NCBI RefSeq assembly: GCF_035920445.1
Contig: NZ_CP109162.1
Span: 6,758,001-6,822,000 of the forward strand
DNA length: 64,000 bases
Direction: 5' to 3'
Source of the DNA: Nocardia sp. NBC_01730
GTDB taxonomy: Bacteria > Actinomycetota > Actinomycetes > Mycobacteriales > Mycobacteriaceae
Part shown: piece by piece, positions 1-64,000 of the stretch
Layout: the number at the start of each line of letters is the position of its first letter
How positions within the stretch are numbered: the first letter of the stretch is position 1
Position numbers and translations under genes: made by a program
Notes under the pieces: generated by a model
Databases searched by the model: none
What the model was told of the DNA's origin: nothing
Seen by the model: the letters and a program-made list of their open reading frames with translations, nothing else

Positions 1-419
1 GTAAGTAGCCGCTGAGCGCGTGATCGGTGGCGGTCGAGAGCGCTGGAGGCATAGAACCGAGACCGAGACACAAGGCCGCCACACCGCCCCCTTCGATCGC
101 GTGACCACGCAGGTGTTTTGGAGTCGGTGCGGATCGGCCCCCATTTCGGCAGCGGCACTGACGAATTCGTCGAGTATCCACATCCCGGCCGGGCCGAAGG
201 GCTCACCCGACGCGAGTTCGCTTGGTTCTTGGTCACGAGATTACTGAAGGAGATGTGGACGAACGTCCTGGGCAATGCCGCTCACGCTGGTGTGCAGTCG
301 TGTCTGTCGACGCAACGCCAGCGATCGTGCCGAAGTGGGAGGCAAGCAGCGCACTCCTCGGCCGCATCTGGTGGTACCTGGCCAACAACCAACCTGGGCG
401 AGCACCAGCGTGCTCACCC
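1..419. other. no supportable gene; probably decayed element DNA
   Basis: Several overlapping short reading frames exist on both strands, but none shows a family signature, a convincing ribosome binding site or a clean frame. One plus-strand frame from about 118 reads plausibly for some 60 codons and then turns into low-complexity Ser/Arg/Pro sequence, as expected when a coding remnant runs out of frame. Together with the recombinase scar just downstream, the stretch is best read as leftover mobile-element DNA. Confidence 0.35.
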
Positions 420-545
420 GCCGTCCACACCGAAGCAGGATTCAACATCGGCAAAGCCTGCTACGGCTACCGCGCCAAACTCATCGCCCACCCCGTCCCG
501 GCCAAACGTGCCACGGGACAGAAGAAGACCCTGCTTGTGAGTGCG
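420..545 (+). pseudogene. serine recombinase fragment (decayed)
   Basis: In one plus-strand frame about 35 codons read HTEAGFNIGKACYGYRAK followed by HPVPAKRA and TGQKKTLL. This matches from memory the start of the Recombinase domain of large serine recombinases of actinobacteria, where a phrase like FNIGKAPYGY precedes a Lys/Pro-rich stretch. No catalytic resolvase domain precedes it and no zinc-ribbon region follows it; the flanking sequence in the same frame is not recognisable. It is therefore a scar of a recombinase gene rather than an active one. Its position on the 3' side of a tRNA-Arg gene suits a former integrated element, although no duplicated tRNA 3' end was seen in the window. 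Confidence 0.5.
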
Positions 546-698
546 CATCAAGTGGTGATCGAACACGCGGCTATGTCATGAATGACGCAACCCCCGGTCG
601 AATAGACCGGCGCTGACCGCAGTCGCCATCGTCGGCGGATCGGCTCTCGTCTGCGCGCATGCCCGAGTTGGAGTGTGATCTGATCGAGAATCTTGCGC

Positions 699-857
699 GT
701 GGCTGCGAGCAACGAGAGCGATCCCGTCGACTCGGTGATATCCGAGTCGGACGTGCCGATGAGCCAGGTCTCGATGGGCGACCGGGGCGGAGGTGGCGAC
801 CATGCATCAGCCGGATCGGACGGAGTCCGGTCGGGATACCTGTCCAACCGTGTGTGA
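699..857 (+). CDS. possible 52-aa hypothetical protein
   Basis: A GTG-initiated frame of 52 codons with largely G/C third positions, rich in Ser, Asp and Gly, overlaps the start of the next small ORF by 56 bases in another frame. There is no strong ribosome binding site and no recognised family. It may be a remnant of the same decayed region as the recombinase scar. Reported at low confidence because its codon composition is better than that of its surroundings. Confidence 0.2.
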   Translation: MAASNESDPVDSVISESDVPMSQVSMGDRGGGGDHASAGSDGVRSGYLSNRV

Positions 858-960
858 CGGGTTGACGGCGTCCTTCGAGGTTCGATACGTCGGTGGTGCG
901 GAAGGAGAGCGCATCGCTGCCGCGCAGGCGAAGGCGCTTGCCGCGCTGTTGAAATGGTAG
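802..960 (+). CDS. 52-aa hypothetical protein with strong RBS
   Basis: The ATG is preceded by GGAGGT with 8-base spacing, one of the best Shine-Dalgarno sequences in the window. The frame ends at TAG (958-960). The product has two Cys near the centre (residues 14 and 18), a central FEVRYVGG segment, and a C-terminal amphipathic helix rich in Ala (ERIAAAQAKALAALLKW). Third codon positions are mostly G or C. No family was recognised and there is no signal peptide or membrane segment. It sits alone between the recombinase scar and tRNA-Arg, so it could be cargo of a former element or a short chromosomal gene. The call rests on the RBS and codon use only. Confidence 0.45.
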   Translation: MHQPDRTESGRDTCPTVCDGLTASFEVRYVGGAEGERIAAAQAKALAALLKW

Positions 961-1108
961 GCGGGTTGCTCCGAAGTCGGCCGGTCCTGAATTCCGGCGA
1001 GTTGCCGGCCCGGTTGCCCATGTTTTGTGTTTCCTAGGGGGCTCGCACCAGGGTAACCGTTTGACCTGCACATTTCGGTTTTGGCTATCCGGAAGCGATG
1101 CACGGATC

Positions 1109-1144
1109 AGAAAAACCTGCTGTCCTGCGGAAACGCGTCGCAGG
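1109..1144 (-). terminator. terminator after tRNA-Arg
   Basis: Reading the minus strand just past the tRNA 3' end, CCTGCG (1139-1144) and CGCAGG (1124-1129) can pair around a 9-base loop. A run of five T residues (A on the plus strand, 1111-1115) follows a few bases later. This is a reasonable intrinsic terminator for the tRNA transcript. Confidence 0.5.
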
Positions 1145-1148
1145 TTTG

Positions 1149-1221
1149 TGCCCTCGGCAGGATTCGAACCTGCGACACCCGCTTTAGGAGAGCGGTGCTC
1201 TATCCCCTGAGCTACGAAGGC
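1149..1221 (-). tRNA. tRNA-Arg (anticodon CCT)
   Basis: The minus strand folds as a complete 73-base cloverleaf. The acceptor stem GCCTTCG pairs with CGAGGGC through one G-T pair. The D arm carries GCTCAGGGGATAGAGC, the anticodon stem-loop has CCT (plus-strand agg at 1186-1188), and the T arm contains GGTTCGAATCC. The discriminator base is A and CCA is not encoded. It decodes AGG arginine codons, which are rare in this GC-rich genome. tRNA genes of this kind are frequent integration sites, and the recombinase scar lies on its 3' side. Confidence 0.95.
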
Positions 1222-1339
1222 TGGTCGTGGTGGGCGTTGCGCCTACCGGGGACGTGCGCAGTCTACCGGGTCGAGGGCTGGGAGACCGCATCGCTTTCCA
1301 GTGCCGTCGAAAGTGGCAGTTCCTGGGCGTGCCGACGAG

Positions 1340-2131
1340 TCAGAACCCGCCGTCGAAGCCGCCGCCGCCGTCGAAGCCGCCGCTGTCGTATCCGCCGCTG
1401 TCATAGCCACCGGAGTAGTCACTACCTTGGTCATACCCCGTGTCTGATCCGCCGCCGCCGTCGGCCGCTAGCCCGTCCTGGTACCCCTCCCCGTATCCGC
1501 TCTCGAACCCTTGCGCGTCATATCCCACTCCGGACATCCCGGAGAACAGTGACGTGAACAGTAGCGCGGAGCCGAGGCCCCAGGCGCCGCCGACCAGGGC
1601 CGGCTTCCACCAGGGCTCGGAGTACCAGCCCGCGGGAACCGGTCGTCCGGCGACTCGGCCGCCGGGATAGTAGTTCGGCGTCGCCGACGAGGGCTCGGGT
1701 GCGGCCGCGATCTTCCTGCCCTCGTACTGGACGACTCGCTTCTCGCTGACCTGCCCTGCGGTGTCCTGCCCGTCGAGCGCCGCGACCGCGGGACCCGGGT
1801 CCATGCCCATGGCGGTGCGTGCGGCTCTGATGTAGTAAAGACCTTCCAGCGCGGTCTGTTTCGCCAGCCGCGCCTGGGTGGGGGTGCGGGCCTGGTCGAG
1901 TTGCGATCCCGCCGCGAGATGTCGTTCGGACCCGTCGGCCAACGCCTGCACGGCCGCGTCGTTGCTCCCGCTGAGGGTGTAGACCTGGCCGCCGAGCCGC
2001 TCGTTCACCTGCCGTGCGTCGGCGAGCGCGTCGGCGAGTTCGGTCGCCGCGCGCTGTTTGCTCCGCTGCGCCTGCCACGCCAGCAAGGCGGCAAGCATCA
2101 CGATCACGACGACCATCAGTAGCCACAACAC
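1340..2131 (-). CDS. membrane-anchored protein with Gly/Tyr/Asp-rich tail
   Basis: 263 residues from a GTG at 2131. This start is preferred because AAGAGG lies six bases upstream; the same frame stays open further upstream but only as a shadow of the monooxygenase gene. The N-terminus is a membrane helix (LWLLMVVVIVMLAALLAW), followed by an Ala/Gln-rich predicted coiled region of about 100 residues, then a second hydrophobic segment (ALVGGAWGLGSALLF). The last 60 residues are a low-complexity tail of repeated GGYDSGG-like units with Asp, Tyr and Gly, ending in FDGGF. Such proteins are often annotated as DUF1542- or TPM-like, but I see no enzyme motif. It lies 80 bp downstream of the monooxygenase on the same strand and could be co-transcribed with it. 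Confidence 0.72.
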   Translation of the reverse strand: MLWLLMVVVIVMLAALLAWQAQRSKQRAATELADALADARQVNERLGGQVYTLSGSNDAAVQALADGSERHLAAGSQLDQARTPTQARLAKQTALEGLYYIRAARTAMGMDPGPAVAALDGQDTAGQVSEKRVVQYEGRKIAAAPEPSSATPNYYPGGRVAGRPVPAGWYSEPWWKPALVGGAWGLGSALLFTSLFSGMSGVGYDAQGFESGYGEGYQDGLAADGGGGSDTGYDQGSDYSGGYDSGGYDSGGFDGGGGFDGGF

Positions 2132-2211
2132 CGTGTACCTCTTCCGTTGCCTCGACCCCGGACAATGCCAGTTTACTGTCGGCTTGCTGAGGCGGGGCTG
2201 AGTGCGGAAGG

Positions 2212-3675
2212 CTAGGGCGCCGCGGCTGTCTCGTCGTAGTCGGTGGGGTCGAAAGTCCTTGTCTTCCAGCGGTACAACACGGTGGCGCCGGGCCAGTTGT
2301 TCGTGATCCGTCCCGCCGCGTTCCGGTACCAGCTGGAGCAGAAGTTCCACGGCGTATCTCTCAGCCGCTTCTGCAGCCAGTCGTCCCAGCGCTGCTCGGT
2401 GGCGGCGCGGGCGGTGAGATAGCGCCCGGGCCGGTCGGTGAGGTACCGCGCCACCTGGCGAATGTAGCGGGCCTGCGATTCGAGCATGTAGATGATCGAG
2501 CCGGAGCCGACGTTGGTGTTCGGGCCGTACATCATGAACAGGTTCGGGAAGTGCGGCACGGAAAGGCCGAGGTAGGCGCGCGCGCCCGCGTTGCCCCAGA
2601 CGTCGGCCAGCTTGCGCCCGCCGAGACCGTAGATGTTCATCGGTGCCAGGAACTCGGTGCCCTTGAATCCGGTGCCGTAGATGATGACGTCCACCTCGTG
2701 CTCGACGCCGTCGGCGGTGCGGATTCCGGTCGGCGTGATCGCCTCGATCGCGGTGGTCTCCACGGTGACGTTCGGCTGCGCCAGCGCGGGGAGATATTCG
2801 TTGGAGAACAGGCCGCGTTTGCAGCCGGCTGCGTAGTCGGGCGTCAGCTTCGCGCGCAGTTCGGCGTCGGGCACCTGTGCGGCGCGGTGCCGGTCGGCCA
2901 GTGCGATGACGGGGGTCTTCACCGCAGGGATGTCGGTGAGCGCCAGCGCCATCACCTCGAAGAAGGACCAGATCGCGAAGCGCTCGGCGAGGCGGCTGGG
3001 CGGGAAGTGCTTGAACAGCGCATGGTGCACGGCGTTGTACTCGATGTCGGCCTTGGGTAGCACCCAGGCCGCCGAACGCTGGAACAGCGTGAGATGCGCG
3101 ACCTTCGGCTGGATGCGCGGGATGTACTGGATCGCGCTGGCTCCGGTCCCGATGCAGGCGACGCGTGTTCCGGTGAGGTCGACCTCGTGGTTCCACTCGG
3201 CGGAGTGGAAGGCGGGACCGGTGAAGGTGTCGATCCCCGGGATGTTCGGCAGGGCAGGACGCGACAGCTGCCCGACCGCCGGGATGAGGATGTCGGCGGT
3301 GAGCCGCGACCCGTCGGCCGTTTCGACGGTCCACCGGCCGGTCCGCTCGTCGAACTCCGCGTCGGTCACCTCGGTGCCGAAGCGGATGAACCGCTCCAGG
3401 CCGTGCTTCGCGGCGACGCCGCGCATATACGCCTGGATGTCGCGCTGTTCGGAGAAACGCCGTGGCCAGTCCGACTTCGGTTCGTAGGACCAGGAGTACA
3501 ACGGCGACGGCACGTCACACGCCGCGCCGGGGTAGGTGTTCTCGCGCCATACGCCGCCGAGATCCTCGGCGCGTTCCAGGATGGTGAACGTGTCCAGTCC
3601 GGCCCGCCGCAGCTCCAGTGCCATGCCGAGCCCGCCGAAACCGGCTCCGATGATGATGATGGACGGCGTTGTCAT
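2212..3675 (-). CDS. flavin-containing monooxygenase, Baeyer-Villiger type
   Basis: 487 residues. The N-terminal FAD-binding Rossmann motif is GAGFGG (residues 10-15). The Baeyer-Villiger fingerprint FxGxxxHxxxW is present exactly as FTGPAFHSAEW near residues 148-158. A second dinucleotide-binding motif, GTGASA, follows about 15 residues later and would bind NADPH. The length fits type I Baeyer-Villiger monooxygenases. These enzymes insert oxygen next to ketone carbonyls or oxidise S or N atoms using FAD and NADPH in the cytosol; the substrate cannot be read from sequence. The ATG at 3675 has a short GAGG two bases upstream. An acyl-CoA dehydrogenase ends 81 bp upstream on the same strand, suggesting a catabolic or lipid-modifying operon. 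Confidence 0.92.
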   Translation of the reverse strand: MTTPSIIIIGAGFGGLGMALELRRAGLDTFTILERAEDLGGVWRENTYPGAACDVPSPLYSWSYEPKSDWPRRFSEQRDIQAYMRGVAAKHGLERFIRFGTEVTDAEFDERTGRWTVETADGSRLTADILIPAVGQLSRPALPNIPGIDTFTGPAFHSAEWNHEVDLTGTRVACIGTGASAIQYIPRIQPKVAHLTLFQRSAAWVLPKADIEYNAVHHALFKHFPPSRLAERFAIWSFFEVMALALTDIPAVKTPVIALADRHRAAQVPDAELRAKLTPDYAAGCKRGLFSNEYLPALAQPNVTVETTAIEAITPTGIRTADGVEHEVDVIIYGTGFKGTEFLAPMNIYGLGGRKLADVWGNAGARAYLGLSVPHFPNLFMMYGPNTNVGSGSIIYMLESQARYIRQVARYLTDRPGRYLTARAATEQRWDDWLQKRLRDTPWNFCSSWYRNAAGRITNNWPGATVLYRWKTRTFDPTDYDETAAAP

Positions 3676-3756
3676 GCCTCGAGCGTAAGACGCGAACCCG
3701 CAGGTCCGAAGACATCCGCGGTCAGGAAATCGGTATTTTCGGCCACTTGCGGGTTA

Positions 3757-4899
3757 TCAGTTCTCGGCGAGCTGACGGGCGATGACCAGGCGTTGGATCT
3801 GGTTGGTCCCTTCGAATATCTGCATCACCTTGGCTTCGCGCATGTAGCGCTCGACGGAGAAGTCCTGGGTGTAGCCGTAGCCACCAAACACCTGGACCGC
3901 GTCGGTGGTGACCTTCATCGCGGCGTCGGTGGCGACGAGTTTGGCCACGCTGGCTTGGCGGGAGTATGGCAGGCGCATGTCACGACGCCGTGCGGCGTCG
4001 ATATACGTGGCGCGTGCGGAGTCGACGGCGGCGGCCATGTCGGCGAGTACGAAGCCGAGGCCCTGGTGGTCGATGATGTGGCGGCCGAACGCCTCGCGTT
4101 CCTTGGCGTAGGCGACGGCCTCGTTCAGGGCGCGTTGCGCCAGACCGGTGGCGACCGCGGCGATGCCGAGTCGGCCGGAGTCCAAGGCGCTGAACGCGAT
4201 CGAAAGTCCCTGTCCTTCGTCGCCGATCAAGCGTTCGGCGGGCAGGAACGCGTCGTCGTAGGCGGCGGTGGTGGTCGGCACGGCACGCAGGCCCATCTTC
4301 TCCTCAGGCTTGCCGAAGCTCAGTCCATCGGCGTCCCGTGGGACCAGGAAGCAGGAGACGCCGCGCGAGCCTTCACCGGTGCGGGCGAACAGGGTGTAGA
4401 AATCGGCGCGGCCGCCGTTGGTGATCCAGGCTTTGGCGCCGTTGATTCGGAAACCGCCCTCGACGCGAGTCGCCCGACAGCGCAGCGCGGCCGCGTCCGA
4501 TCCGGCGTGTGGCTCGGAAAGGCTGTAAGCGCCGATGGTCTCGCCGGAGAGCATCCCGGGCAGCCAGCGCTGCTTCTGCTCGTCGGTACCGAAAGTGAAC
4601 AGCGGATGGCACGACAGGCTGTGCACGCTGACCGCGACCGCGACGGCGGCCCAGCGGGCGGCCAGTTCCTCGAGCACCTGGAGGTACACCTCGTAGGGCT
4701 GGTCGCCGCCGCCGAACTCTTCCGGGTACGGCAGGCTGAGCAGCCCGGCCGCGCCGAGCGCGGGGAAGACGCCGTCGGGGAAAGTCCCGGTCTTCTCGCA
4801 GTCGACCACCCGCGGTTCCAGCACCTTGTCGGCAATGTCGCGGGTCAGTTCGAGCAGATCCCTGGCCTCGGGGGTGGGCAGCATTCGGTCCACTGGCAT
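3757..4899 (-). CDS. acyl-CoA dehydrogenase
   Basis: 380 residues from ATG 4899, chosen because CGGAG lies 8 bases upstream and because this gives the usual family length; the frame stays open upstream but reads as Arg-rich non-coding sequence. Family signatures are clear: YSLSEPHAGSDAAA in the middle domain and FGGYGYTQDFSVERYMREAK near the C-terminus. The catalytic base is likely Glu363 in IFEGTNQIQR, the position used by short-chain and branched-chain enzymes. It is an FAD enzyme making the alpha-beta double bond in an acyl-CoA. The exact chain-length preference is not visible. It is probably first in a minus-strand unit with the monooxygenase and membrane protein, and is divergent from the metal-sensor operon. 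Confidence 0.93.
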   Translation of the reverse strand: MPVDRMLPTPEARDLLELTRDIADKVLEPRVVDCEKTGTFPDGVFPALGAAGLLSLPYPEEFGGGDQPYEVYLQVLEELAARWAAVAVAVSVHSLSCHPLFTFGTDEQKQRWLPGMLSGETIGAYSLSEPHAGSDAAALRCRATRVEGGFRINGAKAWITNGGRADFYTLFARTGEGSRGVSCFLVPRDADGLSFGKPEEKMGLRAVPTTTAAYDDAFLPAERLIGDEGQGLSIAFSALDSGRLGIAAVATGLAQRALNEAVAYAKEREAFGRHIIDHQGLGFVLADMAAAVDSARATYIDAARRRDMRLPYSRQASVAKLVATDAAMKVTTDAVQVFGGYGYTQDFSVERYMREAKVMQIFEGTNQIQRLVIARQLAEN

Positions 4900-5327
4900 G
4901 TCGTCTACTCCGGCGGTCACTCGGTGCGTTGTCTCGTGACTCACAGTAACCGCGGCCTTGCCGGAGCCTGCCTTCCTCCGGCTCAGCGGTCCACGCCGGG
5001 CATGCGGCCGCGTTGCCGGGCGCTCGGCGGCTGGATCTGCACGTGCAGCTGTGTGCACAGCATGTGCGTGACTTCGATGTGACGCTCTAGGTTTCGCGCT
5101 GGTCACCGCGCCGCCGCCTAAGGAGATCCGAAACCGCACCTGAGCCTGTGCGATCAGGTTTGTCTCATTCGGGTGATATCGGTTCACTCGACTGGCGCAC
5201 AAGCGCCACACTCGACTAAGACAGAAAGCTGTTCGGATCCGGGGGCGACCGGTGTGTCGGCGGCAACGCAGGGGGCGCCGCCGCCACACCGGCCCGGGAA
5301 TGCTGGTGTCCGACGCGCTTCCTGCCC
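4900..5327. other. divergent intergenic region with small hairpin
   Basis: This 428-bp stretch separates the acyl-CoA dehydrogenase from the divergent metal-sensor gene and shows no supportable ORF. It must hold the promoter of the minus-strand unit, but no consensus was identified. One hairpin is notable: TGGCGC (5193-5198) and GCGCCA (5203-5208) around an ACAA loop, itself flanked by two direct copies of CTCGACT. Its role is unknown; it could be an operator. Confidence 0.4.
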
Positions 5328-5353
5328 TATTATCTGCGTATGAATGCAGATAA
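5328..5353 (+). promoter_or_regulatory. predicted -10 box and operator over a leaderless start
   Basis: TTATCTGC (5330-5337) and GCAGATAA (5346-5353) form a perfect 8-bp inverted repeat with an 8-base spacer. The repeat spans a -10-like TATTAT (5328-5333), and the ATG of the repressor gene (5340-5342) lies in the spacer. No Shine-Dalgarno precedes the ATG, and it sits seven bases after the -10, so the transcript is probably leaderless. Repressor bound here would block RNA polymerase directly. Autoregulation by the adjacent ArsR-family protein is the natural inference. Confidence 0.65.
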
Positions 5354-5735
5354 CCAGGAAATGCGTCCTCTGCTCGCGGAAGACCAGGTCGGGCTGGTTG
5401 TCGAGGTATTCAGGATGCTGGCCGATCCCACCCGTGTGCAGGTGTTGTGGGCCCTGGTCGACCGCGAACTATCGGTGAACGACTTGGCCGGACAGGTCGG
5501 CAAGCCCGCATCCTCGGTGTCGCAGCATCTGGCGAAACTGCGGATGGCGCGGCTGGTGAATACCCGCCGATCGGGCACGACGATCTTCTACAGCCTGGAG
5601 AACGAGCATGTTCGGCAGCTGGTGATGGACGCGGTATACAACGCCGAGCACGCCGGGCCCGGTGTCCCGCCGCATCACCGCGGCGACGGCGCGGTCCACG
5701 AACTGCCTCGACGGGACGGGACGGATGCCCGATGA
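5340..5735 (+). CDS. kmtR: KmtR-like ArsR/SmtB nickel-cobalt sensing repressor
   Basis: 131 residues with a winged helix-turn-helix (DPTRVQVLWAL through KPASSVSQHLAKLRMARLVNTRR). The C-terminal part reads like Mycobacterium tuberculosis KmtR. The KmtR metal ligands recalled as His88, Glu101, His102, His110 and His111 correspond to His90, Glu103, His104, His112 and His113 here, a constant offset of two. KmtR senses Ni(II)/Co(II) and derepresses a cation diffusion facilitator gene. The next gene here is such an exporter, with its ATG overlapping this stop (ATGA at 5732-5735), so the two are translationally coupled. The start lies inside a palindromic operator and the message is likely leaderless. 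Assignment to KmtR rather than another SmtB-type sensor is strong by motif but from memory. Confidence 0.88.
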   Translation: MNADNQEMRPLLAEDQVGLVVEVFRMLADPTRVQVLWALVDRELSVNDLAGQVGKPASSVSQHLAKLRMARLVNTRRSGTTIFYSLENEHVRQLVMDAVYNAEHAGPGVPPHHRGDGAVHELPRRDGTDAR

Positions 5736-6844
5736 GCCACGCGAAACATGCTGCCGGAGCGGAAAGTCCGCGCGAAGCGGATGTGCACCTGCACGAACAC
5801 CACCTCGGCCACGCGCACCGGCACCGGCACCATGTGCATGCCGGACACCGCAACGCGCACCAGCAATCAAGAGGTCTGCGCGGCGTTCTGCGGGAGATCT
5901 TCGTTCCGCACAGCCACGATGCCGCCGACAGCGTGGACGACGCGCTGGAGACCAGCGCGATCGGCATCCGCGCGGTCAAGATCAGCCTGGTCGTCCTCGG
6001 GATCACCGCGTCGCTGCAACTGCTGGTCGTCGCCGCGTCCGGGTCGGTGGCGTTGGCGGCCGACACCATCCACAACTTCTCCGACGCGCTGACCGCCGTC
6101 CCGCTGTGGATCGCGTTCGCCCTTGGTCGCCGGGCCGCGACCCGGCGCTACACCTACGGATTCGGCAGGGCCGAGGACCTGGCGGGGCTGTTCGTCGTCG
6201 CCATGATCGCCCTCTCGGCGTTGACCGCCGGATATCAGGCGGTGCGCAGACTCATCGATCCGGTGCCGATCGAGCATCTGGGCTGGGTCGCCGCAGCGGG
6301 AGTGATCGGGTTCCTCGGCAACGAGACCGTCGCCCTCTACCGGATCAGGGTCGGGCGCCACATCGGCTCGGCCGCGCTGGTCGCCGATGGACTGCACGCG
6401 CGGACCGACGGGCTCACATCGCTGGCCGTGCTGCTCGGCGCGGGGGGAGTGGCGCTCGGCTTCCCGTTGGCCGACCCGATTGTGGGCCTGCTGATCACGG
6501 TCGCGATCCTCGCGGTACTGCGGACCGCGGCACGGGACGTGCTGCGCAGGCTGATGGACGCGGTCGAGCCCGGATTGATCAGCGTGGCCGAACGGGCGCT
6601 CGCGGCCGAGCCGGACGTCCAGGGCGTGCGCAGCCTGCGCATGCGCTGGATCGGGCATCGCCTGCACGCCGACGTCGAACTCGACGTCGCACCGACGATC
6701 ACGCTGGCGGACGCCCATCGGGTCGCGCACGACGCCGAGCACACGCTCACCCACGTCGTGCCGAAACTGAATACCGCCGTGGTCCACGCGTATCCGGCGC
6801 ACAGCGGGGCGGACCGGACCGCTCCGACCGGGCAGCCGAGCTGA
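5732..6844 (+). CDS. His-rich cation diffusion facilitator (metal exporter)
   Basis: 370 residues from the ATG that overlaps the repressor stop codon; the frame is open upstream but only as a shadow. The N-terminus has a His cluster (residues 19-43 hold about a dozen His), then six membrane segments. The two HxxxD metal-site motifs of CDF transporters are visible as HNFSD in TM2 and HARTD in TM5. A cytosolic C-terminal domain with HRLHADVELDV follows, typical of the family dimer domain. CDF proteins export divalent metals by proton antiport at the plasma membrane. The KmtR-like partner suggests Ni(II) or Co(II), though the HD/HD site is also found in zinc exporters. It resembles the KmtR-regulated cdf of M. 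tuberculosis, here fused into one operon with its sensor. Confidence 0.92.
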   Translation: MSHAKHAAGAESPREADVHLHEHHLGHAHRHRHHVHAGHRNAHQQSRGLRGVLREIFVPHSHDAADSVDDALETSAIGIRAVKISLVVLGITASLQLLVVAASGSVALAADTIHNFSDALTAVPLWIAFALGRRAATRRYTYGFGRAEDLAGLFVVAMIALSALTAGYQAVRRLIDPVPIEHLGWVAAAGVIGFLGNETVALYRIRVGRHIGSAALVADGLHARTDGLTSLAVLLGAGGVALGFPLADPIVGLLITVAILAVLRTAARDVLRRLMDAVEPGLISVAERALAAEPDVQGVRSLRMRWIGHRLHADVELDVAPTITLADAHRVAHDAEHTLTHVVPKLNTAVVHAYPAHSGADRTAPTGQPS

Positions 6845-6965
6845 CCAGCGGAGACTGATGGCGATCGCACGTCCGGCCGGATTCCAGCTAGGCCTTGCCC
6901 GCCGCGCCCTACTGTTGGGTAGCATCGCCGATGTGATGTGGCTCATGGTCAGTGCGTGCTAAAGC

Positions 6966-7235
6966 ATGCCGGCGCGCGTACCGAACCTGTCCACGCTTCC
7001 CGACCTGGTCCGATGGAGCCACGTGCCCGAGCATCTCAGCTCGGGTACCCGGTGTGCCTTCGTACCTCTCGGCGTCACCGACGATGTGGCCTGGGACGAC
7101 CCCGAGCGCGCGCTGTGCGCCGTGCTCACCAGCGGTACACCGATTCGGTACCCCGAGGTGATGCGCTGGGTCGGGTTGCCCTACGGGATCACGTCGGAGA
7201 CGCCGAAGGTTGCCGACACCGACTTGGCTTTCTGA
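6966..7235 (+). CDS. hypothetical protein, 89 aa
   Basis: The frame runs from the first ATG after an in-frame TAA (6960-6962) to TGA at 7233-7235. Third codon positions are strongly G/C, supporting real coding, but no RBS is evident. The product is mixed in character, with no signal, no membrane helix and no motif I recognise; its C-terminal half reads RYPEVMRWVGLPYGITSE. It could be the surviving 3' part of a larger gene. It is followed after 30 bp by the acyl-CoA ligase and may be co-transcribed with it. The 121 bp between the metal exporter and this ORF show nothing recognisable. Confidence 0.4.
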   Translation: MPARVPNLSTLPDLVRWSHVPEHLSSGTRCAFVPLGVTDDVAWDDPERALCAVLTSGTPIRYPEVMRWVGLPYGITSETPKVADTDLAF

Positions 7236-7265
7236 GGGGAAGTCACTGAAGAAAAAGGAGTTCCG

Positions 7266-8906
7266 ATGTTGAGCACCATGCAGGACGAGCCGTTGTCGCT
7301 GGCCACGTTGCTGCGCTACGCATCGACGTTTGTCGGTGATTCCACCGTGTCCACCTGGACCGGTACCGGCGTACGCACCATGACCTACCGTGAGGTCGGC
7401 GCCGAGTCGGCGCGGCTGGCGAACGCGTTGCGCGGGTTGGGGATCGGCGTCGGCGACCGGGTCGGTACGTTCATGTGGAACAACAACGAGCACTTGGTCG
7501 CCTACGTCGCGGTGCCCGCGATGGGTGCGGTGCTGCATGCGCTGAACATCCGGCTGTTCCCGGACCAGGTCGCGTACGTGACCAACCACGCAGAAGACCA
7601 AGTCGTGCTGGTGGACGGCACGTTGGTGCCGATGTTCACCCAGCTGCTGCCGAACATGAAGACGGTCCGCCACGTCATCGTGGTCAATGGTGACGCGACG
7701 ACGCTCACCGCGCCGGCTGGTGTCCAGGTGCACTCCTACACCGAACTGCTCGGCGCGCAGCCGGATACCTACGACTTCCCGGTGATCGACGAGCGGTCCG
7801 CCGCGGCGATGTGCTACACCTCCGGCACCACCGGAGACCCGAAGGGTGTGGCGTATTCGCACCGCTCCAACTGGTTGCACGCCATGCAGGTCGCCGCGAA
7901 CAACGGAATGGGCCTGCACGGCACCGACACCATCCTGGTCATCGTTCCGTTGTTCCACGCGAACGCCTGGGGCCTGCCGTACGCGGCGCTGATGTCCGGG
8001 GCGAACCTGCTCCTGCCGGACCGCTTCCTGCAGCCGGGCCCGCTGCTCGAGTGTATGGCCGCGCAGAAGCCGTCCTTCGCCGCTGCGGTGCCCACCATCT
8101 GGGGCGGTGTGTTGGCGGGGTTGGCGGCCAATCCGCAAGACATCACGCACCTGCGCTCGGTCGTGGTGGGCGGCTCGGCCGTTCCGCCGTCGATGATGCG
8201 CGCCTTCCAGGACAAGCACAGCGTGCGGGTCCTGCACGCGTGGGGCATGACGGAGACCTCGCCGCTGGGCAGCGTCGCGCATCCGCCGGCAAGCGCACTC
8301 ACCGAGGAGGACAAGTGGGCCTACCGGGTGACCCAGGGTCGGTTCCCGGCCGGCGTGCAGGCTCGCCTGGTCGCCGACGATGGCAGCGTTGTCCCCGCCG
8401 ACGGTGAATCGCTCGGTGAGGTGGAAGTACGCGGCCCCTGGATCACCGCCTCCTACTACTCGCCGGACGGCGTGCCGGTGGACGCGGAGAAGTTCCACAA
8501 CGGCTGGCTACGCACCGGCGACGTCGGCAAGATCAGTCGGGACGGCTACCTCACCCTGGTGGACCGCTCCAAGGACGTGATCAAGTCGGGCGGCGAATGG
8601 ATTTCGTCGGTGGACCTGGAGAACGCCGTGATGGGGCACCCCGCGGTCGCCGAGGCGGCCGTGATCGGCGTACCGGACGAGAAGTGGGACGAGCGGCCGC
8701 TGGTGGCGATCGTGCTCGCGGAGGGGGCCGAGGCGAAGCCTGAAGAGCTGCGCGAGTTCCTCGCCGGCAAGTTCGCGAAATGGCAGCTGCCGGAACGCTG
8801 GACGTTCATTGCGGAGGTGCCGAAGACCAGCGTGGGCAAGTTCGACAAGAAGCGGTTGCGCACCCAGTACGCCGAGGGCGACTTGGACGTCACCACGCTC
8901 GGCTGA
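7266..8906 (+). CDS. fatty-acyl-CoA ligase (FadD-like, ANL superfamily)
   Basis: 546 residues. The ATG follows AAGGAG with a 6-base spacer, a strong site. The AMP-binding P-loop YTSGTTGDPKG lies near residues 184-195, the A5-type motif is WGMTETSP, the A7-type motif LRTGDVGK, and the A10 lysine lies in KTSVGKFDKKRLR near the C-terminus. It activates a carboxylic acid as acyl-AMP and transfers it to CoA in the cytosol. Length and motifs match medium/long-chain fatty-acid ligases of the AlkK type. It lies about 4.7 kb upstream of the NRPS array with unrelated genes between, so a role in supplying a lipid starter is possible but not implied. It ends convergently with an HD-domain gene at a shared terminator. 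Confidence 0.92.
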   Translation: MLSTMQDEPLSLATLLRYASTFVGDSTVSTWTGTGVRTMTYREVGAESARLANALRGLGIGVGDRVGTFMWNNNEHLVAYVAVPAMGAVLHALNIRLFPDQVAYVTNHAEDQVVLVDGTLVPMFTQLLPNMKTVRHVIVVNGDATTLTAPAGVQVHSYTELLGAQPDTYDFPVIDERSAAAMCYTSGTTGDPKGVAYSHRSNWLHAMQVAANNGMGLHGTDTILVIVPLFHANAWGLPYAALMSGANLLLPDRFLQPGPLLECMAAQKPSFAAAVPTIWGGVLAGLAANPQDITHLRSVVVGGSAVPPSMMRAFQDKHSVRVLHAWGMTETSPLGSVAHPPASALTEEDKWAYRVTQGRFPAGVQARLVADDGSVVPADGESLGEVEVRGPWITASYYSPDGVPVDAEKFHNGWLRTGDVGKISRDGYLTLVDRSKDVIKSGGEWISSVDLENAVMGHPAVAEAAVIGVPDEKWDERPLVAIVLAEGAEAKPEELREFLAGKFAKWQLPERWTFIAEVPKTSVGKFDKKRLRTQYAEGDLDVTTLG

Positions 8907-8915
8907 GCACACCGC

Positions 8916-8954
8916 CCCACGTCACCACTTCAGCATCGGCAGTGGTGACGTGGG
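8916..8954. terminator. bidirectional terminator, 14-bp perfect stem
   Basis: CCCACGTCACCACT (8916-8929) and AGTGGTGACGTGGG (8941-8954) are exact inverted repeats around an 11-base loop. The hairpin starts nine bases after the ligase stop and contains the stop codon and last codons of the convergent HD-domain gene. It lacks a long T-run on either side, as is common in actinobacteria. It would serve both convergent genes. Confidence 0.75.
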
Positions 8955-9470
8955 ATTGGTCCACAGTCGCCGCGCGGCCAGCCGCACCAGCGCGCGGTGG
9001 AAGCCGTTGTCTGGATACCGTTTCACCAGGTCGCGGTAGGTCGCCCTGGGTACGCCGAACCGGCCGAGCAGACCGAACTCGACGTCGATCGCGTCGGCGC
9101 GGCGGAAGATCTCGACCGCGTCGTCCGGCGCACCCGCGGCACGGATCCTGTGATGCTCGGTGATCATCGGCACAACGACCTCGGCCAGGTCGCTCCGGTC
9201 GATGCTCGCCAACCAGGCCCGTGCGTGGTCACAGGAGGGCGCTAGGTAGTCGAAGGTGCCCGCCGACCAGATGCCGATGTCGTGCAGGGCGGCGGCTGTC
9301 AGATACTCCTCGCGGCTGCTCGGTGACGGTTGCTGATCATCTGCCAGAAGATCGCACATGGCTAGCACGCGCAGCACGTGATTGGTGTAGGCCGCGCGGT
9401 CCCCACCGAGCTGTTGCTGCCACGGCGACAGCCTGTCCTCGATCTCATTCCGAAGATCGTTGCTGCTCAT
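8922..9470 (-). CDS. HD-domain protein (predicted phosphohydrolase)
   Basis: 182 residues. HD-superfamily metal ligands are visible: His31 in YTNHVLRVL, His63-Asp64 in AALHDIG, further His in SCDHARAW and TEHHRIR, and an Asp in RRADAIDVE. The order H...HD...H...H...D suits a small metal-dependent phosphohydrolase of the wide HD family, acting on nucleotides or phosphate esters. The substrate cannot be inferred. There is no transmembrane segment. The last codons and stop lie inside a strong hairpin shared with the convergent ligase gene. The start at 9470 has no good RBS; no better in-frame start is obvious. Confidence 0.85.
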   Translation of the reverse strand: MSSNDLRNEIEDRLSPWQQQLGGDRAAYTNHVLRVLAMCDLLADDQQPSPSSREEYLTAAALHDIGIWSAGTFDYLAPSCDHARAWLASIDRSDLAEVVVPMITEHHRIRAAGAPDDAVEIFRRADAIDVEFGLLGRFGVPRATYRDLVKRYPDNGFHRALVRLAARRLWTNPTSPLPMLKW

Positions 9471-9542
9471 GCCGGTTCACATTACTCGAAGCGCCGGACA
9501 GCAGCCGGTGCCGACGCGCGGGGTGCGGTGCTGACAAGAGAA

Positions 9543-9580
9543 CACCCGGCGCGGGCCGAAACCGTGTGCCGCGCCGGGTG
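9543..9580 (-). terminator. terminator of the SCO5389-family gene
   Basis: CACCCGGCGCG (9543-9553) and CGCGCCGGGTG (9570-9580) are perfect 11-bp inverted repeats with a 16-base loop, placed 15 bases past the stop of the minus-strand gene at 9596. A mildly T-rich stretch follows on the minus strand. Confidence 0.7.
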
Positions 9581-9595
9581 CTAAGAGTTTGCTGA

Positions 9596-9988
9596 TCAGC
9601 AGTTGCGCAGCTCCGGGTTCTGGTTGAGCAGCTGAGCCCTGGTGCCGATGAACGTAGTGTAGGTTTCGCCGCCGACCGCGGAGATCGGGAACGCGGCCAC
9701 CCGGTGGCAATTCTGGAAGGCGAGCTTCACTCCGAAATGGCGTTCCAGCCCGCCGCGGATCGCGTCCGAGGCCATGGCGCGCAGCAGCTGCCCGCGGGCG
9801 ACCTCGTCCGGGGGAGGAACCGTGTTGTCGGCGAATTCGGCAGTGCCGGACTGCAAGTCACCGGCGACCCGGCTGACGACTTCCCAAGCGTAGGGCAGCG
9901 AAGTGCGGACGACCTCGACGAAGTCGGCGTCGTCGACCTCGCCGCGCTCGGCGCGTTCGAGTAGTTCGGTGGGGACATCGAGGGACAT
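9596..9988 (-). CDS. SCO5389-family protein
   Basis: 130 residues beginning MSLDVPTELLERAERGEVDDADF and containing the conserved phrases RTSLPYAWEV, ARGQLLRAMASDAIRG, FGVKLAFQNCHRVA and a C-terminal RAQLLNQNPELRNC. I recognise this as the small conserved actinobacterial family represented by SCO5389 of Streptomyces. Its biochemical role is not known to me. The ATG follows GGAGGA with 8-base spacing. It is followed by a strong hairpin terminator, so it is probably monocistronic. The protein is soluble with one Cys in the QNCH motif and a terminal Cys. Confidence 0.88.
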   Translation of the reverse strand: MSLDVPTELLERAERGEVDDADFVEVVRTSLPYAWEVVSRVAGDLQSGTAEFADNTVPPPDEVARGQLLRAMASDAIRGGLERHFGVKLAFQNCHRVAAFPISAVGGETYTTFIGTRAQLLNQNPELRNC

Positions 9989-10051
9989 AGCGCTTTCCTC
10001 CAGGGATAGACGGTCGATGCGATGCCCCTCGATTCTAATCGAAAGTCGTTG

Positions 10052-11116
10052 TCAACAAGGCTGGATTCGGCGCGAAAGTGCTGACTCCAGTGCGCTTTTC
10101 GTATCGGCGGCCAGCGTTCGCACCAGTTCACCTGCGGGTAACTCCGGTGCCAGGGCGTGCGTTTGCCCAGCCCACAGGTTCACTTCGTCCGAGTTGCCTG
10201 CCGCCCGTGCTGCCGCCCGCAGCGGGGCGGTGGCGTAGTGGATCTCGGGGTAGGCGGCAGGCGCGGTCGCGGTGTGCTCGATCATGAATCGGTTGCGCAA
10301 CCCGCGCGCTCGGCGTCCGGTGAAGGCGCGGGTGAGCATTGTGGGGTTGTCCTCAATGAGCACGGCGCGGTGCACCTGATTGGTGCCTGCCTCGGGGCAG
10401 CGCAGGAATACGGTGCCGAGCTGTGCGGCGGCGGCGCCCGCCGCCAGCGCCGCGGCGATGCCTGCGCCCGTGATGAGACCGCCGGTGGCCACGAGCGGCC
10501 GATCGGTGGCCGCGGTCAAGATCTGCACCAGGGCCAGGAGTGTGAGCGGATCGGTCGCGTCGTCGGCCGGCCGGTCAACGAAGGTGGCGCGGTGCCCGCC
10601 CGCCTCCGCGCCCTGGGCGATGAGGACGTCGGCGCCCGCCTCGACCGCGACGCGCGCCTCGGCCGCCGACGTCACCGTCACCCACACCTCGGAGCCGGCG
10701 GCATGCAACCGGGCGATCTCCGTGGTGGTCGGGCAGCCGAAGGTGAACGAGACGGCCGCGACCGGATCGGCGACGAGCAGGTCCAGCTTGGCGTCCCAGT
10801 CGTCGGTGTCGAACTTCGCGTCCCCGAGCTCGTGGTCGGCGCCGAGTTCGGTGAGATAGTCGGCGAGGTCGGCGGCGGGCGTCTCGGGTCCCGGCACGAA
10901 CAGGTTGACGCCGAACGGCTCGGCGGTCGCGGCGCGGGTCGCCGCGATCCGCGCCGCGGTGTCGTCGGCGCTCAGGTAGCCGGCCGCCAGCTGGCCGAAA
11001 CCGCCCGCTTCGGCGACCGCGGCGGTGAGCTCGGGAGTGGAGGGGCCGCCCGCCATCGGGGCCAGCACGATCGGGACGCCAAGTTGGTCGATGATCACGG
11101 TCCAAGTCTCGCTCAT
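10052..11116 (-). CDS. nitronate monooxygenase-like FMN oxidoreductase
   Basis: 354 residues from ATG 11116; a GTG 24 bases upstream (11140), with GGAAAAG before it, is an alternative start. The fold is a TIM barrel of the NMO/2-nitropropane dioxygenase family: LGVPIVLAPMAGG at the N-terminus, PFGVNLFVPG on an early strand, LIAQGAEAGGHRAT carrying the phosphate-binding and catalytic-His region, ATGGLITGAGIAAALAAGA, and AQLGTVFLRCPEAGT near the flavin phosphate. Family members oxidise alkyl nitronates or act as NADH-dependent quinone reductases with FMN. The real substrate is not visible. It stands alone, divergent from the M23 peptidase gene. Confidence 0.9.
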   Translation of the reverse strand: MSETWTVIIDQLGVPIVLAPMAGGPSTPELTAAVAEAGGFGQLAAGYLSADDTAARIAATRAATAEPFGVNLFVPGPETPAADLADYLTELGADHELGDAKFDTDDWDAKLDLLVADPVAAVSFTFGCPTTTEIARLHAAGSEVWVTVTSAAEARVAVEAGADVLIAQGAEAGGHRATFVDRPADDATDPLTLLALVQILTAATDRPLVATGGLITGAGIAAALAAGAAAAQLGTVFLRCPEAGTNQVHRAVLIEDNPTMLTRAFTGRRARGLRNRFMIEHTATAPAAYPEIHYATAPLRAAARAAGNSDEVNLWAGQTHALAPELPAGELVRTLAADTKSALESALSRRIQPC

Positions 11117-11149
11117 TTGGACGTGTGACCCAGCGCTCACCAGCAACTT

Positions 11150-11169
11150 TTCCGCACAAGGTTGCGGAA
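11150..11169. promoter_or_regulatory. inverted repeat between divergent genes
   Basis: TTCCGCA (11150-11156) and TGCGGAA (11163-11169) are exact 7-bp inverted repeats with a 6-base spacer. They lie 34 bp upstream of the oxidoreductase ATG and 141 bp upstream of the peptidase start, which is a suitable place for an operator. No regulator family is implied by the sequence. Confidence 0.35.
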
Positions 11170-11309
11170 TGGTCACGACGAGGTAGAGTTCCCGTCACAA
11201 CGGACGCCAAAACGTTATCTAGTTCGGCTTCACCGGATCGTTATAAACCGGTCGTCGCCAAGTATGGCATCCGGGATGGACCCCTGTTCTTCGAGGCAAG
11301 GACGCAGTT

Positions 11310-12179
11310 TTGTCGCAGCACCGTGTAGGCCCCAGTTCTATTACCGTCATGAGCCTCATCGGCGATGGTGTCACGGGTCGGCCGACGCGGCACCGCGCCG
11401 AGCCGTCATCGACGGGCCGGGCGAAGTTCGCCGCCAGCGTCGTGGTTGCCACAGGCGCGCTGATCGGCACCGCCACCCAGGTCACCTACGCGTCCCCGCA
11501 GTTGCCTGGTGCGCACGACGCCGACGACGAGGTGGCCACCCAGGTCGCTGCGAAGGACACCGGCATCACGCAGGTTGCCGAGCTGAAGACCGCGCAGGCG
11601 CCGGTCGTCGAGGCCGCGGCGGAGCTCGCTCCGGCCGCCACCCAGGCCGCCACCGCGGTGGCCGCTCCGGTGGCCGCTCCGTTCGGCATCCCGAACCTGC
11701 CGCCGGAGGTCGTCGGGCCGCTGGCTCAGGCCGAGGAGGCCCTCCGGGGCGTGCAGCAGCAGGTCGCTCCGCCCTCGGCGGTGCGCCCGGTGGGGGGCGA
11801 GATCAGCTCCGGATTCGGCAGCCGTTGGGGTGCCATGCACTACGGCCTGGACTTCGCCGACACGCTCGGCTCGCCGATCCACTCGGTCAGCAACGGCACA
11901 GTGATCGAGGCGGGCCCGGCCTCCGGGTTCGGCCTGTGGGTGCGCGTGCTGCAGGACGACGGCACCACCGCGGTCTACGGTCACGTGAACGAGATGTTCG
12001 TCCACGCGGGCCAGCGGGTGAACGCGGGCGACGTGATCGCCACCGTCGGCAACCGGGGCCAGTCGACCGGTCCGCATCTGCACCTGGAGATCTGGGACCA
12101 GGGCGGCACCAAGATCGACCCCATGCCTTACCTGGCCGCCAAGGGCGTGCCCTTGGGATGGGGCCCGTCCGCGCACTGA
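11310..12179 (+). CDS. secreted M23 (LytM-type) peptidoglycan endopeptidase
   Basis: 289 residues from a TTG at 11310 with AAGGA seven bases upstream; a later in-frame ATG at residue 14 is the alternative. Residues 38-60 form a hydrophobic export signal (FAASVVVATGALIGTATQVTYA) after a positively charged leader. An Ala/Val/Thr-rich linker follows, then the M23 domain. The zinc ligands HxxxD are His177 and Asp181 in HYGLDF, and HxH is His256 and His258 in HLHLE. All are present, so the enzyme should be active, cleaving peptide crosslinks in the cell wall. It ends PMPYLAAKGVPLGWGPSAH, a tail common in actinobacterial M23 proteins. No c-di-AMP (ydaO) riboswitch pattern was seen upstream. Confidence 0.9.
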   Translation: MSQHRVGPSSITVMSLIGDGVTGRPTRHRAEPSSTGRAKFAASVVVATGALIGTATQVTYASPQLPGAHDADDEVATQVAAKDTGITQVAELKTAQAPVVEAAAELAPAATQAATAVAAPVAAPFGIPNLPPEVVGPLAQAEEALRGVQQQVAPPSAVRPVGGEISSGFGSRWGAMHYGLDFADTLGSPIHSVSNGTVIEAGPASGFGLWVRVLQDDGTTAVYGHVNEMFVHAGQRVNAGDVIATVGNRGQSTGPHLHLEIWDQGGTKIDPMPYLAAKGVPLGWGPSAH

Positions 12180-12321
12180 GTTCGGCTGCCGGGCTTGCTG
12201 TTCCGACGATCACTCCGGTATCCACCGCGGGATGTCCACACCGCGGCGGCACGATGAGCGCTTCGAGATTCGGTCTGCTCGAGCCGCCCCACGGACACCG
12301 GTCGGTCGTTAGGCTCGGGCC

Positions 12322-13305
12322 GTGACCGAGCTGGGCGACATCTTCGAGCCTGGGTCACCGCACGGCCGCACCTACGCCGTGCTGGTGCACCATCCGCGAT
12401 CGAGTCTCGCCGATATCGCGCAGTACCTCGGCGTTTCGGTAGACTTCGCCGCGGACTCGTTGGATCTGTTGTGTGAATTGCGCGCCGCGGTTCGCATCGA
12501 GTCGCCCGACGGCGACCCGGTATGGGACGCGCACGCGCCGGAATCGTTGTCCGAAGCCGAAGCGCGGCGCAGGCAACAAGAGATCAACCAGATGCATGCT
12601 GCCGCAGCGCGGCTGAGCGAGACGTTTCGTTCGGTGCGCCGCTCGCCACGCGGCAACGGCGCCGTGGTGCCGGTGTTCGAGCGCTTGGAGATGCTCGCGG
12701 ATTTCGAGGAGATGCAGACCGGTGCGCGCGCCTGCGTCAAGCTGGTGGAACGCGGACCCTATCTCAGCGATCTGGACCGTGAGCGACAGTTGTTCCAGCT
12801 CAAACGGGCCAGGATCGGCGAAGGAATCCGCTACCAGACCCTCTATCAGGACACCGTCTACCAGGACTCGGAGCGCCTGCGGCACGCACTGTCCACCAAT
12901 GCCAGTGGGGCCCAGGCCAGAACGCTGCCCGAGCCGCCGTTCAAGCTGATCATCAGTGACGACGAACGGGCCAGCCTGGTGTTGCACGCCGACGAACGCA
13001 GACCCGACCCGATGGGTCTGCGGATCACCAGCTCATCCACGCTGGACCTGCTGATCAAGACCTTTGACGTGCTCTGGGCACTGGCCGCGCCCATCTCGGT
13101 GAATCCGACCGCGGAGGCGTTGGACGAACGCGACCGGGCGATCCTGACCCTGATGGGTCTCGGCGCCACCGACGACACCATCGCCCGCAGGCTCGGGATG
13201 TCCCGGCGCACCGTGGTGCGCCGCACCGCCAGGCTGCTGGAGCGGCTCGGCGCGAGCACCCGGTTTCAGGCCGGGGTGCAGGCCACCCGGCGTGGATGGT
13301 TGTGA
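12322..13305 (+). CDS. LuxR-type regulator with N-terminal winged helix
   Basis: 327 residues from GTG 12322 (weak AGG upstream). The N-terminal 60 residues look like a TrmB-type winged helix (SSLADIAQYLGVSVDFAADSLDLLCEL). A long middle domain resembles a phospholipase-D-like or ligand domain seen in such regulators. The C-terminal 60 residues are a LuxR helix-turn-helix (DRAILTLMGLGATDDTIARRLGMSRRTVVRRTARLLERLGA). It lies directly upstream of NRPS1 on the same strand and is the only regulator next to the array, so it is the best candidate for cluster control. A remnant of its last 20 codons recurs after NRPS1, showing that the duplication that made NRPS2 began inside this gene. Confidence 0.88.
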   Translation: MTELGDIFEPGSPHGRTYAVLVHHPRSSLADIAQYLGVSVDFAADSLDLLCELRAAVRIESPDGDPVWDAHAPESLSEAEARRRQQEINQMHAAAARLSETFRSVRRSPRGNGAVVPVFERLEMLADFEEMQTGARACVKLVERGPYLSDLDRERQLFQLKRARIGEGIRYQTLYQDTVYQDSERLRHALSTNASGAQARTLPEPPFKLIISDDERASLVLHADERRPDPMGLRITSSSTLDLLIKTFDVLWALAAPISVNPTAEALDERDRAILTLMGLGATDDTIARRLGMSRRTVVRRTARLLERLGASTRFQAGVQATRRGWL

Positions 13306-13315
13306 ACTGGTTCAC
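13302..13315. promoter_or_regulatory. palindrome over the luxR stop codon
   Basis: GTGAAC-TG-GTTCAC is a perfect 6-2-6 inverted repeat covering the TGA stop of the LuxR-type gene. The duplicated copy upstream of NRPS2 keeps it as GTGAGC-TG-GTTCAC (21107-21120), with one changed base. It could be a regulator site about 280 bp upstream of NRPS1; the function is unproven. Confidence 0.35.
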
Positions 13316-13478
13316 CGATTCGGGTGCTCCCGCAACATGACAGAACCTGCGTCGATCTGACGGCAGGCATCAGGCAACGCGCCACTTCCATGAGGGACCG
13401 GGCGGCGTTCGACGAAAGTATGGCAGTACCAAGGGGAAGCGGACCGCCGCAGCGGCAGCCGTGGCAATCCAGTCGCGC

Positions 13479-13506
13479 GTGGCTACCGATCAGTCCCTAA
13501 TATGAT
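13479..13506 (+). promoter_or_regulatory. predicted promoter of NRPS1
   Basis: A -10-like TATGAT (13501-13506) is preceded after 16 bases by GTGGCT (13479-13484), a weak -35. The block CAGTCCCTaATATGAT is shared with the region upstream of NRPS2, where the -35 is better (TTGGTT). The start codon of NRPS1 lies 88 bases past the -10, leaving a long leader. The rest of 13306-13593 shows no gene. Confidence 0.45.
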
Positions 13507-13593
13507 CTCTCGGACCGTACTGGCCCCGGAAAACACGACCTTGATCGGGGTTTGGCCGGGTTCTGGCTTGACGCGAGAGGTGAATGCACTCGA

Positions 13594-16500
13594 ATGGAAA
13601 CCGCCCGTCGATCTGCTCGAGGTAGCCGTCGCCGCAGGTCGAGCAGTTTGCTTTTCGGGCAGTTACTCACCGCCGCGGTCGAGTCCGCCGCCACTGAGGT
13701 CGCGATCAGGTTCAATCCGACGGGAGATCCCGCCGACGATCGCGAGTTGACCTACGCCGAGCTGGACTCGGCGTCCTCGCGGCTGGCGAGGGAGTTGATC
13801 GAGCGTGGTGTGGGTCCGGGCGATGTGGTCGCCATCGGTATCGCGCGCAGTGTGGAGTCGGTGTCGGCGGTGTGGGCGATCGCGAAGACCGGTGCCGCCT
13901 ATGTGCCGGTGGATCCGATGTATCCGACCGATCGGATCAACCACATCGTCTCCGATTCCGGTGCGACGGTGGGTCTGACCACTTCGAGGCATCGTGCCGT
14001 GCTCGGCACCGCCGTGTATTGGATCGAGTTGGATGATCCGGTGCAGGCGGAGCGCATCGCCGCGCGTGCAGAGCATCCTATTTCGTATACGGATCGGGTT
14101 CGTCCGCTGGATGAGCGGCATCCGGCGTATGTGATCTATACCTCGGGGGCGACCGGCAAGCCCAAGGGCGTCGTGGTGTCGCATAGTGGTTTGGCCGGGT
14201 TGGTGGCGGCTGAGCGCGCGCATTATGGGGTGAGCGAAGAGTCGCGGGTGTTGCATGTGTGCTCGCCGAATTTCGATGTTTCGGTGCTGGAGTTGCTGCT
14301 GGCGTTCTCTTCTGGGGCGATGTTGGTGATCGCGCCGCCGTCGGTGTTCGGTGGGCATGAACTGTCGGATCTGTTGCGGCGTGAGCATGTCACGCACATG
14401 TTGATCACTCCGGGTGCACTGGAATCGGTGGACCCGACGGGGCTGGACGATCTGCGGGTCGTGGTGGTGGCCGGGGACAAGTTCGGTCCGGAGCTGGTCG
14501 GCCGGTGGGCCGGTGAGCGGGAGTTCTACAACGGTTACGGGCCTACCGAGGCGACGATTCTGGCCACGAGTACCGCGGTGATGGTGCCGGGTGATCCGAT
14601 CACGATCGGTTCGGCGATCGCGGGAGTCGGTGCGTTCGTCCTTGATTCACGGCTGCGTCCGGTGCCTGCCGGGGTGGTGGGTGAGTTGTATCTGTCGGGT
14701 GCGGCGTTGGCGCAGGGTTATCTCGGGCGGCCGGGGTTGACCGCGGAGCGGTTCGTGGCCAGCCCGTTCGATGCCGGTGCCTTTGGTGGGCGGCTCTACC
14801 GGACCGGTGATTTGGTGCGGCGTGTGGAGTCCGATGGTGGTGAGGGTGGTGTCATCGAGTATTTGGGGCGTTCGGATTTTCAGGTGAAGGTCCGTGGGTT
14901 CCCTGTCGAGCTCGGTGAGATCGATAACGTGTTGACCGGCCATCCGGACATCGACTTCGCGGCGACGTTGGGTAGGGCGTTGCCGTCGGGGGCGACGGCT
15001 TTGGTGTCTTATGTGTTGGCCGGGACCAAGGCAGTGGTGGATACCGGTGCGCTGAAGGAGTTCCTCGCGGAGTCGTTGCCCGGGTATATGGTTCCGGCCG
15101 CCATCATGGTGCTGGATGAGATCCCGTTGACCCCGGTCGGCAAACTCGACCGTGCGGCGCTACCCGAACCCGTCTTCGCCGCACGCGCGTTCCGCGCGCC
15201 CTCGACTCCGGTCGAAGAGATCGTCGCCGAGGTGTTCGCCGCGCTGCTGGTGCCCGAGGAGGACGGCCGGGTCGGCGCGGATGACGACTTCTTCGAGCTC
15301 GGCGGTAATTCGCTGCTCGCCGCGCAGGCTGCGGCGCGAATCGGTTCCGCGCTGGATGTGCGGGTTCCGGTGCATTTGCTGTTCGAGGTGACAACGGTGG
15401 CTGCGCTGGCGGCGCGTGTGGAACAACATGCGGGTTCGGCTGTCGGTCAGGCGTTGCAGGCACGTCCGCGCAAGGGGCGGGTGCCGTTGTCGTATGCCCA
15501 GCAGCGTATGTGGTTTCTGAACCGTTTCGATCCGGCCAGCGCGGTGAACAACATTCCGACCGCGGTGCGTCTGTCGGGTCGGCTCGATGTCGATGCGTTG
15601 CGGGCAGCGGTGGGTGATCTCGCGGAGCGGCACGAGGTGCTGCGCACCGTCTACCCGGAGGTCGACGGCGAGGGCTACCAGCTGGTGCTGCCGATGGGTG
15701 ACCCGCGTGCCGTGCCGGAGTTCGTGGTCGAGCAGGCCGACGAGGCCGCGGTGCCCGCGCTCGTCGCTGCCGCGGTGACGGAGGGCTTCGACGTGACCAC
15801 CGCGCCGCCCATGCGGGTGCGCCTGCTCGCGTTGAGTGCGACCGAGCACGTGCTGATCTGCGTGGTGCACCACATCGCAGGCGACGGGTTCTCGATGGGC
15901 CCGTTGACTCGTGACCTGATGCACGCGTACGTGGACCGGATGCGCGGCGTTGCACCGGGATGGCCCGCGCTCGAGGTGCAGTACGCCGACTATGCGATGT
16001 GGCAGCGTGAGGTCCTCGGCGCCGAGGAGGACCCGGATTCGGTACTGGCGCAGCAGATCGCGTTTTGGCGTACCGAGCTGGCCGGGTTGACTGAGCAGTT
16101 GGAGTTGCCTACCGATCGTGCGCGTCCCGCGGTCGCGTCTCACCGTGGTGCGACGGTTGGTTTCGAGATCGACGCCGATGTGCATGCGGCATTGAGTCGT
16201 CTTGCCCACAGCCATAATTCGACGCTGTTCATGGTGGTCCACGCGGCGTTGGCGGTGCTGTTGGCCCGGTTGTCGGGTACCCGCGATATCGCGGTGGGTA
16301 CCCCGATCGCGGGGCGTGGTGAGGCCGCGCTGGATGATCTGGTCGGTATGTTCGTCAACACGCTGGTGTTGCGTACCGAGATCGATTCCGGTGCGCGTTT
16401 CGATCAACTGCTGCGTGCGGTGCGTGCGGTCGATGTCGCGGCGTTCGGTCACGCCGATGTGCCGTTCGAGCGGCTGGTGGAGTTGCTGGACCCGGCACGT

Positions 16501-19500
16501 TCGGCAGGCCGGCACCCACTGTTCCAGGTGATGTTGACCTTCCAGAACCTGGCGCGCACAGAGCTGGAACTGCCAGGCCTTTCGGTGTCGGGGGTAGACC
16601 CGGCCGTGCCGCTGGCCAAGTTCGACCTACAACTGACACTGGTCGAGAACATCGACCGGCGAGGCGAAGCGCATGGCATCTCAGCGGCGTTCACCTATGC
16701 CACCGACCTCTTCGATCAAGCAACCGTGCACGACTTCGCCGACCGCTTCGGACGCATTCTCGCGGCTGTGACTGCTGACCCGAACGTGCCGGTCGGCGAT
16801 ATCGACGTGCTCGCCCCTGGTGAGCGTGACCTGGTGCTACACGAGTGGAACAGCCCGGGTGCGACAGTGCCCGAGGTGACCCTGGTGGATCTGCTCGGCG
16901 CGCAGGCGCGCAGGCGGCCGAACGCGGCCGCGGTCCGTTTCGGTGACACCACGCTGACTTTCGGTGAGTTGCGACGTCAGGCGAATCGGGTGGCTCGTGC
17001 GTTGATCGCGCAGGGTGTTGGTCCGGAATCGCTGGTGGCGGTGGCGGTTGCGCGATCGGAGGAGCTTCCCGTCGCGTTGTTGGGAGTGCTGACAGCGGGT
17101 GCGGCGTACCTGCCGATCGACACCACCTATCCGGCGCAGCGGCTGGAGTTCATGCTCGTCGACGCAGCACCGATCTGCATCCTGACCACGGCGGACGAGC
17201 GCGACGCGGTACCGACCGGCAATATTCCGGTGATTCTGCTCGAAGAGACCGCAAACTTCGCCGACGACCCGGTCGGTGACACCGATCGCATCGCGCCGCT
17301 GCGTCCGGACAACCTGGCGTATGTCATCTACATTTCGGGTTCGACCGGTGTGCCCAAGGGTGTCGGCGTGGCGCATCGCAACGTGGTGGAGCTGTTCGCG
17401 AACACTCAGCTGCTGTTCGAGTTCGACGAGACCGACGTGTGGACGCTCTTTCATTCGTTCGCGTTCGACTTCTCGGTGTGGGAGTTGTGGTGCGCGCTGG
17501 CCAACGGCGGCACCGTGGTGATGGTCGACTACCTCACGTCGCGTTCGCCGGAACAGTTCCGCGAGTTGCTGATTCGCGAGCAGGTCACAGTGCTCAACCA
17601 GACCTCGTCGGAGTTCTATCAGCTCGCCGAGGCCGACCGTGCCGCGCATCCGATCGACCAGGGCAAGTTTGCGCTGCGCTACGTGGTCCTCGGCGGTGAA
17701 GCGCTGGATCTGCGCCGGCTGCGGCGCTGGTATGAGCGGCACGGCGTGGACGCACCATGGCTGGTGAACATGTACGGCATCACCGAGACCACCGTGCACA
17801 TGTCGTTCCTGTCGCTGGACGAGCAGATGGTGGACAACGCGGCCAGCGTGATCGGCCGTGCACTGCCCGGCCTGGACGCCTACGTGCTCGACGACAGGTT
17901 GCACCCGGCGCCGGTCGGCGTTGCGGGGGAGATCTATGTCGCGGGCGACCAGCTCTCCCGCGGCTACCTCGGCCGCTTCGGAGTGGCCGCCGCGCGATTC
18001 GTCGCGAATCCGTTCGGCGCGCCGGGATCTCGGATGTACCGTACCGGCGATATCGGCCGCTGGGTCGGTCTCGGTTGGCAGGCCACCCTTGAATACGCGG
18101 GTCGCGGCGACCGGCAGGTCCAGCTGCGTGGTTTTCGTGTCGAGCTCGGTGAGATCGAGTCGGTGTTGCTGGGTTGTGCTGGTGTGAGCCAGGCTGTCGT
18201 GCTGGTCGGTGTTGATGAGCATGTGGGTGATCGGCTCGTCGGCTATGTGGTCCCCGATGCCGGTGCTCAATTGGATCCGGTGGTGTTGCGCGCTCAGGTT
18301 GCCGAGTTTCTCACTGGCTATCTGGTTCCTGATGTCATTGTCGTGCTGGAGGTCCTGCCGCTGACTCCGAACGGTGAGCTCGATCGCAGGGCGTTGCCTG
18401 TGCCGGAGTTCGTCGGTTCGGTGACTTTTCGTGCGCCGAGGTCGCCGGTTGAGCAGGCCGTGGCTGATGTGTTCGCCGGTTTGCTTGGTGCCGGTGAGGT
18501 CGGCTTGGATGACGATTTCTTCGCTCTCGGCGGTAATTCGCTGATCGCGACCAGGGTGGTCGCGCGGATCAATGAGGCGTTGGACGCGAACGTCGCGGTG
18601 CGCGAGTTGTTCGAGGCGTCCACCGTCGCTGCGTTGGCCGCCCGCGTGACGCCCGGTACCGGTGGTGGTGCACGTCCGCAGCTCGCCCGCGCTGAGCGGG
18701 TGGAGTTGGTGCCGTTGTCGTTGGCGCAGCAGCGGATGTGGGTGCTCAATCAGTTCGATCCGGCTTCGCCTGCGTACAACATCCCGTTGGCGATCCGGTT
18801 GACGGGTGTGCTGGATGTCTCGGCGTTGGGTTATGCCATGGCGGATGTGCTGGAGCGGCATGAGTCGCTGCGTACGCGTTATCCGGTGCGTGGGCCGGGT
18901 GGGTTGCCGTATCAGGAAGTCTTGTCGGTGGCTGAGGCGCTGCCGGGTGGGCTGGAGGTGGCGGTCACCGATGACCCGGTCGGTCGGGTTACCGAGCTGA
19001 TGGCAACCGGGTTCGATGTGACCGAGCAGGTTCCGGTGCGTGCTCTGCTACTGGAGTCCGGGGCGGATGAGCATCTGCTGGCTGTGGTCGCGCATCACAT
19101 CGCCGCCGATGGCGCGTCGATGGCGCCGCTGGCCCGTGATCTGATGACTGCTTACCTGGCCAGGATCGGTGGCAACTCGCCGCGTTGGTCGCCGTTGACG
19201 GTGCAGTATGGCGACTTCGCGATCTGGCAGCGCAGCGTGATCGGTACCGACGATGACGAGAATTCGGTGGCTGCCCGGCAGTTGGCGTACTGGCGTGACC
19301 AGCTCGACGGGTTGTCCGGTGAGCTGGAATTGCCGCTGGATCGTCCGCGTCCGGTGGTATCGACGATGCGTGGGGCCAACACCGGGTTCGTTGTTTCGGC
19401 CGAGGTGCATGAGGCATTGACCAGCCTTGCACGCGAACATAATTCGACGTTGTTCATGGTCGTTCACGCGGCGCTGGCTGTGCTGCTCGCGCGGTTGTCG

Positions 19501-20943
19501 GGAGACCCGGACGTAGCTATCGGCACGCCGATCGCGGGTCGTGGCGAGCGTGCGCTCGATGATCTGGTCGGCATGTTCGTCAACACCTTGACACTGCGCA
19601 CGGCGGTGGAGTCGAGTCTGCCTTTCGTGGAGCTGGTCGATCGGGCGCGGGAGACCGATCTGACCGCGTTCGCCAACGCGGATATTCCGTTCGAGCGGGT
19701 AGTGGAGGTGGTCGCGCCCGGTCGGGCGACTACGCGCAGTCCGTTGTTCGGGGTGGTGCTGTCGTTCCAGAACAATGAGCAGCCGGTCTTGGAGTTGCCG
19801 GGGCTCACTGTCGCCGGGCTGGACGCGGGCATGGTCGCGGCGAAGTTCGACCTGCAGGTGAATGTCGATCCGCACCATCGCGAGGATGGTTCGTTCGGTG
19901 AGCTGGACACTGTCTTCACCTACGCCGTCGACATATTCGACGAGTCCACGGTCCAGTCGTTCGGGCGCAGGCTGGAACGGATCCTGACCGCTGTGGCCAC
20001 CGACCCGAATGTCCTGGTCGGCGACATCGACATCCTCGACCAGGTGGAGCGGGAGCGAATGGCCGCCGCCGTACCCGCGAGCCTCGAGGCGCCCACGGCG
20101 ACCGCGGGCACGGCGTTGACCCAGGTGTTGGCGGCTGCTGTGGAAGACGATCCGGAGGGCCCGGCGGTGGTTTCCGGCGAGAACGCCCTGTCGTATCAGG
20201 ATCTGGATGCTCGTTCGTCGCGGTTGGCGCGGGTGCTGATCGGGCGTGGTTGCGGGCCGGGTACGGGTGTCGCGGTGCTGCTCGAGCGCGGTATCGAGGC
20301 GATGATCACCGCCTGGGCTGTGCTGAAGGCGGGTGCGGCGGTGGTGCCGGCGGCCACACTCGACGCGGCGCTGCCGGACGGGCTGGAGATCAAGGTCGGG
20401 GTCACAGTCGGTGGCTCGCGCTCGATCGGTGCCATCGACTGGCTGGCGCTCGATGATCCCGGCGTTGTCGCCGATGTCGCCGCCGAGTCGCCGCGCCCGG
20501 TGACCTACGCGCACCGTATCCGTGCGCTGCGCGGCAGCGACCCGGCGTTCAGCGGGGAGCAGGTGCTCAGCTACGACGGGTTGGCCGCGGCGGCCGGAGG
20601 GCTGTGCGCGCGGACCGAGCTGACCTTCGAATCACGCACCTTCCAGCACGGCAGCGCGCAGTCGCTCGCCGCGCTGGTCGAGATGGTCGCCGCCGGATCG
20701 GCGGGCGCATCGGTGGTGCTGGTCGCGGAGCCCGACAGATCCACTGCCTTGACCGAGTCGCTGGCCGACGAATGGGTCAGCCATCTCGTGACAGATCGTG
20801 CTGGATTGGACACACTGGATCCGACAGCGCTGGAGGATTTGCGCGCTGTGGTGCTCGACAACGGTGTTGGTGTCGGTGCGCCAGGCTCCTGGGCTCGAGT
20901 GGATTCGATCGTCGAGTTCGCCGAGTTGTTGGGCACGGAATGA
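13594..20943 (+). CDS. NRPS1: A-PCP-C-A(Thr-like)-PCP-C-A* (motifs damaged)
   Basis: 2449 residues from ATG 13594 (GAGAGG about 11 bases upstream). Approximate domains: A1 22-520, PCP1 535-609, C1 627-1065, A2 1079-1609, PCP2 1615-1685, C2 1699-2149, truncated A* 2165-2449. There is no initial C and no TE. Both C domains keep HHxxxDG (HHIAGDG, HHIAADG) and both PCPs keep GGNSL. By-eye code residues are DVLLVAGIL for A1 (unassigned) and DFWNVGMVH for A2 (threonine). Several A motifs are altered: the A1 P-loop is TSGATG (Ser186 position to Ala), the A1 A8 motif reads RGFPVELGEI (Arg437 position to Pro), the A2 P-loop is ISGSTG (residue 1247), and the A2 catalytic A10 Lys is Glu1595 (NGELDRR). 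Thus both A domains may be weak or dead. A* has A1/A2-type motifs but lacks the P-loop. Confidence 0.93.
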   Translation: METARRSARGSRRRRSSSLLFGQLLTAAVESAATEVAIRFNPTGDPADDRELTYAELDSASSRLARELIERGVGPGDVVAIGIARSVESVSAVWAIAKTGAAYVPVDPMYPTDRINHIVSDSGATVGLTTSRHRAVLGTAVYWIELDDPVQAERIAARAEHPISYTDRVRPLDERHPAYVIYTSGATGKPKGVVVSHSGLAGLVAAERAHYGVSEESRVLHVCSPNFDVSVLELLLAFSSGAMLVIAPPSVFGGHELSDLLRREHVTHMLITPGALESVDPTGLDDLRVVVVAGDKFGPELVGRWAGEREFYNGYGPTEATILATSTAVMVPGDPITIGSAIAGVGAFVLDSRLRPVPAGVVGELYLSGAALAQGYLGRPGLTAERFVASPFDAGAFGGRLYRTGDLVRRVESDGGEGGVIEYLGRSDFQVKVRGFPVELGEIDNVLTGHPDIDFAATLGRALPSGATALVSYVLAGTKAVVDTGALKEFLAESLPGYMVPAAIMVLDEIPLTPVGKLDRAALPEPVFAARAFRAPSTPVEEIVAEVFAALLVPEEDGRVGADDDFFELGGNSLLAAQAAARIGSALDVRVPVHLLFEVTTVAALAARVEQHAGSAVGQALQARPRKGRVPLSYAQQRMWFLNRFDPASAVNNIPTAVRLSGRLDVDALRAAVGDLAERHEVLRTVYPEVDGEGYQLVLPMGDPRAVPEFVVEQADEAAVPALVAAAVTEGFDVTTAPPMRVRLLALSATEHVLICVVHHIAGDGFSMGPLTRDLMHAYVDRMRGVAPGWPALEVQYADYAMWQREVLGAEEDPDSVLAQQIAFWRTELAGLTEQLELPTDRARPAVASHRGATVGFEIDADVHAALSRLAHSHNSTLFMVVHAALAVLLARLSGTRDIAVGTPIAGRGEAALDDLVGMFVNTLVLRTEIDSGARFDQLLRAVRAVDVAAFGHADVPFERLVELLDPARSAGRHPLFQVMLTFQNLARTELELPGLSVSGVDPAVPLAKFDLQLTLVENIDRRGEAHGISAAFTYATDLFDQATVHDFADRFGRILAAVTADPNVPVGDIDVLAPGERDLVLHEWNSPGATVPEVTLVDLLGAQARRRPNAAAVRFGDTTLTFGELRRQANRVARALIAQGVGPESLVAVAVARSEELPVALLGVLTAGAAYLPIDTTYPAQRLEFMLVDAAPICILTTADERDAVPTGNIPVILLEETANFADDPVGDTDRIAPLRPDNLAYVIYISGSTGVPKGVGVAHRNVVELFANTQLLFEFDETDVWTLFHSFAFDFSVWELWCALANGGTVVMVDYLTSRSPEQFRELLIREQVTVLNQTSSEFYQLAEADRAAHPIDQGKFALRYVVLGGEALDLRRLRRWYERHGVDAPWLVNMYGITETTVHMSFLSLDEQMVDNAASVIGRALPGLDAYVLDDRLHPAPVGVAGEIYVAGDQLSRGYLGRFGVAAARFVANPFGAPGSRMYRTGDIGRWVGLGWQATLEYAGRGDRQVQLRGFRVELGEIESVLLGCAGVSQAVVLVGVDEHVGDRLVGYVVPDAGAQLDPVVLRAQVAEFLTGYLVPDVIVVLEVLPLTPNGELDRRALPVPEFVGSVTFRAPRSPVEQAVADVFAGLLGAGEVGLDDDFFALGGNSLIATRVVARINEALDANVAVRELFEASTVAALAARVTPGTGGGARPQLARAERVELVPLSLAQQRMWVLNQFDPASPAYNIPLAIRLTGVLDVSALGYAMADVLERHESLRTRYPVRGPGGLPYQEVLSVAEALPGGLEVAVTDDPVGRVTELMATGFDVTEQVPVRALLLESGADEHLLAVVAHHIAADGASMAPLARDLMTAYLARIGGNSPRWSPLTVQYGDFAIWQRSVIGTDDDENSVAARQLAYWRDQLDGLSGELELPLDRPRPVVSTMRGANTGFVVSAEVHEALTSLAREHNSTLFMVVHAALAVLLARLSGDPDVAIGTPIAGRGERALDDLVGMFVNTLTLRTAVESSLPFVELVDRARETDLTAFANADIPFERVVEVVAPGRATTRSPLFGVVLSFQNNEQPVLELPGLTVAGLDAGMVAAKFDLQVNVDPHHREDGSFGELDTVFTYAVDIFDESTVQSFGRRLERILTAVATDPNVLVGDIDILDQVERERMAAAVPASLEAPTATAGTALTQVLAAAVEDDPEGPAVVSGENALSYQDLDARSSRLARVLIGRGCGPGTGVAVLLERGIEAMITAWAVLKAGAAVVPAATLDAALPDGLEIKVGVTVGGSRSIGAIDWLALDDPGVVADVAAESPRPVTYAHRIRALRGSDPAFSGEQVLSYDGLAAAAGGLCARTELTFESRTFQHGSAQSLAALVEMVAAGSAGASVVLVAEPDRSTALTESLADEWVSHLVTDRAGLDTLDPTALEDLRAVVLDNGVGVGAPGSWARVDSIVEFAELLGTE
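15463..16757 (+). repeat. C1 block identical in NRPS1 and NRPS2 (copy 1)
   Basis: About 1295 bp covering the first C domain of NRPS1 matches 23217-24511 in NRPS2 at a constant offset of 7754 bases, with no difference noticed by eye. Identity at synonymous positions shows a recent duplication or gene conversion. It ends abruptly at 16757, just before the A2 domain. Confidence 0.85.
18499..20069 (+). repeat. PCP2-C2 block identical in NRPS1 and NRPS2 (copy 1)
   Basis: About 1571 bp from inside PCP2 to the end of C2 match 26244-27814 at a constant offset of 7745 bases, with no difference noticed by eye. The following A* remnants are homologous but have diverged. The A2 domains between the two identical blocks are of different ancestry. 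Confidence 0.85.
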
Positions 20944-21020
20944 CCGTGCAGTCGCGGTATGGGCTGCGGCCGAGAGCCGGTGCCGGATCACCACGAGCGA
21001 GACCTTTCCAGCTCGATCCG

Positions 21021-21083
21021 GCCAGGCTCGGCGAAGGGCGGCTGGAGCGTCTCGGCGCGAGTACCAGGTTCCAGGCGGGGTGA
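21021..21083 (+). pseudogene. 3' remnant of the LuxR-type regulator
   Basis: Twenty codons ending at TGA 21081 read ARLGEGRLERLGASTRFQAG. They match the end of the regulator at 12322-13305 (ARLLERLGASTRFQAG) and lie 78 bases after the NRPS1 stop. The following intergenic sequence also matches the DNA between the regulator and NRPS1. This is a duplication scar, not a gene. Confidence 0.85.
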
Positions 21084-21230
21084 CAGCCACCTGGGCGCGT
21101 GTGGCTGTGAGCTGGTTCACCAACTCCCGTACTCCTGCAACGCGCTGGGGTTTGCGCCGATACAACGGCAGGGTATCCGGACAAGACCGCTGTTAGGGGA
21201 TCGCTGTAGGGCAGCCTGACACAGCAAATA

Positions 21231-21258
21231 TTGGTTAGGGGTCAGTCCCTTATATGAT
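21231..21258 (+). promoter_or_regulatory. predicted promoter of NRPS2
   Basis: TTGGTT (21231-21236) and TATGAT (21253-21258) are separated by 16 bases, a good vegetative-type pair. The -10 block GTCAGTCCCTtATATGAT is shared with the NRPS1 promoter region. NRPS2 starts 87 bases downstream of the -10. AGGG and CCCT in the spacer form a short inverted repeat. Confidence 0.5.
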
Positions 21259-21344
21259 TGCTCGGACCGCACTGGTCCTGGACATCATGCCCTGATCTGG
21301 GTAGGGCCGGGTCCTGGCTCGATGCGAGAGGTGAATGCACTCGA

Positions 21345-24300
21345 ATGGAAACTGCCCGTCGTTCCGCTCGTGGTAGCCGTCGCCGCAGGTCGGGCAGCCC
21401 CGTTTTCGGGCAGTTGCTCACCGCTGCGGTCGAGTCCGCCGCCACTGAGGTCGCGATCAGGTTCAATCCGACGGGAGATCCCGCCGATGATCGCGAGTTG
21501 ACCTACGCCGAGTTGGACTCGGCGTCCTCGCGGCTGGCGAGGGAGTTGATCGAGCGTGGTGTGGGTCCGGGCGATGTGGTCGCCATCGGTATCGCGCGCA
21601 GTGTGGAGTCGGTGTCGGCGGTGTGGGCGATCGCGAAGACCGGTGCCGCCTATGTGCCGGTGGATCCGATGTACCCGGCCGACCGGATCAACCACATCGT
21701 CTCCGATTCCGGTGCGACGGTGGGTCTGACCACTTCGGCGCACCGTGCCGTGCTCGGCACCGAGCTGCACTGGGTGGAGTTGGATGATCCGGTGCAGGCC
21801 GCGCAGATCGCGGCGCGCCCGGGGCACCCTATTTCCTACACCGATCGGGTTCGGCCGCTGGATGAGCGGCACCCGGCCTACATCATCTACACCTCGGGGT
21901 CGACGGGCAAGCCCAAGGGTGTCGTGGTGTCGCATGGTGGCCTTGCCGGGTTGGTGGCGGCTGAACGCGCGCATTATGGGGTGACTGGGGAATCGCGGGT
22001 GTTGCATGTGTGCTCGCCGAATTTCGATGTTTCGGTGCTGGAGTTGCTGCTGGCGTTCTCTTCTGGGGCGATGTTGGTGATCGCGCCGCCGTCGGTGTTC
22101 GGTGGGCATGAACTGTCGGATCTGTTGCGGCGTGAGCATGTCACGCACATGTTGATCACTCCGGGTGCACTGGAATCGGTGGACCCGACGGGGCTGGACG
22201 ATCTGCGGGTCGTGGTGGTGGCCGGGGACAAGTTCGGTCCGGAGCTGGTCGGCCGGTGGGCCGGTGAGCGGGAGTTCTACAACGGTTACGGGCCTACCGA
22301 GGCGACGATTCTGGCCACGAGTACCGCGGTGATGGTGCCGGGTGATCCGATCACGATCGGTTCGGCGATCGCGGGAGTCGGTGCGTTCGTCCTTGATTCA
22401 CGGCTGCGTCCGGTGCCCGCGGGGGTGGTGGGTGAGTTGTATCTGTCGGGTGCGGCGTTGGCGCAGGGTTATCTCGGGCGGCCGGGGTTGACCGCGGAGC
22501 GGTTCGTGGCCAGCCCGTTCGGTGCTGAGATCGGTAATCCCGGCGCGAGGCTGTATCGCACCGGAGATCTGGTGCGCCGCACCGAATCCGGTGGTGAGGG
22601 TGGCGTCATCGAGTATTTGGGGCGTTCGGATTTTCAGGTGAAGGTCCGTGGGTTCCGTATCGAGCTCGGTGAGATCGATAACGCGTTGACCGCACATCCG
22701 GACATCGACTTCGCGGCGACGCTCGGTAAGACGCTGCCGTCGGGGGCGACCGCTCTGGTGTCTTACGTGCTGCCGAGCGCAGGGGCCGACGTCGACACCG
22801 GTGTGCTCGCCGAGTTCCTCTCGGAGTCGTTGCCCGGGTATATGGTTCCGGCCGCCATCATGGTGCTGGATGAGATCCCGTTGACCCCGGTCGGCAAACT
22901 CGACCGTGCGGCGCTACCCGAACCCGTCTTCGCCGCACGCGCGTTCCGCGCGCCCTCGACTCCGGTCGAAGAGATCGTCGCCGAGGTGTTCGCCGCGCTG
23001 CTGGTGCCCGAGGAGGACGGCCGGGTCGGCGCGGATGACGACTTCTTCGAGCTCGGCGGTAATTCGCTGCTCGCCGCGCAGGCCGCGGCGCGAATCGGTT
23101 CCGCGCTGGATGTGCGGGTTCCGGTGCAGTTGCTGTTCGAGGCGACCACCGTCGCCGCGCTCGCCGAACGCGTGGAACAGCACACGGGTTCGGCCCCGGG
23201 CCAGGCGCTCCAAGCGCGTCCGCGCAAGGGGCGGGTGCCGTTGTCGTATGCCCAGCAGCGTATGTGGTTTCTGAACCGTTTCGATCCGGCCAGCGCGGTG
23301 AACAACATTCCGACCGCGGTGCGTCTGTCGGGTCGGCTCGATGTCGATGCGTTGCGGGCAGCGGTGGGTGATCTCGCGGAGCGGCACGAGGTGCTGCGCA
23401 CCGTCTACCCGGAGGTCGACGGCGAGGGCTACCAGCTGGTGCTGCCGATGGGTGACCCGCGTGCCGTGCCGGAGTTCGTGGTCGAGCAGGCCGACGAGGC
23501 CGCGGTGCCCGCGCTCGTCGCTGCCGCGGTGACGGAGGGCTTCGACGTGACCACCGCGCCGCCCATGCGGGTGCGCCTGCTCGCGTTGAGTGCGACCGAG
23601 CACGTGCTGATCTGCGTGGTGCACCACATCGCAGGCGACGGGTTCTCGATGGGCCCGTTGACTCGTGACCTGATGCACGCGTACGTGGACCGGATGCGCG
23701 GCGTTGCACCGGGATGGCCCGCGCTCGAGGTGCAGTACGCCGACTATGCGATGTGGCAGCGTGAGGTCCTCGGCGCCGAGGAGGACCCGGATTCGGTACT
23801 GGCGCAGCAGATCGCGTTTTGGCGTACCGAGCTGGCCGGGTTGACTGAGCAGTTGGAGTTGCCTACCGATCGTGCGCGTCCCGCGGTCGCGTCTCACCGT
23901 GGTGCGACGGTTGGTTTCGAGATCGACGCCGATGTGCATGCGGCATTGAGTCGTCTTGCCCACAGCCATAATTCGACGCTGTTCATGGTGGTCCACGCGG
24001 CGTTGGCGGTGCTGTTGGCCCGGTTGTCGGGTACCCGCGATATCGCGGTGGGTACCCCGATCGCGGGGCGTGGTGAGGCCGCGCTGGATGATCTGGTCGG
24101 TATGTTCGTCAACACGCTGGTGTTGCGTACCGAGATCGATTCCGGTGCGCGTTTCGATCAACTGCTGCGTGCGGTGCGTGCGGTCGATGTCGCGGCGTTC
24201 GGTCACGCCGATGTGCCGTTCGAGCGGCTGGTGGAGTTGCTGGACCCGGCACGTTCGGCAGGCCGGCACCCACTGTTCCAGGTGATGTTGACCTTCCAGA

Positions 24301-27300
24301 ACCTGGCGCGCACAGAGCTGGAACTGCCAGGCCTTTCGGTGTCGGGGGTAGACCCGGCCGTGCCGCTGGCCAAGTTCGACCTACAACTGACACTGGTCGA
24401 GAACATCGACCGGCGAGGCGAAGCGCATGGCATCTCAGCGGCGTTCACCTATGCCACCGACCTCTTCGATCAAGCAACCGTGCACGACTTCGCCGACCGC
24501 TTCGGACGCATCCTGGCCGCGGTGGCGTCGAATTCCGAGGTGACCGTCGGTGACATCGATCTGCTCGTGCCGGAGGAGCGTGCGCGGGTGCTGGTCGAGT
24601 GGAACGATACTGCGCGTTCGTTGCCGGTTGGGACGTTGGTTTCGTTGTTCGACGCGCAGGTCGCGGTGTCGCCGGATGCGGTGGCGTTGGTGTTCGAGGA
24701 CGAGCGGTTGACTTACCGTGCGTTGCAGGAACGCGTCAACCGGGTTGCCAGGCACCTGATCGGTGTGGGTGTCGGGCCGGGAGCGGTGGTCGCGTTGGCG
24801 ATCAGGCGTTCGACGGAATTGGTCGTCGCGATGTATGCGGTGGTGCAGGCCGGTGCGGCGTATGTGCCGTTGGATCCAGACCAGCCCGCCGAGCGGATCA
24901 ACTACATCGTCGAGACCGCACGACCGCGGATGGTTCTGCACAGGTCCGTAGACGAGTTCGGTTTCGATCCGCTACCGGGAGTGGCGGTGTTGTCGGTCGA
25001 GGACATCGAAGCCGCGCCGGGGTTCGCTACCGGCAGTGGTGCACCGATCACCGACAGCGAGCGCACGCGACCATTGCTGCCCGAGCACACCGCGTATGTG
25101 ATCTTCACGTCGGGCTCGACCGGTCGTCCGAAGGGTGTGGCGGTCAGTCATGCCGCGATCGTGAACCGTTTGTTGTGGATGCAGCACGAGTATCCGATCG
25201 GCCCCCAGGACGCGGTGCTGCAGAAGACACCGGCCACGTTCGATGTGTCGGTGTGGGAGTTCTTCTGGCCGTTGCAGACCGGTGCCCGGCTGGTGGTCGC
25301 GCGTCCTGACGGGCACCGTGACCCGGTGTATCTGCTCCGGGTCATCGCGGAGCAGCGTATTACCACCGCGCATTTCGTGCCGTCGATGCTTTCGGTGTTC
25401 GTTTCTACCCTGGGCAATGAGAAAGGCGTCGGTGTACCCGCGCCGGGTCTGCGCCAGGTGTTCGCTTCCGGTGAGGCGTTGCCGGCGGTGACCGCGCAAC
25501 GGTTGCGTGAGTTGACCGGTGCGCGTCTGCACAATCTGTACGGCCCGACCGAGGCCGCGGTCGATGTGACTTTCCACGAGGTGACCGAAGCCGATACCGC
25601 GTCGGTACCGATCGGTGCCGGGGTGTTCAACACGCGGGTGTTCGTGCTGGATTCACGGTTGCATCCGGTGCCGGTAGGTGTCGCGGGTGAACTGTATCTG
25701 GCGGGTACGCAGTTGGCGCAGGGCTATGTGGCTCGCCCGGATCTGACGGGTGAGCGTTTCGTGGCGAACCCGTTCGGTGACGGCGAACGTATGTACCGCA
25801 CCGGTGATCTGGTGGCCTGGACCGGCAACGGTGAGCTGGAGTATTTGGGCCGCACCGATTTCCAGGTGAAGTTGCGTGGTCTGCGTATCGAGCTCGGTGA
25901 GATCGAGTCGGCGTTGACGGCGTCGGACTCCGTGGCGCAGGCGGTTGTGGTGGTGCGTCCGGATGATCGTCTCGGCGATCAGCTGGTCGCCTACCTGGTC
26001 GCGGACCCGGGCCGCGTGGTCGATATCGAGTCGGTGAAGGCCGCGCTGGGCGGACAACTACCCGCGTATATGGTGCCGTCGGCCTATCTGGTGCTCGATG
26101 AGTTCCCGCTCAATGTATCGGGCAAGTTGGACCGTAAAGCGTTGCCTGCCCCGAGTTTCGAGGCCAGAGTATTTCGTGCGCCGGTCACACCGGTACAGGA
26201 GATCGTGGCCGAAACCTTCGCCGAGGTGCTCGGTGTCGAACGAGTCGGCTTGGATGACGATTTCTTCGCTCTCGGCGGTAATTCGCTGATCGCGACCAGG
26301 GTGGTCGCGCGGATCAATGAGGCGTTGGACGCGAACGTCGCGGTGCGCGAGTTGTTCGAGGCGTCCACCGTCGCTGCGTTGGCCGCCCGCGTGACGCCCG
26401 GTACCGGTGGTGGTGCACGTCCGCAGCTCGCCCGCGCTGAGCGGGTGGAGTTGGTGCCGTTGTCGTTGGCGCAGCAGCGGATGTGGGTGCTCAATCAGTT
26501 CGATCCGGCTTCGCCTGCGTACAACATCCCGTTGGCGATCCGGTTGACGGGTGTGCTGGATGTCTCGGCGTTGGGTTATGCCATGGCGGATGTGCTGGAG
26601 CGGCATGAGTCGCTGCGTACGCGTTATCCGGTGCGTGGGCCGGGTGGGTTGCCGTATCAGGAAGTCTTGTCGGTGGCTGAGGCGCTGCCGGGTGGGCTGG
26701 AGGTGGCGGTCACCGATGACCCGGTCGGTCGGGTTACCGAGCTGATGGCAACCGGGTTCGATGTGACCGAGCAGGTTCCGGTGCGTGCTCTGCTACTGGA
26801 GTCCGGGGCGGATGAGCATCTGCTGGCTGTGGTCGCGCATCACATCGCCGCCGATGGCGCGTCGATGGCGCCGCTGGCCCGTGATCTGATGACTGCTTAC
26901 CTGGCCAGGATCGGTGGCAACTCGCCGCGTTGGTCGCCGTTGACGGTGCAGTATGGCGACTTCGCGATCTGGCAGCGCAGCGTGATCGGTACCGACGATG
27001 ACGAGAATTCGGTGGCTGCCCGGCAGTTGGCGTACTGGCGTGACCAGCTCGACGGGTTGTCCGGTGAGCTGGAATTGCCGCTGGATCGTCCGCGTCCGGT
27101 GGTATCGACGATGCGTGGGGCCAACACCGGGTTCGTTGTTTCGGCCGAGGTGCATGAGGCATTGACCAGCCTTGCACGCGAACATAATTCGACGTTGTTC
27201 ATGGTCGTTCACGCGGCGCTGGCTGTGCTGCTCGCGCGGTTGTCGGGAGACCCGGACGTAGCTATCGGCACGCCGATCGCGGGTCGTGGCGAGCGTGCGC

Positions 27301-28682
27301 TCGATGATCTGGTCGGCATGTTCGTCAACACCTTGACACTGCGCACGGCGGTGGAGTCGAGTCTGCCTTTCGTGGAGCTGGTCGATCGGGCGCGGGAGAC
27401 CGATCTGACCGCGTTCGCCAACGCGGATATTCCGTTCGAGCGGGTAGTGGAGGTGGTCGCGCCCGGTCGGGCGACTACGCGCAGTCCGTTGTTCGGGGTG
27501 GTGCTGTCGTTCCAGAACAATGAGCAGCCGGTCTTGGAGTTGCCGGGGCTCACTGTCGCCGGGCTGGACGCGGGCATGGTCGCGGCGAAGTTCGACCTGC
27601 AGGTGAATGTCGATCCGCACCATCGCGAGGATGGTTCGTTCGGTGAGCTGGACACTGTCTTCACCTACGCCGTCGACATATTCGACGAGTCCACGGTCCA
27701 GTCGTTCGGGCGCAGGCTGGAACGGATCCTGACCGCTGTGGCCACCGACCCGAATGTCCTGGTCGGCGACATCGACATCCTCGACCAGGTGGAGCGGGAG
27801 CGAATGGCCGCCGCGGCTGAATCGGTGGCTGTCGAACCGCCGGTGGCGACTGCGGGCACGGCGTTGACCCAGGCGCTGGCGGCCGCTGTGGAAGACGATC
27901 CGGAGGGCCCGGCGGTGGTTTCCGGCGAGGACATCCTGTCGTATCAGGATCTGGATGCTCGTTCGTCGCGGTTGGCGCGGGTGCTGATCGGGCGTGGTTG
28001 CGGGCCGGGTACGGGTGTCGCGGTGCTGCTCGAGCGCGGTATCGAGGCGATGATCACCGCCTGGGCTGTGCTGAAGGCGGGTGCGGCGGTGGTGCCGGCG
28101 GCCACACTCGACGCGGCGCTGCCGGACGGGCTGGAGATCAAGGTCGGGCTCACGCTCGGTGCCGCACAGTCCACCGGCGAGGTGGACTGGCTCACGCTCG
28201 ATGATCCCGGCGTCGCCGCCGAGATCGCCGCCGAGTCGCCGCGCCCGGTGACCTACGCACACCGCACCCGTGCGCTGCGCGGCAGCGACCCGGCGTTCGT
28301 CGGAGAGCAGGTGCTCAGCTACGACAGCCTGGCCACGGCGGTCGGCCGGTTGCGGGCGCGGACCGAGCTGACCTTCGAATCACGCACCTTCCAGCACGGC
28401 AGCCCGCAGGCGCCGGCTGCGCTGGTCGAGGTGGTCGCCGCCGGATCGGTCGGTGCATCGGTGGTCCTCATGTGGGAAGGCGACGTGACTACCGAGTCGC
28501 TCGCCGATGAATGGGTGACCCATTTGGTGACCGATCGGGCCGGGCTCGACGCGCTCGACCCCACCGCATTGGAGGATTTGCGGGCTGTGGTGCTCGACAA
28601 CGGTGTCGGCGCTGTTCTCGAGGCTCCCTGGACCCAGGTGGATTCGATCGTGGAACTCAGCGAGTTGCTCGACATGGAGTGA
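21345..28682 (+). CDS. NRPS2: A-PCP-C-A(Ser)-PCP-C-A*
   Basis: 2445 residues from ATG 21345, homologous in position to the NRPS1 start. Approximate domains: A1 22-528, PCP1 538-610, C1 628-1067, A2 1082-1605, PCP2 1615-1682, C2 1698-2147, truncated A* 2168-2445. It has no starter C and no TE. All core motifs look intact, unlike NRPS1: P-loops TSGSTGKPKG and [11 protein letters not shown]8 [10 protein letters not shown] and RGLRIELGEI, A10 GKLDRAAL and GKLDRKAL, HHxxxDG in both C domains, GGNSL in both PCPs. By-eye codes are DVLLVAGIL (A1, same as NRPS1, unassigned) and DVWHFSLVD (A2, serine). A* keeps A1 and A2 core motifs but lacks the P-loop, so it cannot activate a substrate. The protein must pass its chain to a partner. 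Confidence 0.95.
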   Translation: METARRSARGSRRRRSGSPVFGQLLTAAVESAATEVAIRFNPTGDPADDRELTYAELDSASSRLARELIERGVGPGDVVAIGIARSVESVSAVWAIAKTGAAYVPVDPMYPADRINHIVSDSGATVGLTTSAHRAVLGTELHWVELDDPVQAAQIAARPGHPISYTDRVRPLDERHPAYIIYTSGSTGKPKGVVVSHGGLAGLVAAERAHYGVTGESRVLHVCSPNFDVSVLELLLAFSSGAMLVIAPPSVFGGHELSDLLRREHVTHMLITPGALESVDPTGLDDLRVVVVAGDKFGPELVGRWAGEREFYNGYGPTEATILATSTAVMVPGDPITIGSAIAGVGAFVLDSRLRPVPAGVVGELYLSGAALAQGYLGRPGLTAERFVASPFGAEIGNPGARLYRTGDLVRRTESGGEGGVIEYLGRSDFQVKVRGFRIELGEIDNALTAHPDIDFAATLGKTLPSGATALVSYVLPSAGADVDTGVLAEFLSESLPGYMVPAAIMVLDEIPLTPVGKLDRAALPEPVFAARAFRAPSTPVEEIVAEVFAALLVPEEDGRVGADDDFFELGGNSLLAAQAAARIGSALDVRVPVQLLFEATTVAALAERVEQHTGSAPGQALQARPRKGRVPLSYAQQRMWFLNRFDPASAVNNIPTAVRLSGRLDVDALRAAVGDLAERHEVLRTVYPEVDGEGYQLVLPMGDPRAVPEFVVEQADEAAVPALVAAAVTEGFDVTTAPPMRVRLLALSATEHVLICVVHHIAGDGFSMGPLTRDLMHAYVDRMRGVAPGWPALEVQYADYAMWQREVLGAEEDPDSVLAQQIAFWRTELAGLTEQLELPTDRARPAVASHRGATVGFEIDADVHAALSRLAHSHNSTLFMVVHAALAVLLARLSGTRDIAVGTPIAGRGEAALDDLVGMFVNTLVLRTEIDSGARFDQLLRAVRAVDVAAFGHADVPFERLVELLDPARSAGRHPLFQVMLTFQNLARTELELPGLSVSGVDPAVPLAKFDLQLTLVENIDRRGEAHGISAAFTYATDLFDQATVHDFADRFGRILAAVASNSEVTVGDIDLLVPEERARVLVEWNDTARSLPVGTLVSLFDAQVAVSPDAVALVFEDERLTYRALQERVNRVARHLIGVGVGPGAVVALAIRRSTELVVAMYAVVQAGAAYVPLDPDQPAERINYIVETARPRMVLHRSVDEFGFDPLPGVAVLSVEDIEAAPGFATGSGAPITDSERTRPLLPEHTAYVIFTSGSTGRPKGVAVSHAAIVNRLLWMQHEYPIGPQDAVLQKTPATFDVSVWEFFWPLQTGARLVVARPDGHRDPVYLLRVIAEQRITTAHFVPSMLSVFVSTLGNEKGVGVPAPGLRQVFASGEALPAVTAQRLRELTGARLHNLYGPTEAAVDVTFHEVTEADTASVPIGAGVFNTRVFVLDSRLHPVPVGVAGELYLAGTQLAQGYVARPDLTGERFVANPFGDGERMYRTGDLVAWTGNGELEYLGRTDFQVKLRGLRIELGEIESALTASDSVAQAVVVVRPDDRLGDQLVAYLVADPGRVVDIESVKAALGGQLPAYMVPSAYLVLDEFPLNVSGKLDRKALPAPSFEARVFRAPVTPVQEIVAETFAEVLGVERVGLDDDFFALGGNSLIATRVVARINEALDANVAVRELFEASTVAALAARVTPGTGGGARPQLARAERVELVPLSLAQQRMWVLNQFDPASPAYNIPLAIRLTGVLDVSALGYAMADVLERHESLRTRYPVRGPGGLPYQEVLSVAEALPGGLEVAVTDDPVGRVTELMATGFDVTEQVPVRALLLESGADEHLLAVVAHHIAADGASMAPLARDLMTAYLARIGGNSPRWSPLTVQYGDFAIWQRSVIGTDDDENSVAARQLAYWRDQLDGLSGELELPLDRPRPVVSTMRGANTGFVVSAEVHEALTSLAREHNSTLFMVVHAALAVLLARLSGDPDVAIGTPIAGRGERALDDLVGMFVNTLTLRTAVESSLPFVELVDRARETDLTAFANADIPFERVVEVVAPGRATTRSPLFGVVLSFQNNEQPVLELPGLTVAGLDAGMVAAKFDLQVNVDPHHREDGSFGELDTVFTYAVDIFDESTVQSFGRRLERILTAVATDPNVLVGDIDILDQVERERMAAAAESVAVEPPVATAGTALTQALAAAVEDDPEGPAVVSGEDILSYQDLDARSSRLARVLIGRGCGPGTGVAVLLERGIEAMITAWAVLKAGAAVVPAATLDAALPDGLEIKVGLTLGAAQSTGEVDWLTLDDPGVAAEIAAESPRPVTYAHRTRALRGSDPAFVGEQVLSYDSLATAVGRLRARTELTFESRTFQHGSPQAPAALVEVVAAGSVGASVVLMWEGDVTTESLADEWVTHLVTDRAGLDALDPTALEDLRAVVLDNGVGAVLEAPWTQVDSIVELSELLDME
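23217..24511 (+). repeat. C1 block identical in NRPS1 and NRPS2 (copy 2)
   Basis: Second copy of the 1295-bp C-domain block described at 15463-16757. After its last base the two genes diverge at once into unrelated A2 domains. Confidence 0.85.
26244..27814 (+). repeat. PCP2-C2 block identical in NRPS1 and NRPS2 (copy 2)
   Basis: Second copy of the 1571-bp block described at 18499-20069. Its left edge lies in the helix before the PCP serine, at the shared phrase [15 protein letters not shown]. Confidence 0.85.
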
Positions 28683-28749
28683 TGCTGTTCCCCCCGTCAC
28701 GGGCAAGCCCTAGGTATGTGACTATGGTGACGAGCGGTCGGTTTGCAAG

Positions 28750-28785
28750 GTTTCCCGCTGGAAACGTGTCATAGAAGTGTTCTAT
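28750..28785. promoter_or_regulatory. two inverted repeats upstream of NRPS3
   Basis: GTTTCC-CGCT-GGAAAC (28750-28765) and ATAGAA-GTG-TTCTAT (28771-28785) are both perfect short palindromes in the 198-bp gap between NRPS2 and NRPS3. The surrounding 28740-28840 is much more AT-rich than its neighbours, as expected of a promoter. Either may be an operator, and NRPS3 therefore probably has its own promoter. Confidence 0.45.
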
Positions 28786-28880
28786 AGCGGCAGGATGTGC
28801 AGAGTTTTTATGATTCGCTTGTCGGAAAATAGTCTGCAGGCCCATGGGTGGGGACCCAGGAAGCGGAAAGCGGGGGTCGC

Positions 28881-31800
28881 GTGACCCTGCCGACGCGGGT
28901 GCGCCCCACGCGCACGAGGCGACCCAGGGTCACTACGCTTCCGCAGTTGTTGGCGACGGCGGTTGAGGCGAATCCGACTGGTGTTGCGGTTGTTTTTGCT
29001 GATGCGGTGGGTGTGTTGGCGCGGTTGAGTTATGCGGAGTTGGATGAGCGGTCGACTCGGTTGGCTCGGTTGTTGATCGGTTGGGGTGTGGGGCCGGAGG
29101 ATCTTGTTGCGGTGGGGATTCCGCGTTCGGTTGATTCTGTGGTTGCGGTGTGGGCGGTGGCTAAGACTGGTGCGGGGTTTGTGCCGGTGGATTCGAATTA
29201 TCCGGTTGATCGGGTTGAGCATATGGTGCGGGATTCGGGGGTGGTGTTGGGTTTGACTGTTGGGGGTGTGGTGGATGGGTTGCCTGGTGGTGTGGAGTGG
29301 TTGGTTATCGATTCCGATGTTTTTGTGCGTGAGTTGGAGGGTTATTCGGTCGAGCCGGTCACTTATGCGGATCGGTTACGGCCGTTGCGGGCGGAGCATC
29401 CGGCGTATGTGATTTACACCTCGGGTTCGACGGGTGTCCCGAAGGGTGTTGTGGTGACCCAGGCGGGGTTGGCGGGTTTGTGTGTGGAGCAACGTGACCG
29501 GTATCGGGTGAGCGAGGTGTCACGGACGTTGCATTTCGCGTCGCCGTCGTTCGATGCGTCGGTGTTGGAGTTGTTGCTCGCGGTTGGTGGTGCGGCGACG
29601 ATGGTGGTGGTGGCGCCGACGGTTTACGGTGGCGATGAGTTGGCTGTGTTGTTGGGGAGGGAAGGGGTGACGCATGCGTTCGTCACGCCTGCCGCGTTGG
29701 CTTCGGTGGATCCTGCTGGTCTCGAGGAGTTACGGGTTGTCGTGGTGGGTGGGGAGGCGTGTCCGTCGGAGTTGGTGCGTCGTTGGGTGATTCCGATTCC
29801 TGGTGGTGAGCGTGAGTTCTATAACGCTTACGGGCCGACCGAGGCGACGGTCGCGACGAATATCAGTGCGTCGTTGCTGCCGGGTGTGGCGGTGATGATC
29901 GGTGCGCCGATCCGGGCGGTCACCGAGTATGTGTTGGATGACCGTTTGGTCGCGGTCCCGGTTGGTGTGGTCGGTGAGTTGTATATCGCTGGACCGCAAT
30001 TGGCTCGTGGTTACCGGCAACGACCTGGTCTGACGGCTGGGCGTTTCGTGGCGAACCCGTTCGATGTGAATGGTTCCCGGCTTTATCGCACCGGTGACTT
30101 GGTGCGCTGGAGCGCCGATGGCGAGTTGGAGTATTTGGGCCGTAACGACTTCCAGGTGAAGATCCGCGGTTTCCGTATCGAGTTGGGCGAGATCGATGCT
30201 GTGCTCACCGACCATGAAAGCGTCGATTTCGCTGTCACGGTCGGGCACCGGTTGGACAGCGGGGCGACGATCCTCGTGTCCTATGTACACGCGATGGGTG
30301 GGCACTCGATCGATGTCGGTGGGTTGATCGCGCATGCCGAACGCAGCCTGCCCGCGCATATGGTGCCGACCTCGGTCATGGTGCTGGAAGAGGTCCCGCT
30401 GACTCCCGCGGGCAAGTTGGACCGTGCGGCGCTACCCACACCACACCTGCAGGCCAGGATGTTCCGTGCACCGGTGGGGCCGTGGGAAGAGTTGGTCGGG
30501 GAGGTGTTCGGTGAATTACTCGGCGTGGGTGAGCGGGTCGGTGCGGACGACGATTTCTTCGAGCTCGGCGGTAACTCGCTGATCGCGACGCAGGTCGCGG
30601 CTCGGCTCGGCGCGTCGGTCGGTGTGCGGATACCCGCCCGGATAGTTTTCGGGGCACCCACGGTCGCCTTACTCGCTGCGCGGCTCGCCGAATTCGAAGG
30701 CGGCCCAGCACGTCGCGCGTTGGTTGCGGTGCAGCGCCCGCAACAAATCCCGTTGTCGTTGGCGCAGCAGCGGATGTGGTTTCTGAATCAGTTCGATACC
30801 GGTTCCGCGGTGAACAATATTCCGTTCGCGATCCGGTTGTCGGGTGCGTTGGACGTCGCGGCGTTACAGGCGGCGGTCGTGGATGTGATCGAGCGTCACG
30901 AGTCGTTGCGGACGGTGTATCCGGCGGTGGACGGTTCGGGATATCAGGTGGTTGTGCCTGCGGCCCAGACGGTCGCGGACCTGACACCCACACCGATCAC
31001 CGAGCACGAACTCCTGGACTGGTTACGCGGATACGCCTCGACCGGGTTCGACGTCGCGGCCGAAGTGCCTGTGCGCCTGTCGCTGGCCCGGCTCGGTAAC
31101 GATGACTACGTTCTCGCTGTGGTGGTGCACCACATCGCCGCCGATGGCACCTCGATCGCTCCGCTGGTACGTGATCTGATGACCGCCTACCTCGCGCGTC
31201 GCGCCGCCACCGCACCCGGCTGGGCTGCGCTGCCGGTGCAGTACGCGGACTACACCCTGTGGCAGCGCGCGGTCCTGGGCCAGGAGAACGACCCGGACTC
31301 GGTGGCCGCGGCGCAGATCGCTTTCTGGCGTGCGGGCCTCGCGGGCGTTGCGGGTCGGCTCGACCTCCCGATGGACCGCCCGCGACCCACACACGCCTCG
31401 GGGCGCGGCGCGGTGTTCACCTTCCTACTCGACACACCGATCAGAGCAGGGCTCGACGATCTCGCCCACGCCAGTGGTGCTTCATTGTTCATGGTGGTGC
31501 ACAGCGCTTTCGCCGTGTTACTGGCCCGACTGTCCGGTATCGGCGATATCACCATCGGTACACCGGTCGCTGGGCGCGGCGAGCCCGAACTCGACGGGCT
31601 GGTCGGCATGTTCGTCAACATGCTGGCACTACGGACCGTGGTCGATCCCGCATCGTCGTTCCGCGACCTGCTCGAAACGACCATAGAAACCGATCTCGCG
31701 GCGTTTTCCCATGCCGAGTTACCGTTCGAGCGGCTGGTCGAGGTCCTGGACCCGCCACGTTCGCAAGCACACCACCCACTGTTCCAGGTGGCGTTGTTCT

Positions 31801-34800
31801 TCCAAAACATGGATCAGGCACAACTCGAACTACCAGACCTGTCGGTGAACACCGTCGAATTCGACAACACAGCCGCCAAATTCGACCTACAACTCACCAT
31901 CACACCACAACAAGGCCCCGACACAGGCCTCACCGGCATGTTCACCTACGCCACCGACCTATTCGACCAGACGACTGTGCAAGGGTTCGCGCAGCGGTTC
32001 ACTCGTTTGCTGGGGGAGATCCTCACCGCGCCACACACTCCGGTAGGTGATCTGGAACTGCTGGCGCCTGCTGAGCAGGGTCGGATCCTGCACGAATGGA
32101 ACGATACGAAGCATCCGGTCCACTCCGGGTTGCTGCTGGATGGGTATCGGCGTGCGGTGGCTGCCGATCCGGGCGCGGTAGCGGTGGTGTTCGAGGGTGT
32201 CGAACTGACTTATGGTGAGTTCGACGCACGAGTGAACAGGCTTGCGCGGTTGCTGATCTCGCAGGGTGTGGGCGCGGAATCGTTGGTGGGGTTGGCCCTG
32301 CGGCGTTCACCCGACCTCGTGGTCGGCATGTATGCGATCGCCGCGGCGGGTGGGGCGTGGGTGCCGCTGGACCCCGACCAACCAGCCGAACGCATCGCAC
32401 ACATCCTGGACACCGCTCAACCGGCCTGTGTCGTGACGACCAGTACGGACGCGGTCACCGTGCCCGGCGATATCACCGTCCTCACGATGGACACACTGGA
32501 CCTCGACCGATTCGACTCTTCCCCGGTGCGTGCTGGGGAACTACTGCGTCCGGTATCGCCGCAGCATCCGGCGTATGTGATTTTCACGTCGGGGTCGACA
32601 GGTCGGCCGAAGGGTGTGGCGGTATCGCATGCGGCGATCAACAACCAGATCGAGTGGATGTTGGCGCAATACCCACTCGGTCGGGGTGATGTGTATCTGC
32701 AGAAGACAGCGACAACGTTCGATGTGTCGTTGTGGGGTTATTTCATGCCGTTGCGGGCAGGCGCGAAACTGGTCGTCGCTACGCATGACGGGCACCGCGA
32801 CCCTGCCTACGTCGCGGACACGATCACCGCGCAACGGGTCACGGTCACCGATTTCGTGCCCTCGATGCTGGCGGTATTCGCCACACAGTTGACCCCGGGG
32901 TCGGTTCCGACGCTGCGGGATGTTTTCGTGATCGGTGAAGCGCTGCCACCGGAAACAGTGACAGCCTGGCAGACCGTATCCGGTGCGGTACTGCACAACC
33001 TCTACGGTCCGACCGAGGCCGCGGTATCGGTCACCTACTGGCCCGCCGACGGGCGTGACGAGCGGACCGTACCGATCGGGCGCCCGCAATGGAACACCCA
33101 GGTGTATGTGCTGGACTCACGCCTGCGCCCGGTCCCGGCCGGGGTGCCCGGTGAGTTGTATCTGGCCGGTGACCAGCTGGCACGCGGTTATGTGACTCGA
33201 CCGGATTTGACCGCGGACCGGTTCATCGCCAGCCCGTTCACGGCCGGTGAGCGGATGTACCGCACCGGTGACCTCGTGGTATGGCGCGCACCAGCAGGGG
33301 ATCTCGCGCACCGGCTGGAATACATCGGGCGCACCGATTTCCAGGTGAAGTTCCGTGGACAACGCATCGAACTCGGCGAGATCGAAACCGCGTTGCTGAC
33401 ACAACCCGGCGTGAGCCAAGCAGTAGCAGTAGTCACCGGATCGAGCCTGGGCGACCAACTGGTGGCTTATGTGGTCGCCGCAGCGGGAGATCGGATCGAT
33501 CCGGTCGCGCTACGGTCGAGGATCAGCGACATCCTTCCCACCTACATGGTTCCCGCGGCGGTCGTGGAGTTGGACGCGTTCCCGCTGAACACCAGCGGCA
33601 AACTCGACCGCAAAGCACTACCCGAGCCGGAGTTCGAAGCGAAGGTGTTCCGTGCACCCTCGACACCGGTCGAAGAGATCGTGGCGGGGGTGTTCGCTGA
33701 CGTGCTCGGTATCGAGCGGGTCGGCGCGGATGATGACTTCTTCGCGCTCGGCGGCAACTCACTGGTTGCGACGAAGGCGGTGGCGCGGTTGGGGTCCGCG
33801 GTCGGTGCGCGAGTGCCGGTGCGGACCCTGTTCGAGACGCCGACCGTGTCCGCGCTTGCTACGGCGATCGAGTCGCGGACACATGGTGAGCGTGGTGTGG
33901 AGCTGGGCGGTGTTACTCGTCCAGAGCGGTTGCCGTTGTCGTTGGCGCAGCGGCGGATGTGGTTCCTCAATCGGTTCGATCAGGTTGATGATGCTGCGGC
34001 ACAGGCTGGTTCGGCGGCCTACAACTTGCCGTTCGCGTTGCGTCTGATCGGCGATCTGGATGTATCCGCGCTGGGTGCGGCTTTGCGCGATGTGGTTGCG
34101 CGGCATGAGGTGTTGCGCACTGTGTATCCGGAGACTGTGGACGGTCCGGTCCAGGTCGTGCTACCCCCGGGACAAGTGGCGCTGGATGTCGCCCCACGAA
34201 TGCTGGCCGAAACCGATGTGGCGAGCGCCGTTTATGACTTGGCCTCGACACCGTTCGACGTGACCGCCGACGTTCCGGTGCGAGCGGCCCTCATCCGGGT
34301 CGACGGGACTTCCGATACGTATGTGCTTGTCGTTGTGGTGCATCACATTGCGGCGGATGCGTCGTCGATGGGTCCGCTGGTGCGGGATGTGATGGTTGCG
34401 TATGCGGCGCGGATCTCTGGTGCGGCGCCGGGTTGGTCGCCGTTGCAGGTGCAGTACGCGGATTATGCGTTGTGGCAGCGTGCGGTGCTGGGTGAGGAGT
34501 CCGATCCGGAGTCCATTGCGGCGCAGCAGATCGGGTTCTGGCGTAGGCAGCTGGCTGATATGCCGGATCTGCTGGAGTTGCCGACGGATCGGTCGCGGCC
34601 TGTGGTGGCCTCGATGGTGGGTGCGCGGGTGGGCGTCGAGATCGACGCGGCGACGCATGCGGGGCTTGTGGAGCTGGCTCGTGCGCATGGTGCGACGTTG
34701 TTCATGGTGGTGCATGCGGCGTTCGCGGTGTTGCTGGCTCGGTTGTCGGGTTCCGACGACATCGCGATCGGTACGCCTGTGGCGGGTCGTGGTGAGCGTG

Positions 34801-37800
34801 AGCTCGATGATTTGATCGGTATGTTCGTCAATACTGTGGTTTTCCGGACGCGGTTCGAGCCGGGTGAGTCGTTCACAGCGTTGCTGGGCAAACAGCGCGA
34901 GTCCGATTTGCAGGCCTTCGCACACGCTGATGTTCCGTTCGAGCGGTTGGTGGAGGTGTTGAATCCGCCGCGGTCGACGGCGCATCATCCGTTGTTCCAG
35001 GTGGGGTTGTCATTCCAGAACGTCGCGCGCGCCGCCCTGGAGTTGCCCGGGCTGGTGGTATCCGGTGTGGATGCGGATTTGGATGTGTCGCAGTTCGACC
35101 TGCATTTGATTGTGGGTGACGCCTATGGCAAGTCGGGTGTGCCTGCTGGTATCGGTGGGTTCTTCACGTATGCCACTGATCTTTTCGATGCCGCGACAGT
35201 GGAGGGTTTCGCGGCTCGGTTGTCGCGGATCCTCGCGGCTGTGGTCGCCGACGCCAATGCTGTGGTCGGAGATATCGACCTTCTCACCGAGACCGAGCGC
35301 ACCGATGTGCTCTCGATGTGGAACGCGACCGGGCAGCACGTCGACGACGGCGCGACACTGGTCTCGCTGCTCGACGCGAGTGTGGCCGCCGACCCGCGCT
35401 CCGTCGCGCTCGTGGCCGATCTGCCCGACGGCGAGCGGGCCGAGCTGACCTACTCTGAACTCGATGTTCGGGTGAATCGTCTTGCCCGCTACCTGATTTC
35501 CGCCGGTGTTGGCCCGGAGTCGCGGGTTGGGTTGGCGTTGCGGCGATCGGTGGATCTGGTCGTCGCGATGTACGCGGTGGCGAAGTCGGGTGGTGCGTAC
35601 GTGCCGATCGATCCTGATCAAGCTGCTGAGCGCACGAGCTACATTCTCGAGTCTGCTGCTCCCGTGTGCGTGCTGACCGATGCCGACGCGGAATTCGACA
35701 CGGATGCAGCGCCGTTGGTGCGGATCGATGAACTCGAGCTCGAGGGGCTGGACAAAACACCGGTTACCGACGCCGATCGTGTGGCGCCCCTGCGCCCGCA
35801 GAACACGGCGTATGTGATTTTCACCTCGGGCTCGACGGGTCGCCCGAAGGGCGTGGCCGTGTCGCACGCGGCGATCGCGAATCAGTTGCAGTGGAAGCGG
35901 ATCGAGTTCGGTCTCGATGCGGCTGATGCGATTTTGTTGAAGACTGCGGCGACATTCGATTTGTCGGTGTGGGAGTTCTGGTCGGCCGCGGTCTGTGGTG
36001 GTCGTTCGGTGATCGCCGCACCGGATGGTCATCGTGATCCGGCGTACCTGAACGAGTTGATGACGCGTGAGTGGGTGACCACGCTGCACGCGGTGCCCTC
36101 GATGCTCGACGCATTGACGACGAACGAGTTTCCGAGTTCGCTATGGCGGGTGCTGGCCATCGGTGAGGCGTTGCCAGGTCCGCTGGCGCAGCGGTTCCTG
36201 CGGGAATACCCCCGTACCGAGTTGTTCAACTTGTATGGTCCGACCGAGGCGGCGGTGTCGATTACCAGTCACCAGGTGACCGAGGCCGACCAGGCATCGG
36301 TGTCCATTGGTGCGCCGGAGTGGAACAGCCGGGTTTTTGTGTTAGACGCACGTTTGCGGCCGGTGCCGGTGGGTGTGTCCGGTGAGTTGTATTTGGCGGG
36401 TGCGCAACTGGCTCGTGGGTATTTCGATCGTGCGGATTTGACGGCGGATCGGTTTGTGGCGAATCCGTTCGAGTCCGGTGCCCGGATGTACCGAACCGGT
36501 GACCTGGTGGCATGGACCGGTTCCGGTGAGCTCGAATACCGGGGTCGCGCCGATTTCCAGGTGAAGATTCGTGGTTTCCGTATCGAATTGGGTGAGATCG
36601 AGACGGCGCTCCTGGCGTTGCCGGAGGTCGCGCAGGCGGCGGTGGTCGCGAAGTCTGATCCGAAGACCGGTGATCGGCTTGTCGCGTACCTGGTTCCAGC
36701 CGAGGGCGACCTCGATGTGGCGCGAGTGAAAACAGTCCTCGGTGCCGCTTTGCCGTCGTACATGGTGCCCGGCGCTTTTGTCGAAATGGACGCTCTGCCG
36801 TTGAACGTGAACGGCAAACTGGACCGTAAAGCGCTGCCGGAGCCGGAATTCGAAGCCCAGGTATTCCGTGCTCCCTCGACGCCGATCGAGGAGATCGTCG
36901 CATCGGTGTACGGCGAAGTGCTCGGTGTGGAGCGTGTCGGCGTTGATGACGATTTCTTCGCCCTGGGTGGCAATTCGCTGCTGGCGACCCAGGTCGCAGC
37001 GCGTATCGGTGCAGCACTGGATTCCCGCGTCCCCGTGCGGACCCTCTTCGAAGCGGCGACCGTGGCCGGACTCGCGGCGAAGGTCGAGCAGCACGCGGGC
37101 AGTGGCGGGCACAACGCCCTTGTGGCCGGTCCGCGGCCGGAGCGGATCCCGTTGTCGCTGGCCCAGCAGCGCATGTGGTTCCTCAACCAGTTCGATACGG
37201 CGTCCTCGGTCTACAACATTCCCGTCGCCATCCGGCTCTCCGGCCCGCTGGATGTCGCCGCCCTGCACCAGGCGGTCGAAGATCTGGTGGCACGCCACGA
37301 GATCCTGCGCACCATGTACCCGCAGACACCACTCGGACCGGTGCAGCAGGTGCTCGCGCCGCACGAGGTGCCGATCCGGATCGCGCCGAGCCGAATCGAC
37401 CCGTCCGATCTCGCCGCCGTGGTGACCCGAATGATCTCCGCGGGCTTCGACGTCACCACCGAGGTGCCGTTCCGCGCCGAGCTGTTCGAGGTGGCCGCCG
37501 AGAACGCGGATTGCCCCGCCGAGCATGTGCTCGCGTTCGTCGCCCACCACATCAGCTCCGACGGCTGGTCCATGGGTCCGCTCACCAGGGATCTCGTGCT
37601 GGCCTACGGCGCGCGCAGCCGAGGCGAGATTCCGTCCCTGGCCCCGCTGCCGATCCAGTACGCCGACTACAGCCTTTGGCAGCGCGAAGTGCTCGGGGCC
37701 GAAGACGACCCGGCGAGCCTGATCGCCCAGCAAGCCGAGTACTGGCGCACCACTCTGGCCGCCCTTCCGGACGAACTGCCGCTGCCCATGGATCGGCCCC

Positions 37801-40800
37801 GGCCCGCTCTGGCCTCCTATCGCGGAGCAACGCTGGACTTCGCCATCGATCCTGACCTGCACGCCAGCCTCGATCGCCTTGCCCAGCAGCATAATTCGAC
37901 ACTGTTCATGGTGGTGCACGCAGCGCTGGCGGTGCTGCTGACCCGGGTGTCGGCCACCTCGGACATCGCCATCGGCACCCCGGTGGCGGGCCGTGGTGCG
38001 GCCGAACTCGACGACCTGATCGGCATGTTCGTCAATACGCTGGTACTGCGCACCGAGATCGATCCGGGCACGCCGTTCGACGCGCTGCTCGCCGAGGTCC
38101 GCCGGACCGACGTCGCGGCGTTCGGCCACGCGGATCTGCCCTTCGAGCGCCTGGTCGAGCTGCTCGATCCGGTCCGGTCGGCGGCACGCCATCCGCTGTT
38201 CCAGGTGATGCTCGTCCTGCAGAACCTCGCGCCGACCGCGCTCGAACTGCCCGGGCTCACCGTGTCCGGCATCGATCCGCAGGTGCATTCGGCCAAGTTC
38301 GACCTTCAGCTCACTCTCGCGGAACAGCCCAACGCGCGGGGCATCTCCGTGACGGTCACCTACGCGACCGATCTGTTCGACGCCGCCACCGTGCAGGATT
38401 TCGCCGACCGGTTCCTGCGGATCCTCGCGGTGGTGGCGTCCGACCCCACCGCGGTCGTCGGCGACGTCGACGTGCTCGCCCCCGGCGAGCACGAACAGGT
38501 TCTGCACGAATGGAATTCGCCGGGAGCCTGGGTGCCGGGCACGACGCTGCCCGACCTGATCACGGAGCAGGCCTGGCGACGGCCGGACGCGGTCGCGCTC
38601 CGTTTCGGTGATACCGCGCTGACCTTCGGTGAGTTGCAGCGTCGGGCGAATCGGGTGGCTCGTGCGTTGATCGCGCAGGGTGCGGGTCCGGAATCGTTGG
38701 TTGCGGTTGCGGTTGCGCGTACCGAGGAGTTGCCGGTCGCGCTGTTGGCGGTGCTGACGGCGGGTGCGGCGTATCTGCCGATCGACACCACGTACCCGGC
38801 GCAGCGGTTGGAGTTCATGCTCGCCGACGCCGCACCGGTCTGTGTGCTGACCACCGCGGACGAGCGCAGCGATCTGCCCGCAGGCGATCTGCCCGTCGTG
38901 CTGCTTACGGACGCGGAGACCTGGTCCGACGCCCCGATCAGCGATGCGGATCGCATCGCGCCGCTGCGGCCGGACAACCTGGCATACGTCATCTACACGT
39001 CAGGTTCGACCGGTGTGCCCAAGGGCGTGGGTGTCGCACACCGCAACGTGGTGGAGCTGGTCGCGAACACCCAGCCGCTGTTCGGGTTCGACGAGAGCGA
39101 CGTGTGGACGCTGTTCCATTCCTTCGCGTTCGACTTCTCGGTGTGGGAGCTGTGGTGCGCGCTGGTTCACGGCGGCTCGGTGGTCGTGGTCGACTATGTG
39201 ACGTCGCGTTCGCCGGAACTGTTCCGCGAGTTGCTGATTCGCGAACAGGTCACGGTGCTGAACCAGACGCCGTCGGCGTTCTATCAGCTGGTGGAGGCCG
39301 ACCGGGCTTCCTCTGCCGCAGGCGATCTCGCGCTGCGCTACGTGGTGTTCGGCGGCGAGGCGCTTGACCTGCGCAAGCTCGGACGCTGGTACGAACGGCA
39401 CGGTCGTGCGACCCGTCTGGTGAACATGTACGGCATCACCGAGACGACGGTGCACGTCTCCTTCCTTCCGCTGGACGAGCGGGACGCACACGATCCGGCC
39501 AGCGTCATTGGCCAGGCCATCCCCGGCCTGGACGCCTACGTCCTCGATCGGCGGCTGCACCCTGCACCCGTGGACGTGCCCGGCGAGATCCACGTGGTCG
39601 GCGCGCAGCTGTCCCGCGGCTACCTGGGCAGGCCGGGTCTCACCGCGACTCGCTTCGTCGCGAACCCGTTCGGAGCGCCCGGGTCCCGGATGTACCGCAC
39701 CGGCGACGTCGGCCGGTGGCGGGACGGCGAGGGACCGGCCGCACTGGAATACGCCGGACGCAGTGACCAGCAGGTGCAGCTGCGCGGCTTCCGCATCGAG
39801 CTCGGCGAGATCGAGTCGGCGCTGCTGCGCTGCACCGGCGTCGGCCAAGTGGTCGCGCTCGTGCGCTCCGACGACCGGTCCGGAGAGCGTCTCGTGGGCT
39901 ATGTGGTGCCCGACGGTTCTGGTGGCATCGACCCGGTGATCGTTCGTTCCCAGGTCGCCCAGTTCCTTACCGGATACATGGTGCCGGACGCTGTCGTCGT
40001 GCTGGACGCGCTGCCGCTGACCCCGAACGGGAAGCTGGACCGCAAGGCGCTGCCCGCGCCGGAGTTCGTCAGCGCGATCTCCTACCGAGCACCGGAGACG
40101 GCGACCGAACGGGCCGTGGCCGAAGCGTTCGTCGAACTGCTCGGCGCGGAAAAGGTCGGCCTCGACGACGACTTCTTCGCTCTGGGTGGCAACTCGCTGC
40201 TCGCGGCGCGGGCCGTCACCCGACTCCGTGACGCCACCGGCGCGACGGTGAGCGTGCAGTGGTTCTTCACCGACGCCACGGTGGCGGCCTTGGCCGCGCG
40301 CATCGATGAGGGCGGCGCTGAGGCCAACGCCGCACTGAACGTGCTGCTGCCGATCCGCGCGAGCGGTCCGGCGGCCCCGCTGTTCTGCCTCCACCCGATG
40401 TACGGCCTGGCCTGGTCGTACGCGGGCCTTGCCCGGTATCTTCCCGCCGAGCAGCCGATCTTCGGTTTGCAGTCGCCCGCGCTGTCGGAGGACGGCGAGC
40501 TGCCCGGATCGCTGGCCGAGCTGGCGCAGCGCTATCTGGCCGAGATCAGGGCGGTGCAACCGCACGGGCCGTACCGGCTGCTCGGCTGGTCGCTCGGTGG
40601 TGTGCTCGCCCACACGATCGCGACCCGGTTGCAGGCCGAGGGCGAGCAGGTGACGTTGCTGGCCATGATGGACAGCCATCCGAATCCGGACGTCGTCGGC
40701 TTCCGCGCGGCGGTGCGCGGTGCGCTGGCCGAACTCGGGCTCGGCGCCGGTCCGGACGTCGCGGACGACGATGTCTACGAACTGAGCGACGAGGCATTGG

Positions 40801-41123
40801 CCGCATTGCACGCCACGATTCCGGCGGAGTTGGTCACGGTGACCCCGGAGCGGCTGCGCCGGATCTATCGCAGCGCGGTCCGCTCGGCCGAGCTGATCGC
40901 CGAGCACCGTCCAGGGATGTTCCACGGCACGGTGGAGTACTTCAGCGCGGCCGTGGCCGACCCTGCCGACGAGCTGCGCGCCGCCGCGACGGACTGGCAG
41001 TCGTACGTGTCCGGCGCGGTCGTGGACCGGCCGATCGAGGTCACGCACGCTCGGATGGCGACACCCGAGGCGCTCGCCGCGCTCGGCCCGCAGCTGGCCG
41101 CACTGCTCGACCGTCGTCCGTAG
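28881..41123 (+). CDS. NRPS3: four-module NRPS with terminal thioesterase
   Basis: 4080 residues from GTG 28881, which aligns with the NRPS4 and NRPS5 starts ([19 protein letters not shown]); an ATG 33 bases upstream is possible but less well placed. Approximate domains: A1 20-525, PCP1 530-605, C1 621-1060, A2 1075-1585, PCP2 1590-1665, C2 1682-2130, A3 2150-2655, PCP3 2663-2735, C3 2752-3195, A4 3212-3728, PCP4 3736-3810, TE 3820-4080. P-loops and A10 Lys are intact in all A domains, all PCPs have GGNSL, and TE has GWSLGG with Ser3904. C2 has HHIAADA (Gly to Ala in the last motif position). By-eye codes: DALFVGAVA (A1, perhaps aromatic), DVWDFILVS (A2), DLWHLILVS (A3), DFWNVGMVH (A4, threonine). 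There is no starter C, so A1-PCP1 either loads a chain or completes a split module with the C-A* of NRPS1 or NRPS2. TE releases or cyclises the peptide. Confidence 0.96.
28929..33745 (+). repeat. 4.8-kb near-identical block, NRPS3 copy
   Basis: This block covers A1-PCP1-C1-A2 and part of PCP2. It matches 41453-46269 in NRPS4 at a constant offset of 12524 bases. One difference was noticed (g32438 against a44962, a silent ACG/ACA change). The edges are sharp: the N-terminal coding tips before it and PCP2 after it differ. Confidence 0.9.
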
Positions 41124-41130
41124 CCGCGGA

Positions 41131-41165
41131 CTGTCGACGTCGCCACCCGAATCGCGCGTCGACAG
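41131..41165. promoter_or_regulatory. inverted repeat between NRPS3 and NRPS4
   Basis: CTGTCGACG (41131-41139) and CGTCGACAG (41157-41165) begin eight bases after the NRPS3 stop. The same element with a longer 11-bp stem lies upstream of NRPS5. It may be the NRPS3 terminator or an operator for NRPS4. The rest of the 281-bp gap is non-coding and also conserved before NRPS5, including GTAACG, TTCGATG and GTGGCAACAAC blocks. Confidence 0.55.
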
Positions 41166-41404
41166 GGAATAATCACCCCCAGTCGTCGCAAGCGTCGTCC
41201 CGCGATCCGACTGCCCGCATGCCCGGTCGTGCTCGGCGTGCGTGCGTAGTCGGATTTGTAACGATGGGCATGCGTAGGTTCGATGGTCATCAGGCGGGGG
41301 GAGCGTGATGTGTGGCAACAACTGGCAACAACTGACAGGGTGAGGAATCTCATGGTTCGGGCGGTCTGGCGGCGGTGTGACGAGACTGCGGAAGGGGTGC
41401 CGGC

Positions 41405-44400
41405 ATGACACGCCCGGCCCGCGTCCGCCCGAACCGGACCCGGCGGCCACACGTCACTACGCTTCCGCAGTTGTTGGCGACGGCGGTTGAGGCGAATCCG
41501 ACTGGTGTTGCGGTTGTTTTTGCTGATGCGGTGGGTGTGTTGGCGCGGTTGAGTTATGCGGAGTTGGATGAGCGGTCGACTCGGTTGGCTCGGTTGTTGA
41601 TCGGTTGGGGTGTGGGGCCGGAGGATCTTGTTGCGGTGGGGATTCCGCGTTCGGTTGATTCTGTGGTTGCGGTGTGGGCGGTGGCTAAGACTGGTGCGGG
41701 GTTTGTGCCGGTGGATTCGAATTATCCGGTTGATCGGGTTGAGCATATGGTGCGGGATTCGGGGGTGGTGTTGGGTTTGACTGTTGGGGGTGTGGTGGAT
41801 GGGTTGCCTGGTGGTGTGGAGTGGTTGGTTATCGATTCCGATGTTTTTGTGCGTGAGTTGGAGGGTTATTCGGTCGAGCCGGTCACTTATGCGGATCGGT
41901 TACGGCCGTTGCGGGCGGAGCATCCGGCGTATGTGATTTACACCTCGGGTTCGACGGGTGTCCCGAAGGGTGTTGTGGTGACCCAGGCGGGGTTGGCGGG
42001 TTTGTGTGTGGAGCAACGTGACCGGTATCGGGTGAGCGAGGTGTCACGGACGTTGCATTTCGCGTCGCCGTCGTTCGATGCGTCGGTGTTGGAGTTGTTG
42101 CTCGCGGTTGGTGGTGCGGCGACGATGGTGGTGGTGGCGCCGACGGTTTACGGTGGCGATGAGTTGGCTGTGTTGTTGGGGAGGGAAGGGGTGACGCATG
42201 CGTTCGTCACGCCTGCCGCGTTGGCTTCGGTGGATCCTGCTGGTCTCGAGGAGTTACGGGTTGTCGTGGTGGGTGGGGAGGCGTGTCCGTCGGAGTTGGT
42301 GCGTCGTTGGGTGATTCCGATTCCTGGTGGTGAGCGTGAGTTCTATAACGCTTACGGGCCGACCGAGGCGACGGTCGCGACGAATATCAGTGCGTCGTTG
42401 CTGCCGGGTGTGGCGGTGATGATCGGTGCGCCGATCCGGGCGGTCACCGAGTATGTGTTGGATGACCGTTTGGTCGCGGTCCCGGTTGGTGTGGTCGGTG
42501 AGTTGTATATCGCTGGACCGCAATTGGCTCGTGGTTACCGGCAACGACCTGGTCTGACGGCTGGGCGTTTCGTGGCGAACCCGTTCGATGTGAATGGTTC
42601 CCGGCTTTATCGCACCGGTGACTTGGTGCGCTGGAGCGCCGATGGCGAGTTGGAGTATTTGGGCCGTAACGACTTCCAGGTGAAGATCCGCGGTTTCCGT
42701 ATCGAGTTGGGCGAGATCGATGCTGTGCTCACCGACCATGAAAGCGTCGATTTCGCTGTCACGGTCGGGCACCGGTTGGACAGCGGGGCGACGATCCTCG
42801 TGTCCTATGTACACGCGATGGGTGGGCACTCGATCGATGTCGGTGGGTTGATCGCGCATGCCGAACGCAGCCTGCCCGCGCATATGGTGCCGACCTCGGT
42901 CATGGTGCTGGAAGAGGTCCCGCTGACTCCCGCGGGCAAGTTGGACCGTGCGGCGCTACCCACACCACACCTGCAGGCCAGGATGTTCCGTGCACCGGTG
43001 GGGCCGTGGGAAGAGTTGGTCGGGGAGGTGTTCGGTGAATTACTCGGCGTGGGTGAGCGGGTCGGTGCGGACGACGATTTCTTCGAGCTCGGCGGTAACT
43101 CGCTGATCGCGACGCAGGTCGCGGCTCGGCTCGGCGCGTCGGTCGGTGTGCGGATACCCGCCCGGATAGTTTTCGGGGCACCCACGGTCGCCTTACTCGC
43201 TGCGCGGCTCGCCGAATTCGAAGGCGGCCCAGCACGTCGCGCGTTGGTTGCGGTGCAGCGCCCGCAACAAATCCCGTTGTCGTTGGCGCAGCAGCGGATG
43301 TGGTTTCTGAATCAGTTCGATACCGGTTCCGCGGTGAACAATATTCCGTTCGCGATCCGGTTGTCGGGTGCGTTGGACGTCGCGGCGTTACAGGCGGCGG
43401 TCGTGGATGTGATCGAGCGTCACGAGTCGTTGCGGACGGTGTATCCGGCGGTGGACGGTTCGGGATATCAGGTGGTTGTGCCTGCGGCCCAGACGGTCGC
43501 GGACCTGACACCCACACCGATCACCGAGCACGAACTCCTGGACTGGTTACGCGGATACGCCTCGACCGGGTTCGACGTCGCGGCCGAAGTGCCTGTGCGC
43601 CTGTCGCTGGCCCGGCTCGGTAACGATGACTACGTTCTCGCTGTGGTGGTGCACCACATCGCCGCCGATGGCACCTCGATCGCTCCGCTGGTACGTGATC
43701 TGATGACCGCCTACCTCGCGCGTCGCGCCGCCACCGCACCCGGCTGGGCTGCGCTGCCGGTGCAGTACGCGGACTACACCCTGTGGCAGCGCGCGGTCCT
43801 GGGCCAGGAGAACGACCCGGACTCGGTGGCCGCGGCGCAGATCGCTTTCTGGCGTGCGGGCCTCGCGGGCGTTGCGGGTCGGCTCGACCTCCCGATGGAC
43901 CGCCCGCGACCCACACACGCCTCGGGGCGCGGCGCGGTGTTCACCTTCCTACTCGACACACCGATCAGAGCAGGGCTCGACGATCTCGCCCACGCCAGTG
44001 GTGCTTCATTGTTCATGGTGGTGCACAGCGCTTTCGCCGTGTTACTGGCCCGACTGTCCGGTATCGGCGATATCACCATCGGTACACCGGTCGCTGGGCG
44101 CGGCGAGCCCGAACTCGACGGGCTGGTCGGCATGTTCGTCAACATGCTGGCACTACGGACCGTGGTCGATCCCGCATCGTCGTTCCGCGACCTGCTCGAA
44201 ACGACCATAGAAACCGATCTCGCGGCGTTTTCCCATGCCGAGTTACCGTTCGAGCGGCTGGTCGAGGTCCTGGACCCGCCACGTTCGCAAGCACACCACC
44301 CACTGTTCCAGGTGGCGTTGTTCTTCCAAAACATGGATCAGGCACAACTCGAACTACCAGACCTGTCGGTGAACACCGTCGAATTCGACAACACAGCCGC

Positions 44401-47400
44401 CAAATTCGACCTACAACTCACCATCACACCACAACAAGGCCCCGACACAGGCCTCACCGGCATGTTCACCTACGCCACCGACCTATTCGACCAGACGACT
44501 GTGCAAGGGTTCGCGCAGCGGTTCACTCGTTTGCTGGGGGAGATCCTCACCGCGCCACACACTCCGGTAGGTGATCTGGAACTGCTGGCGCCTGCTGAGC
44601 AGGGTCGGATCCTGCACGAATGGAACGATACGAAGCATCCGGTCCACTCCGGGTTGCTGCTGGATGGGTATCGGCGTGCGGTGGCTGCCGATCCGGGCGC
44701 GGTAGCGGTGGTGTTCGAGGGTGTCGAACTGACTTATGGTGAGTTCGACGCACGAGTGAACAGGCTTGCGCGGTTGCTGATCTCGCAGGGTGTGGGCGCG
44801 GAATCGTTGGTGGGGTTGGCCCTGCGGCGTTCACCCGACCTCGTGGTCGGCATGTATGCGATCGCCGCGGCGGGTGGGGCGTGGGTGCCGCTGGACCCCG
44901 ACCAACCAGCCGAACGCATCGCACACATCCTGGACACCGCTCAACCGGCCTGTGTCGTGACAACCAGTACGGACGCGGTCACCGTGCCCGGCGATATCAC
45001 CGTCCTCACGATGGACACACTGGACCTCGACCGATTCGACTCTTCCCCGGTGCGTGCTGGGGAACTACTGCGTCCGGTATCGCCGCAGCATCCGGCGTAT
45101 GTGATTTTCACGTCGGGGTCGACAGGTCGGCCGAAGGGTGTGGCGGTATCGCATGCGGCGATCAACAACCAGATCGAGTGGATGTTGGCGCAATACCCAC
45201 TCGGTCGGGGTGATGTGTATCTGCAGAAGACAGCGACAACGTTCGATGTGTCGTTGTGGGGTTATTTCATGCCGTTGCGGGCAGGCGCGAAACTGGTCGT
45301 CGCTACGCATGACGGGCACCGCGACCCTGCCTACGTCGCGGACACGATCACCGCGCAACGGGTCACGGTCACCGATTTCGTGCCCTCGATGCTGGCGGTA
45401 TTCGCCACACAGTTGACCCCGGGGTCGGTTCCGACGCTGCGGGATGTTTTCGTGATCGGTGAAGCGCTGCCACCGGAAACAGTGACAGCCTGGCAGACCG
45501 TATCCGGTGCGGTACTGCACAACCTCTACGGTCCGACCGAGGCCGCGGTATCGGTCACCTACTGGCCCGCCGACGGGCGTGACGAGCGGACCGTACCGAT
45601 CGGGCGCCCGCAATGGAACACCCAGGTGTATGTGCTGGACTCACGCCTGCGCCCGGTCCCGGCCGGGGTGCCCGGTGAGTTGTATCTGGCCGGTGACCAG
45701 CTGGCACGCGGTTATGTGACTCGACCGGATTTGACCGCGGACCGGTTCATCGCCAGCCCGTTCACGGCCGGTGAGCGGATGTACCGCACCGGTGACCTCG
45801 TGGTATGGCGCGCACCAGCAGGGGATCTCGCGCACCGGCTGGAATACATCGGGCGCACCGATTTCCAGGTGAAGTTCCGTGGACAACGCATCGAACTCGG
45901 CGAGATCGAAACCGCGTTGCTGACACAACCCGGCGTGAGCCAAGCAGTAGCAGTAGTCACCGGATCGAGCCTGGGCGACCAACTGGTGGCTTATGTGGTC
46001 GCCGCAGCGGGAGATCGGATCGATCCGGTCGCGCTACGGTCGAGGATCAGCGACATCCTTCCCACCTACATGGTTCCCGCGGCGGTCGTGGAGTTGGACG
46101 CGTTCCCGCTGAACACCAGCGGCAAACTCGACCGCAAAGCACTACCCGAGCCGGAGTTCGAAGCGAAGGTGTTCCGTGCACCCTCGACACCGGTCGAAGA
46201 GATCGTGGCGGGGGTGTTCGCTGACGTGCTCGGTATCGAGCGGGTCGGCGCGGATGATGACTTCTTCGCTTTGGGTGGCAACTCACTGATCGCTACCCAG
46301 GTCACCGCACGCCTTGGTGAGGCGTTGAGCACGCGTGTTCCGGTGCGGTTGCTGTTCGAAGCGGCGACTGTCGCGGCGTTGGCGGTTCGGGTCGAGCGGC
46401 AGGCAGGCACCCTCGGGCGGGTGGCGTTGGTCGCTGGTCGCCGCCCGGAGCAGGTCCCGTTGTCGCTGGCTCAGCAGCGGATGTGGTTTCTGAATCAGTT
46501 CGATACCCAGTCCACGGCCTACAATCTGCCGATCGCGGTCCGGTTGACCGGCTCGTTGGATGTGTCGGCGCTGCGTGCGGCGATCACGGACCTGGTAGGC
46601 AGACACGAGGTTCTGCGTACGGTGTATCCGGCCCTCGACGGGGACCCGATACAGCTGATTTTGTCGCCGGCTCAGGCGGCGTTGCCGTTGACGGTGCGGT
46701 CGATCCCCGCGGTGGATGTCGAATCCGCTGTCGTGGGATTGGTTTCGACGCAGTTCGATGTCACCGGTGAGGTGCCGGTACGGGTCGCGCTGTTCGAGAT
46801 CCAGGACGCCGGGGCAGTCCCGGAATATGTGATCGCGATGGTGGTCCACCACATCGCCGGCGATGGTTGGTCGGTCGGCCCGCTGGTGCGGGATCTGATG
46901 ACCGCGTATGTCGCACGCTCCTCAGGCGAGTCACCGAACTGGGCTCCGCTACAGGTGCAGTACGCCGACTACAGCATGTGGCAGCGTGAGCTACTGGGCA
47001 GCGAGGACGACCCGGGTTCGCTGATGTCGGATCAGGTCACCTACTGGCGGAGGGCACTGGCAGATCTACCCGAACAGCTCGACCTGCCCGCGGATCGGCC
47101 ACGTCCGGCGACGCAATCCTTCACCGGTGCCACCGTGGAAGTGGATATCGATGCCGAGGCCCACCGTGGGCTGATCGAGGTCGCGCAGTCCCAGAGCGCG
47201 ACACTGTTCATGGTCGTGCACACCGCGTTGGCGGTGTTGCTGGCCCGGTTGTCGGGCACCACCGATATCGCGATCGGCACACCGATGGCCGGCCGGGGTG
47301 AAGCCGCGCTCAACGATCTGATCGGGACATTCATCAACACACTGGTATTCCGCAGCCACATAGATACCGGTGAAGCGTTCACCGATCTGCTCGCACGTCA

Positions 47401-50400
47401 ACGCGAAACCGACATCCAAGCATTCGCGCACGCGGATGTGCCGTTCGAACGACTGGTCGAGGTACTCAACCCGGCACGTTCCACAGCACGCCATCCACTG
47501 TTCCAGGTCGGTTTATCGTTCCAGAACCTGGCCGTCACCACACTCGAACTGCCAGGGCTGACAGTGTCGGGAGTGGACTTCGACACCGCGATCTCACAGT
47601 TCGACCTGCACCTGGTCCTCGCCGACCGATACGACCAGTCAGGGACACCGACCGGCCTCACCGGCATGTTCACCTACGCCACCGACCTATTCGACCAGAC
47701 GACTGTGCAAGGGTTCGCGCAGCGGTTCACTCGTTTGCTGGGGGAGATCCTCACCGCGCCACACACTCCGGTAGGTGATCTGGAACTGCTGGCGCCTGCT
47801 GAGCAGGGTCGGATCCTGCACGAATGGAACGATACGAAGCATCCGGTCCACTCCGGGTTGCTGCTGGATGGGTATCGGCGTGCGGTGGCTGCCGATCCGG
47901 GCGCGGTAGCGGTGGTGTTCGAGGGTGTCGAACTGACTTATGGTGAGTTCGACGCACGAGTGAACAGGCTTGCGCGGTTGCTGATCTCGCAGGGTGTGGG
48001 CGCGGAATCGTTGGTGGGGTTGGCCCTGCGGCGTTCACCCGACCTCGTGGTCGGCATGTATGCGATCGCCGCGGCGGGTGGGGCGTGGGTGCCGCTGGAC
48101 CCCGACCACCCAGCCGAACGCATCGCACACATCCTGGACACCGCTCAACCGGCCTGTGTCGTGACGACCAGTACGGACGCGGTCACCGTGCCCGGCGATA
48201 TCACCGTCCTCACGATGGACACACTGGACCTCGACCGATTCGACTCTTCCCCGGTGCGTGCTGGGGAACTACTGCGTCCGGTATCGCCGCAGCATCCGGC
48301 GTATGTGATTTTCACGTCGGGGTCGACAGGTCGGCCGAAGGGTGTGGCGGTATCGCATGCGGCGATCAACAACCAGATCGAGTGGATGTTGGCGCAATAC
48401 CCACTCGGTCGGGGTGATGTGTATCTGCAGAAGACAGCGACAACGTTCGATGTGTCGTTGTGGGGTTATTTCATGCCGTTGCGGGCAGGCGCGAAACTGG
48501 TCGTCGCTACGCATGACGGGCACCGCGACCCTGCCTACGTCGCGGACACGATCACCGCGCAACGGGTCACGGTCACCGATTTCGTGCCCTCGATGCTGGC
48601 GGTATTCGCCACACAGTTGACCCCGGGGTCGGTTCCGACGCTGCGGGATGTTTTCGTGATCGGTGAAGCGCTGCCACCGGAAACAGTGACAGCCTGGCAG
48701 ACCGTATCCGGTGCGGTACTGCACAACCTCTACGGTCCGACCGAGGCCGCGGTATCGGTCACCTACTGGCCCGCCGACGGGCGTGACGAGCGGACCGTAC
48801 CGATCGGGCGCCCGCAATGGAACACCCAGGTGTATGTGCTGGACTCACGCCTGCGCCCGGTCCCGGCCGGGGTGCCCGGTGAGTTGTATCTGGCCGGTGA
48901 CCAGCTGGCACGCGGTTATGTGACTCGACCGGATTTGACCGCGGACCGGTTCATCGCCAGCCCGTTCACGGCCGGTGAGCGGATGTACCGCACCGGTGAC
49001 CTCGTGGTATGGCGCGCACCAGCAGGGGATCTCGCGCACCGGCTGGAATACATCGGGCGCACCGATTTCCAGGTGAAGTTCCGTGGACAACGCATCGAAC
49101 TCGGCGAGATCGAAACCGCGTTGCTGACACAACCCGGCGTGAGCCAAGCAGTAGCAGTAGTCACCGGATCGAGCCTGGGCGACCAACTCGTGGCCTACAT
49201 CGTGCCCAGGTCAGGACACACCGCCGAGCAGACCGAACTGATTACCGCGATCAGCGAACGTCTACCCGCCTACATGGTGCCCGCGGCAGTCGTGGAGTTG
49301 GACGCATTCCCGCTGAACACCAGCGGCAAACTCGACCGCAAAGCACTGCCCGCACCAGAATTCGAGACCAAACTATTCCGTGCCCCCTCCACACCGACCG
49401 AGGAAATCATCGCGAACGTATTCGCCGACGTACTCGGCATCGAGCAGATCGGCGCCGACGACGACTTCTTCGCCCTGGGCGGCAACTCACTAGCCGCCAC
49501 ACAAGTCGTAGCACGCATCGGCGCCGCACTCGACTCACGAGTCCCAGTACGAACACTCTTCGAAACATCCACCGTCGCCGGACTCGCTGTGCGGGTCGCG
49601 GTCACGGCGGGTGCCGCCGCGCCGATCGAGCTGGCCGAACTGCCCGGCGGCGGTGTCGGCGAGATTCCGCTGACGCCGGTGCTTACCGCATATCTCGAAC
49701 AGGGTGGCTACAACCGGTTCTCGCAGAGCATGGTGTTGGGCCTGCCGGACGGAATCGATCGCGCAGGACTGGTCGCCACCATCGCCGCCGTTCTCGACCA
49801 CCACGATGTGCTGCGCTCGCGAGTGCGGCGCGTCGACGGGCAGTGGCAGTTCGAGGCGCTGCCGCTCGGTGGCATGGACGTGAACACGCTCATCTCCGAG
49901 GTCGACGTGCCGGCCGGAGTCGAAGAGACGGAGCTGAACCGGATTGCCGGGAAGGCGATGGATTCCGTGCTCGCGACGCTGGATCCGGCCGCAGGCAAGA
50001 TGATCACCTTCACTTGGCTGCGCCGCCCCGACGCACCCGACGCTGTCACCGTCGCGGCCCATCATTTCGTCATCGACGGTGTGTCGTGGCGCATCCTGAT
50101 CCAGGACCTCGCGGTGGCTTCGGCGCAGCGAGCGGCGGGGCAGAGGGTCACGCTGCCCGCCGTCGGGACCTCGTTCCGGCGCTGGGCACATGGCCTGGCC
50201 GCGGCGGCCACGGCAGCGGAGCGTACCGGCGAGGTCGACTACTGGCGGCAGGTGATGGCCACGCCGGATCCGTTGCTCGGTACCCGCGCCCTGGATGCCT
50301 CGGTGGACACCGATGCGACGCGCGGGCAGATCGGCATCCAGGTGTCGGCCGAGGTCACCGACGCTGTCCTGACCGAGGTTCCGGCGCTGTACCGCGCCGA

Positions 50401-53400
50401 TGTCATCGACGGCCTGCTGGCCGCGCTCGCCGTGGCGGTGCGCACCTGGCGGGCGCGACGCGGCATCGAAGCACCCGTCACCCGGGTGCAGCTCGAGGGC
50501 CACGGCCGCGAGGAGGGCATCGTGCCCGGCGCCGACCTGACCCGCACCATCGGCCGATTCACGAGTATCTACCCGGTGGCCCTGGATCTGTCCGGCATCG
50601 ACACCGAGGCCGCCCTGGCCGGCGGTGTAGCCGCTGCGGCGGTACTCAAGTCGGTGAAGGAGCAGTTGCTCGCGGTGCCGGACAAGGGCATCGGCTACGG
50701 CATGCTGCGCTACTCGAACGAGGCCACTGCCGGCGAACTCACCGGTGACCTCGGGCAGATCGGCTTCAACTATCTCGGCCGTGTCTCGGCTGGTGGAGTG
50801 TCCGAGGGCATGGCCGATCCGGGCCGGCTGCCGACCGGCGATCCGGGAGCCATTGCGGGCAAACAGGATTCGGCGATGCCGATGCCCGCGGTGATCGACA
50901 TCAACGCGATCGTCAACGAGACCGCCGCCGGTCCGCGGATGGATGTGTCGTTCGCCTACGCCGCCGAGATCATCGGTGAAGCGGACGTCCGCGAGCTCGC
51001 CGACGAATGGCTGTCGGCACTGACCGCGCTCGCCTGCCACACCCAGGATCCGGCGGCCGGCGGGCTCACCCCGTCGGATGTGCCGCTGGTGCAGGTCACC
51101 CAGGATGAGCTGGACACCTGGCGGCAGACGCGGCCGGGTCTGTCCGATGTGCTGCCGCTGTCGCCGCTGCAGGCGGGACTGTTGTTCCTCGCCGAAGCGT
51201 CCCCGGTGGACGACTACATCATGCAGTTCGCGGTGGAGCTGTCCGGCGATGTCGATCTCGCGCGGCTGCGCGGCGCCGCGCAGGCGGTTCTTGATCGGCA
51301 CGCGAACCTGCGGACCTCCTTCGTCGCCGCCGCCGACGGCACCCCCGTACAGCTGGTGGTGGACGCCGTCGAGGTGGGATGGCAGGTCGTGGAGGATGTG
51401 CACGATGCCGAGCTGCCTGCGATTCTGGAAGCCGATCTGCGGCACCGGTTCGATCCGGCGGTGGCGCCGCTGGTGCGATTCGCGTTGTACCGCACCGAAT
51501 CCGGAAGTGCCCACCTGGTGCTGACCACCCACCACATCCTGCTCGACGGCTGGTCCATGCCGTTGCTGATGAAGGACCTGCTGGTCCTGTATGCGACGCA
51601 CGGTGATTCGTCGCAGCTTCCGCGGGTGCGGCCGTACCGCGACTACCTGGCGTGGCTGTCGCGTCAGGATCGCGATGCGGCGCTGCGGGCGTGGGCGGAG
51701 GCGCTCGACGGGCTGGAAGCGACTCCGCTCGCGCCCGCACTGGCGCGGCGCGCGGCACCGGAGCCGGGTGTCGAGACACTGGTGTTCGACCTGTCGCCGG
51801 AGCAGACCTCGGCGCTGGCGGCATTCGCCGCCGAATCCGGCGTCACCGTCAACACGGTGGTGCAGGCGGTCTGGGGCTTGGTGATCGCGGCCGGAACCGA
51901 TCGCGATGATGTGGTGTTCGGCGCCGCGGTGTCCGGTCGGCCGCCGCAGCTCGACGGCATCGACGATATGGTCGGTCTGTTCGTGAACACCATCCCGGTT
52001 CGTGTTCGGTTCGATCCGCGGTGGACCGTGCGAGAACTGCTCGGCCGCTTGCAGTCCGCGCAGGCAGCCCTGCTGGACCGGCACTACCTGGGGCTGGCCG
52101 ATATCCAGCACGCCCTCGGTGTGGACGGACTGTTCGATTCGCTGCTGGCGTACGAGTCCTATCCGATCGACACCGAAGGGCTGCAGCAGCGGGCGAGTTC
52201 GATCGACGACATGGCCATCACGGGTCTGCAGAGCGTCAACTTCAGCCACTATCCGCTGACGGTGCTGGTGGAACTGACCGCACAGCTGACGGTGAAGGTG
52301 ATCTACCAGCGCAACACCGTCGACGGTGCGGCCGCACAGGCTGTCACCGACCGGATGCGGATGCTGATCGGCGAATTCGTCGCCGGTCCGCGGCGCACGC
52401 TGGCAGCGACCAACCTGCTGCTCGACGCCGAGCAGGCGGCGTTGGACGCGGTGAACGACACCACGGCACGGGAATTCGTGGACGACGCGACACTGGTTTC
52501 GTTGTTCCACGCCCAGTGCGAGCGCACTCCCGACGCGCCCGCGGTGACATTCGGCGACGAGACGCTGACCTATGCGGAGCTCCGGTCGCGCGCGAGTCGC
52601 CTTGCCGGAGAACTCGTCCGGCGCGGTGCGGGCCCGGAGACCAGGATCGCGGTCGCGATGCGGCGTTCGCTGGAGCTGGTGGTAGCGATCTACGCGGTGC
52701 TGGAAACCGGCGCGGCCTATGTGCCGGTCGACCCGGATCATCCGGTGGAACGCAATGATTACGTGCTCACCGGTTCGGCGCCGCTGTTCGTGCTCACCAC
52801 GGTCGAGGACGGGTTCGAAACCGACACCGCGGCGACGGTGCTCGATATCGAGCGGCTCGAACCCGCTTCGCAAGAGGTGAATATCGCGACCGCTGCCGAG
52901 CGGATCTCCGAGCCGAGCGAGTCGCGTCCGGGTGCCGTGAGAGTACGGCCGGACAACACCGCCTACGTTATCTACACCTCGGGCTCCACCGGACGCCCGA
53001 AGGGTGTGATGATCACGCACCGGCAGATGGTGAACCAGTTCCGCTGGAACCAGCGCGAATACCCGCACACCACCGGCGATGTGGTGCTGCACAAGACCCC
53101 GATCACGTTCGACATCTCGACGTGGGAGTTGTTTTGGCCGTTGCAGACCGGCGCCCGTATCGTGGTCGCCGAACCGGACGGGCACCGCGATCCACGGTAT
53201 CTGGCCGAGGTGATCGAGAAGGAGTCCGTCAGCACGGTGCACTTCGTGCCGTCGATGCTGGACGCGTATCTGGAACTGGAGCAACTCCCGAATACCTTGC
53301 CGTGCCGGGTTTTCGCTGCCGGTGAGGCGCTGACCGCCACCACCGCGGCCGCGTTCCACGACCGGATGTCCGGCGAGTTGTACAACTGGTATGGCCCCGC

Positions 53401-55126
53401 CGAGGCGACGGTGGTGACCGCCGCCGCGGTGCCTGCTTCCACTCCGCTGTCTCCGACCGGCCGTGGCGAGATCCGCGGCGCGGTGCCGATCGGTGCCCCG
53501 GCGGCCAATACCCGGGTATTCGTGCTCGACCGCCAGCTGCGGCAGGTGCCGGTCGGCGCGACCGGCGAACTGTACGTTGCCGGTGTGCAATTGGCTCGCG
53601 GCTACCTCGGTGCGCCGGCGTTGACGGCCGAACGATTCGTCGCCAACCCGTACGAGCCGGGCGCCCGGCTCTACCGCACCGGTGACATCGTCAAGCTGGT
53701 GGGCCGTTCCGCAAGCTCCGCCCCCGCAGGAGAACTCGATTCCCCCGTCCTCGAATACCTCGGACGCGCCGACTTCCAGGTGAAACTGCGCGGCCAGCGC
53801 ATCGAGCTGGGCGAGATCGAAGCCGTCCTGCTGGAGCACGATTCAGTCGGTCACGCCGCGGTCGCGCTGGTACCGGAGCCGGATCGCCTGGTCGGCTATG
53901 TGGTGGCCGCATCCGGTCACATGATCGACGAGGCGGCACTGCTCGAGCACACTCGACGTGGGCTGCCGGCGTACATGGTGCCGTCGGTGCTCGTCACGCT
54001 GCCGGAGCTGCCGCTGAACGCGAGCGGAAAGCTTGATCGCAAGGCGTTACCGGTCCCCGCCTTCACCGCGCGGCCCTACCGCGAGCCGGTGACCCCGCTG
54101 CAGCAAGCGGTCGCGGCGGTGTTCGCGGAGGTGCTCGGTATCGAACGGGCCGGTCTGGACGACGACTTCTTCGCGCTGGGCGGCACCAGCCTGGTCGCCA
54201 GCCAAGCGGTGAGCCGGCTGCGTCGGGCCACCGGCGCGCAACTGCGGGTGCAGTGGTTCTTCCTGGACCCGACGGTGGCCGGTATATCGACTCGGATCAT
54301 GGAGGCGCTGGAATCCGGCCTCGACTACGATGCTGGCTCCGATGCCTCGATGAGCGTGATACTGCCGATCCGCAAGACCGGCAGCCGGAAACCGCTGTTC
54401 TGCATCCACCCGATGTACGGCCTGTCCTGGTGCTACAGCGGGCTGGCCCAGCAGCTGGACACGCAGCAGCCCATCTACGGTGTGCAGTCCCCGGCGCTGT
54501 CGGAGGACGCCGATCCGCCGGAGTCCTTGCACGACATGGCCGCCCGCTACCTGGCGGAGATCACCGCCGTCCAGCCGGAGGGGCCGTACCGCCTGCTCGG
54601 CTGGTCGCTCGGCGGTGTGCTCGCGCACGAGATCGCGGTGCGGTTGCGGGCGGCAGGGCAGGAAGTCGAGCTGCTCGCCATGCTGGACAGCGACCACAGC
54701 TTCGACATCGACTTCTTCCACGACGCCATGCTGGAGGTGCTGGCCGAGATCGGTATCCAGGGCATCGACCCGCAACAGTTGAGTGTGCTGAGCGAAGCGG
54801 ACTTCATGAAGCTGTACGAGGCGCTCCCGACGGACATGGTGGCGTTGACGCCGGACCGGCTGCGGCGGATCTACACCAGTGCGGTGCGGTCGGCCGAACT
54901 CACCCAGAGCTACACCCCGCAGGTGTTCGACGGGACGGTGCAGTTCTTCAAGGCCATGCAGAACGACGGCGTGCAGCGGGACATCGTCGCGGCGTGGCGG
55001 CCCTACGCCGCCGGGGTCACCGTGCACCAGGTGGCGGCCAGCCACGAGACGATGACCCAGCCCGAGGCGCTGGCCGTCATCGGCCCCGTGCTGGCCGATC
55101 TGCTGCAGGCCGGCGACCGGAAGTAG
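41405..55126 (+). CDS. NRPS4: four-module NRPS with epimerase and thioesterase
   Basis: 4573 residues from ATG 41405 (GGAAGGGG upstream). Approximate domains: A1 20-525, PCP1 530-607, C1 621-1061, A2 1075-1585, PCP2 1590-1665, C2 1683-2128, A3 2143-2653, PCP3 2658-2732, E 2748-3218, C3 3242-3675, A4 3692-4218, PCP4 4225-4298, TE 4312-4573. E carries HHFVIDG and NYLGRV-type motifs. The C after it starts [12 protein letters not shown] and has HHILLDG, typical of a DCL domain that accepts a D-residue donor. The module-3 residue is thus D-configured. By-eye codes: DALFVGAVA (A1, perhaps aromatic), DVWDFILVS (A2 and A3, same sequence), DIWHFAWVV (A4, unassigned). TE has GWSLGG with Ser4401. PCP3 before E has GGNSL, not the GGDS often seen there. 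Motifs look intact throughout. Like NRPS3 it lacks a first C, so it may follow NRPS2 or NRPS1 or start alone. Confidence 0.96.
41453..46269 (+). repeat. 4.8-kb near-identical block, NRPS4 copy
   Basis: Second copy of the block at 28929-33745. Both copies carry the same unusual codon style in A1 (many TTG, GTT and GGT codons) and C-ending codons in the C domain, so the copies descend from one mosaic parent. Confidence 0.9.
47654..49188 (+). repeat. third copy of the A2 domain block inside NRPS4
   Basis: About 1535 bp match 44450-45984 of the same gene (offset 3204) and 31926-33460 of NRPS3. Two differences from 44450-45984 were noticed: a silent change at 48166, and CAA to CAC giving DPDH instead of DPDQ. 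The block runs from the end of the C domain through almost all of the A domain, so A3 of NRPS4 is a recent copy of A2. Confidence 0.9.
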
Positions 55127-55199
55127 TCCCGCTGGCGGTCGGTGGAATCACGGGTGGCAGTGGGAGCGCTATCACAGGACCCTCGCGTCTAGCGGTTCA

Positions 55200-55233
55200 C
55201 TGTCGACGCGCGACCCGAATTGCGCGTCGACAG
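55200..55233. promoter_or_regulatory. inverted repeat between NRPS4 and NRPS5
   Basis: CTGTCGACGCG (55200-55210) and CGCGTCGACAG (55223-55233) are perfect 11-bp inverted repeats, 73 bases after the NRPS4 stop. The element and the sequence up to the NRPS5 ATG match the NRPS3-NRPS4 gap. Because its distance from the upstream stop differs while the downstream layout is kept, it goes with the downstream gene, which favours an operator role. Nothing else recognisable lies in 55127-55462. Confidence 0.55.
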
Positions 55234-55462
55234 GTAATAATCGTCCCCGGCACTCGCACATGCGGCCGTACCCGCGACCCGAAACCCCACGGGTCGCGCT
55301 CGGCGTCCGCCTGCGGATTCGTAACGGTCGGTATGCGCTCGTTCGATGATCATGGGCGAGCGGCAGCATGACTTGCGGGTGGCAACAACAGACAAGGTGA
55401 GGCATCTCGATGGTTCGGGCAGTCGGGCAGCGGTGTGACGAGACTGCGGAAGTGATGCGCGG

Positions 55463-58400
55463 ATGACCCGCCCGGCCCGCATGCACCCGACCCGCCCGAG
55501 CAGACGGCCCCGCGTCACTACGCTGCCACAGCTGATGGTCACTGCCGTCGAGGCCAATCCGAGCGGCACCGCCCTGGTCTTCGCCGACGCGACCAGCACG
55601 TCGGCCCGGCTCAGCTACGCCGAACTGGACGAGTGGTCGACCCGGTTGGCTCGGCTGTTGATCGGACGCGGCGTCGGACCCGAGGACCTGGTCGCGGTCG
55701 GGTTTCCGCGCTCGATCGCCGCCGTGGTCGCGGTCTGGGCGGTGGCCAAGACCGGCGCCGGGTTCGTCCCGATCGACCCGACCTACCCCGCCGACCGGGT
55801 CGAGCACATGATCGTCGACTGTGGAGCGGTCTTCGGGCTGACCGTCGACGAAGTCCGCGCCGATCTGCCGGATCGGGTCGAGTGGCTGTCCATCGATACC
55901 GCCGAGTGCGCGCGGCTGCTCGAGGAGTTCCCGGCCGACCCGGTCACCTACGCGGATCGGCTGCGCCAGCTGCGGGCCGAGCATCCCGCGTATGTCATCT
56001 ACACCTCGGGTTCGACGGGTATGCCGAAGGGCGTCGTGGTGACCCAGGCCGGGTTGGCGAGCTTTTGTGCGGAGCAGCGCGACCGGTGCCGGGCGACCGG
56101 TGCGTCGCGCACGTTGTATTTCGCGTCGCCGTCGTTCGATGCGTCGGTGTTGGAGTTGCTGCTCGCGCTTGGTGGGGCGGCCACGATGGTGGTCGCGTCG
56201 CCGACGGTGCACGGCGGCGATGAGCTGGCCGCGCTGTTGCGCAGGGAGGGTGTGACGCATGCGTTCGTCACGCCCGCCGTGCTGGCGTCGGTGGATCCCG
56301 CGGGCTTGGACGAGCTGCGTGTCGTGGTCGTCGGTGGCGAGGTGTGCCCGCCGGCGCTGGTGCGGCGCTGGGCACTACCGGTCTCGTCTGGGCGAACCCG
56401 TGAGTTCTTCAACGCTTACGGGCCGACCGAGACCACGATCATGACGAACATCAGTGCACCATTGGTGCCCGGCGCGCCGGTGTCTATCGGCGCGCCGATC
56501 CGGGCGATCACCGAGTACGTGCTGGACGAACGTCTGGCGCCGGTCCCGATCGGCGTGGTCGGCGAGCTGTATATCGCCGGAGCGCAGCTGGCCCGCGGCT
56601 ATCATCAGCGGCCAGGGCTCACGGCCGTGTGGTTTGTGGCGAATCCGTTCGACTCGAATCATCCCCGGCTCTACCGCACCGGTGATCTGGTGCGCTGGAC
56701 CGCGGACGGTGAGTTGGAGTATCTAGGCCGTAATGACCTCCAGGTGACGATCGACGGTCTCCGTATCGTGCTCGGCGAGATCGACGCGGTGCTCGCCGCG
56801 CACGAGAGCGTCGATTTCGCCGTCACCGTCGGGCACCAGCTGAACAGCGGCGCCACGATTCTCGTCGCCTATGCGCACGCAGCTCCCGGGATGGCGGCGG
56901 ACGCGGCCGAACTGGCCGCCCTCGCCGAGCGGAGTCTGCCCGTGCACATGGTGCCGACGGTGGTCATGGTGCTGGACGAGATTCCGCTGACCCCGGTGGG
57001 CAAGGTGGATCGCCATTCGCTGCCCACACCGCGTTTGCGGACCGCCATGTTCCGCGCACCGGTCGGACTGCTGGAAGAGCTCGTCGCAGAGGTGTTCGCC
57101 GAACTGCTCGGGCCGGGAGCGGCGGTCGGCGCGGACGACAATTTCTTCGAGCTCGGCGGCACCTCGCTGACCGCGGCCGAGGTCGCGGCCCGTCTCGGCG
57201 CCGCCGTCTCGGCGCGGGTGCCTGTTCGTCTGATCTTCGAGAACGCCACCGTCGCCGGACTCGCCGAGCGGCTGAAGCCGCTGAAGGGCACGGGAGACCG
57301 CCGCGCGTTGGTTCCGGTGGAGCGCCCGGAGCGGGTTCCGTTGTCGTTGGCGCAGCAGCGGATGTGGTCTTCGAATCAGTTCGATACCGGTTCCGCGGTG
57401 AACAATATTCCGTTCGCGATCCGGTTGTCGGGTGCGTTGGATGTAGGGGCGTTACAGGCGGCGGTCGCGGATGTGATCGAGCGCCATGAGTCGTTGCGGA
57501 CGGTGTATCCGGCGGTGGACGGTTCGGGGTATCAGGTGGTTTTGCCTGCGGCCCAGGCGGTCCCGGATCTGGCGCCCACACCGATCGCCGAGCACGAACT
57601 CCTGGACTGGTTGCGCGGATTCGCGCTGACCGGGTTCGACGTCTCGGCCGAGGTGCCGGTGCGCATCGTCTTGGCCGAGCTCGGCCACGACGAACACGCG
57701 ATCGTGGTCGTGGTGCACCACATCGCCGCTGACGACGCCTCGGTCGCGCCGTTCCTGCGGGACCTGCTCGTCGCGTTTCTGTCCCGGCGCAACGGGGCGC
57801 GGCCGTCGTGGGCTCCGCTGCCGGTGCAGTACGCGGACTACACCCTGTGGCAGCGCGCGGTGCTCGGCGACGAGAACGACCCGGACTCGGTGGCCGCGGC
57901 CCAGATCGCCTATTGGCGCCGTGCCCTGGCGGGCATCCCAGATCGGATCGACCTGGCCTCCGACCGGCCGCGTCCGGTCGTCGCCTCCGGCCGAGGCGCG
58001 GAGTACACCCTCGAGGTGGATGCCTCGGCGCATCGCGGGCTCGCCGAGCTCGCGCAGCGCACTGGCACCTCGGAGTTCATGGTGGTGCACAGCGTGCTCG
58101 CGGCCTTGCTCGCCCGGCTCACCGGGACCGCCGACATCACCATCGGCACACCGGTCGCGGGTCGCGGCCAGCGGGAACTCGACGGGCTGATCGGCATGTT
58201 CGTCAACATGCTTGTGCTGCGCACCAGGATCGACCAAGGCGCGTCGTTCCGTGCGCTGCTCGCCGACGCCGAAGAGATCGATTCGGCGGCGTTCTCGCAT
58301 GCCGAGCTGCCGTTCGAGCGGTTGGTCGAAGTGCTGGACCCGGTGCGTTCGCAGGCGCACCATCCGCTTTTCCAGGTGGCGCTGTTCTTCCGGAACATGG

Positions 58401-61400
58401 GCAGGCCGGAGATGGAGCTGCCCGGGTTGTCGGTGCGGCCGATGGATGTGGATGGCGCGGTCGCCAAGTTCGATCTGCGGCTGACCGTAGTACCCGAGAG
58501 CGAGGACGATGCCGCGGGCTTTTCGGCGAAATTCACCTACGCCACCGACCTGTTCGACGAGTCCACGATCGCCGAATTCGCCTGGCGGCTGGAGCGGTTG
58601 CTCGCTGCTGTCGTCGCGGCGCCGGATCGGGTGATCGGCGAGATCGATCTGCTGGCTCCCGATGAGCGGGAGCAAATTCTGCTCGGGTGGAACAACACCC
58701 GGCAAGCGGTGCCCGCCGAGCTTTTGCTCGATGGATATCGACGTGCGGTGGATGCGTTCCCGGACACGGTCGCTGTGGTGTTCGAGGGTATCGAGCTGAC
58801 TTATGATGAGTTCGACGCGCGGGTGAATCGTCTTGCGCGGTTGTTGATTTCGCGGGGCGTTGGTGCGGAGTCGTTGGTGGGGTTGGCGGTTCGGCGTTCG
58901 CTGGACCTGGTGGTCGGCATGTACGCGATCGTGGCGGCGGGTGGGGCGTATGTGCCGCTGGATCCGGATAATCCGGTCGAGCGTATCGCGCACATCCTGG
59001 CGACGGCGCAGCCCGCCTGCGTGCTCACCACTTCCACCGACGCGGTCGAAGTGCCCGAGGGTACCGCGGTGCTGCTGCTGGACGCGATCGACCTCGACGG
59101 TGTCGACAGCGCTCCGGTGCGTGCCGAGGAACTGCTTCGTCCGGTGTGGCCGCAGCATCCGGCATATGTGATCTTCACATCGGGGTCGACCGGTCGGCTC
59201 GCGGGCGTGGCGATTTCGCACGCGGCGATCAACAATCAGATCGCGTGGATGCTCGCGGCGTATCCGCTCGGTCCCGCGGATGTGTATCTGCAGAAGACCG
59301 ATACGACACTCGATGTGTCGCTATGGGGCTATTTCATGCCGCTGCGTACGGGCGCGAAGCTCGTAGTCGCGCCGCCGGAGCGGCATCGTGACCCGACCTA
59401 TATCGCGGAAACTATTGCCGCGCAGCGAATTACGGTGACGGACTTCGTGCCGTCGATGCTGGCGGACTTCGCCGCGCATACCGTGTCGGGCTCGTGCCCG
59501 ACATTGCAAGACGTCTTCGTGATCGGCGAGGCGCTGCCGCCGGAGACCGTCGCGGCGCTGCGTGCGGTGTCGAACGCGAACGTGCACAACCTGTACGGTC
59601 CGACTGAGGCCGCAGTGTCGGTCACGTACTGGCCTGCCTCTGCCACGGCCGTGGAGCGGCCCGTGCCGGTCGGCGTGCCGCAGTGGAACACCCGAGTGTA
59701 TGTGCTGGACTCACGTCTGCATCCGGTCCCCGCGGGTGTTCCCGGCGAGCTCTATCTCGCCGGTGTTCAGCTGGCGCGTGGTTATGTGCGGCGCCCGGAT
59801 CTGACCGCGGATCGGTTTGTGGCCAACCCGTTTGCCTCGGGTGAGCGGATGTGCCGCACCGGTGACTTGGTGGTGTGGCGCAGGTATGCGGATGAGGCGG
59901 TGCTCGATTACCTGGGTCGGACCGTGCCTCGAATCGTCGCCGACGCGTCGCCGATGGGTCCGCTGGTGCGGGATGCGATGGTCGCCGAAGCCACGCGGGC
60001 GGAGGGTGCGGAGCCGGGTGGGTCGCCGTCGCGGGTGCAATACGCCGACCATGTGTCGGAGCAGCGTGTGGTGCTGGGTGATGAGTCCGATCCCGAATCC
60101 ATTGCCGCGCAGCAGATCGGGTTCTGGCGTAGCGAGTTGGCTGATCTGCCTGATTTGCTGGAGTTGCCGACGGATCGGCCGCGACCGGCTGTGGCGTCGA
60201 TGGCCGGTGCGCGAGTGGATGTCGAGATCGCCCCGGCGACGCATGCCGGACTCGTCGAACTCGCCCGTGCGCACGGTGCGACATTGTTCATGGTCGTGCA
60301 CACCGCGTTTGCGGTGTTGCTGGCTCGGTTGTCGGGCAGTTCGGATGTTGCGATCGGTACGCCCGTCTCTGGCCGTGGTGAGCGTGAGCTCGATGATTTG
60401 ATCGGTATGTCCGTCAATACTGTGGTGCTCCGCACGCGGTTCGAGCCGGGTGAGTCGTTCACGGCGTTGCTGGGTAGCCAGCGTGCATCCGATTTGCAGG
60501 CGTTCGCGCACGCGGATATTCCGTTCGAGCGGTTGGTGGAGGTGCTGAATCGGCCGCGTTCGACGGCGCATCATCCGTTGTTTCAGGTGGGATTGTCATT
60601 CCAGGACATTGCGCGGGTGGCGTTCGAATTGCCTGGTTCGGTGGTGGCGGGTCTGGATGCGGATTCGGATGTGTCGCAGTTCGATCTGCATTTGATCATC
60701 GGTGATGCGTATGACGAGTCGGGTGCGCCTGCCGGTATCGGTGGTTTCTTCACGTATGCCACCGACCTTTTCGACGCGGCCACGGTGCAGGGCTTCGCCG
60801 ACCGGCTGGTGCGGCTCTTATCGTTCGTGGTCGCCGATGCCGCTGTTCCCGTCGGGGATATCGACATCCTCGCCGACACCGAGCGAGCCGACGTGCTCGC
60901 GGTGTGGAACGACACCGCGCACCCGGTAGCGACGGCGGCGAAGTTGGGATCGTTGTTGCGGCGGTCGGTGATGACAGTGCCAGAGGCGGTCGCGCTGGTC
61001 GCGGACTTCCCCACGGACGGGCGCAGGGAGCTGAGTTACGCCGAGCTGGCCGCCCAGGTGAATCGCCTTGCCCGCTATCTGATTTCCGTCGGCGTCGGTC
61101 CGGAGTCACGGGTTGCGCTGGCGTTGCGCCGGTCGGTGGATTTGGTTGTGGCGATGTACGCGGTGGCAGAGGCGGGTGGCGCGTACGTGCCGGTGGATCC
61201 GGACCAGGCTGCCGAACGCACCGCCTACATCCTGGCCTCGTCCGCGCCGGTGTGCGTGCTGACGGACGCCGATGCCGGGTTCGACACCGATGTCGCGCCG
61301 GTGGTGCGGCTCGACGACCTCGAACTGGCGTCCGTGCTGAGCGGGCCGATCGCCGACGCCGAGCGGATCGCACCGCTGCGTCCGGAGAACACGGCGTACG

Positions 61401-64000
61401 TGATCTTCACCTCGGGTTCGACCGGCCACCCGAAGGGTGTGGCCGTGCCGCACGCCGCGATCGTGAACCAATTGCTCTGGAAGGCAGGCGCCTTCGAGCT
61501 GATGGGGGACGACGCGGTGCTGCTCGAGACCGCGACGACCTTCGACTTGTCGGTGTGGGAGTTCTGGTCGGCTGCCGTCTGTGGCGGCAGGCTGGTGATC
61601 GCGGCGCCGGAGGGACATCGCGATCCGGCGTACCTGAGCGAGCTGATGGCGCGGGAGTCGGTCACGACGCTGCATGTGGTGCCGTCGACGCTGGATGCGC
61701 TGCTGGCGCACCGGGTGTCCGCCGACAACGCCGCCGCGGCGTGGTCGCTCCGGCGGGTGCTCGCCATCGGTGAGGCGCTGCCCCCTGCGCTGGCTCAGCG
61801 CTTCCGCGCGACGTATCCGGATGTCGAACTGTTCAATCTGTATGGTCCGACGGAGGCCGCGGTGTCGATCACGTGCCACCGGGTGACCGAGTACGACCAG
61901 ATCTCGGTGTCGATCGGTGTGCCGGAGTGGAACAGCCGAGTGTACGTGCTGGATGCACGGCTGCGACTGGTGCCGGTGGGTGTTTCGGGTGAGTTGTATT
62001 TGGCGGGTGCGCAACTTGCTCGCGGTTATTTCGGCCGGGCGGATCTGACCGCGGATCGGTTCGTTGCCAACCCGTTCCAGTCCGGCACCAGAATGTATCG
62101 CACGGGTGACCTTGTCACGTGGAATGCCAGTGGTGAGCTCGAATACCGGGGTCGCACGGATTTCCAGGTGAAGATTCGTGGTTTCCGTATCGAGTTGGGT
62201 GAGGTCGAGGCGGCGTTGTCGACGTCACCGGAGGTCGCGCAGACCGCGGTGATCATGAAGTCCGATCCGAAAACCGGTGGGGATTATCTGGTGGCCTATC
62301 TGGTTCCTGGTGATGCCGATGCGGGTGTGGATGTCGCGCGGGTGAAGTCCGAGCTGACCGCGGGCCTGCCATCGTTCATGGTGCCGTCGGCGTTTGTGGT
62401 GGTGGATGCGTTGCCGTTGACTGTGAACGGCAAGGTGGATCGGAAGGCATTGCCCGAGCCGGAGTCCGAGGTTCAGGTGTTTCGTGCGCCGTCGACGCCG
62501 GCCGAGGAGAGCGTCGCCGGGGTGTTCGCTGAGGTCCACGGGGTCGATCGTGTTGGTGCGGATGATGAGTTCTTCGCGCTGGGTGGTAATGCAGAGCTGG
62601 CGACGCAGGTCGCGCCGCGGATCGCTGTCGCGCAGAACCCGACCACTGCCGACGGCGACCTGCAGATCCTGGACGACTCGGAGATCCTGGACGACTCGGA
62701 GATCCTGGACGACTCGGAGCGCGCGGACCTGATCGCGCGCAGTGGCACCGACGCCGTGCCGTCGCGCACGCTGCCGGAGCTGATGGCCGCCGCCGTCGCC
62801 GCGAATCCGACCGGCATAGCCGTGGTCGCGGGTGAGCACACCGTCAGCTACACCGAACTCGATGAGGCATCCGCGCAGTTGGCGCGCGCGCTGATCGACC
62901 GCGGCGCGGGCCCGGACGTGCCGGTCGCCATCGCTATCCGGCATTCGGCCGAATCGGTTCTCGCGTTGTGGGCGGTGGCCAAGACCGGTGCGGCGTTCGT
63001 GCCGATCGACCCGACGTACCCGACCGATCGCATCGCGCACATGGTCGCCGATTCCGGTGCGACGCTCGGCGTGACGCTGACCGCCGAGCTGGTCGACCTG
63101 CCACCCCTGTCCAGTGGCGCCTGGGTCGCCTTGGACGACCACGATTTCACCGCCGATGTCGGGGCACGCTCGGATCGTCCGCTCACGTCCGACGACCTGC
63201 GCGGGCTACTGCACAGCGACAACGCCGCGTCCGTGATCTACCCTTCCAGCTCCACCGGTCTGCCCAAGGGTGTCGTCGTTACCCATGCCGGACTGGTGAA
63301 CTTCAGCGCCGAGCAGGTGGAGCGTTACCGGCTCGACCAATCCACGCCCGCACTGGCGTTCGCGTCACCGTCCCTCGATCCGTCGGTGCTGGAACTGCTG
63401 TTCGCGCTGGGCTCCGCCGGCGGTCTCGTGGTTGCGCCTCCGCTGACCTTCGGCGGCGAGAAACTGGCCGAGCTGATCCGTGCCGAGGGTGTCACACACG
63501 CCTTCCTCACCCCTTCGGTGCTCGCCTCGCTCGAACCCGCCGCACTGGCCCGCGCCGCCGTAGTCGAGGGCGGCCCCGGCGACGAGGCGGGCGAGCTGCC
63601 GCTGACGCCGAACGCGACACGGCTGCTGGACGCGGGCGTCGAGGTGCGGGCCATCGCCATGGACGTGCCCGAGACCTGCCCGGTCGAGATGGTGCGGGTC
63701 GGGGTGGCCGCCGTGCTCGAGCAGCACCCGATGCTGTGGGTACGGGTGGAGTACGCCGCCGACGGCATGCCGGTGTTGCGCATCCCCGCCGTCGCCGAGC
63801 GCACCGGCGAGGCGTTCCGTCGACTGGATCCGCAGCGCGGCGAGACCTCGCTGCCGATCGATGACGTGGTGCAGGCGGCCGCGGCGGCCCTGGACCCGGA
63901 GCAGGGTCGCAACATCCACTTCGTGCTCACCGGCGGACCCGAGGCCCGCTCGACCCTCATCGTTGTGGCCAGCAGCCTCGTGGTCGACGACATCTCCTGG
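55463..64000 (+). CDS. NRPS5: open but catalytically damaged NRPS (3' end outside window)
   Basis: ATG 55463 aligns with the NRPS4 start ([20 protein letters not shown]). The frame stays open for 2846 codons to the window edge. Approximate regions: A1 20-525, PCP1 529-606, C 624-1072, A2 1085-1488 (stops before A8), C-terminal half of a C domain 1490-1799, A3 1822-2329, PCP 2336-2393, a short C-end remnant with a triple repeat 2395-2428, N-half of an A domain 2432-2710, start of an E domain from 2712. Changes at core positions: A1 A8 motif [14 protein letters not shown] motif HHIAADD, A2 P-loop STGRLAG (Lys1247 position to Ala), second C His-His replaced by Pro-Arg, PCP GGNAEL (Ser2377 position to Ala), last A P-loop PSSSTG, E motif SSLVVDD. 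PCP1 and A3 look intact. By-eye codes resemble those of NRPS3 modules 1-3. It is either a decaying gene or a non-catalytic scaffold. Confidence 0.88.
62666..62719 (+). repeat. three tandem 18-bp units inside NRPS5
   Basis: ATCCTGGACGACTCGGAG is repeated exactly three times (62666, 62684, 62702), encoding ILDDSE three times in frame. Normal C-A linkers carry one such phrase. It marks replication slippage right at the place where an entire C domain is missing. Confidence 0.95.

Follow-up and report, generated by a model that had tools for sequence, protein, structure and literature searches.

A terminal synthetase that is probably degenerating under selection in a conserved Nocardia NRPS cluster

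How does a megasynthetase gene keep its reading frame when many of its catalytic motifs are altered? The question is raised by NRPS5 (N5), which runs off the end of a 64,000-nucleotide stretch of the Nocardia sp. NBC_01730 genome (the window; Table 1). An earlier note on this DNA reported 2846 codons without a stop from position 55463. This is borne out, and neither the stop nor the frameshift that might have followed soon after 64000 appears: the frame runs on to 68929, 4488 codons in all, and closes with a normal stop after a thioesterase (TE), its 3′ end, outside the window, encoding C-A-PCP-TE (C5-A5-PCP5-TE). The orthologue of N5, a synthetase of ~5600 aa, is intact in 13/13 relatives aligned, where it sits downstream of other NRPS genes. 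An esterase gene follows N5 at a distance of ~200 bp; polarity on a downstream gene is considered unlikely to be the cause of the open frame. Conservation of the N5 leader and its GGAAG site does not discriminate, given the shortness of the relaxed phase. In Nocardia, GCF 6 was described as a family of conserved large NRPSs of 7 to 13 modules, varying in size (PMC7413640). The N5 genome likewise has nitropropane dioxygenase, esterase, epimerase, and enoyl-CoA hydratase neighbours, while no metallopeptidase was found among the part of the locus frames scanned. Degenerate or non-catalytic members and a pseudo-epimerase are absent from the available part of that account (PMC7413640).

Table 1. 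Features of N5 and its surroundings (window positions unless prefixed L070; deletion sizes are relative to the relative G170).
Feature	Position	Strand	Remarks
NRPS1	13552..20943	+	orthologue of the cluster's conserved first synthetase
NRPS3 (N3)	28848..41123	+	orthologue of the conserved middle synthetase; same-genome control
NRPS5 (N5)	55463..64000	+	first 2846 of 4488 codons; C5-A5-PCP5-TE beyond window, to 68929
A1 motif A8 lesion	56738..56770	+	residues 426-436; partly common to relative P0123
PCP1	57152..57169	+	motif LGGTSL, serine kept
C1 motif	57716..57736	+	HHIAADD; Gly to Asp (HHxxxDG to DD), also in P0123
A2 P-loop	59174..59206	+	11 residues; PK to LA; not in P0123
Deletion 1 junction	59923..59924	+	338 codons vs G170: A2 end, PCP2, C2 start
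C2 remnant	59924..60928	+	HH to PR; omega 0.264 on N5 branch
A3	60929..62482	+	core motifs kept
PCP3 motif	62579..62599	+	LGGNAEL; serine lost (LGGNSL to LGGNAE, Ser to Ala)
Deletion 2 remains	62639..62719	+	about 470 codons gone: PCP3 end, most of C3
A4 N-terminal half	62753..63538	+	A3 motif TSGSTG to PSSSTG at 63242-63259
Deletion 3 junction	63538..63539	+	315 codons gone: rest of A4, PCP4
E* start	63539..64000	+	runs on to about 64912; motif SSLVVDDIS at 63971-63997, ancestral
Nitropropane dioxygenase / nitronate monooxygenase	10052-11176		PF03060
Esterase	L070:1127-2194		PF00756
Epimerase	L070:3917-4942		PF07993 and PF01370
Enoyl-CoA (de)hydratase	L070:4991-5857		PF00378

Of seven motif lesions reported for N5, six are present in 0/13 aligned intact orthologues: those in A8 of A1 (where a 15-residue stretch is altered), C1, the A2 P-loop, C2, PCP3, and A4. 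The last had been placed in the final A domain; PSSSTG is indeed a lesion, but A5, with an intact A3 motif, lies beyond the window. Two or more large in-frame deletions had been proposed and three were found, all ragged rather than module-exact; ILDDSE occurs three times at 62666-62719, within the remains around deletion 2. Among the elongation modules, PCP2 and PCP4 are deleted, PCP3 has lost its serine, the A2 and A4 P-loops are altered, half of C2 and most of C3 are gone, and N5 does not supply the working C, A, and PCP that each such module requires. Changes are not limited to motif positions: N5 is altered at 182 of 2575 columns invariant in the 13 orthologues (PCP3 was enriched for changes in the sole motif-enrichment test run on N5). 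The neighbouring N3 is changed at 136 of 2611 invariant columns in its own set of eight orthologues, so the conserved-column rate of N5 alone is not abnormal. Among 73 controls classed as intact, the median share of changed conserved columns was 0.28 percent, compared to 5.5 percent in N5, with one control, P0211, at 4.5 and the next-highest at 1.8.

The seventh reported lesion, Ser-Ser for His-His in the epimerase-like domain E*, was ruled out. The 13 intact orthologues have SS, NG, GS, or NA at this place, and His-His is found in 0/94 readable orthologue-type proteins (95 rows), indicating that the pseudo-epimerase state is ancestral. E* scores 68.4 bits against TIGR01720, below the cut-off of 74.2, and does not have the HHxxxDG of a catalytic E domain; its AlphaFold model was poor (mean pLDDT 43.5) and was left unused. 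Of 94 conserved positions in the domain, only 0-2 are altered in each of N5, P0123, P0124, N. panacis, N. callitridis, and N. camponoti. The 17 loci examined comprised eight of the pseudo-synthetase type discussed below, four with E* after the TE, and five with an in-line E*-like domain (identity 49-51 percent; the E* motif was not recognised in G111 and G021). One N. cyriacigeorgica protein has neither E* nor C5, and the motifs checked elsewhere in it look normal; E* is therefore not indispensable. Short E* frames in G016, G143, G151, and G125 each reach a contig end and so were not counted as truncations. Glycopeptide NRPSs also contain inactive E domains, and their X domain recruits P450s (PMC1894796, PMC8949500). 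In the available parts of those accounts, these domains resemble E* in being E- or C-like, without a working HHxxxDG, and kept in the assembly line; E* differs in that His-His is missing from every readable orthologue-type protein, in its occurrence after the TE, and in its persistence in eight synthetases without recognisable carriers.

Selection on N5 is modestly relaxed and not neutral. With our own simple codon-model code (GY94, F3x4, no site classes), omega was 0.135 on the N5 branch vs. 0.083 elsewhere (2dL 45.8), and omega = 1 was rejected for the branch (2dL 559), although its long functional part dilutes this test. N3 was not significantly raised (0.095 vs. 0.0835, 2dL 2.7). These values point to more than chance, and a dN/dS near 1 throughout, named in the earlier note as a sign against a kept scaffold, was not seen: values for parts of N5 include 0.068 (E* and PCP5+TE), 0.247 (C5), and 0.264 (C2 remnant). 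The omega near 1, stops, and frameshifts of a neutral pseudogene are missing over all 4488 codons. Were between half and all of the changes at conserved sites neutral, 4.7-9.4 stops would be expected; none is seen (P about 0.009 to 8e-5).

Most lesions of N5 are recent and 13 relatives have an intact orthologue, which the earlier note had named as evidence against a kept pseudo-synthetase, but the two closest relatives found, P0123 and P0124, are also decaying, with lesions partly different from those of N5. Decay partly common to N5 and P0123 indicates that it began before their split. PCP3 went by a different route in each of the three: N5 and P0123 have separate substitutions, P0124 a deletion. 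Unshared changes are concentrated outside E*+PCP5+TE; counts in these domains vs. the rest were 5/422 vs. 94/2150 in N5, 5/425 vs. 119/2712 in P0123, and 3/425 vs. 44/1497 in P0124 (not significant in a wider family test, p 0.28), a grouping of domains picked after the N5 data were viewed and then applied to the other copies. The E* tree does not resolve the three as a clade apart from intact sisters, and they are grouped here by overall identity and common lesions. The short N-terminus of P0124 probably reflects a broken contig: the frame in G042, likewise 3463 codons long, runs up to where its contig stops. For P0124, the missing 5′ part was not among the best 120 matches of the search. A protein search with the A2-C2 region was led by long multi-module proteins and does not show the nearest relative.

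Similar decay occurs elsewhere in the genus. N. panacis, N. callitridis, and N. camponoti have separately decayed, open copies, which adjoin intact ones at separate places in the E* tree. In N. camponoti, changes affect 4/219 positions of E*+PCP5+TE vs. 341/1452 of the rest (p 2e-18), and the frame is open in the DNA, with 39 stops expected and 0 seen. In N. panacis, 15 stops were expected and 0 seen, and N1 and N3 orthologues of normal length lie alongside. The N. callitridis copy, known here from its protein record, shows decay reaching TE (18/100) and A5 (65/201). P0212 and P0230 cleanly lost one module, and their E*+PCP5+TE changed more than the rest (13/219 vs. 20/1257 and 10/219 vs. 15/1257, respectively). 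The wider alignment excludes P0178, P0195, P0197, P0218, and P0234, which gave no long E* match, as well as P0162. Because degenerate members were picked up through their long frames, copies with a broken frame may have escaped.

Eight further Nocardia have a copy of >3000 residues with shared motif losses and no recognisable A3, HHxxxD, carrier, or thioesterase motif. They were picked from survey rows with frames of 3.0-3.7 thousand codons; rows of similar size outside the set include G030, G130, G136, G132, G014, and G004, and the frames of G120, G171, and G127 were followed only to the end of the fetched stretch. In the E* tree the eight group together as a single clade with support of 100, surrounded by intact orthologues, and the locus is that of N5 in 5/5 genomes checked. 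Omega in the clade is 0.091 for A1, 0.115 for C1, 0.149 for A2, 0.076 for E*, and 0.09 for the A5 remnant, each rejecting 1. The other remaining synthetase is also degenerate, yet open, in 4/5 of these loci checked, and a nitropropane dioxygenase query gave no match in the five. Pseudoenzymes have lost catalytic residues while their fold remains under purifying selection, and dead motifs conserved between species together with such selection are found in this clade but not in N5 taken by itself. This is the combination that the earlier note named as support for a pseudo-synthetase kept as a scaffold.

With moderate confidence, we take N5, the terminal synthetase in a conserved Nocardia NRPS cluster, to be degenerating yet still under selection. 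Through in-frame deletions and carrier or motif lesions, modules 2-4 would have lost function, while the non-catalytic E*, folded pieces of other domains, and probably PCP5-TE would have been kept; a continued need for these parts of the polypeptide would explain the open frame. In the eight related genomes the conversion to a pseudo-synthetase looks complete. The sequences show orthology, lesions, repeated occurrence, and selection in the clade; for the family the pseudo-synthetase idea has good support, and for the N5 copy itself it is plausible. Against selection on N5 are the recent origin of most of its lesions, the only modestly small probability of finding no stop, and the high omega of C5, which lies in the part supposedly kept.

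The strongest competing explanation, which we consider rather unlikely, is that N5 is a young pseudogene, dying with no stop or frameshift yet fixed by chance or for want of time. Thirteen relatives with an intact orthologue and the relaxed omega are consistent with this, and the neutral share of the branch need only be about 3-8 percent, with only 1.4-3.5 stops expected under a target-weighted codon model. However, decay partly shared with P0123 predates the split, E* and PCP5-TE are little affected in three relatives, and the in-frame syndrome turns up again in other Nocardia, eight of which share it in conserved form.

It is less probable still that N5 is a shrinking but working synthetase, in which modules 2-4 would be skipped or shed and A1-PCP1 and/or C5-A5-PCP5-TE might make or release a shorter peptide. 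Module skipping is known: the myxochromide S synthetase is reported to have an inactive internal module that is skipped (PMC5984369). N5 retains PCP1, PCP5, C5 HHILIDG, A5 TSGSTG, and TE GWSLGG intact, the PCP3 carrier is lost in three relatives, and in P0212 and P0230 the domains outside the lost module are little changed. Yet damage to A8 of A1 and to C1, the raised omega of C5, and the raggedness of the deletions argue against residual function, and a carrier-less form in eight genomes would be left unexplained. Compared to the myxochromide S synthetase, as far as the available part of that account goes, N5 lost several modules by ragged deletions instead of having one skipped, and the end state in one clade has no recognisable carriers (PMC5984369). 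That N5 serves neighbouring genes as a decoy or recombination donor is very improbable, and no evidence was found here for these roles, which had also been suggested: neighbours do recombine (N3/N4 are 99.9 percent identical over 4836 bp, N1/N2 about 94 percent), but above thresholds of 300 bp and 80 percent identity N5 has a single match to N1-N4, 321 bp long and 81.9 percent identical to N4, and a DNA donor needs no open frame. An assembly or sequencing artefact can be practically dismissed; contigs of several relatives break within the N5 gene, but the window genome is one 8.68-Mb contig, some lesions recur in the independent genome P0123, and changes of this kind occur in other species too.

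Returning to N5 as a degenerating, selected copy, we propose more tentatively that Nocardia repeatedly turned an assembly line into a non-catalytic giant protein, with E* as a main kept element, the A remnants as adenylate-binding or scaffold parts, and N5 as an early stage. We infer that the pseudo-synthetase would act non-catalytically, as a binding or assembly platform. The A5 and A7 motifs of A domains are thought to contact adenine and ribose. A hint of a platform role is that the three A remnants keep A5 (YGxxE) and A7 (YRTGD) in 5/5 full-length frames, having lost A3 and A10.

In the literature library searched, no paper joined pseudoenzymes with nonribosomal peptide synthetases; here, in distinction from pseudoenzymes in general, the protein is a multi-domain megasynthetase of >3000 residues. 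Selection still preserves an apparently non-catalytic protein in a related group, so the remains of this giant synthetase probably have a job, and the question is what a 3000-residue protein without carriers does. The graded series, from intact through decaying (the window clade, N. panacis, N. camponoti) to fixed pseudo-synthetase, lies within one genus, where the origin of a giant pseudoenzyme can thus be traced. NRPS genes are usually taken either for functioning assembly lines or for dead ones; a megasynthetase conserved without catalysis, if true, would be a third state, and would mislead genome-based product prediction.

Five consecutive NRPS genes (N1 to N5), all on the plus strand, lie on the single 8.68 Mb contig of the window genome. 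Their neighbours include nitronate monooxygenase, esterase, epimerase and enoyl-CoA hydratase genes, in common with the Nocardia cluster family GCF 6, whose published description gives it 7 to 13 modules and an invariant gene environment (PMC7413640). The metallopeptidase named there for GCF 6 had no match among the window-genome frames scanned. N2 is a duplicate of N1, its two flanks matching N1 at about 94 percent DNA identity; its middle, including the second A domain, is strongly diverged or exchanged. Each A domain of N1 has an altered A3 motif (TSGATG at window 14140-14175, ISGSTG at 17332-17367), forms absent from seven orthologues. N3 and N4 share 4836 bp at 99.9 percent identity, a very recent duplication or conversion, and the N4 tail differs from that of N3 and has an E domain with HHxxxDG intact. 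Elsewhere in the genome, several C domains of a 14506-codon NRPS frame (G000:C1 3874875-3915611) score identically, suggesting repeated modules.

Positions of the five NRPS genes of the cluster
Gene	Position	Strand	Description
N1	13552-20943	+	NRPS
N2	21258-28682	+	NRPS
N3	28848-41123	+	NRPS
N4	41405-55126	+	NRPS
N5	55463-68929	+	NRPS, end beyond window

The open frame that the earlier note saw in N5 runs uninterrupted over 4488 codons in all, with no early stop beyond the window and a normal end after C-A-PCP-TE. Orthologues in relatives are about 5600 aa long (A1-PCP1-C1-A2-PCP2-C2-A3-PCP3-C3-A4-PCP4-E*-C5-A5-PCP5-TE) and lie directly downstream of another NRPS gene, with an N1-like, N3-like, N5-like order in several genomes. 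Aligned with 13 of them, N5 lacks stretches of 338, about 470 and 315 residues, which bears out the reported in-frame deletions. Among the matches listed in DNA searches of 99 and 150 genomes, none is contiguous across deletion junctions 1 and 3; other genomes match as distinct segments with about 1 kb between them. Of the seven reported motif lesions, six are absent from the 13 orthologues, but the seventh, Ser-Ser for His-His in the E domain, is ancestral and no lesion: His-His occurs in 0 of the 94 readable proteins among 95 aligned orthologue-type proteins, where the pair is mostly NG, NA or SS. This domain, E*, is thus a conserved E-type domain without catalytic histidines; its match to TIGR01720 is under the cut-off.

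In the proposed dN/dS (omega) check, made with a codon model of 14 sequences, omega = 1 on the N5 branch is rejected (2dL 559), but selection is modestly relaxed, at 0.135 vs 0.083 elsewhere (2dL 45.8). The rise falls in the C2 remnant (0.264), the PCP3 region (0.298), C5 (0.247) and an A1 subdomain plus PCP1 (0.211), and not in E* or PCP5+TE (0.068 each). The relaxation is specific to N5, since N3 on the same branch reaches only 0.095 vs 0.0835 (2dL 2.7). No stop is observed in N5, whereas neutrality of all 180 changed conserved codons would predict 9.4, and neutrality of half of them 4.7; because a target-weighted model expects only 1.4-3.5, this is moderate evidence for N5 alone.

The closest relatives found are also decaying. 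P0123 (5451 aa, about 90 percent identical to N5 over the first 1487 residues) shares with N5 the C1 change and part of the A1 A8 change, has lost PCP2 through its own 150-residue in-frame deletion, and has Thr for Ser in PCP3; P0124, from Nocardia sp. 2YAB30, has lost PCP3 through a 60-residue deletion. In all three, unshared changes are rarer in E*+PCP5+TE than in the rest: 5/422 vs 94/2150 in N5 (Fisher 0.0008), 5/425 vs 119/2712 in P0123 (0.0007) and 3/425 vs 44/1497 in P0124 (0.007). Relative to the other domains outside E*+PCP5+TE, PCP3 is enriched for changes in N5 (9/40, one-sided p 3.5e-5) and P0123 (9/47, p 1.5e-4).

Measured against 73 intact-length orthologues (1781 conserved columns), further open but degenerate copies occur in N. 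panacis (P0166), N. callitridis (P0194) and N. camponoti (P0201). Changed conserved positions in N. camponoti number 4/219 in E*+PCP5+TE vs 341/1452 outside (p 2e-18); the sparing is not significant for P0124 in this comparison (p 0.28), and P0194 is decayed in TE (18/100) and A5 (65/201). P0166 and P0201 are single open frames in DNA and have no stops, whereas neutrality would predict 15 and 39, respectively, once a background of 1.5 percent is subtracted. The N. panacis copy adjoins normal-length orthologues of N1 and N3; upstream of the N. camponoti copy is just one NRPS frame, of 2012 codons. The latter copy (G118:C3:335443-352431) also has in-frame insertions, 37 to 135 residues long, some of which consist of low-complexity repeats. 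In a tree of 58 E* sequences, P0166 groups with G043 and P0201 with the P0182 group, both intact, and P0194 falls next to the part holding the window copy and its 13 relatives, scattered positions that favour separate origins of decay. P0212 and P0230, in which E*+PCP5+TE is changed more than the rest, represent module loss within the same family: about one module (the PCP3-C3-A4 region) is gone and other domains are little changed.

At 94 conserved positions, E* has two changes each in N5, P0166, P0194 and P0201 and none in P0123 or P0124. A census of 150 Nocardia genomes (E up to 1e-60) found E* matches in 142; those with identities of 45-50 percent could be ordinary E domains. Stops are absent from all matches of at least 50 percent identity; four at 48-49 percent contain one each (G177, G122, G001, G025). 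In 4 of 17 loci examined in detail (L084, L085, L086 and L091, from G053, G184, G169 and G047, one clade with support 99), E* is C-terminal, past the TE, which rules out an ordinary in-line epimerase role there. By analogy with the X domain (PMC8949500), E* could act as a docking platform. One Nocardia cyriacigeorgica protein, P0162, argues against E* being the only essential part: it has lost E* and C5 in an in-frame deletion of 758 residues, and its other motifs checked look normal.

In 8 of the 17 loci (G167, G051, G031, G003, G128, G120, G171, G127) the gene is an apparently non-catalytic pseudo-synthetase, A-C-A-E*-(A); in the E* tree these eight form a single clade with support 100, placed within the intact orthologues. 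No A3, HHxxxD, PCP or TE pattern was found in any of the eight, as confirmed in five full-length frames, and the motif losses are common to the species. The remnants are under purifying selection (omega 0.091 in A1, 0.115 in C1, 0.149 in A2, 0.076 in E*, 0.09 in the A5 remnant; 0.29-0.58 in linkers). Purifying selection outside motifs together with conserved dead motifs, which had been proposed as support for a scaffold, holds in this clade but not for N5 alone, whose orthologue is intact in 13 relatives. As in the window, FMO and regulator genes lie upstream, and esterase, enoyl-CoA hydratase, TetR and ALDH genes directly follow (5/5 genomes checked); nitronate monooxygenase, HD, NRAMP and epimerase queries had no match at these five loci. 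An N1-like neighbour is degenerate yet open in 4/5, with no lysine-bearing A3 motif, no more than one HHxxxD, one retained carrier motif, lesions that vary from species to species and omega 0.19; in G051, two upstream NRPS frames are apparently intact in the motifs checked.

The A5 (YGxxE) and A7 (YRTGD) motifs persist in each of the three A remnants in 5/5 full-length frames, whereas A3 is gone from all of them; A1 and A2 have an altered A10, and the frame ends shortly past A7 of the third. Given the roles of these motifs, this pattern fits ligand binding without catalysis. Judged by its sequence, the pseudo-synthetase is a real conserved protein-coding gene of the eight-genome clade, and N5 appears to be on the same path, since its relatives decay in frame and E* and PCP5-TE are spared.
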